This document shows, piece after piece, positions 1 to 27,937 of a DNA stretch of 27,937 nucleotides. How positions within the stretch are numbered: the first letter of the stretch is position 1; every line of letters begins with the position of its first letter. This DNA comes from a virus. Under the pieces are notes generated by a model. It was given only the letters and a program-made list of their open reading frames with translations, had not been told where the DNA came from and did not search any database. Position numbers and translations under genes: made by a program. The stretch spans positions 1-27,937 of the IMG/VR virus record IMGVR_UViG_3300011116_000478. One strand, written 5' to 3'.

Positions 1-869
1 GCCGCACTTTGTATGATGCAAAGTTTGAGAAGGTGCGAGAATCTTCTTGTGGAGTACGATTCGAATCTGACGTCATCAATTGGTGAAGACATTCTGTAGA
101 TTTTGTCAAGTAATCGCTCTGCTGTTGAAGTAAGTTCTGAAGGTCCGTAACATTGAGTCTTAATTGATTTGAGCCTTTCAATAAGTTCTTTAGTGTGTGT
201 TGGATCGGGAGGTTTCGGGAAGGTGATCTTTTTTCCATTAGGTTCTCCGTAGATTAAGAGGATACGTGAGAAGAAACCTTGTCCTAAGATTTCTGTTGGG
301 AAAGCAAGTGAGAAACCAGTAGGAGTGTTGCCCCCAAGAATACTGATAGTAGGGTTATATATATTAACAGAGGTCCCATTCTTGATTCGATTGCGGTAGG
401 TTCCAGAATAATCCCACAAAGTGCCCAGCAGACTGATAAATTCAATGTTACCATTACCAAAGAAATCATTAAACTCGTCAGCCATAATAAACATTTCTGC
501 ATCTTGTTTTCCAGCATCTGAATCTCCAAAAAGGTTTTGCTCTAAGATATCTTCAGGCTCTGCCATACCTTCGCCAGCAAGATCAAGAAGGAACTTCTCT
601 TTTGTACTCTTATCTGCAGCAATTGTAGTGTATCCTGAATCTTGTAAAAGCTTTTTCATTAACTTAATTGCTGTAGACTTACGGGTACCTGGGGAACCGA
701 TAAGCATACAGTACATATTAGGTTGGATAGTAAAATGCCCATGTTGGAAATAATACTGTCTACCTAAAAATGCACCTATACCAGCGATAGCAGCCCAGCG
801 ATTAAAGAAAGCTGGAACTTCTGTCTCGCTAGTATAGGATAGATAAGAGGAAAAGAAATCCTCTTGCAT
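1..869 (-). CDS. P-loop primase/helicase-like protein (DUF3987-like), partial
   Basis: Reads from an ATG at 869 off the left edge of the window, so only the first 289 residues are seen and the C-terminus is missing. A Walker A loop, GSPGTRKST, lies at residues 58-66, and a hydrophobic stretch ending in ADE at about 130-132 fits a Walker B. A GGNTP segment around residue 170 fits a polar sensor. The overall layout resembles the phage and prophage DUF3987/YfjI-type ATPases that often take the place of a replicative primase-helicase. The gene sits two genes downstream of the DNA polymerase, as expected for a replication role. A GGAG ribosome site precedes the ATG by about 7 nt. The P-loop ATPase call is firm; the replicative helicase role is inference. 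Confidence 0.7.
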   Translation of the reverse strand, partial: MQEDFFSSYLSYTSETEVPAFFNRWAAIAGIGAFLGRQYYFQHGHFTIQPNMYCMLIGSPGTRKSTAIKLMKKLLQDSGYTTIAADKSTKEKFLLDLAGEGMAEPEDILEQNLFGDSDAGKQDAEMFIMADEFNDFFGNGNIEFISLLGTLWDYSGTYRNRIKNGTSVNIYNPTISILGGNTPTGFSLAFPTEILGQGFFSRILLIYGEPNGKKITFPKPPDPTHTKELIERLKSIKTQCYGPSELTSTAERLLDKIYRMSSPIDDVRFESYSTRRFSHLLKLCIIQSA

Positions 870-889
870 AGTTATCTCCGGTAAGGAGG

Positions 890-1108
890 TTATTCTTGGG
901 ATTTATAATCTTGCTGGATCTTTCCATCTAGGAGGAGATCTGCGAATTCTTTGAGTTCAGCAGGTGCATCTGCCCAAGTATTCATTGCACGCTGAACGAG
1001 ATCCCGGAATGCGGGCATGATACTAGGCTCTAAATATATAGAACTAGCACCTGAACTATAGTGTGAAATATAAATAGATCTTGTTGATGTGTTAGATACA
1101 ATAGCCAT
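890..1108 (-). CDS. 72-aa hypothetical protein
   Basis: A small acidic protein lying between the DNA polymerase and the P-loop protein. Its GGAG ribosome site overlaps the polymerase stop codon and sits about 7 nt before the ATG, so the two genes are probably translationally coupled. The first half is rich in Ser and Tyr; the second half looks helical and amphipathic, with a central FRDLVQRAMNTW segment and the charged tail KIQQDYKSQE. I recognise no family. Its position suggests an accessory replication factor, but nothing in the sequence proves that. Confidence 0.7.
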   Translation of the reverse strand: MAIVSNTSTRSIYISHYSSGASSIYLEPSIMPAFRDLVQRAMNTWADAPAELKEFADLLLDGKIQQDYKSQE

Positions 1109-1117
1109 AATAATCTC

Positions 1118-3532
1118 CTACTCGGTATCGCTCCAATATTTTGCCCTAACAAGTTCCCCGGTTACCTTATCAATTTTACCAATCTTTAAGGCTGCGGGTA
1201 CGGTAAATTCCCTGTATATACCTGATACATCTCGAATAGTTACCTTAATCTCCATAGCTTCCCTCACTTGATTTGCTAAATGTTCGTGTCCAGATTTGTA
1301 CGAGAAAAGTATTGAGTCATGAATCTGGGAGTGAAGACGGAAAGATTCAGGGTTAGGTAGTGCGATCTCATAGAATACTCTTAGGAAAGCTTCATTCAAT
1401 GTGCGCGCGTTAAGAGATTGCGGACAGTGGGCGACATAAGAATTAAGGTCAGATTTGTTCGTATCAGGTTTTCCAAAACAGTATCTTGTCCAGTCGCCCG
1501 CTTCAATATATTCTCTAGGGTTGTAAGTTCTTTCATTATATTCTGTATGGTGAAAAGCGCGGCTGGATAACTTGCGGGATGTTCCAATTTCGTTAATGAC
1601 GCTGACATAATAAGCTCCTTTAATCTTAGGATAAGTTTTGTGAAATGTATTCAATAAGTGTTCTGCTATTTTCCTCGGGTCAGATTCAGATAAGCCGAGT
1701 AGTTTCTTAGCTTCCCAGATCTTATCCAGTCCCATGGTGTCAATCAGGACTCCTGGTCCCATATTATAATTAGCTCCATGGTTGACTCGTTTTGCAAGAT
1801 CCCGTAGTTTCTTATCTTTAGTCTTTCCGGTAGTGTCATCATAGATCTGATCATATGGCACACCAAAGAATGCTGAAGCATTGACTGAGTGAAAATCTTT
1901 TGTACCGCTAACTGCTTTGATGAGAGCCTCGTCTCCTGAAATGTTTGCAGTATCTCGTGACTCTGCCTGTTCCAGATCACACTCTGCAAGAAAGAAACCG
2001 TCTGGCGCTTCCACAGTTTGTTTAACCTCCGGCCCACGTGGAATGTTTTGTATTTGTAGTCCTGTCCAGAAGTGGTGCTCTCTACTAGCAAGCCTTCCGG
2101 TGTCTGTTCCGTGCGGATTAAGAGCATAGAGTATGAATCCAAAGAACTCTTTAGCTCCTCCATTTCCTTTTGAGTCAGCATCTTTATCTGTCCTTAAATA
2201 GGTTGTTGCAAGTTTACGCCAGCCACGAATGTCAAGAATCTTAGAAAGAATTAGATTATTCAGAGGATGTCTGAGCATCGCTTTCTTGAGATCTTTCTCA
2301 TTTGAGGAATCAATATCTCCACAGCCTAGAATTTTAAGTAAGGTCTTAACTTGTATAGGTGATCCAGGATTAAAACCTTTTGCGCCTACCATAGTCTGTA
2401 CTGATGCAAGGGCCGGAGCTTCTAGAGAATCAACTTCTTTCCGGGCTTCAATCAATCTTTCCTGATTCCTCTTTAGTCCTGTCATTTCTGCCAGTAGACA
2501 AGGATATACAAGAGGGAACTCTAATGTATAGTTTCTCCTTGCCCAGTCTGGTATTGATAACATTTGTTGTATCCAGACATTTGCTGTGGCCCAGGTGTCA
2601 AGTGCATTGTACTTATAGTATTCATGCAGGTCATTAGTTTCTGCAAGATCCTTCCAGTATACCACTTTTCGTAGGAAGAAGGAGTTAAGGAAAGCAAGAT
2701 CCTTTGGTAGTTCGGAGTAGTATGAGTGAAACAAATGTGCAGTATCCCAAAGCCAGTTGGTAGGTGCAGCATTATATCGAAGGAGGTAGGAACAGTCGTA
2801 CTTTCCGTTTTGGAAGATCTTTTGAACAGGTAGCGCATTTATTGTCCTCATCACTGCGAGGTTAAAAGATGAGTCTATAGGTAGAACATAAGAACGAGTA
2901 GTAATATCACCGGACTCAGAGATATAAACACCGGTATAGCCAATGCAACGAATAGACAAAGGGCTACGAAAAGTTTCAATGTCCGCAGCAATAGCGTAGG
3001 CCTCAGATAAGTCTTGAATAGTTTCAGCATGATTAGTTCCATCTACCAAAGTCCAATGAAAATCTGTGGCCTCACTCCAGGCTTCCGGGGCAGTAACCTT
3101 TGATATAAATCTCTGTGCAATGAATTTACCGTAGGATACCGTGAACAACTGCTTGAGTGGACTAATGAAAACGATTTCCAAAGTCTTGTACGTGAATAAG
3201 GAACCTTGGTAGTCTGATAAACTAGGGTTGGACTTACTATTACCAGATAACTCAAGGAGTTTGGAAAGGATTGGTATAGAGGTTGAAACAACTCTTGTAA
3301 CTGATCTTTTCGCACAATACATCTCCAGATGAGACAGAAGAGAGATTGGTTCTACGCAGACGTAAGTGTTCAGCCCATTGAACATTCCCTTTAGGTGAGG
3401 GATGTATGCTTTATCTTCTAGTGTACCTAGGAATAGAGCATTGTCACCTTTTTGGGAAGCTTCTTTCTGAGGAACTGCCGCGCGCATCTGTGCAGTCAGA
3501 GCTGCTAGTTTAGATTTCAATGGCGTTGTCAT
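1118..3532 (-). CDS. polA: Family A DNA polymerase (PolA-like) with 3'-5' exonuclease
   Basis: Phage replicative DNA polymerase of about 804 residues. The 3'-5' exonuclease has motif I DIET at about residues 184-187, motif II NGKYD at about 242-246 and motif III YNALD at about 308-312. The polymerase has motif A DLEQAESR (catalytic Asp about 519), motif B with R577, K581 and Y589, and motif C HDS at about 738-740. Two positions are unusual: the motif B residue that is Phe or Tyr in most relatives is His (NHGANY), and motif C is HDS rather than the usual HDE. The open frame extends 7 codons upstream to a TTG at 3553, but the ATG at 3532 has a GGAG site 10 nt upstream inside that extension, so I use the ATG. 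A 5'-3' exonuclease domain is not seen. Confidence 0.95.
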   Translation of the reverse strand: MTTPLKSKLAALTAQMRAAVPQKEASQKGDNALFLGTLEDKAYIPHLKGMFNGLNTYVCVEPISLLSHLEMYCAKRSVTRVVSTSIPILSKLLELSGNSKSNPSLSDYQGSLFTYKTLEIVFISPLKQLFTVSYGKFIAQRFISKVTAPEAWSEATDFHWTLVDGTNHAETIQDLSEAYAIAADIETFRSPLSIRCIGYTGVYISESGDITTRSYVLPIDSSFNLAVMRTINALPVQKIFQNGKYDCSYLLRYNAAPTNWLWDTAHLFHSYYSELPKDLAFLNSFFLRKVVYWKDLAETNDLHEYYKYNALDTWATANVWIQQMLSIPDWARRNYTLEFPLVYPCLLAEMTGLKRNQERLIEARKEVDSLEAPALASVQTMVGAKGFNPGSPIQVKTLLKILGCGDIDSSNEKDLKKAMLRHPLNNLILSKILDIRGWRKLATTYLRTDKDADSKGNGGAKEFFGFILYALNPHGTDTGRLASREHHFWTGLQIQNIPRGPEVKQTVEAPDGFFLAECDLEQAESRDTANISGDEALIKAVSGTKDFHSVNASAFFGVPYDQIYDDTTGKTKDKKLRDLAKRVNHGANYNMGPGVLIDTMGLDKIWEAKKLLGLSESDPRKIAEHLLNTFHKTYPKIKGAYYVSVINEIGTSRKLSSRAFHHTEYNERTYNPREYIEAGDWTRYCFGKPDTNKSDLNSYVAHCPQSLNARTLNEAFLRVFYEIALPNPESFRLHSQIHDSILFSYKSGHEHLANQVREAMEIKVTIRDVSGIYREFTVPAALKIGKIDKVTGELVRAKYWSDTE

Positions 3533-3561
3533 ATAGGTTAGATCTCCTATCAAATAATTAT

Positions 3562-3580
3562 AAGGCCCACTACAGGCCCT
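3562..3580 (-). terminator. Possible weak hairpin ahead of polA
   Basis: On the minus strand AGGGCC and GGCCTT can pair (6 bp, one G-U) around a 7-nt loop, followed by the AT-rich ATAATTATTT. It falls between the 82-aa gene and the polymerase and could attenuate transcription. The T tract is poor, so this is a weak call. Confidence 0.3.
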
Positions 3581-3585
3581 AGGTA

Positions 3586-3834
3586 TTATTCGAAAGCTGG
3601 GATTGACTTTAACAATCTACTTGTAACCATGAAACAAAACTTCTGTCCAGTTGAATCCTTGAGAATAAAATCAGCTGTAGAATTTCCCGCTTTAGTGCCA
3701 TTCTTAACTACAACAATATCTATAATCTCAATTGGTAGATAGTCAGGCTCCTTGTATACAAAACCTTGAGCTACTGCATCTTCAACAGATTCACAGATAG
3801 TAATTTTAAGAGATGCGTGAATAGCGTTTATCAT
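3586..3834 (-). CDS. 82-aa hypothetical protein
   Basis: A small protein upstream of the polymerase gene, with GGAG 7 nt before the ATG. The N-terminus, MINAIHASLKITICESVEDA, and the middle (IEIIDIVVVKNGTKAGNST) alternate hydrophobic and polar residues in a way that suggests a compact beta-rich fold. A DFILKDSTGQKFCFMV segment near the end looks like two strands joined by a turn. No catalytic motif or membrane segment is visible and I do not recognise the family. It follows a strong hairpin that may separate its expression from that of the gene upstream. Confidence 0.7.
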   Translation of the reverse strand: MINAIHASLKITICESVEDAVAQGFVYKEPDYLPIEIIDIVVVKNGTKAGNSTADFILKDSTGQKFCFMVTSRLLKSIPAFE

Positions 3835-3846
3835 AATAATCTCCAG

Positions 3847-3883
3847 ATAAAAGGGAACCCACTAAGAACTTAATCTTAGTGGG
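3847..3883 (-). terminator. Strong hairpin, probable intrinsic terminator or attenuator
   Basis: A perfect 10-bp inverted repeat, CCCACTAAGA (3858-3867) and TCTTAGTGGG (3874-3883), surrounds a 6-nt loop. On the minus strand it is followed by TTCCCTTTTAT. It lies just after the 147-aa gene and just before the ribosome site of the 82-aa gene. The moderate T tract suggests partial termination, which would lower expression of the polymerase relative to the genes before it. Confidence 0.7.
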
Positions 3884-3909
3884 TGCTAGATGTTAGATCA
3901 TCGAGATCA

Positions 3910-4353
3910 TCAGATCACAGAGATATCAACCAGTGTTGTGTACTTCCGTGTCTTTTCCGTGTTCGAGCGCAAACCTGTAATGATAAGAACTTCGCAACCT
4001 TGGATCTCGTTCATCAAATCACGGTTAGCTTTAGCACCAAACTTTTCAGCAGCTGCTTTCATAACCTTCTTGAAATCACCTTGGCCGAATTCCTTATCCA
4101 ACAGGAATGCAATACTGGTAGATGCACCTTTGGACAGGGGAGTGTCAGATGAGTCAGCCAGCTCGATTGTTTCATCTGCTACAAAAGTTGCTTCGATTGC
4201 AGGATGTGTACCAATCTTCTTTTGTTCCAGCTTGATGGTAACCTTGTGAGTCCCAGCAGGGAAAGGCTTGAATTCTGGAGCATCTGCCAAGTCATCGAGT
4301 GTGCCGTCAAGCAATGCATTAATGTCGAAAGTGGATTGATCGATAGTAGACAT
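3910..4353 (-). CDS. Possible phage single-stranded DNA-binding protein
   Basis: A 147-aa acidic protein that opens with a short acidic segment (LLDGTLDDLADAPEF) followed by a beta-rich core, FPAGTHKVTIKLEQKKIG, and a helical part around residues 95-125 (FGQGDFKKVMKAAAEKFGAK). This layout resembles small conserved proteins that many phages place beside Sak4-type ATPases, polymerases and Cas4-like nucleases, some annotated as ssDNA-binding proteins. No classical OB-fold signature can be proven by eye. An AAAG-type ribosome site and a strong hairpin just downstream suggest it is made in larger amounts than the polymerase. Reality of the gene is secure; function is inferred mainly from context. 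Confidence 0.55.
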   Translation of the reverse strand: MSTIDQSTFDINALLDGTLDDLADAPEFKPFPAGTHKVTIKLEQKKIGTHPAIEATFVADETIELADSSDTPLSKGASTSIAFLLDKEFGQGDFKKVMKAAAEKFGAKANRDLMNEIQGCEVLIITGLRSNTEKTRKYTTLVDISVI

Positions 4354-4375
4354 GATAGTAGCTTTCTATAAAAGG

Positions 4376-4756
4376 TTATTTACGGGAGATTGAGCGCAGT
4401 GTAATTACTGCAAGAATATTCCAAGCTGCATGTGCAAGATGTGTAATGCCTGTTTGAGGATCTTTACTATCTTCACTTTGCATATCTTCAAGTAGGTGTC
4501 TAATCATCGCTTCATAATATCGTTCCTTTCCATTAGGTACTTCTATCCAACCATTCTTGGTGTATTTATTTGCACCAAAAGTTCCAACCTTAACTACCTC
4601 TTTAAGTGCAAGAACAAACTTACCGAGGACAAGAAAAGGTAACTGTTTACCTGCATCAAGTTTAGCTCCAGGTTCATGAGGATCTGTTCCTAGAGGATCT
4701 TTCTCGTGAGAGATTGATGCTAGATGTTGTAATTCTAAATCATCAAGTTCAGGCAT
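4376..4756 (-). CDS. MazZ-like dATP/dGTP pyrophosphohydrolase (DUF5664-like)
   Basis: Predicted all-alpha nucleoside triphosphate pyrophosphohydrolase of 126 residues. The family signature is visible in order: LDAGKQLPFLVLGKFVLALKE, then VGTFGANKYTKNGW, then RYYEAMIRHLLED, then THLAHAAWNILA. Acidic residues in the second half (EDMQSED, DPQTG) would coordinate Mg2+ as in MazG-type enzymes. In other phages such proteins hydrolyse dATP or dGTP, either to balance pools or to supply dZ-genome synthesis. The frame opens 4 codons earlier, at 4768, but the second ATG has GGAG 7 nt upstream and lies 1 nt after the previous stop, so I use 4756. No PurZ is present in the window, so a Z-genome role is only a possibility. 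Confidence 0.75.
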   Translation of the reverse strand: MPELDDLELQHLASISHEKDPLGTDPHEPGAKLDAGKQLPFLVLGKFVLALKEVVKVGTFGANKYTKNGWIEVPNGKERYYEAMIRHLLEDMQSEDSKDPQTGITHLAHAAWNILAVITLRSISRK

Positions 4757-4757
4757 T

Positions 4758-5639
4758 TTAGGCTCCATTCATCTTAGATCTCAAAGCTGCCAATCCGGTG
4801 AGAGCTTTACTTCCTTGCTCATTAGTCTGAGTTGTAGAAACTGTAGGTTTCTCAATCTGCCCGGTAAAGATAGGCAGTAAAGATAATTTACCTGAGCTTG
4901 CAATATCAAAATCAGATCTGGATCTTGTAAGGAATCCATTACTTGCAGTAGATGTTGAGTAAGCTCGGTGAGTTTTATTCTTCACCTCAGTATAAATCAC
5001 ATGATCAAAAGCTGAGGGAAATGTAGCAGACATTCCAGCAGATCCAAAAGATGGAACAAGTTTAGTTGTCTTATCTTCTAGTTCAGCTTCTTGACATTGA
5101 CAAGTTACAATAAGATTATATCTAGCTCCTTGGAATTGGGATTTAAAAAATTCTGTATACTTTCTAAGTGCTCCCCAATCATCTCTTTCAGGTTTTGTAT
5201 CCAGAGACTTATCTTTCATTGTATAGGAAAGAATAGAATATGAAAGTTGAGTAGCTGTATCAAGAACTACAATATCTTTAGGCCCGAGTTTATTGAAATC
5301 TACCTCTGTTATAATTGCATCTAGATCTTTAGCACAGATAGGACAACCTGACTTTCCGTGAGCATCACAAATCTTAGCTGTACCTTTGTTGAAAAGGATA
5401 AGAAGAGTTTGTGCAGCAATTGGATAAGAAGCTGAGTCGGGAATGTTAATAAGATCTACACGATCTTGAGCTTCAGGTGAGAGTTTGAGAAGAGTTTCAG
5501 CCGCATTCTCTGTATTTATCCAGATTAGATTATACCCATGCTCTGCCATTTCAGCAGCTAATGTTGATTTACCTGAACCTGAGAGACCTAAGATTAGCAC
5601 TCTATGAGTGGATGCTGGTTTATATTGTGATAGTTTCAT
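4758..5639 (-). CDS. Sak4/RecA-like AAA ATPase
   Basis: A 293-aa ATPase of the RecA-core type. Walker A is GLSGSGKST at residues 18-26, and Walker B is IVVLD ending at D127. The segment LIVTCQCQ at about 177 fits the following polar-sensor strand. An insertion at 91-102 holds CDAHGKSGCPIC, four possible zinc ligands (C91, H94, C99, C102). The protein matches phage Sak4-type proteins, which promote single-strand annealing or strand exchange together with a partner ssDNA-binding protein. It overlaps the preceding gene by 4 nt (ATGA), showing tight coupling, and it precedes the MazZ-like gene. The ATPase call is firm; the recombinase role follows from family and from the adjacent Cas4-like nuclease. 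Confidence 0.85.
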   Translation of the reverse strand: MKLSQYKPASTHRVLILGLSGSGKSTLAAEMAEHGYNLIWINTENAAETLLKLSPEAQDRVDLINIPDSASYPIAAQTLLILFNKGTAKICDAHGKSGCPICAKDLDAIITEVDFNKLGPKDIVVLDTATQLSYSILSYTMKDKSLDTKPERDDWGALRKYTEFFKSQFQGARYNLIVTCQCQEAELEDKTTKLVPSFGSAGMSATFPSAFDHVIYTEVKNKTHRAYSTSTASNGFLTRSRSDFDIASSGKLSLLPIFTGQIEKPTVSTTQTNEQGSKALTGLAALRSKMNGA

Positions 5640-5812
5640 GATATGTTCCTTAGTTCATGTCTGAGTTCTTCAATTGTTCTATCTACGTAGAGTCTTAAGA
5701 CTGATACGTGGGCAATATCTCTGGGTATGAAATACATAGAAGTTCTGAATCCCATACAGATTCTCAAAGCCCAAGATAATTTCTGCTGTCTCTTCTGTCT
5801 AGCAGTTGCCAT
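5636..5812 (-). CDS. 58-aa basic hypothetical protein
   Basis: A small, strongly basic protein starting MATARQKRQQKLSWALR, lying between the nuclease and the Sak4-like ATPase. Its end overlaps the next start by 4 nt. The open frame begins at a TTG at 5824, but the first ATG, at 5812, has a GGAA site about 7 nt upstream and begins right after the nuclease stop, so I use it. The C-terminal half (VDRTIEELRHELRNIS) looks like one amphipathic helix. It may bind nucleic acid or link the two recombination proteins; no family is recognised. Confidence 0.6.
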   Translation of the reverse strand: MATARQKRQQKLSWALRICMGFRTSMYFIPRDIAHVSVLRLYVDRTIEELRHELRNIS

Positions 5813-5813
5813 T

Positions 5814-6866
5814 CTAGGTTCCAACCTTTCTCAGTTGTGAATCTAACAAGTCTTCCAATCCAATCTGTACCTGATAATCTGTCTTATCTTCTTCCTCAGG
5901 AGTACAAGGTTTGGTAAGATGTTCTGTACTCAGAGTGCATGTCTGGAAATATTCACAGTCTCTACCAAAAGATGTACAAGATTCTCCATGCATAGGATAG
6001 ATCTCAGCTTCCTCATACATCTTGATTGTCTCTATATCTAAGAGGAGTTCTCGAATCCAGAGCGCCCGCTGCAAGAAAGATTTAGCGAACGGGATTGGAT
6101 TATATTCCCTACTCTTGGTTTGATATACTAGATATAATACCTTATAACTAGATAGATCGGGATAGAGATGATCAAGAACGATAGAGTAGCCAATAGCCTG
6201 CGCTGAATTTTTATACGTCGCTGGATTGATTGTAGCTGCGTTTGTAGTTTTACATTCGAGCACGAGGATTTCTCCAGTGACTTTATGTCTAAGTACAGCA
6301 TCGACAAAACCTCTAAGCCGAAAGCCATCAGGAAAAGTAATAGAGAAACTAAGCTCACAAGCAGGAGCACCATTATAATATACAAGTTCGTAATCATCTA
6401 GGAATCCTTGTTGGCGAAGTTCTAGGAATCTTTGGAGAGCGATTACAGCTAGGAAGAATGACTTAGCATCTCGCTCATGGATTGCAAACAGATCTGGTTT
6501 CCAGTTAAGGAACATTTTCCAAATGATTTGGTCTTCACTTAGACCTTCGAGCGCAAGTTGGATAGCCTCCCCAACAACGTGTCCGAAAGCAAAGGTGATT
6601 GAGGATTTGATATCTTCTTCTGTTCTGAAGGTAGATCGTTTCTTATATAGTTCGAACTTACGTGGACATTGGTGTAATGTAAGGAGCGAGGAGTATGATA
6701 GTTGTCGAATCCTGTAATCAATATTTCCCTCATATCCTGGTTCTCTGAATCCGCCAGAACTTCCCGAAGGTTCCGTTGTTCCGTCAAGGATAGATCCGAC
6801 AAGATCATTGGGAGTACCACTCCAATCTGATAATAGTGTATCGATGTCGAATTGATTGGTAGACAT
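5814..6866 (-). CDS. PD-(D/E)XK nuclease, Cas4/RecB-like, probable Fe-S
   Basis: A 350-aa exonuclease of the RecB/Cas4/AddB type. After a low-complexity N-terminus, the motif LSYSSLLTLHQCPRKFEL (about residues 56-73) begins the core. A conserved His is at 96 (FGHVVGEA). The catalytic core is GFVDA (D189), LVLECKT (E204, K206) and a QAIGYSIVL helix at about 233. Four cysteines, C67 and C297, C304, C310 (CTSFGRDCEYFQTC), fit the split Fe-S cluster of Cas4/AddB nucleases, although the spacing Cx6Cx5C differs from the common Cx2Cx5C. With the Sak4-like ATPase just downstream it probably forms a phage recombination or end-processing module. The ribosome site is GAGATAAC just before the ATG. Confidence 0.9.
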   Translation of the reverse strand: MSTNQFDIDTLLSDWSGTPNDLVGSILDGTTEPSGSSGGFREPGYEGNIDYRIRQLSYSSLLTLHQCPRKFELYKKRSTFRTEEDIKSSITFAFGHVVGEAIQLALEGLSEDQIIWKMFLNWKPDLFAIHERDAKSFFLAVIALQRFLELRQQGFLDDYELVYYNGAPACELSFSITFPDGFRLRGFVDAVLRHKVTGEILVLECKTTNAATINPATYKNSAQAIGYSIVLDHLYPDLSSYKVLYLVYQTKSREYNPIPFAKSFLQRALWIRELLLDIETIKMYEEAEIYPMHGESCTSFGRDCEYFQTCTLSTEHLTKPCTPEEEDKTDYQVQIGLEDLLDSQLRKVGT

Positions 6867-6971
6867 TTTGTTATCTCAGTAATTAGTGGTGAATATATCT
6901 CCCTACAAAAGCTAAGAGGCTCACATTGGAGCCAATCTCGGAGAAGTTTATATTCAGGATATGTGAGACGA

Positions 6972-7130
6972 TCACGAAGACTTACTAAGACTAATTGAGA
7001 TCTTAGGTTGCTCAACTGTTGGTCGAATAGCATATAGATGAGGAAACAATCTTGTATGATAAGAACAAACAATGGAGCAAATAGTTGCAATCTTAGTTAG
7101 AGGATATTTATTAGCTGGTGGGTAGATCAT
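6972..7130 (-). CDS. 52-aa hypothetical protein
   Basis: A small gene starting MIYPPANKYPLTKIATICS. An AAGGA ribosome site overlaps the stop codon of the small gene before it and lies 6 nt from the ATG, which argues for coupled translation. The protein is basic, with three cysteine or histidine positions in the middle and a Ser/Lys-rich tail. A second frame runs from 7090 into the nuclease gene and competes for this stretch, but it begins at a non-ATG codon without a ribosome site. Function unknown, and the gene could still be spurious. Confidence 0.45.
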   Translation of the reverse strand: MIYPPANKYPLTKIATICSIVCSYHTRLFPHLYAIRPTVEQPKISISLSKSS

Positions 7131-7139
7131 AAGTATTCC

Positions 7140-7316
7140 TTACTGTTTTACACAGTATGCTACAGGATAGACTACATTACTTGTTGATCTGATATAAGTG
7201 CTCCACTGAGTGCCAGCTGTTAGACAAGCTTCTTGAGTTGTGAATCCTGGAATGTTTGTAATGGCCGGGGAGTTTCCATTATAGCCGCCCAGTAAGGCGA
7301 GAATAAGTATATACAT
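7140..7316 (-). CDS. 58-aa small protein with signal-like N-terminus
   Basis: Starts MYILILALLGGYNGN, with GGGAG about 7 nt before the ATG and directly after the TGA of the gene upstream. The first 11 residues are strongly hydrophobic, like a very short signal or membrane anchor but without a positive charge. The rest holds two cysteines (EACLTAG and AYCVKQ at the end) about 30 residues apart, with aromatic residues between. Such tiny two-cysteine proteins are common in phage early regions and may form a disulphide after export. No family is recognised; the evidence is start site, length and coupling. Confidence 0.6.
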   Translation of the reverse strand: MYILILALLGGYNGNSPAITNIPGFTTQEACLTAGTQWSTYIRSTSNVVYPVAYCVKQ

Positions 7317-7328
7317 TTCCTGCTCCCA

Positions 7329-7616
7329 TCAAAATGCATCAGCACCTAGAGTCTTGATCTTTGCGGCAAGAGTCTTAGATGCTGAAGGTTTAGTAACTTG
7401 TGCTGCAAACTCAGTCTGTGTCTGAACTTTAAGACCTGATACAATTGTTTGGATCTCCTGCTCAGAGAGCAGTGTGATATTCTCAGGATATGTTCGGAGA
7501 GTTTTCCAGATCTCTTGTAGAAGATTTTTCATCTGAGGATGCTTGGAGATGATAGCATCTGAGAGAGAAGATACGCGTTCTTTAAGTTCGAAACCTTGTG
7601 GGATAGGTGTGCTCAT
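7329..7616 (-). CDS. 95-aa hypothetical protein
   Basis: A mostly helical small protein. It begins MSTPIPQGFELKERVSSL and ends in an Ala/Lys-rich segment, SKTLAAKIKTLGADAF. Its start overlaps the end of the 114-aa gene by 4 nt (ATGA), so it belongs to the same transcript. No membrane segment, zinc ligands or catalytic motif is visible. The central LLQEIWKTLRTYPENITLL looks like a helix followed by a turn. Function unknown. Confidence 0.7.
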   Translation of the reverse strand: MSTPIPQGFELKERVSSLSDAIISKHPQMKNLLQEIWKTLRTYPENITLLSEQEIQTIVSGLKVQTQTEFAAQVTKPSASKTLAAKIKTLGADAF

Positions 7617-7957
7617 GATTCTGTATCCTTTCGTAGTTTATTCTTTACTTCTTGAGTTTCTGGAAGAAGAGACTTTTCGCGCATAATCCATTCAGAGACT
7701 ACAAGGTAATCTTTACCAGGATCTGTTTCAGGAGAGGTGAAAGATTTAGATACTTGTGAGAAAGGGAACCAAGTAGTCAGTCCGTGATAGGGAACACCTT
7801 GGCAATCAGAGATTGAGAACTTAACTGCCTTAGCTGTCTCACCCATACGGGTACCATTGACTACAAGCTGTGAAGATTGTTTAGACATTGCTGGAATATC
7901 TTTCTTGATATATGGTTTATAGGCTAGGTTGTAATGAGTAGGATGCAGGAATGACAT
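7613..7957 (-). CDS. 114-aa hypothetical protein
   Basis: The central region (AVKFSISDCQGVPYHGLTTW, then FPFSQVSKSFTSPE) looks like a beta-rich domain followed by a helix, VVSEWIMREKSL. A basic, charged tail follows. The first ATG, at 7957, begins 1 nt after the previous stop region and has only a weak purine site. An internal ATG at residue 24 (MSKQSSQLVVNG) could be the true start and would leave a 91-aa protein. This kind of small domain recurs in phage early regions, but I cannot assign a function. Confidence 0.65.
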   Translation of the reverse strand: MSFLHPTHYNLAYKPYIKKDIPAMSKQSSQLVVNGTRMGETAKAVKFSISDCQGVPYHGLTTWFPFSQVSKSFTSPETDPGKDYLVVSEWIMREKSLLPETQEVKNKLRKDTES

Positions 7958-7958
7958 C

Positions 7959-8222
7959 TCAGAAATCTTTCAGAGTGAAAGAACAAACCCGAGTATATGT
8001 TAGAGTAAATGTGAGGATGGAATGTTTAGATCTATTAGCTAGTACAGATGCATAAGGTTCTATCTCTAACTTGTGTTCTATGTCCATCCACTTTTCTTTC
8101 TTAATCGCTTTCACGATTCTTCGATGCAACGCTCTCGGCGCAGACACAGACACTCCCACCTTAGCTGCTTCATCTCTGGGAAGAGCTTTAAGTTTCAGCC
8201 AAATGGGTTGATACATTCTCAT
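7959..8222 (-). CDS. 87-aa basic hypothetical protein
   Basis: A very basic protein. It begins MRMYQPIWLKLKALPRDEAA, followed by an Arg/Lys-rich helix (ALHRRIVKAIKKEKWMD) and a beta-like C-terminus rich in Thr and aromatic residues. The middle part suggests nucleic acid binding. No strong ribosome site lies before either possible start (ATG at residue 1 or 3), so the exact start is unsure. It follows a possible terminator hairpin and begins the small-gene run that leads to the nuclease. Function unknown. Confidence 0.6.
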   Translation of the reverse strand: MRMYQPIWLKLKALPRDEAAKVGVSVSAPRALHRRIVKAIKKEKWMDIEHKLEIEPYASVLANRSKHSILTFTLTYTRVCSFTLKDF

Positions 8223-8253
8223 AGTTATAGATTCTGATAGAAAATATATAAGT

Positions 8254-8284
8254 ATAAAAATTGAGCAGTTTTAAGTCATGCTCA
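8254..8284 (-). terminator. Possible intrinsic terminator after the 212-aa gene
   Basis: On the minus strand TGAGCA and TGCTCA form a 6-bp stem around an 11-nt loop, followed directly by ATTTTTATA. It lies about 60 nt after the stop of the 212-aa gene. The stem is short, so termination is probably partial, which would leave the genes downstream expressed at a lower level. Confidence 0.45.
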
Positions 8285-8340
8285 GGACTTAGACTTTATC
8301 AGGGAACCTACATTGAAGAGGCTATGAAAGGGAGTCTAGA

Positions 8341-8979
8341 TTACAGATTCGCAACCAACAGTTCTGTGTCATTCGCAGACAGATAACCATCAGCCTTACG
8401 AACCAACAGTTCAATAATATCTGTAAACTGTTCAGCGTTAGGTGAGTGTTCAACATACAAGGAGAGTTGTTCCTTCAGCTTACCCAGAACTTCCTTGTTA
8501 GTCTTAACTTGTGCGAACTTCTTCAGATACACAACCGTTGCATTACCAACTTGTTCAGCAGTCTTGTTAGTAACTCCAGGCATCACAGCAATATAATCTG
8601 CTGCAAAGGCTGCCCACAATTCTTCAGAGATTGCAGAAGCGCGGCGATCTTCCCGAGGTTGATTAGCAATTGCTTCCCAAGAATACTTAGTTGCATTTGC
8701 ATCATAGAAGGCTTGGTTGAAAGACTCGTTATCGCCAACATCACCTGCAAGTGCTGAACGAATAACATCATAGATTGCATCTTGCAACAGTTCCAGACCC
8801 TTACCACCTTTTTCCAGAATGGTAACGATACCTTCAACTGATGGAACAAATGCTTTCAATTCAACATCAGCACGCTTTGTACCCAGCTTATCTTTCTTGA
8901 AACGGAACTTGAAATCCTTTTGATCCACAGTTTGGTCGAAAGAAGGATTGATTGCTTGGGTTGTAGAAGATTCAGTCAT
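8341..8979 (-). CDS. 212-aa early protein, first gene after a strong promoter
   Basis: Unknown protein placed first in a transcription unit with a consensus-like promoter and followed by a possible terminator, so probably abundant early in infection. It is helical and acidic overall, with an N-terminal charged beta-like part (DFKFRFKKDKLGTKRADVEL). The open frame begins at a GTG at 8997, but the ATG at 8979 (MTESSTTQAI) has AAGGA 9 nt upstream. Several blocks in the same order resemble the 219-aa protein at 15270-15929: a VP motif, an IVRS-like helix, a (S/T)(E/K)EL helix and a final long helix. The two may be distant paralogues. No catalytic motif is seen; a DNA-binding or host-takeover role is possible but unproven. 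Confidence 0.75.
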   Translation of the reverse strand: MTESSTTQAINPSFDQTVDQKDFKFRFKKDKLGTKRADVELKAFVPSVEGIVTILEKGGKGLELLQDAIYDVIRSALAGDVGDNESFNQAFYDANATKYSWEAIANQPREDRRASAISEELWAAFAADYIAVMPGVTNKTAEQVGNATVVYLKKFAQVKTNKEVLGKLKEQLSLYVEHSPNAEQFTDIIELLVRKADGYLSANDTELLVANL

Positions 8980-9065
8980 GAGAGATTTTCCTTGCACATT
9001 TAAGTGCTTTAAGATTGTTGGTTAGGTGAGAATTTTCGGGGCAGATTTCTCAACTGCTGAAGGGG

Positions 9066-9094
9066 AGTGTATCAGAGGCCGGGAACCGTGTCAA
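9066..9094 (-). promoter_or_regulatory. Sigma-70-like promoter
   Basis: On the minus strand a perfect TTGACA (9089-9094) is separated by 17 nt from TACACT (9066-9071), which matches TATAAT at 4 of 6 positions. Spacing is ideal. It stands in the gap between the helicase gene and the 212-aa gene, about 87 nt before that gene's ATG, and would drive the whole replication block to the left edge. Confidence 0.85.
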
Positions 9095-9110
9095 GCCCTG
9101 ATCGATAGTT

Positions 9111-10802
9111 TTATTTAGATCCTCTTGTTAGGAATGAATAGTCTTTACCTTCTTCTAATTTACCCTGGAATTGCAAGGCTTTCTCCTGAAGTGTGTTACC
9201 TTTAATTCTTTGAGATAGAATCCCACCAACAAACATCTCAGGTTCACCAATAACATATAACTCTTCGCGCGCACGAGTTACAGCGGTATAGATAAGTTCC
9301 CGAGACATCATAGTATTATGGGACTGATGAGTTACGAAGAACACTTTGCGAAATTCCGAGCCCTGGCTGCGATGAACGGTTAATACGTACCCTAGATTTA
9401 AGGTATTGATATCTGCCGCCTTATCTACTTTAACTGTTACACCTGAATCTAGCATCTGGATTGTAAGAACATGGGATGCTTGACGAACACGATCCCCGGA
9501 TTCTGAGCTAGAAACCTGGGAGAGAAGAAAATCCATATCATCATCACTGACTGCGTCAACTCCGGGAGGTGTTGGATCATATCCCCAATAATCTAAAGAT
9601 TTCGAGGCGGGTAAAGGAGTTGCACCAGTGTAAGATGGATTAGGGTTAATCTCCAGGATTGTTGCATCTTCCTTATCATATAGAATCTTATCTCCAGGGG
9701 AAAGGTAATATTTGTTAAATCCTTCAATAATCTCATAGGTTGTGGCACCCCGTTTCTTAGAGAGATGATTGGCAAGGATTTTGTTAAGTTCATCTGTACC
9801 GAAAGATTTGTTAAAAGGGATAAGGATGATATCTTCTTCTGGATCATATAGAGCTTTCTCCTCTGCTTGAATAAAGAACATACCTGTTGTTTGGAGAGCA
9901 GTCTCAGGGGAAATCTTTTTCTTCCAGGGATGAATGGTGAGACCAGTACTATTCCAATCTTTTAGCTCTGTCGGAGGAATTGGATTACCAGAGAGAATTC
10001 TATGTGCCAAAGAAATAATAGGAGACTCCAATGCTTGACGGTAGACCTCGGTAAGTTCGACAACTGGAAGTTGGAGAAGTTTGAATCCTAAGATCGCTGG
10101 TCCGAATACTGGCGGGAGTTGTTGGATATCACCGAGAAAGATTTCCTGCGGATTATGTGGAGTAGCATCTTGTACTTCCTTGTAAAGATCAGTTCCAATC
10201 ATAGATGACTCTTCAAATATGATTGTATGGATTGATGAGGGTAGAGGATTAGAAGAATTCCGGGCAGGTTCAAAGGACATCTTAGTTTTTGTATCCCCTG
10301 TGATCGGATCAATAACTTCTGTATATACAGGTTGGTATTCTAGAAGTTTATGGATTGTTATGCAATTGTTTTGTAGATCTGTTGGCATATTCCGGCGGAT
10401 ATTAGCAACTGCGCGGCGAGTATATGCAACAATGACGATTCCTGGGGAAGATTGTGGAAGATATTTATGTCCTTCAGGAGATAAGATTCCAGCGCGGCCA
10501 GATTGGATAAGGGAAGAAACCACTGCCTTTTGGGAAGTTGTTTTACCCGTACCGGCCGCACCGATTAGGACACAGGATCTACCTTCGGTAGCTAAAGAAA
10601 CAAATTCTAGTTGTTTAGAATTCAGGGTGATTAGATTGCCATATTTGTCATAGATATGACCTTTGTCCGGGGCAGGTTCCTGAGTTGTTACGGTCGGTTC
10701 ATCTTTGAGAACAATTGAAGGATTAGATCCTAAGATCTTAGATTCTTGGGAAGCTCGGATCTTATCTCGAAGCGCTGCAAGTTTTGAGATTGGTAGAGTC
10801 AT
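9111..10802 (-). CDS. SF1 DNA helicase, RecD/Dda-like
   Basis: A 563-aa superfamily 1B helicase, predicted to move 5'-3' on ssDNA and unwind duplex during replication or recombination. Motif I (Walker A) is GAAGTGKTT at residues 81-89. Motif II is IIFEESSM (E197, E198 in place of the usual DEAS). Motif III is GDIQQLPP at 224-231, motif IV has EVYRQ at about 252-256, motif V is VHRSQGSEF at about 476-484, and motif VI is TAVTRAREELYVIG at about 506. The first 60 residues are a charged, poorly conserved extension. The start overlaps the stop of a 44-aa membrane protein gene (ATGA-like) and has GAGA a few nt upstream. Motif order leaves little doubt about the class. Confidence 0.93.
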   Translation of the reverse strand: MTLPISKLAALRDKIRASQESKILGSNPSIVLKDEPTVTTQEPAPDKGHIYDKYGNLITLNSKQLEFVSLATEGRSCVLIGAAGTGKTTSQKAVVSSLIQSGRAGILSPEGHKYLPQSSPGIVIVAYTRRAVANIRRNMPTDLQNNCITIHKLLEYQPVYTEVIDPITGDTKTKMSFEPARNSSNPLPSSIHTIIFEESSMIGTDLYKEVQDATPHNPQEIFLGDIQQLPPVFGPAILGFKLLQLPVVELTEVYRQALESPIISLAHRILSGNPIPPTELKDWNSTGLTIHPWKKKISPETALQTTGMFFIQAEEKALYDPEEDIILIPFNKSFGTDELNKILANHLSKKRGATTYEIIEGFNKYYLSPGDKILYDKEDATILEINPNPSYTGATPLPASKSLDYWGYDPTPPGVDAVSDDDMDFLLSQVSSSESGDRVRQASHVLTIQMLDSGVTVKVDKAADINTLNLGYVLTVHRSQGSEFRKVFFVTHQSHNTMMSRELIYTAVTRAREELYVIGEPEMFVGGILSQRIKGNTLQEKALQFQGKLEEGKDYSFLTRGSK

Positions 10803-10933
10803 TTGATTCTCGATTCAATATTATATATAATCGCATGGATTACTGCAATTATGACCACACTCCATAACCAATTATCAGGGTAGGTTTTAGATAATAGGAA
10901 GCCTATAATGAAGAACAGAAAAGTATCAGACAT
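10799..10933 (-). CDS. 44-aa membrane protein
   Basis: A tiny gene starting MSDTFLFFIIGFLL. Two hydrophobic segments are visible, at about residues 4-14 and 22-38 (WLWSVVIIAVIHAIIY), separated by KTYPDN and followed by a basic tail ESRIK. This fits a two-pass or hairpin membrane protein. AAGG lies 9 nt before the ATG and overlaps the stop of the gene before it; its own stop overlaps the helicase start. It is holin-like in size, but the early location argues against lysis; membrane anchoring of replication or an exclusion role is possible. Confidence 0.65.
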   Translation of the reverse strand: MSDTFLFFIIGFLLSKTYPDNWLWSVVIIAVIHAIIYNIESRIK

Positions 10934-10944
10934 AGTAGGTAACC

Positions 10945-11271
10945 TTAATAAACAGATGTGAGAGGTAAAGCTCTTACAAGTGCATATCCTTCTTTATGAT
11001 CCTTATGGCATCTGAAGGAGATTGCAATTTTAGATGCTGAGAAGATACGGTCAATATCCCCTCTGTAAAAGAGAATCTGATACGTTGTTCCATTGTGGAA
11101 TACTCGCCCGGATTGGTTATAATATAGGCGAGAGAAATAATCTATATTCCAATGGTGGAGATAGTAAGATGAGAGGTCAGGGATAAGGTCAGGGGGAATT
11201 TCCCAGCAAGATGTTAAGAGAAGGGATAATGCTTTATCTTTCGGAAATGGGGCAGATCTTGGATCAGACAT
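10945..11271 (-). CDS. 108-aa hypothetical protein
   Basis: Chosen start is the ATG at 11271 (MSDPRSAPFPKDKALS), which has GGAG 7 nt upstream inside the end of the previous gene; the frame extends 14 codons further, to 11313, without support. The protein has many aromatic residues in the middle (SSYYLHHWNIDYFSRLYYN) and a beta-like second half (TTYQILFYRGDIDRIF). A CHKDHKEG segment near the end could bind metal but is not a known motif. Its stop is followed at once by the ribosome site of the 44-aa membrane protein. Function unknown. Confidence 0.65.
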   Translation of the reverse strand: MSDPRSAPFPKDKALSLLLTSCWEIPPDLIPDLSSYYLHHWNIDYFSRLYYNQSGRVFHNGTTYQILFYRGDIDRIFSASKIAISFRCHKDHKEGYALVRALPLTSVY

Positions 11272-12274
11272 TTGATTCTCCTTCTTGATTCCGGGTTCCT
11301 GCTTTCTGTGCAAGCTGATATCTTAGCCGGGCTTTCATATATAAGAACTTGGTTGGATATTGTTCAGGTCTAGGTTCAGATTCTGGTGCTGAATCAATCA
11401 TACCTTTAAGATTCGCATCTTCTACTGTGTCGGAAGCACCAAGGATTGTATAAGTACTCTTGGAGATATCTAGATCACCTAAACCAAGGAAATTCTTTTG
11501 TCTTTCTAGGGAGTGTCTGAGAACTTTGAATAGTTTATCTGAGAAGATAGATCCATATGGGATATGTTCTTCACAATGTTCCAGGAGTTCTTCAAGATCT
11601 CTACGTCTTATGGAGAATATTGATTCTTCTTTAGTTGCCCGGATTATGAGAGATTTCCAATAGTTTGCACAAGTATCTGTATGGCCAGTGAAAGGATTGA
11701 TTAGGGAGAATGTGGGGAAAGATCCTGCAACTGATGCCCAATCTGATAGTTGGATAGAATATGTTGATACATCTTTGTAAGAAGATTTAATCAGTCTTTC
11801 TAGTGCAGCTTCGCGGGATATCAGTTTTTGAGATTCATTAGCAGAGACATAACCATCAAGATGATCTTTATACGCATCTTTCCAGTTTTGTATCCAGTAC
11901 TGTATGTTCTGGAGAGTTTTAGTTTCTGGGGAGATTACATATCTAGGGAATACTTGGGAAGGATTGATTACAGTATTTAGACGGAGAAGAGTTTTGGTTA
12001 GAGATTCCATATTAAGAGCAATGATGGAATCTGTTTCTGGAGTTCTAGTTGCTGCTACTCTGAACTCAACTAATTCAGATGATCGTAGGAGGGCGAGAAA
12101 AAGTAGGTAAGAGTCGGTGGATGTTAGTTCACCTGCGGACCATTTAGAAAGATATGGGAGAAGTTTCTTCTGAGGGACTGAGAATATAGGATGGTAAGAT
12201 TCTCTAGAATATAGAGATCCAGGGAAATGTTCACAAGTGAACTCTAGAGATGAATAGGCACATAAGATTTTCAT
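11264..12274 (-). CDS. 336-aa hypothetical protein
   Basis: The largest unrecognised protein in the early block. It starts at the ATG at 12274 (MKILCAYSSLEFTCEHFPG), with AAGGA 8 nt upstream; the frame extends 11 codons further, to a TTG that lacks a ribosome site. The N-terminal 60 residues hold several aromatic, Cys and His residues. A long helical region follows, with WIQNWKDAYKDHLDGYV near residue 130 and REAALERLIKSSYKDVS near 160, then RRRDLEELLEHCEEHIPYG around 225. The C-terminus is charged. No Walker or nuclease motif is visible. The position just ahead of the helicase suggests a loader or partner, which is only inference. Confidence 0.7.
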   Translation of the reverse strand: MKILCAYSSLEFTCEHFPGSLYSRESYHPIFSVPQKKLLPYLSKWSAGELTSTDSYLLFLALLRSSELVEFRVAATRTPETDSIIALNMESLTKTLLRLNTVINPSQVFPRYVISPETKTLQNIQYWIQNWKDAYKDHLDGYVSANESQKLISREAALERLIKSSYKDVSTYSIQLSDWASVAGSFPTFSLINPFTGHTDTCANYWKSLIIRATKEESIFSIRRRDLEELLEHCEEHIPYGSIFSDKLFKVLRHSLERQKNFLGLGDLDISKSTYTILGASDTVEDANLKGMIDSAPESEPRPEQYPTKFLYMKARLRYQLAQKAGTRNQEGESNV

Positions 12275-12303
12275 GATTAGATTCCTTGGCAAAGCCAATA
12301 GTT

Positions 12304-12474
12304 TCAAGAGAGGTTTCTGATAAAAAGATCTTCAATATTTGTATATAGCAGATCATCCTCTGAGTATCCCACATTAAACATATCTAAATATGCAGGGAAG
12401 TAATAATATTTAGGGCACTCTGTTAGATAGGAGATGTAAATAATATTACAATATATCACATAGATGTCAGGCAT
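12304..12474 (-). CDS. 56-aa MPDIY-family protein, copy A
   Basis: Begins MPDIYVIYCNIIYISYL and continues with TECPKYYYF. The first 25 residues closely match the 58-aa protein at 12555-12731 (identical MPDIY start, IYC, then ECP and YY), and the first 8 match the protein at 13510-13665. The N-terminus is hydrophobic and aromatic; the C-terminus is acidic (YSEDDLLYTNIEDLF). Its end lies within the leader of the 336-aa gene. The ribosome site (TAAGAATCTATC) is weak, and the 80 nt before it can fold into a 9-bp stem. The copies support each other as real genes. Function unknown. Confidence 0.6.
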   Translation of the reverse strand: MPDIYVIYCNIIYISYLTECPKYYYFPAYLDMFNVGYSEDDLLYTNIEDLFIRNLS

Positions 12475-12513
12475 GATAGATTCTTAGGTAGTTTCAAAGG
12501 GCTGATACAGCCG

Positions 12514-12547
12514 GTAAAGGATCTCGGATAGAATCAAAATCCTTTAC
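12514..12547. repeat. 9-bp inverted repeat upstream of copy A
   Basis: GTAAAGGAT at 12514-12522 and ATCCTTTAC at 12539-12547 are perfect complements around a 16-nt loop. A second small stem, GGCTG/CAGCC, lies beside it at 12500-12512. Both sit in the roughly 80-nt gap between two MPDIY genes and could fold in the mRNA leader. Whether they act as an attenuator or a processing site cannot be told. Confidence 0.5.
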
Positions 12548-12554
12548 AGAAGTA

Positions 12555-12731
12555 TCAGTGAAATGTCATGTTACAGCAAAGGGCTTCTTTGAAAGAAATA
12601 TGATATGGAACATAATCTAGTGGAGATTCTAACTCATGGTACATTGTATCAGAGTTATAGTAATGTATAGGGCATTCTTGGAGATCTGATACAAATATGA
12701 GAGTGCAGTATATAAGATAAATATCTGGCAT
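12555..12731 (-). CDS. 58-aa MPDIY-family protein, copy B
   Basis: Begins MPDIYLIYCTLIFVSDL, then QECPIHYYN; clearly related to copy A (12304-12474) and, by its first 8 residues, to copy C (13510-13665). The open frame continues 21 codons upstream, to 12794, but the paralogue alignment and a GGAG site 6-7 nt before this ATG fix the start at 12731. The C-terminal half differs from copy A and ends in EALCCNMTFH. The hydrophobic first 17 residues could be a short membrane-associated helix or a buried beta strand. Function unknown. Confidence 0.7.
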   Translation of the reverse strand: MPDIYLIYCTLIFVSDLQECPIHYYNSDTMYHELESPLDYVPYHISFKEALCCNMTFH

Positions 12732-12732
12732 A

Positions 12733-12930
12733 TCATGCTCCAAAGATTGATATAAAGATTCTGGAAAAGATATCTGTACCTTCAGGAGAATCAAGATATT
12801 GTCCGAACGCTAGTACTCCTAAGATGATACATAGGTCACAGAGTAGGAGAAGGAATCTTAGAGTGTATATGATTGATTGGCGGATCATATCTTTTCTGGC
12901 TAAGGATGGGGAGTATGTGTAGCGTGTCAT
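12733..12930 (-). CDS. 65-aa membrane protein
   Basis: A small protein with a basic, polar N-terminus (MTRYTYSPSLARKDMIRQS), one long hydrophobic segment at about residues 20-43 (YTLRFLLLLCDLCIILGVLAF) and a second weak hydrophobic patch at the end (IFISIFGA). The positive charges before the first segment suggest the N-terminus stays inside. AAGGA precedes the ATG, and the start overlaps the previous stop by 1 nt (TAATG). The ribosome site of copy B of the MPDIY family overlaps its own stop, so the two are coupled. Function unknown. Confidence 0.65.
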   Translation of the reverse strand: MTRYTYSPSLARKDMIRQSIIYTLRFLLLLCDLCIILGVLAFGQYLDSPEGTDIFSRIFISIFGA

Positions 12931-13304
12931 TATATATCCTTTGAAAATAGTTTCATTTCATACTCTGCATCTTCTTGAGGATTCAACAGATCATTTTGAT
13001 ATCCGTATTCTAGAGCCTTATCTCTTTCCTCTTTTGTCATACCAACACCATTAGATTGTGCGCGGTACTTGTGATAAAGCATCTCAGGGGTTAGGATGGG
13101 TTCTGGAGATGGAGAGAATCCTAGATTATCAGCTAAGGTAGGTTTCAGAGTGATATTCGCTACTCTATGTTCTGCCTTGATATCTGAGATGAATTTACCT
13201 AGATATCTGTGTAAGGCAAAAGTATTAGATCCCGCTGGAAGGAATTTGTATAGCATCTCTAACTCAGGGAGCGTGAAATAAGGTCTGTATTTTTTAGTGC
13301 TCAT
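12930..13304 (-). CDS. 124-aa hypothetical protein
   Basis: A charged soluble protein starting MSTKKYRPYFTLPELEMLYK. The N-terminal half is helical; a proline-rich linker (SPSPEPILTPEMLYHK) divides it from a C-terminal acidic part rich in Glu, Asp and Lys (MTKEERDKALEYGYQNDLL). Its stop overlaps the next start by 1 nt. The GGAG ribosome site before the ATG is clear. I recognise no family and see no catalytic residues. Confidence 0.7.
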   Translation of the reverse strand: MSTKKYRPYFTLPELEMLYKFLPAGSNTFALHRYLGKFISDIKAEHRVANITLKPTLADNLGFSPSPEPILTPEMLYHKYRAQSNGVGMTKEERDKALEYGYQNDLLNPQEDAEYEMKLFSKDI

Positions 13305-13319
13305 GGTGATGTGATCTCC

Positions 13320-13523
13320 TTATGATGGTAGATCTAAAGAAGATTGATAGATCATCTCGGATGCAAGGGAAGATCCTACCATATCTATTAAGAATTGTTT
13401 AATCAATCGGTAAGAGTCAGATATATTTGCGGGGGAATCTTCTGATATCTCTTGTTCTATCTCAGCGAGGATAAGCGAAAGAGTGGAAGGAGATAAGAGA
13501 TCTAGAATATCAGGATGGATCAT
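13320..13523 (-). CDS. 67-aa hypothetical protein
   Basis: A small acidic, helical protein starting MIHPDILDLLSPSTLS, with AAGGA 7 nt before the ATG. Heptad-like spacing of Leu and Ile (LILAEIEQEI, then IKQFLIDMVG) suggests a coiled coil or a small helical bundle. The last 14 nt of the MPDIY copy C gene overlap its start in another frame. Function unknown. Confidence 0.65.
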   Translation of the reverse strand: MIHPDILDLLSPSTLSLILAEIEQEISEDSPANISDSYRLIKQFLIDMVGSSLASEMIYQSSLDLPS

Positions 13524-13665
13524 GATGATTCCTTCTTTCTATCAAAGAGCCAAGGACAAAAAGATTCCTATATAGGGAATCAGTATAACCAGATACCAGG
13601 GGATGATAAACAGGGATCTGATAATAAGATCTGGTTGAGTAATATATTAGGTATATATCAGGCAT
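13510..13665 (-). CDS. 51-aa MPDIY-family protein, copy C
   Basis: Begins MPDIYLIYYSTRSYY, sharing its first 8 residues with copy B (one change from copy A) but diverging afterwards into a Tyr- and Pro-containing middle and a basic tail (LIERRNHHDPS). A GGAG site lies about 11 nt before the ATG, which is longer than usual. The gene overlaps the next start by 14 nt. Without the paralogues this would be hard to call; the shared start makes it credible. Function unknown. Confidence 0.5.
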   Translation of the reverse strand: MPDIYLIYYSTRSYYQIPVYHPLVSGYTDSLYRNLFVLGSLIERRNHHDPS

Positions 13666-13671
13666 GATATG

Positions 13672-13875
13672 TTAATCTCCTGGCTCGATTTTAGGGAGAG
13701 GTCTATGTGAAATGAATTTTACAAGAGAATCAATACCTGATGCTTGATTTTGTATTGTTCTATGTGCAAGCATATTAGTATATCTCAGATCTACACCTGA
13801 TAATGTGGATGCAATCTGGGAAAGAATCTCTAATTGACCTTTAGAGATTATATAATGGTCATGAGGTAGGATCAT
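13672..13875 (-). CDS. 67-aa hypothetical protein
   Basis: A small soluble protein, starting MILPHDHYIISKGQLEILSQ, with GGAG 6 nt before the ATG and located 1 nt past the previous stop. The first half looks like a helix with regular Ile and Leu; the second half is basic (LVKFISHRPLPKIEPGD). No recognisable family. It is of the same size class as the gene at 13320-13523, but I see no clear sequence similarity between them. Confidence 0.65.
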   Translation of the reverse strand: MILPHDHYIISKGQLEILSQIASTLSGVDLRYTNMLAHRTIQNQASGIDSLVKFISHRPLPKIEPGD

Positions 13876-13876
13876 T

Positions 13877-14176
13877 TCAGTCTCCTAGGGATTCAAAATG
13901 TTTGATTGCAAGAATTAGCCAGATAATCCGGCGGACGTTTTGGAGTTCTTGTACTGGAACATTCCAATTCATTAGTTCTTCCTCTGTCCAAAATCCAACG
14001 CCGCTGATAGATATATCAAAGGAGGTTAGAATATCTTTCATCATTTGCTCATTCTTAGATTTGATTCCAGGAGTATCATATCTTGCAATATGACAAAGGA
14101 ACATTTCAGAATGTTTACAATTCTTAGATGACTCAAAAACTGCTTTGAGAAAATCTGATCTTTTCAGGTAGTGCAT
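13877..14176 (-). CDS. 99-aa hypothetical protein
   Basis: The open frame begins at 14260, but the ATG at 14176 (MHYLKRSDFLKAVFESS) has AGGAG 7 nt upstream and lies 1 nt after the DenV-like stop, so it is the likely start. The protein is mainly helical, with one Cys-His-containing stretch (NCKHSEMFLCHIARYD) at about residues 18-33 that could bind metal but lacks a known spacing. The C-terminus (RRIIWLILAIKHFESLGD) is a hydrophobic amphipathic helix. Function unknown. Confidence 0.65.
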   Translation of the reverse strand: MHYLKRSDFLKAVFESSKNCKHSEMFLCHIARYDTPGIKSKNEQMMKDILTSFDISISGVGFWTEEELMNWNVPVQELQNVRRIIWLILAIKHFESLGD

Positions 14177-14177
14177 T

Positions 14178-14609
14178 TTAGGCTCCTTTAAGGGAATGAT
14201 TGATCCAATAATCTGGAATAGGTCGATTAGTAAATCGAGGATTCGCCGGCATACGATCAATTATGCGGGAGATATTTAGAGAGATTTCGGCAGGTGTTGG
14301 CATGTAAAGATTTCGACAATCGTCAGGGAGTGAATCAAATGTTTTTGACCAATCCATGAAGGTGATATTAAAATTTCTATATAAAAGTTCTTTATATAAT
14401 TCTGAATGTCTGTAGAATAGATAAGGAATTCGGGAGACAAAGAATTTAATATGACCTGATCCTAAAGTATATTCCGTGGGTGCATCAGGATAGAAACTCT
14501 TCAATCTACCTGTTAGTACTCCGTTAGGAATCCTGATAAGTTCCCGATATTCTGCCATAAGATGCTTATCACATAACAGGGAAGGATCAATTAGGTTTAT
14601 ACGTGTCAT
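14178..14609 (-). CDS. denV: Pyrimidine-dimer DNA glycosylase, T4 endonuclease V-like
   Basis: The N-terminus, MTRINLIDPSLLCDKHLMAE, aligns residue for residue with T4 endonuclease V, including the catalytic Thr2 (N-terminal amine nucleophile after Met removal), Arg3, His16, Arg22 and the catalytic Glu23 in AEYREL. The later GSGHIKFFV segment at about residues 50-58 corresponds to GAGHVTFF in the T4 enzyme. At 143 residues it matches the family length. The enzyme cuts the glycosyl bond at UV-induced cyclobutane pyrimidine dimers and then nicks the abasic site. It is the second gene after the promoter at 14885-14913, so it is made early. GGAATATTCT precedes the start. Confidence 0.93.
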   Translation of the reverse strand: MTRINLIDPSLLCDKHLMAEYRELIRIPNGVLTGRLKSFYPDAPTEYTLGSGHIKFFVSRIPYLFYRHSELYKELLYRNFNITFMDWSKTFDSLPDDCRNLYMPTPAEISLNISRIIDRMPANPRFTNRPIPDYWINHSLKGA

Positions 14610-14623
14610 TAGAATATTCCTTT

Positions 14624-14821
14624 CTATCTAGAAGGGTGTAAGAAATTATAGGGAACTTCTACTAGTTCCCATCCTGTTTGCTCATGCGATTTAATTAGCC
14701 ATTTATAAGCATATTTTTTAGGGAATCTGTTCCATTTGTTAATAGCAGGATCAAGTGAGGCAGGAATCCTGATATCGCGTGTAGCTGGATATGCTGGATT
14801 GAATCTAAATTGTATGATCAT
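14624..14821 (-). CDS. 65-aa basic hypothetical protein
   Basis: First gene after the promoter at 14885-14913. It starts MIIQFRFNPAYPATRDIRIP and is rich in aromatic and basic residues, with a WNRFPKKYAYKWLIKSH core that suggests a small nucleic-acid-binding fold. The ribosome site is GAGAATCAA just before the ATG, the same sequence that precedes the helicase and other genes here. Function unknown; first position suggests early, strong expression, perhaps in host takeover. Confidence 0.7.
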   Translation of the reverse strand: MIIQFRFNPAYPATRDIRIPASLDPAINKWNRFPKKYAYKWLIKSHEQTGWELVEVPYNFLHPSR

Positions 14822-14884
14822 TTGATTCTCTTTTATGAAAGATTTAGAAATCTCATAACTAGACTTCTAGACTGCGGTCTGCCT

Positions 14885-14913
14885 AGGATACGCCTATAGG
14901 GGGTAGGTGTCAA
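14885..14913 (-). promoter_or_regulatory. Sigma-70-like promoter
   Basis: On the minus strand a perfect TTGACA (14908-14913) is followed after 17 nt by TATCCT (14885-14890), matching TATAAT at 4 of 6 positions. It lies 64 nt before the first ATG of the leftward run of small genes. The same TTGACAC start and 17-nt spacing occur in the promoter at 9066-9094. Confidence 0.82.
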
Positions 14914-15058
14914 GGGCTGTCCTATACTCTAGATTATACTATATGTTATCTAATCCATACCTGTATTGTGCGTAGCACGTGGTAGATAGGTAGGTCATAT
15001 AAGTATCATAGGATTCGACACGTTTTAGGCCCACTTAAAATTTATAAATATATAAAGA

Positions 15059-15067
15059 GGGGGGGGG
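15059..15067. repeat. G9 homopolymer tract, copy 1
   Basis: Nine consecutive G preceded by AGA, followed by ATATAATC. An identical AGA-G9 occurs about 104 nt to the right. A long homopolymer in an AT-rich genome is unlikely by chance and is prone to length error in sequencing. Confidence 0.8.
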
Positions 15068-15084
15068 ATATAATCTAATATACC

Positions 15085-15133
15085 TATCTATCTAATACAT
15101 ACATATAACTAACATATACATATTAGATGGATA
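15085..15133. repeat. 13-bp inverted repeat between the G9 tracts
   Basis: TATCTATCTAATA (15085-15097) pairs with TATTAGATGGATA (15121-15133) over 13 positions, one of them G-T, around a 23-nt AT-rich loop. The ATCTAATA element also appears once more at 15073-15080. Its AT-rich character and position suit an unwinding or protein-binding site. Confidence 0.65.
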
Positions 15134-15162
15134 CCTGATAGACACCCCCATGGGTAGCCAGA

Positions 15163-15171
15163 GGGGGGGGG
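15163..15171. repeat. G9 homopolymer tract, copy 2
   Basis: Nine consecutive G preceded by AGA, as in copy 1, here followed by TCAAACAGTC. The 12-nt AGA-G9 string is shared exactly by the two copies. Confidence 0.8.
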
Positions 15172-15269
15172 TCAAACAGTCTGAAAGTCTAGCGGTCTAC
15201 TTATATGTATGGGATACCAGACCGTAAACTATTCTACAGTCTAGTTTCCGCATACATATCAGATATCTA

Positions 15270-15929
15270 TCACAATCCTAACAGTTCCTCGATCTTAGGT
15301 GCTTGTGACATAGCCTTAAGTCTGTCTGACAGTCTCTTACAGGTTTCATCATCTGGAGCACAGATATCTAGTGCTTTGGTGAGATTCCCGATTTGTCCCA
15401 CATTCAGGATAGTTTTCCCCCCTGCTAGGCTAGAAAAGAGCCCTTTATAACCTGCCAGATGTTTTCCGATTGTTTCTTCTTGTTCAGGTGTAGATAGATC
15501 ATATCCGAGTTTCTCAGCAAATAGGACAGTAAGATTATCTTTCATCTCACGATCAAACCATCCCTCGATCAGTTCCTTAGTCAGTCTTCCACCATTTGCC
15601 TGGCTCTCAAGATAACCAATAATTGCACCGATACCGATTTCCTCATCAGACACAGATGTGAGTGTGCCACCTGATGATTCATACAGACTCCGTACAATCC
15701 CATCTTGAGCCGCTTCGCACATTTCACGAATATAAGGCAACAGACCATTGATATTTTCTAGAATCTCACCACCATTCAAAGGTGGCACAGAGACACAGAC
15801 AGATGGATATTTAGCCGGATTCGCTTTTGTAGACTTATAACCTACTTTCGCCAATCTTTGACCAGTCAGCGCGGCTGATTGACCAGAGACAAACAGATTC
15901 ACATTATGACGATTAGAAATATTAGACAT
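15270..15929 (-). CDS. 219-aa early protein, possible paralogue of the 212-aa protein
   Basis: Unknown soluble protein starting MSNISNRHNVNLFVSGQSAA, with AAGGA 7 nt before the ATG. It begins with a Gly/Ser/Ala-rich basic part, then a VP-containing strand, helix LLPYIREMCEAAQDGIVRSL at about 63-82, helix RLTKELIEGWFDREM at about 115-129, and a Leu-rich C-terminal region. The order and spacing of these blocks parallel the protein at 8341-8979. GGEIL and GGKTIL segments look like glycine turns but are not Walker motifs. Codon use includes more CAGACA and GCC than the neighbouring small genes. Being close to the divergence point, it is probably expressed very early. Function unknown. Confidence 0.72.
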   Translation of the reverse strand: MSNISNRHNVNLFVSGQSAALTGQRLAKVGYKSTKANPAKYPSVCVSVPPLNGGEILENINGLLPYIREMCEAAQDGIVRSLYESSGGTLTSVSDEEIGIGAIIGYLESQANGGRLTKELIEGWFDREMKDNLTVLFAEKLGYDLSTPEQEETIGKHLAGYKGLFSSLAGGKTILNVGQIGNLTKALDICAPDDETCKRLSDRLKAMSQAPKIEELLGL

Positions 15930-15982
15930 GATAGTTTCCTTCCCACTAGGGATAGTTTCAGAGAGTTTCTAGGGCAGGGGAA

Positions 15983-16183
15983 TTACGCTGTGATCTGCGC
16001 AACAGAGGGATACACAATCAAAATATCTGCATCTGCCGGATAACAGACAGACCATTGTAGCATCTCTGTTAGATTCTTGCACACATGATATGCTTTATAT
16101 TCTGGCACAATCAATTGAATTCTGTACCTATTAACAAACCAGATATAAGCAGATTGTCTCAGTTTCTTCAGAATCTTATACAT
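15983..16183 (-). CDS. 66-aa hypothetical protein
   Basis: Chosen start MYKILKKLRQSAYIWF has GGAG 7 nt upstream. The frame stays open to 16396, but that extension translates the AACATNN repeat and the TGTAACA motifs and has an odd Met/Tyr/Val/Cys-rich composition, so I exclude it. The protein is basic at the N-terminus, then beta-like (YRIQLIVPEYKAYHV), with two Cys and several Tyr and Trp residues. It is the first leftward gene after the repeat region and may be a regulator, but no family is recognised. Confidence 0.6.
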   Translation of the reverse strand: MYKILKKLRQSAYIWFVNRYRIQLIVPEYKAYHVCKNLTEMLQWSVCYPADADILIVYPSVAQITA

Positions 16184-16258
16184 TTCTTTTCTCCAATCAA
16201 TCATTTGTTTCGATGTCTCTATTATCAACATTCCTGCCCCTAGTTTTATGACAAAACA

Positions 16259-16305
16259 GTAACAAAGTGTAACAGTCACAAAAATATATGTAACAATATG
16301 TAACA
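16259..16305 (+). repeat. Phased TGTAACA motifs
   Basis: TAACA starts at 16260, 16270, 16291 and 16301, each preceded by G and T (GTAACA). Gaps of 10, 21 and 10 bp place all four on one face of the DNA helix, as expected for a protein bound cooperatively. Further TAACA copies begin at 16342, 16349 and 16377 inside the heptamer array. Confidence 0.6.
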
Positions 16306-16342
16306 ACCAATATACATACCAATCTCTCCCATTCCCGTACAT

Positions 16343-16391
16343 AACATATAACATCCAACATGCAACATCCAACATATAACACACAACATTA
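16343..16391 (+). repeat. Seven tandem 7-bp repeats, AACATNN
   Basis: Consecutive units AACAT-AT, AACAT-CC, AACAT-GC, AACAT-CC, AACAT-AT, AACAC-AC, AACAT-TA fill 49 bp without a gap, and a degenerate eighth unit (AACAA) leads into the G8 tract. The variable dinucleotides are arranged symmetrically around the third unit (AT, CC, GC, CC, AT). Confidence 0.85.
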
Positions 16392-16396
16392 AACAA

Positions 16397-16404
16397 GGGG
16401 GGGG
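16397..16404. repeat. G8 homopolymer tract
   Basis: Eight consecutive G directly after the heptamer array, followed by TAGGTACC. GGGGGTAGGT is shared with the spacer of the promoter at 14885-14913. Confidence 0.75.
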
Positions 16405-16524
16405 TAGGTACCTTTTTTGATCTGTGGCTGGCTTTCTATCCTATTACGATCTGTCCCCACTGCTAAACTTTTTGAAACCATATATACTTATAAACATCGT
16501 AACATCCTATAGGAGTAACATGAT

Positions 16525-17139
16525 ATGCTAAATTTAACAGATAAGACTTTTGGCCGTCTAACTGTCCTGGAAAAATCTTCTCAGAGACAAGGTAAATCTA
16601 TCATGTGGAAATGTTCTTGTAAGTGCGGGAATAAGGAAATTTTAGTATCTGCAAGAGATCTAGTACATTACAATAGAAAAGGTTGTGGAGTATGTCACGA
16701 TACAAAACATCCCTTATATAGCATATGGAGAGGTATAATTTCAAGATGTGAAGATCTTACAAATAAAGATTATGGGGGTAGAGGCATTAAAATTCATAAA
16801 GACTGGAAAGATGAATTTTTAAATTTTGTAGAATATGTAGGAGATCGCCCAACTTTACATCACTCCATAGATAGGATAGATGTTAATGGAAACTATGAAC
16901 CTGGAAATGTTAGATGGGCTACAGCTTTTGAGCAGGCCAGAAATAAAAGAGATTTAGTGATCGGACTTACAGATGAACAAATCTTAGAGATATATTTAGA
17001 TAAAAATTTACCAGAAAAAATTGCAGAAAAATTTTCTATATCTTTAAAGACTGTAAGAAATATAAAATGTAGAAATTATAGTGACAGAGCTTCAACAGTT
17101 ATTATAAATTATTTACTTAGGAATATAAGAAGGCCCTGA
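16525..17139 (+). CDS. Free-standing HNH endonuclease, probable homing enzyme
   Basis: A 204-aa protein with an N-terminal zinc-ribbon-like part (WKCSCKCGN at about 28-36 and CGVCH at 54-58), a central segment YGGRGIKIHKDW at about 83-94, then the HNH-like core HHSIDRIDVNGNYEPGNVRW at about 112-131 and AFEQARNKR. A C-terminal helix-turn-helix (about 149-184, LPEKIAEKFSISLKTVRNIK) probably contacts DNA. Such proteins are common free-standing mobile endonucleases in phages. The gene is visibly more AT-rich than its neighbours, with many AAA, ATA and TTA codons, and it sits between the early and late blocks directly ahead of the terminase, a usual homing site. GGAG lies 10 nt before the ATG. Confidence 0.88.
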   Translation: MLNLTDKTFGRLTVLEKSSQRQGKSIMWKCSCKCGNKEILVSARDLVHYNRKGCGVCHDTKHPLYSIWRGIISRCEDLTNKDYGGRGIKIHKDWKDEFLNFVEYVGDRPTLHHSIDRIDVNGNYEPGNVRWATAFEQARNKRDLVIGLTDEQILEIYLDKNLPEKIAEKFSISLKTVRNIKCRNYSDRASTVIINYLLRNIRRP

Positions 17140-17208
17140 CCCCATCCCCAGGAATCTTCCCTCCCCCTATATAATATCCCTAGTTTAGAAATCAGAAGGA
17201 GTCCGGCC

Positions 17209-17754
17209 ATGGGACAAACCACAACAACAGGAACAGAAGATAGAGCCTTGAGTCTCCTAGGACAAGGTCTGGGAGTTGAGATAGTTGCCTCCGCAGTAGG
17301 GGTATCTACCTCAAGAATTTCCCAGCTCCTTTCCGATCCGGAATTCTCATCTCGTGTTGCAGAATTGCGTTTCCAGAATCTAGCGAAACACAACGAAACT
17401 GATTCCCGCTATGATAAGATGGAACAGGACTTGCAAAAGAGACTAGAGGATCTTATCCCATTCATGATGAAACCTTTCGAGGTTCTGAAAGCTATACAGA
17501 TTATCAATGGTGCAAAGCGCCGGGGATCTTCTGCCCCAGATTCAATTATCGGCCAACAAAATGTTGTGCAACTTGTTCTTCCTGCACAGATCATGAATAA
17601 TTTCACATCTCAAAACATCACCCTCAATATTAACAATCAAGTCATTAAAGCTGGCGAACAAGAACTTGTTACAGTACAATCCTCAAATATGACTAAAATG
17701 TTAGAACTCTCAAAGGAGAATCATAATGTGTCAAATATCATACACTCACCATAA
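17209..17754 (+). CDS. terS: Terminase small subunit
   Basis: DNA-recognition subunit of the packaging motor, 181 residues. Residues 12-50 form a helix-turn-helix (ALSLLGQGLGVEIVASAVGV, then STSRISQLLSDPEF). A charged helical middle (DSRYDKMEQDLQKRLEDLI) suggests oligomerisation, and a beta-rich segment with many Asn and Gln follows (QNITLNINNQVI), which may interact with the large subunit. GGAG stands 8 nt before the ATG. It precedes the large terminase with one 54-aa gene between, which is the usual order. Subunit identity is inferred from the HTH, the size and the position. Confidence 0.82.
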   Translation: MGQTTTTGTEDRALSLLGQGLGVEIVASAVGVSTSRISQLLSDPEFSSRVAELRFQNLAKHNETDSRYDKMEQDLQKRLEDLIPFMMKPFEVLKAIQIINGAKRRGSSAPDSIIGQQNVVQLVLPAQIMNNFTSQNITLNINNQVIKAGEQELVTVQSSNMTKMLELSKENHNVSNIIHSP

Positions 17755-17890
17755 AACTCTGGCCATGACAGAGGAACAAGCTGCTAAGAAAGCAGAACTG
17801 GAAAGAAAGAATAAGGAGGCTGCAAAGGAACAGCTCTTAAAGATCTCGCTATTGATTTCCAGAACTCAGGTGCGAAAGGAAACTAAATGA
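17726..17890 (+). CDS. 54-aa basic coiled-coil protein
   Basis: A tiny gene overlapping the end of the small terminase by 29 nt and the start of the large terminase by 4 nt. It begins MCQISYTHHKTLAMTEEQAA and continues as a Lys/Glu/Ala-rich helix (KKAELERKNKEAAKEQLLK) with a basic end. AGGAG lies 7 nt before the ATG. The double overlap shows strong coupling with packaging genes. A second ATG at residue 14 (MTEEQAAKK) is a possible alternative start. Perhaps a terminase accessory factor; unproven. Confidence 0.65.
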   Translation: MCQISYTHHKTLAMTEEQAAKKAELERKNKEAAKEQLLKISLLISRTQVRKETK

Positions 17891-19428
17891 GTGAATCTTG
17901 GGATGATAAACTGGGTCTAAATCTAGGCCCCGCACCTGAGGAAGATACCTCTGTACCCAGAGAAGCTTCTTTCCAATCAGATCAAGCAGAAGATGCAGCT
18001 AGGCAATCATTAGATTTCTTGGCTGCTCTTACCATGCCTTTAGTCTTCCGATATCTCTTTCCTCCAGTTTTCAAATCTATCTGGAATTGGCTCCTATCTT
18101 ACGTACACCGTACAAGAGATTTTTCCCAGCTTGCTATCGGCTTGCCCCGCGGTTTCGGGAAAACAATGCTTATAAAAATCTTTATCATCTATTGCATCCT
18201 TTTCACAAAGAAACAATTCATCCTAATAATCTGTGGTACCCAGACAAAAGCTAATAATATTATCACAGATATTATGTCCATGCTCTCTGAGAGGAATGTA
18301 CAAAAGATTTTTGGAGATTGGAAATTAGGGGCTGAGACAGATAGACAAGATCTGAAAAGATTCGGGTTCCGAGGTAGAAATATTATCCTTATGGGATCTG
18401 GCGCAGAATCTGATATCCGAGGAATTACCTTGGAAAATCAGCGACCAGATATTATGATCTTTGATGATATCCAAACTCGAGAAGATGCTGATTCCGAAAC
18501 TGTCTCTAAGAATATTGAAACCTGGATGGTTGGTACCGCAATGAAAGCTAAGAGTCCTCACGGATGTCTTTTTGTATTCATTGCTAATATGTATCCTACC
18601 AAACACTCCTTGCTTAGAAAACTTAAACATAATCCTACCTGGACTAAATTTATTGCAGGCGGGATCTTAGCTGATGGAACATCTCTCTGGGAGGATCTCC
18701 AACCAATTAAACAGCTCTTGAAAGAATTTGAAAATGACTTGGCAATGGGGCGCCCGGAAGTTTTCTATGCAGAGGTTCTTAATGATGAAGATGCGTCAGT
18801 TAATAATCTTGTAGATCTTTCTAAGCTACCTGTATATTCCATCCCTGATGATGAACTCCATCAAGGGAATTTCATAGTCATCGACCCATCTAATGATAAG
18901 GTCAATTCTGATGCTGTCTCTATTATGTATTTCGAGATCCATCAGAATGTTCCTGTATGTAAGGAAATCAAGGAAGGTAGACTGTCCCCAGGTGATACAA
19001 TCCGAGAAGCACTTAAGATAGCTCTAAGACGAAACTGTAGATTGATTGCTGTAGAATCCAATGCTTACCAATATTCCCTTCTATATTGGTTCGGGTTCAT
19101 GTGTACTCAACTAGGTATTATTGGTATCGAAGCTGTAGAAGTTTACTCAGGTGGATATTCTAAGAATTCTCGGATTCTTAACATGTTCAAACAACTTCTT
19201 GCAGGTGAGATCCAAATTCATCCTTCCCAGAAAGCACAAGTTAACATTCAGATCTCTCAGTTCAATCCCCTAAAAAGAGATAACACTGATGGGCTACTTG
19301 ACTGTCTAACTTATGCCCCGAAAGTAATTGAGATGTATCTAGATCTTATTGTATCCTCTTTAGATATCATAGAACAAGAGGCAGGAACAGCTCGAATCTA
19401 TGATGAAACTGAAAACTCCCCTTTCTAG
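17887..19428 (+). CDS. terL: Terminase large subunit
   Basis: ATPase and nuclease of the DNA-packaging motor, 513 residues. The ATPase domain has a Walker A-like loop GLPRGFGKT at 85-93 and Walker B IMIFDD ending at D193-D194. FVFIANMYPTK at about 229-239 is the coupling segment. The RNase H-like nuclease domain has VIDPSND (D333), AVESNAY (E390) and the final acidic motif TDGLLDCLTYAP (D468, D472). The N-terminal 45 residues are acidic and variable. Start is preceded by AAGGA 6 nt upstream and overlaps the previous stop. Order relative to terS, portal and capsid is canonical. Confidence 0.95.
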   Translation: MSESWDDKLGLNLGPAPEEDTSVPREASFQSDQAEDAARQSLDFLAALTMPLVFRYLFPPVFKSIWNWLLSYVHRTRDFSQLAIGLPRGFGKTMLIKIFIIYCILFTKKQFILIICGTQTKANNIITDIMSMLSERNVQKIFGDWKLGAETDRQDLKRFGFRGRNIILMGSGAESDIRGITLENQRPDIMIFDDIQTREDADSETVSKNIETWMVGTAMKAKSPHGCLFVFIANMYPTKHSLLRKLKHNPTWTKFIAGGILADGTSLWEDLQPIKQLLKEFENDLAMGRPEVFYAEVLNDEDASVNNLVDLSKLPVYSIPDDELHQGNFIVIDPSNDKVNSDAVSIMYFEIHQNVPVCKEIKEGRLSPGDTIREALKIALRRNCRLIAVESNAYQYSLLYWFGFMCTQLGIIGIEAVEVYSGGYSKNSRILNMFKQLLAGEIQIHPSQKAQVNIQISQFNPLKRDNTDGLLDCLTYAPKVIEMYLDLIVSSLDIIEQEAGTARIYDETENSPF

Positions 19429-19437
19429 GAGACTGCT

Positions 19438-20121
19438 ATGCCTATAAAATTTCAAAATAATACAGGAGTTAGTAGCCCTAATTTTGATTTAGCTAAGGCA
19501 ATTATGGAAGCTAGATTTCCAGATGTAGTAGCTAGAAATAACTTTACAGTTGATGCTGATTTCTTAAGAGAAGGTCTTAGTGGTAGGACTGTAATTGGAG
19601 GGCCTGATAATAATAAAATAACTGTGAATCCTTGGGAGCGTCCTAACAATACTACTCCTAATGTTATAGATCTTGTAGCTACTATTTTACATGAAATAAC
19701 TCATGCAGAAAATAATACACCTGAAGCTAGGAAAACTGACTACGCTTCTACATACTCTACTAATCAAGGTGGAAGAGAGTTATCTCCAGGCCGCATAGGT
19801 AGTTTAGATTATGCTAAATCTTCAGGATTAAAAGATGTAGAGAACAAAACTCTGGATAAAGCAGTTAAACTTAACTTTGCATCTCAGGACAAAAATAATA
19901 AATCGGTAGGAGAACTTAATGCGGAGATGCAGGCAATAACTCTTATGAACTCTAGAGGAATCTCAACTGAGATGGATGATAAAGTCTCAGAGATTATGAA
20001 AGATCCTGCAGTAGCTAACTGGGTAGCTAGAAATAAATATCCTCAGACTCCAACTTTGAAATCGTTTGATCCAGATGTTACAGATCAAATAGGTTCATTT
20101 ATTAAATCGCTTTTCAACTAA
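19438..20121 (+). CDS. HEITH zinc-metallopeptidase-like protein
   Basis: A 227-aa protein between terminase and portal. It holds a zinc-protease motif, ATILHEITHAEN (H85, E86, H89), with a hydrophobic residue two before the first His, as the HExxH consensus requires. A third ligand is not certain; E159 or E163 (VGELNAEMQAI) would fit a gluzincin-like glutamate. No signal peptide is visible, so it probably acts in the cytoplasm or as a virion protein. The gene is AT-rich with codons more like the HNH gene than the capsid genes. GGAG sits 6 nt before the ATG. It could process capsid proteins, be injected with the DNA, or be an acquired cargo gene. Confidence 0.65.
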   Translation: MPIKFQNNTGVSSPNFDLAKAIMEARFPDVVARNNFTVDADFLREGLSGRTVIGGPDNNKITVNPWERPNNTTPNVIDLVATILHEITHAENNTPEARKTDYASTYSTNQGGRELSPGRIGSLDYAKSSGLKDVENKTLDKAVKLNFASQDKNNKSVGELNAEMQAITLMNSRGISTEMDDKVSEIMKDPAVANWVARNKYPQTPTLKSFDPDVTDQIGSFIKSLFN

Positions 20122-20139
20122 ACAATCCTAGGAAACCTT

Positions 20140-22179
20140 ATGGCATCCGCAACACCTCTTATTATCCCTGATAAATCTCAGGAAGCTATTATCAGTTTCC
20201 ATCGTGCTTGTTATTCCATGCTCAATCAACAGTGGAATATTCGGGAACAAATGAGACAATCTGATCTTGCTTACATTCGAGAAACAGATTGGACAACTGA
20301 ACATCGTAGGGCAGAACTCTCCAACCGATATGGAGATCCCACAAAGTTTCAGAATGTAACTGTTCCAGTTGTAATGCCTCAAGTAGAGGCTGCTGTAACT
20401 TATCAAGCTTCAGTATTCTTAACAGGTTCCCCTCTTTTTGGTTGGGTTGCTCCACCAAATTCCGAAGATGCAGCCTTGCAATACCAAGCAATTATTGAAG
20501 AAAACTCAATCCGTGGTGCATGGGTTCAACAATTCATGCTATTTTTCCGAGATTGTTTTAAATATAACATTGGAGCTGTAGAAGTTGCATGGGATCGCCA
20601 AGTTACAGCTGCAATTGAGACAGATCTGAACTTCTCTGTATCTCAGGGGCGACCAAAAGAAGTTATTTGGGAAGGTAATTGTGTAAAACGCTGGGATCTC
20701 TATAACACTTTTTGGGATACACGATACAAACCCACAGATATTTTCAAAGATGGAGAGTTTGCAGGTACGACCCAGCTTATGTCTCGGGTACATTTGAAGA
20801 AATTCATCAATGAACTTCCAGATAAGATGGTTGCTAACGTGAAAGCAGCTTTTGAATCTGGTCTTGGTACAGCTTCCGCAGGTCCTGGAGGTATTGAATC
20901 TTTCTATCTCCCACAAATTAATCCAAATGCTTTGATTCAGAAAGATCCTAAGAGATCTACAGATTGGATGGCGTGGGCAGGAATCTTAGAACGTCCAGTC
21001 GGAGAGATAAATTATAAGAATCTTTATGAAGTGACAACTCTCTATGCTCGAATCATTCCACAAGATTTCAGGCTCCGAGTTCCTTCTGCTAACACACCTC
21101 AGATCTGGAAATTCATTGTTGTAAATCACCAAGTTCTTATCTACGCTGAACGTCAAACTAATGCACATGGGTATCTGCCAGTTCTTTTCGGGCAACCAAA
21201 TGAAGATGGTTTAGGATATCAAACAAAATCTCTTGCTAATAATGCCAGACCATTCCAAGAGATTGCCTCCGCTCTTGTAAACTCTGCGATGGCTGCAAGG
21301 CGCAGAGCAATTTCTGATCGGGGTATTTATAACCCTCTCCTTGTTTCTGCTGCACACATCAATTCAGATTCTCCGACAGCTAAGATTCCAATGCGCCCGG
21401 CTGGTTATAATAAGACTCCACAAGAAGCTTATTATCCTATTCCATTCCGTGATGATCAATCTTCCGTAGCTTTCCAAGAACTTCCTCAGATGCTACAAAT
21501 GGCAAATGATGTGAACGGTCAGAATAAAGCTAAGCAAGGTCAGTTTGTTAAAGGTAATAAAACTCAACATGAATATGAATCTGTGATGGCTAATGCAAAT
21601 GGCCGAGATCAGATGACTGCCATGCTCTTTGAGGCACAAGTATTCACACCTTTGAAAGAGATCCTGAAAATTAACACCCTGCAATATCAAGCAGGTATCT
21701 CTATTTTCTCTCCCTCTCAGGAACGAATTGTTAAGGTTGATCCAGTTGCCCTCCGGAAATCTTTTGCAACCTATAAGATTACAGATGGCCTAACTCCTAC
21801 AGATAAGGCAATCTCAGCAGATTCCTTTACAATGGCACTGCAAACTATAGGATCATCTCCTCAGATTGGCGCAGGATACAATATTGCTCCAATGTTCTCT
21901 TATCTGATGAAGACTCAGAATGTTGATCTGAAACCTTATGAGAAATCTTCAGCTCAGGTTACCTATGAGCAAGCTGTGCAAACTTGGCAAGAGATTATTA
22001 TGCAACTTGTGAAACAAGGAGTTGATCCGAAACAATATCCACCTCAACCAACACCTCAAGCTTATGGGTATGTTCCTGGTGCACAAACTGCACAATCTGG
22101 ATCTCCACAAGCTACCCCTGTACAATCAGGTACTCCAGCAGTAAATCCACAATCTTATCAACCAACCCAAGGATCTTAA
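20140..22179 (+). CDS. Portal protein
   Basis: A 679-aa protein placed after the terminase and before scaffold and capsid, the canonical portal position. The N-terminal part (YGDPTKFQNVTVPVVMPQVE) and the following ASVFLTGSPLFGW are typical of long phage portal proteins. The middle holds alternating beta strands and long helices; ANARPFQEIASALVNSAMAA at about 368-387 fits the stem/clip region. The last 50 residues are Pro/Gln/Ser-rich and likely disordered. AGGA stands 7 nt before the ATG. It would form the dodecameric vertex that DNA passes through and that recruits terminase. The identification rests on size, composition and position. Confidence 0.85.
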   Translation: MASATPLIIPDKSQEAIISFHRACYSMLNQQWNIREQMRQSDLAYIRETDWTTEHRRAELSNRYGDPTKFQNVTVPVVMPQVEAAVTYQASVFLTGSPLFGWVAPPNSEDAALQYQAIIEENSIRGAWVQQFMLFFRDCFKYNIGAVEVAWDRQVTAAIETDLNFSVSQGRPKEVIWEGNCVKRWDLYNTFWDTRYKPTDIFKDGEFAGTTQLMSRVHLKKFINELPDKMVANVKAAFESGLGTASAGPGGIESFYLPQINPNALIQKDPKRSTDWMAWAGILERPVGEINYKNLYEVTTLYARIIPQDFRLRVPSANTPQIWKFIVVNHQVLIYAERQTNAHGYLPVLFGQPNEDGLGYQTKSLANNARPFQEIASALVNSAMAARRRAISDRGIYNPLLVSAAHINSDSPTAKIPMRPAGYNKTPQEAYYPIPFRDDQSSVAFQELPQMLQMANDVNGQNKAKQGQFVKGNKTQHEYESVMANANGRDQMTAMLFEAQVFTPLKEILKINTLQYQAGISIFSPSQERIVKVDPVALRKSFATYKITDGLTPTDKAISADSFTMALQTIGSSPQIGAGYNIAPMFSYLMKTQNVDLKPYEKSSAQVTYEQAVQTWQEIIMQLVKQGVDPKQYPPQPTPQAYGYVPGAQTAQSGSPQATPVQSGTPAVNPQSYQPTQGS

Positions 22180-22464
22180 ATGGCTATCCAAGCTACAGGA
22201 CCTTTTACATCTTGGTCTCTATCTGATCAGGAGATTATTTCCGGGTCAGTTCTTTCCTTTACACAGAAACAAGTTATCCAGAATCAGCGAGCCCAAGTTG
22301 CTGAACAGATCCTAGGACTTGTATTTGATCCTCTGAATCCTGTTCAATTTGCACAAGATGACGCTCACCTAAAAGGTCAACTTGCTGCATTTAACTATCT
22401 TCTCCTTCTGTCTGATGAATCTGAGACTGCATTGAAAGCTATGCAATCCGCTCAGAACTCTTAA
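22180..22464 (+). CDS. 94-aa head-region hypothetical protein
   Basis: Starts at the base directly after the portal stop, with AAGGA inside the end of the portal gene. It begins MAIQATGPFTSWSLSDQEII and is mostly helical, with a hydrophobic run (AAFNYLLLLSDESETALKAM) near the end. Its position between portal and scaffold suggests a minor head or assembly protein. No family is recognised. Confidence 0.75.
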   Translation: MAIQATGPFTSWSLSDQEIISGSVLSFTQKQVIQNQRAQVAEQILGLVFDPLNPVQFAQDDAHLKGQLAAFNYLLLLSDESETALKAMQSAQNS

Positions 22465-22494
22465 CTTCTTAATCAATCCTTCTAGGAAACAATC

Positions 22495-23271
22495 ATGTCT
22501 ATCTTCCAAACTCTTTTCGGTACAACTCCAGCTACTCCTCAGAATCCTGCACCATCTGCACCAACAGGTGTTGCTAATCCTGGACAACCTTTGCCAGGAA
22601 CTCAGTCTTCACAGCAAACTGCTCCTAATGGTACAGTTCCTTCACAATCACAAGTGATGAACCCTGATCCAAATGCTCAAACTCAGACGACAGCGTCCCC
22701 ATTGGAGGCATTCAAAGACGTTTGGCAAACTCCAGCTACTGATCCAAATGCTGCAACTCCTCAAGGAATGTTTGCTAATTTAGATCCAGCAAAGCTGATG
22801 CAATCTGCCAAGCAAGTAGATTTCACAAAAGCTGTAACTCCTGAGATGCTTGCTCAGATTCAGGCTGGTGGGCCAGAAGCAATGTCTGCAATGGTTCAAG
22901 CTATGAATAATGTTGCACAAATGGGTTACGCTCAGTCAGCTATTGCAACTACAAAGATTGTTGAACAAGCACTTGCTAAATCCAAAGAGCAGTATGATGC
23001 TCAACTTCCAACAATGGTAAAGAAGTTTTCTGCTACAGAAGCTACACTTGCCAACAATCCGCTCCTTCAAAATCCTGCTATTCGCCCAGTTTACGAAGCC
23101 GTACAATCCCAACTTTTGCTTAAGAATCCTAATGCAACAACTGCCGAGATTCAGCAACAAGTTGGTGACTTCTTCTCTGCAATGGGAGCTGCGTTTGCCC
23201 CACCTGCACCTCAAACAGCTCAACAAAAAGCTGCAAGGACTGAAGAAGATTGGAGCAAATTTCTGGGCTAA
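22495..23271 (+). CDS. Probable capsid scaffold protein
   Basis: A 258-aa protein with a Pro/Gln/Thr/Ala-rich, probably disordered first third (for example PATPQNPAPSAPTG), then long helices (for example TPEMLAQIQAGGPEAMSAMV at about 117-136) and an acidic/basic short end (ARTEEDWSKFLG). These features and the place just ahead of the capsid genes fit a scaffolding protein, whose C-terminal residues usually touch the coat. No protease motif is visible. AGGAAACAATC precedes the ATG. Alternative: a minor head protein. Confidence 0.72.
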   Translation: MSIFQTLFGTTPATPQNPAPSAPTGVANPGQPLPGTQSSQQTAPNGTVPSQSQVMNPDPNAQTQTTASPLEAFKDVWQTPATDPNAATPQGMFANLDPAKLMQSAKQVDFTKAVTPEMLAQIQAGGPEAMSAMVQAMNNVAQMGYAQSAIATTKIVEQALAKSKEQYDAQLPTMVKKFSATEATLANNPLLQNPAIRPVYEAVQSQLLLKNPNATTAEIQQQVGDFFSAMGAAFAPPAPQTAQQKAARTEEDWSKFLG

Positions 23272-23294
23272 CATTTTATATTTATCAACATATT

Positions 23295-23308
23295 CTCCCT
23301 AATGGGAG
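23295..23308 (+). promoter_or_regulatory. Small hairpin in the leader of the decoration gene
   Basis: CTCCC and GGGAG pair around a TAAT loop in the 50-nt gap after the scaffold stop, a few nt before an AAAGGAAA ribosome site. It may stabilise a processed 5' end or limit read-through. There is no T tract, so a terminator is unlikely. Confidence 0.4.
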
Positions 23309-23323
23309 GCAAAGGAAATTATC

Positions 23324-23983
23324 ATGGGTATTCTAAAAAGTGCTGTCTATGACGGCTCACTGTTGCGTCAAATGCAACAAGGTGATGTTCTTGCAGGTGC
23401 AGAAATTATTCCTGCTACTATTGCAACCAATGCGATCACTATTACAGGTGCTCAACTTGGTTCTGGTATCATTCAGCGAACAACTACTGGCGCTGGTACT
23501 GATACTATTGATACTGCTGCAAACATTATTGCTGCTCTTATCTCTGGTATCGGTTTGACTGGGATTCAAAATGGTACAACGTGGCGCTGTAAGTGGATTC
23601 AGAATGCTGCGTTTGCTATTACAGTTGCGGCAACAGCTAATACAGGTGTTACAGTTACTAGTGGCACTATTAATGCATCGTCGGTAAAAGATTTCTTGGT
23701 TACTGTTGTTAATGGTACTCCAGCTTCTTCTGTCCAAGCTACTACTGTTAATGCATCTGCTGTGATTTCTGGCCTTACTGGTGCACAAGTTGCTGCTCTG
23801 TCTGTAGGTATGATTGTTACCAATGCTGTTGCTGGTTTGCAAGGTACTACAATTATCTCTCTTAACCAAGCTGCTGGTACAGTTACTCTTTCTGGTAACG
23901 CTAATGCTACCAACACAACTGCTGTAACTGTGAATTTCTCTCCAGTTATTACAGTGGCTGGTATTGGCCAAGGCTTGCTGTAA
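23324..23983 (+). CDS. Probable head decoration/structural protein
   Basis: A 219-aa protein rich in Thr, Ala, Val and Gly with alternating beta pattern. Its first two thirds (for example ITITGAQLGSGIIQRTTTGA, then NAAFAITVAATANTGVTVTSG) resemble decoration-type proteins encoded just ahead of phage major capsid genes. The last third (SVGMIVTNAVAGLQGTTIIS, then AGTVTLSGNANAT) is a repeat-like beta domain also suggested in the capsid protein. Codon choice (GGT, GCT, ACT, CGT) is strongly biased, as for highly expressed genes. An AAAGGAAA site precedes the ATG. It probably sits on the outer capsid surface. Confidence 0.68.
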   Translation: MGILKSAVYDGSLLRQMQQGDVLAGAEIIPATIATNAITITGAQLGSGIIQRTTTGAGTDTIDTAANIIAALISGIGLTGIQNGTTWRCKWIQNAAFAITVAATANTGVTVTSGTINASSVKDFLVTVVNGTPASSVQATTVNASAVISGLTGAQVAALSVGMIVTNAVAGLQGTTIISLNQAAGTVTLSGNANATNTTAVTVNFSPVITVAGIGQGLL

Positions 23984-24026
23984 TACCTACTCTCCCACTA
24001 TTCTATCTATATAAAGGAAAACTATC

Positions 24027-25259
24027 ATGTCTACTGGTATCTTTACCTCTGGCGTTCTTACCCAAGATCTTGCCAAAAAGTCATTTGCATCGATGATTAC
24101 TCGTCTGATGCCAAATGGTACAGCTCCTCTATTTGGTATGACTTCAATGTTGCCAAGTGATACAGCTGTGCAAACTGAACATGGCTTCTTTACAAAGACC
24201 ATGTTGTTTCCACAATTGACAATTGGCGCTGGCGGTCAAACTTCTACCGACACAACTTTCACAGTTACTTCTACAACTAACGTGCTGCCTGGCATGATTA
24301 TGCGTGTAGATTCTTCTGGTGAAAACATTATCATCAACAGTGTTATCTCTGGTACACAAGTTTCTGTGACTCGTGCAGTTGGTACAGTTGCCGCCGCTTC
24401 GATTGCTGCTACAGTTAACTGTTACCAAGTTGGTAATGCTTACGAAGAAGCTTCGCTGCGTCCACAGTCTCTGATTATCAATCCAGTTCGTGTTACTAAT
24501 CTGACTCAGATTTTCCGTAACACTTGGGCAATCTCTGATACAGTTCGTACAACAATGATGATTGCAGGCGAAACTAACGTCGCTGAATCTCGTCAAGATT
24601 GTGCTGGTTTCCATGCAGCTGATATTGAGAAAGCTCTGTTCTTTGGTCAGAAATCTCAAGGTGTTCGTAATGGTCAACCTTTCCGCACAATGGATGGTTT
24701 GATCAATATTGTCGGGAATCTGTCTTACTATCCATCATATTATTCTGCTGTTAACGTGAATACTGCTGGTGGTACTACAAACTACACCCAGCTCGAAGGT
24801 TTCCTGGATCCAGTATTTAACCAAGCTACCGATCCTAAGGTTGCCAATGAACGTGTGTTGTTTGTCGGTGGTACAGCCAAACGAGTGATTAATAACATTG
24901 GCCGATTGAATGGTACTTACTACATCGTTGATGGTCAAACTTCTTACGGTTTGCAATTCAGTACTTTCAAGACTGCTCGTGGTACTTTCCGTATGGTTGA
25001 GCATCCACTGTTTAACTCGAATACTTCTTGGTCTAAGATGGCAGTTGCAGTAGATCTGTCTACATTCCGAGTTGCTTATTTGGGCGATCGTAAAACTCAG
25101 AACAAGGAATTTAATATTCCTGAAGCTGGTGATATGGATGTGTCTGATAATGGTATCGACGCAGTTGGTGGTACTCTGACAACTGAAATGACTTGTGTTG
25201 TTAAGAATCCTCCAGCTAACTCGATCATCTACAATCTGACAGCCGCCGCAGCAGGCTGA
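24027..25259 (+). CDS. Major capsid protein
   Basis: A 410-aa coat protein. The N-terminus, MSTGIFTSGVLTQDLAKKSF, leads to a beta-rich part at about 70-135 that could be an inserted domain (TSTDTTFTVTSTTNVLPGMI). Then comes a region typical of SU10/DUF5309-type coats: ESRQDCAGFHAADIEKALFF, GQKSQGVRNGQP and MDGLI at about 188-232. The C-terminal part contains FSTFKTARGTFRMVEHPLFN and ends in TAAAAG. Codon bias is the strongest in the window, as expected for the most abundant virion protein. AAAGGAAAA precedes the start. Position after scaffold and decoration genes is canonical. Confidence 0.88.
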   Translation: MSTGIFTSGVLTQDLAKKSFASMITRLMPNGTAPLFGMTSMLPSDTAVQTEHGFFTKTMLFPQLTIGAGGQTSTDTTFTVTSTTNVLPGMIMRVDSSGENIIINSVISGTQVSVTRAVGTVAAASIAATVNCYQVGNAYEEASLRPQSLIINPVRVTNLTQIFRNTWAISDTVRTTMMIAGETNVAESRQDCAGFHAADIEKALFFGQKSQGVRNGQPFRTMDGLINIVGNLSYYPSYYSAVNVNTAGGTTNYTQLEGFLDPVFNQATDPKVANERVLFVGGTAKRVINNIGRLNGTYYIVDGQTSYGLQFSTFKTARGTFRMVEHPLFNSNTSWSKMAVAVDLSTFRVAYLGDRKTQNKEFNIPEAGDMDVSDNGIDAVGGTLTTEMTCVVKNPPANSIIYNLTAAAAG

Positions 25260-25270
25260 TTTTCAAACCC

Positions 25271-25301
25271 TTGGGCTAGGTATATGAGGTATCTAGCCCA
25301 A
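25271..25301 (+). terminator. Strong hairpin after the major capsid gene
   Basis: TTGGGCTAGGTA (25271-25282) pairs with TATCTAGCCCAA (25290-25301), 12 bp with one G-T, around a 7-nt loop. It begins 11 nt after the capsid stop. No T tract follows (ATCTAACAATCC), so it is more likely an mRNA-stabilising or processing structure, or a leaky terminator, than a full stop. Confidence 0.6.
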
Positions 25302-25326
25302 TCTAACAATCCTTAGGAAAACAATC

Positions 25327-25722
25327 ATGGCTACTCTAAATGTTTATAAGTGCACAATCCCATCTTGCAATTTCATCTTCGCTAACGGTAAACCAGCAAT
25401 CTTTATCTCAGGTGTTTACCGTACAGATATTGACTGGGAGATTGCAGAACTAGATAAAGAAGTTAAGTCTGGGCACCCTCATATCTATGTTGACTCTTCT
25501 GAAGCAACTATTGAATCTGAGATGGTTGATCCAATGAATGCTTTGCGCGCTAAGATTATTGAAGAGTTTGTGGCATCTCAGAAAGCTGCAACTAACCCAG
25601 ATAATAATATGGGCACATCTACACAAGGTGCAGTTATTCCAACTAATAGTCGTGATATTGCATCAGCAGCTGCTGGAGGATCTGGAGAGGCCAGGTTGGT
25701 TAATCTTCCTAAGAAATCTTGA
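25327..25722 (+). CDS. 131-aa head or neck hypothetical protein
   Basis: A protein with a compact beta-rich N-terminal domain (MATLNVYKCTIPSCNFIFAN, then GKPAIFISGVYRTDIDWE) of about 60 residues, with two Cys at 9 and 14, followed by an acidic linker and helix (NALRAKIIEEFVASQKAAT) and a low-complexity tail. It follows the capsid gene and precedes a neck protein, so a minor head or completion role is likely. AGGAAAACAATC precedes the ATG. No family is recognised. Confidence 0.75.
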   Translation: MATLNVYKCTIPSCNFIFANGKPAIFISGVYRTDIDWEIAELDKEVKSGHPHIYVDSSEATIESEMVDPMNALRAKIIEEFVASQKAATNPDNNMGTSTQGAVIPTNSRDIASAAAGGSGEARLVNLPKKS

Positions 25723-25749
25723 TGCCTAGATTCTAATCTATATAAATCT

Positions 25750-25789
25750 AAGAGGGGCTTGTGGAATCTAATTCCCGGTCCCTTTTCTT
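25750..25789 (+). terminator. Intrinsic terminator candidate
   Basis: AAGAGGGGC (25750-25758) can pair with GTCCCTTTT (25778-25786), 9 bp with two G-U pairs, and an inner stem GGAAT/ATTCC (25763-25767 with 25771-25775) stacks inside. TTTTCTT closes the 3' side. It lies between the 131-aa gene and the neck gene and could reduce expression of the tail genes relative to capsid. Confidence 0.6.
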
Positions 25790-25802
25790 ACGGGTAAATA
25801 TT

Positions 25803-26393
25803 ATGACTCTGACTGAACTTATCCAGGAGGTGTATACTATTACTGGTCGTCCAGATCAGGTAGATGTTACACTCTCTGCAATTAAATCTGCAACTCTCAA
25901 AGCTCACCACTCAGACTATTATTATAAAGATATGTTTGAAACAGGAGTTGCATTTGATACAGCTGATTATATTCAAGCGCTAGATTATCGTTCAGTTCTT
26001 CCACGATATCGTGCTTTGAAATATCTGCGTAAGTATGATATTACCTCAGGCACACCTGGAAAACTCCTGGATATCCTTGTACCTGAACAGGTTATGGATG
26101 ATTACAAGGTACAGAGGGGAGATGTATGTTACGTTGCAGGAGCTTTCATTCAGATCAATTCAAGGACAGCTGAACAATATTATCTATGGGGAACTTATAT
26201 CAATCCAGATATTACAACATCTGGCTATGATTCATGGATTGCTGTAGATCATCCATATGCAATTATTTATGAGGCTGCCGGAACTGTATTCAAAGCGATC
26301 GGTAAAGATGAAGAAGCTGCTACTTATAAAATGTTGGCTCTTGAGAATATTAGCCTCATTAAACTATCTAATGTCACAGCTGTTGGCTATTGA
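25803..26393 (+). CDS. Head-tail connector / neck protein
   Basis: A 196-aa protein starting MTLTELIQEVYTITGRPDQV, a beginning typical of phage head-tail adaptor proteins (helix then TGRPD turn). An AIKSATLKAHHSDYYYKDMF helix follows at about 28-47. The remainder is beta-rich. The frame opens 14 codons earlier at a GTG (25761), but that codon lies inside the terminator stem and the sequence before the ATG is not protein-like, so I use 25803. The ribosome site is weak (GGGTAAATATT). It probably sits below the portal and receives the tail. Confidence 0.7.
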   Translation: MTLTELIQEVYTITGRPDQVDVTLSAIKSATLKAHHSDYYYKDMFETGVAFDTADYIQALDYRSVLPRYRALKYLRKYDITSGTPGKLLDILVPEQVMDDYKVQRGDVCYVAGAFIQINSRTAEQYYLWGTYINPDITTSGYDSWIAVDHPYAIIYEAAGTVFKAIGKDEEAATYKMLALENISLIKLSNVTAVGY

Positions 26394-26403
26394 AAGGAAC
26401 ATC

Positions 26404-27937
26404 ATGACTTCTATTTTTGGTGGGAACATTCCAGCTACAACCAAAAGCACTCCAGGTACTATCAATGTGAAAGATTATCCTTATAGTGCTAAGGGTGATG
26501 GAGTAACTAATGATTCTGCTGCAATTGTAGCAGCCTGTACAGCTAATCCTAACGCAGAGATTATTGTTCCAGTAGGTGATTATATCATTGATAACACTGC
26601 TGGATACATGACAATCACGAATTTCAATGGAGTGCTGCGATTCCTAGGTAAGTCTCGCCTTATTGGTAAGAGTAACACTCAAGGTATCATTTGGTTTAAT
26701 GGTGGAAATGGAGCAGTTATCCATAATCTTACAGTTAATTTTGTAACTCCAACAACAGTAAGAACAGGAGCTAAGGAGTGTATCTGGTTTACCTCAACAA
26801 CTGATACAACCATTCACGATACAGTTGTAGAAGATTCGGCTGCGGCAGGTGTTCTTTTCAAAGAATGTATCCGACCTAAGGCTTTTAATACAACTATTCT
26901 TCTTAGTCAAGCTGACGGTTTGCACTTTGCTAACTGCCAAGATTCTCAAACTGTAGGTTTGACAACTGTATCTACAGGTGATGATGCATTGGCTGTTGTT
27001 AATTATGCGTCTCTGGCAGCTTACACAGGAGCAGTTGCCACAAATATCAGAGTTAAGAATTCTAAAGCCCGCGGCATTGCAGTTGTAGGTCAGTCAGATG
27101 TTGTTATTACAGACTTTGAAGTTGATGGCACAGCTTCCTCAGGAGTTCTTGTAGCATACGATTCTACATATGCTACCCGAGTTCCAGATAATGTATCTAT
27201 CTCAGGCGGAATCGTTAAGAATGCTGGATCAATTTTACCTAATGTAGGTAATCAATATGGCGTAGAGTATAGTGGAGTAACCTCTATAACTCTTGCAGAC
27301 ATTAAAATAGTAGGATCTAAGACACGAGGAGTTGGCGGTATTACAGCAGCTGGAGGTACAGCTAATATTTCTGACATTACAGTAGATACCCCTCTTAATC
27401 AAAATGGTTTTAATATCTCTGCTACAACTCTTTTTGTGGACAATCTTGTAGCTCTGAATACTCCATCTACAGGTGTCTATATCACAGGCTGTACCGATCT
27501 TGTAGCAACTAATCTTAAAGCTTTTAACTGCTCTAAGACAGATGCTTTGCATCGTGCAATTACATTTGAAAATAATACAAATCTTAATGTCAATGGTGTA
27601 CATATTGTAGATTCCCAAGGTACTGCTACAGGTTATATTTGCGGATCTTATGGAAATACATCTGGATTTATTAACAACGTACAATTCACCATTGCTGCTA
27701 CTCAAGCTCCTTCGATTGAGAACTATTCATATCCAGGTGTAGTTGTAGGTATTAATTATTTGGATGAAGGTGGGCGAATGGGATTTAGATTCGCAGACTT
27801 CCTTATCGGATATGCTTCTGCAATTCCAACAACACTTGCTTGGAAAAAAGGTGATAGACTTTTCAACTCTAACCCAACAGTTGGTCAACCTAAATCTTGG
27901 GTATGTACAGCTGCTGGAACACCTGGAACTTGGGTAA
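26404..27937 (+). CDS. Beta-helix tailspike, pectate-lyase-like, partial
   Basis: At least 511 residues; the C-terminus lies beyond the window. After a short N-terminal arm, residues 21-42 (NVKDYPYSAKGDGVTNDSAA) form the standard entry of the pectate-lyase/glycosidase beta-helix superfamily. Repeated short strands with Asn, Val, Ile and Gly follow through about residue 440 (for example DVVITDFEVDGTASSGV). Near the right edge, DRLFNSNPTVGQPKSWVCTA followed by AGTPGTW resembles the end domain of many phage spikes. Catalytic residues cannot be fixed by eye. AAAGGAACATC precedes the ATG. It probably binds or degrades a surface polysaccharide. Confidence 0.85.
   Translation, partial: MTSIFGGNIPATTKSTPGTINVKDYPYSAKGDGVTNDSAAIVAACTANPNAEIIVPVGDYIIDNTAGYMTITNFNGVLRFLGKSRLIGKSNTQGIIWFNGGNGAVIHNLTVNFVTPTTVRTGAKECIWFTSTTDTTIHDTVVEDSAAAGVLFKECIRPKAFNTTILLSQADGLHFANCQDSQTVGLTTVSTGDDALAVVNYASLAAYTGAVATNIRVKNSKARGIAVVGQSDVVITDFEVDGTASSGVLVAYDSTYATRVPDNVSISGGIVKNAGSILPNVGNQYGVEYSGVTSITLADIKIVGSKTRGVGGITAAGGTANISDITVDTPLNQNGFNISATTLFVDNLVALNTPSTGVYITGCTDLVATNLKAFNCSKTDALHRAITFENNTNLNVNGVHIVDSQGTATGYICGSYGNTSGFINNVQFTIAATQAPSIENYSYPGVVVGINYLDEGGRMGFRFADFLIGYASAIPTTLAWKKGDRLFNSNPTVGQPKSWVCTAAGTPGTWV

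Follow-up and report, generated by a model that had tools for sequence, protein, structure and literature searches.

Short ORFs opening with almost the same residues occur three times in a 27,937-base IMG/VR virus record (hereafter the window, meaning the whole stretch of DNA analyzed), which raises the question of whether they are members of a genuine protein family and, if so, what such a family does for the phage. As a preliminary description of this DNA had reported, the three lie on the same strand and begin with MPDIYVIY (copy A) or MPDIYLIY (copies B and C). Their positions and those of the surrounding features are compiled in Table 1.

Genomic setting and gene starts

The window lacks end repeats and is thus probably a fragment. 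Its leftward genes include those for a family A DNA polymerase, a Dda/RecD-like helicase, a PD-(D/E)XK nuclease, and a pyrimidine dimer DNA glycosylase of the T4 endonuclease V type (14178-14609, - strand), the last of which is found in the same small-gene block as A-C; terminase, portal, and major head protein genes are among the rightward genes. The helicase has its nearest counterparts in Polaromonas phage Tiera, EBPR podovirus 3, and the PaP2/119X group. A, B, and C belong to the leftward (replication-side) block, where a conserved 336-aa gene and the helicase gene follow them downstream; the head genes are encoded on the other strand. Judging from this position beside the replication genes, the region is presumably expressed early. 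Between the two gene blocks, a 204-aa ORF (16525-17139, + strand) gave a sub-threshold match to CapR and, judged by eye, resembles an HNH/AP2-type homing endonuclease. A 22-nt sequence (reverse complement GAGAATCAAATG...) was found in four copies (10790-10811, 11259-11280, 13863-13884, and 14809-14830), at least one of them at a gene start, and is probably a recurrent ribosome-binding region.

Table 1. Features around the three MPDIY ORFs, in window coordinates
Feature	Coordinates	Strand	Remarks
336-aa conserved gene (MKILC...)	11264..12274	-	Downstream of A; synteny anchor; no family match
Copy A, 56 aa, MPDIYVIYCNIIYISYLTECPKYYY...	12304..12474	-	MPDIYVIY start at 12474; pI ~4.05, net charge ~-6.5
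80-nt B-A spacer with strong hairpin	12475..12554	-	Core stem GTAAAGGAT/ATCCTTTAC; outer stem CTGATAC/GTATCAG extends into the end of B
Copy B, 58 aa, MPDIYLIYCTLIFVSDLQECPIHYY...	12555..12731	-	MPDIYLIY start at 12731; pI ~4.5, net charge ~-7 to -7.4
65-aa predicted single-span membrane protein	12733..12930	-	Between C and B; maximum 19-residue hydropathy 2.51; 89% identical in the relative
124-aa gene, KKYRPYF N-terminus	12930..13304	-	Also in more distant phages
67-aa gene	13320..13523	-	Start overlaps the end of C by 14 nt; no family match; 87% identical in the relative
Copy C, 51 aa, MPDIYLIYYSTRSYYQIPVYHPLVSGY...	13510..13665	-	MPDIYLIY start at 13665; near neutral (~-0.2), Cys-free

The start of B is probably an ATG internal to a 79-aa ORF that opens with TTG. 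This ATG is favored by the GGAG ahead of it, by the stop codon of the membrane protein gene just before it, and by the fact that the paralogy begins exactly there. The same GGAG and adjoining stop suggest that B may be translationally coupled to the membrane protein gene. An AGGAG precedes C, and no clear Shine-Dalgarno sequence was seen upstream of A.

Kinship among the copies

Among the 321 ATG starts of the window ORFs of at least 30 aa, A, B, and C were the only ones that formed pairs alike at six or more of residues 2-8, and a comparable pair of any kind arose in just one of 200 Markov-simulated windows. Compared over 25 codons, A and B have 5 identical, 11 synonymously different, and 9 nonsynonymously different codons, and the corresponding numbers for B and C over eight codons are 3, 5, and 0. 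As the common codons differ mainly at silent positions, the kinship lies at the level of the protein rather than in a repeat of the DNA. A and B are both Tyr-rich and acidic, and the spacing of Cys, Pro, and Tyr ascribed to them in the preliminary description was recovered, with C9, C20-P21, and Y24-Y25 in both proteins.

Conservation among the copies is highest at residues 1-9. A and B are ~49% identical, with similarity extending through residue 25, and their tail part by itself is significantly similar (shuffle p of 0.0002, or 0.03 with B of the relative introduced below). The tails of A and C are weakly similar (shuffle p of 0.005, gapped alignment), and no similarity was detectable between those of B and C (shuffle p of 0.58), which have only the first eight residues in common. 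The C-terminal halves have diverged between the paralogues, as had been noticed at the outset. Altogether, we regard A, B, and C, by the evidence of their sequences, as a real paralogous mini-family.

The copies had been described as interleaved with unrelated genes and hence as something other than the simple outcome of one tandem duplication. The first part of this description holds for C, which is separated from B by the 67-aa, 124-aa, and 65-aa genes, and for C the second part is plausible as well. Neither part applies to A and B, which are direct neighbors with the spacer between them.

Constraint and distribution

When A, B, C, and the 67-aa protein were each used singly to scan viral contigs, and likewise a strict DNA pattern, a single relative was recovered, IMGVR_UViG_3300011116_000564. 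It bears all three genes in identical order and number, with no extra copy in either record; conservation of the MPDIY frame in a related phage had been set beforehand as a check on the family, and the frame is kept in all three genes. The helicase of this relative is ~86% identical to that of the window. The DNA of the two phages is 99% identical between window positions 1721-5642 (22296-26217 in the reverse complement) and positions 13726-17647 of the relative, a part of the replication block, and mostly 78-96% identical elsewhere, a mosaic pattern that suggests recent recombination between them.

We counted substitutions between the window and this relative, a single pairwise comparison, by the method of Nei and Gojobori. 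A is identical in protein sequence, with five silent and no amino-acid substitutions (dN/dS ~0), and C is 96% identical, with ten silent and two amino-acid changes (dN/dS ~0.05). B has diverged most as a protein (65.5% identical), with 24.4 silent and 25.6 amino-acid changes against 34 and 140 sites, respectively (dN of 0.21, dS saturated, dN/dS ~0.08). The saturated silent sites in B point to an old divergence or an exchange of alleles, not to positive selection. Neighboring genes gave dN/dS of 0.04-0.19, the 336-aa gene being at 0.04, so that the earlier proposal of genes "under rapid change" is contradicted by the values for A, B, and C. The excess of silent changes was significant for each gene (p of ~3e-4 for A, ~5e-6 for B, and ~2e-5 for C) in a simple site-count binomial that ignores transition bias, and the three tests agree. 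This excess makes it very probable that all three frames are translated and under constraint, as read from one pairwise comparison of the two known genomes. As the A copies are identical between the phages, and A and B are far less alike, the duplications are older than the divergence of the two phages.

These results also bear on the idea that the resemblance arose by chance or from a duplicated DNA element that is incidentally open in frame. The starts do form a three-copy direct repeat of 29 nt (69-83% identical), but its copies differ from one another mostly by synonymous changes, and comparison with the relative reveals a strong surplus of silent changes in each of the three frames. Together with the simulation, these observations rule the idea out, and we consider it hardly conceivable.

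A second trace of selection may lie in the hairpin between B and A. The predicted RNA fold was more stable than those of shuffled sequences, with z of -4.8 for the spacer of the window and -3.4 for that of the relative. Both stem arms and the leader to the start codon of A are identical in the two phages; the loop differs and contains a 6-nt gap. Identical arms around a diverged loop suggest that the stem is under selection. An intrinsic terminator was rejected, as neither strand has a T-run, and so was a mobile element, as the pattern recurred in viral contigs only in the one relative. A search of the region against Rfam returned nothing credible. As a guess, the hairpin could be an RNase III processing site or an mRNA-stabilizing element.

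With the 336-aa gene as an anchor, we fetched 37 viral loci, one of which was the known relative. The anchor protein is 43-99% identical across these loci, has no match in Pfam or PHROGs, and is possibly a core gene product of this phage group. No MPDIY-type ORF was found in the flanks examined of the 36 other loci, some of which are short. Several of these loci keep the 124-aa gene at varying distances from the anchor, which implies that the interval between the two genes is a variable island. Thus, the flanking genes persist in distant phages, but A, B, and C do not in the flanks examined. In three of the related phages, paired Ala-rich repeat proteins (AANAADAAYAAA-type) are encoded just upstream of the 336-aa gene (L034, 3525-5319; L051, 2420-3852; L056, 3145-5327). 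No homologues of two flanking anchor genes were detectable in the stretches read of PaP2, Tiera, EBPR podovirus 3, and Aeromonas phage P5.

Searches of curated families (Pfam, PHROGs, NCBIfam, and PDB sequences) found no relatives of A, B, or C, the sole match being a sub-threshold one of C to phrog_25165 (E of 0.17). In tblastn against phages, A and B had no matches and C had only noise at E of 2-3, and A had no matches against plasmids. A family profile run in six frames over the loci fetched by then retrieved the members and otherwise only weak matches, the best of which (E of 0.01-0.2) fell on loci that the MPDIY pattern had selected in the first place. Ten pattern matches in genome contigs were dismissed as chance-like: none extends the A/B pattern, several are very short, and several are inside long unrelated ORFs. 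By these searches, A-C appear to be an orphan family of a familiar kind, found only in this phage and one close relative.

Possible roles and comparison with known systems

We tentatively favor, at a probability of roughly 0.4, that A, B, and C are one narrow-lineage coding family that modulates host proteins through a common N-terminal element and specialized tails. The duplications would be older than the split of the two carriers, with A and B having separated from each other more recently and C either having split off earlier or having had its body replaced; the three would sit in an accessory small-gene island of the replication-side block. Their small size, island position, and restriction to a single lineage match the type of accessory gene screened in PMC12373910. 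The segment MPDIY[VL]IYC, in which hydrophobic and aromatic residues alternate, is likely a strand or docking segment, through which the proteins would bind one another or partners of a common kind. Differing tails (those of A and B being acidic and bearing Cys pairs, that of C neutral and Cys-free) might then direct them to different targets. The likely use would be modulation of host proteins in infection, by takeover or counter-defense, rather than a structural or enzymatic one; that role, already offered in the preliminary description, is possible but a guess. Two points run against parts of this proposal. Two structure predictions of very low confidence (mean pLDDT of 54.7 and 43.9) tend toward a helix, not a strand, at the N-terminus, and genes in an arms race do not usually show a low dN/dS.

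The three proteins could instead serve the replication block of the phage itself, as subunits or modulators of the helicase, the polymerase, or the 336-aa protein. Their position in that block and a purifying selection matching that on the 336-aa gene are in line with such a role, but relatives that have the helicase and the 336-aa gene without A-C in the flanks examined imply that A-C are dispensable for that machinery there, and we consider the role rather unlikely. It is also improbable, in our view, that A, B, and C act together with the 65-aa membrane protein, for example in lysis timing or superinfection exclusion: B begins right after the stop codon of the membrane protein gene and the N-terminus of A is hydrophobic over ~14 residues, but hydropathy over 19 residues peaks at only 0.7-1.3 in A, B, and C, compared with 2.5 in the membrane protein, and the link between them is one of adjacency.

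No more probable than the membrane connection is that otherwise unrelated bodies carry MPDIY[VL]IY as an N-terminal tag that sorts them, for instance into the head or to a membrane or replication site. The peak of conservation at the N-terminus and the restriction of the B/C likeness to the first eight residues agree with a tag, as does the precedent of the T4 internal proteins, diverse defense proteins in which only the capsid-targeting sequence is conserved (PMC3012670; PMC12373910). On the other hand, residues 10-25 are also common to A and B, and the tails of A and C are weakly similar, implying that the bodies are partly homologous; the genes are on the replication side and run opposite to the head genes; and the proteins scanned, from a window that is a fragment, included no identifiable prohead protease. 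A bolder reading is that MPDIY[VL]IYC is a transferable N-terminal docking or delivery signal of this phage lineage that carries varied effector tails to one site, be it in the virion or in the infected cell, and so parallels T4 capsid targeting in an unrelated podovirus-like group. We hold this to be very unlikely. If it were true, the signal would offer a route to further effectors of these phages; if not, A-C are one of many lineage-specific accessory families. In either case, an unannotated phage lineage gains with A-C a small orphan family that is clearly real, and even ORFs of 51-58 aa are under strong selection there.

Among known systems, the acidic DNA-mimic anti-restriction proteins of the Ocr type resemble A and B in being small and strongly acidic (net charge of -6.5 to -7.4); the charge does not extend to C, and A-C have no sequence match to this type. 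The anti-CRISPR operon pattern, an acr gene with an adjacent helix-turn-helix aca gene, was not found in a Pfam search of the neighbors (12930-13304, 13320-13523, and 13672-13875), which gave no helix-turn-helix or other match, though small aca-like proteins outside Pfam could escape such a search. The T-even internal proteins (Ip1-Ip3) are, like A-C, several small proteins with a short common N-terminal segment and diverged bodies. Ip1-Ip3 enter the head and are injected along with the phage DNA; A-C differ in lying in a replication-side block, in the body partly common to A and B, and in lacking a sequence match to known families. The partly common body and the replication-side genes leave membership of A-C in the T4-type internal proteins unsupported at the sequence level. 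The small accessory or host-takeover proteins (screened in PMC12373910) are, like A-C, very small, confined to one lineage, located in a variable island, and without known domains. What distinguishes A-C from them is the joint retention, under purifying selection, of three paralogous genes, one of which is preceded by a conserved hairpin.
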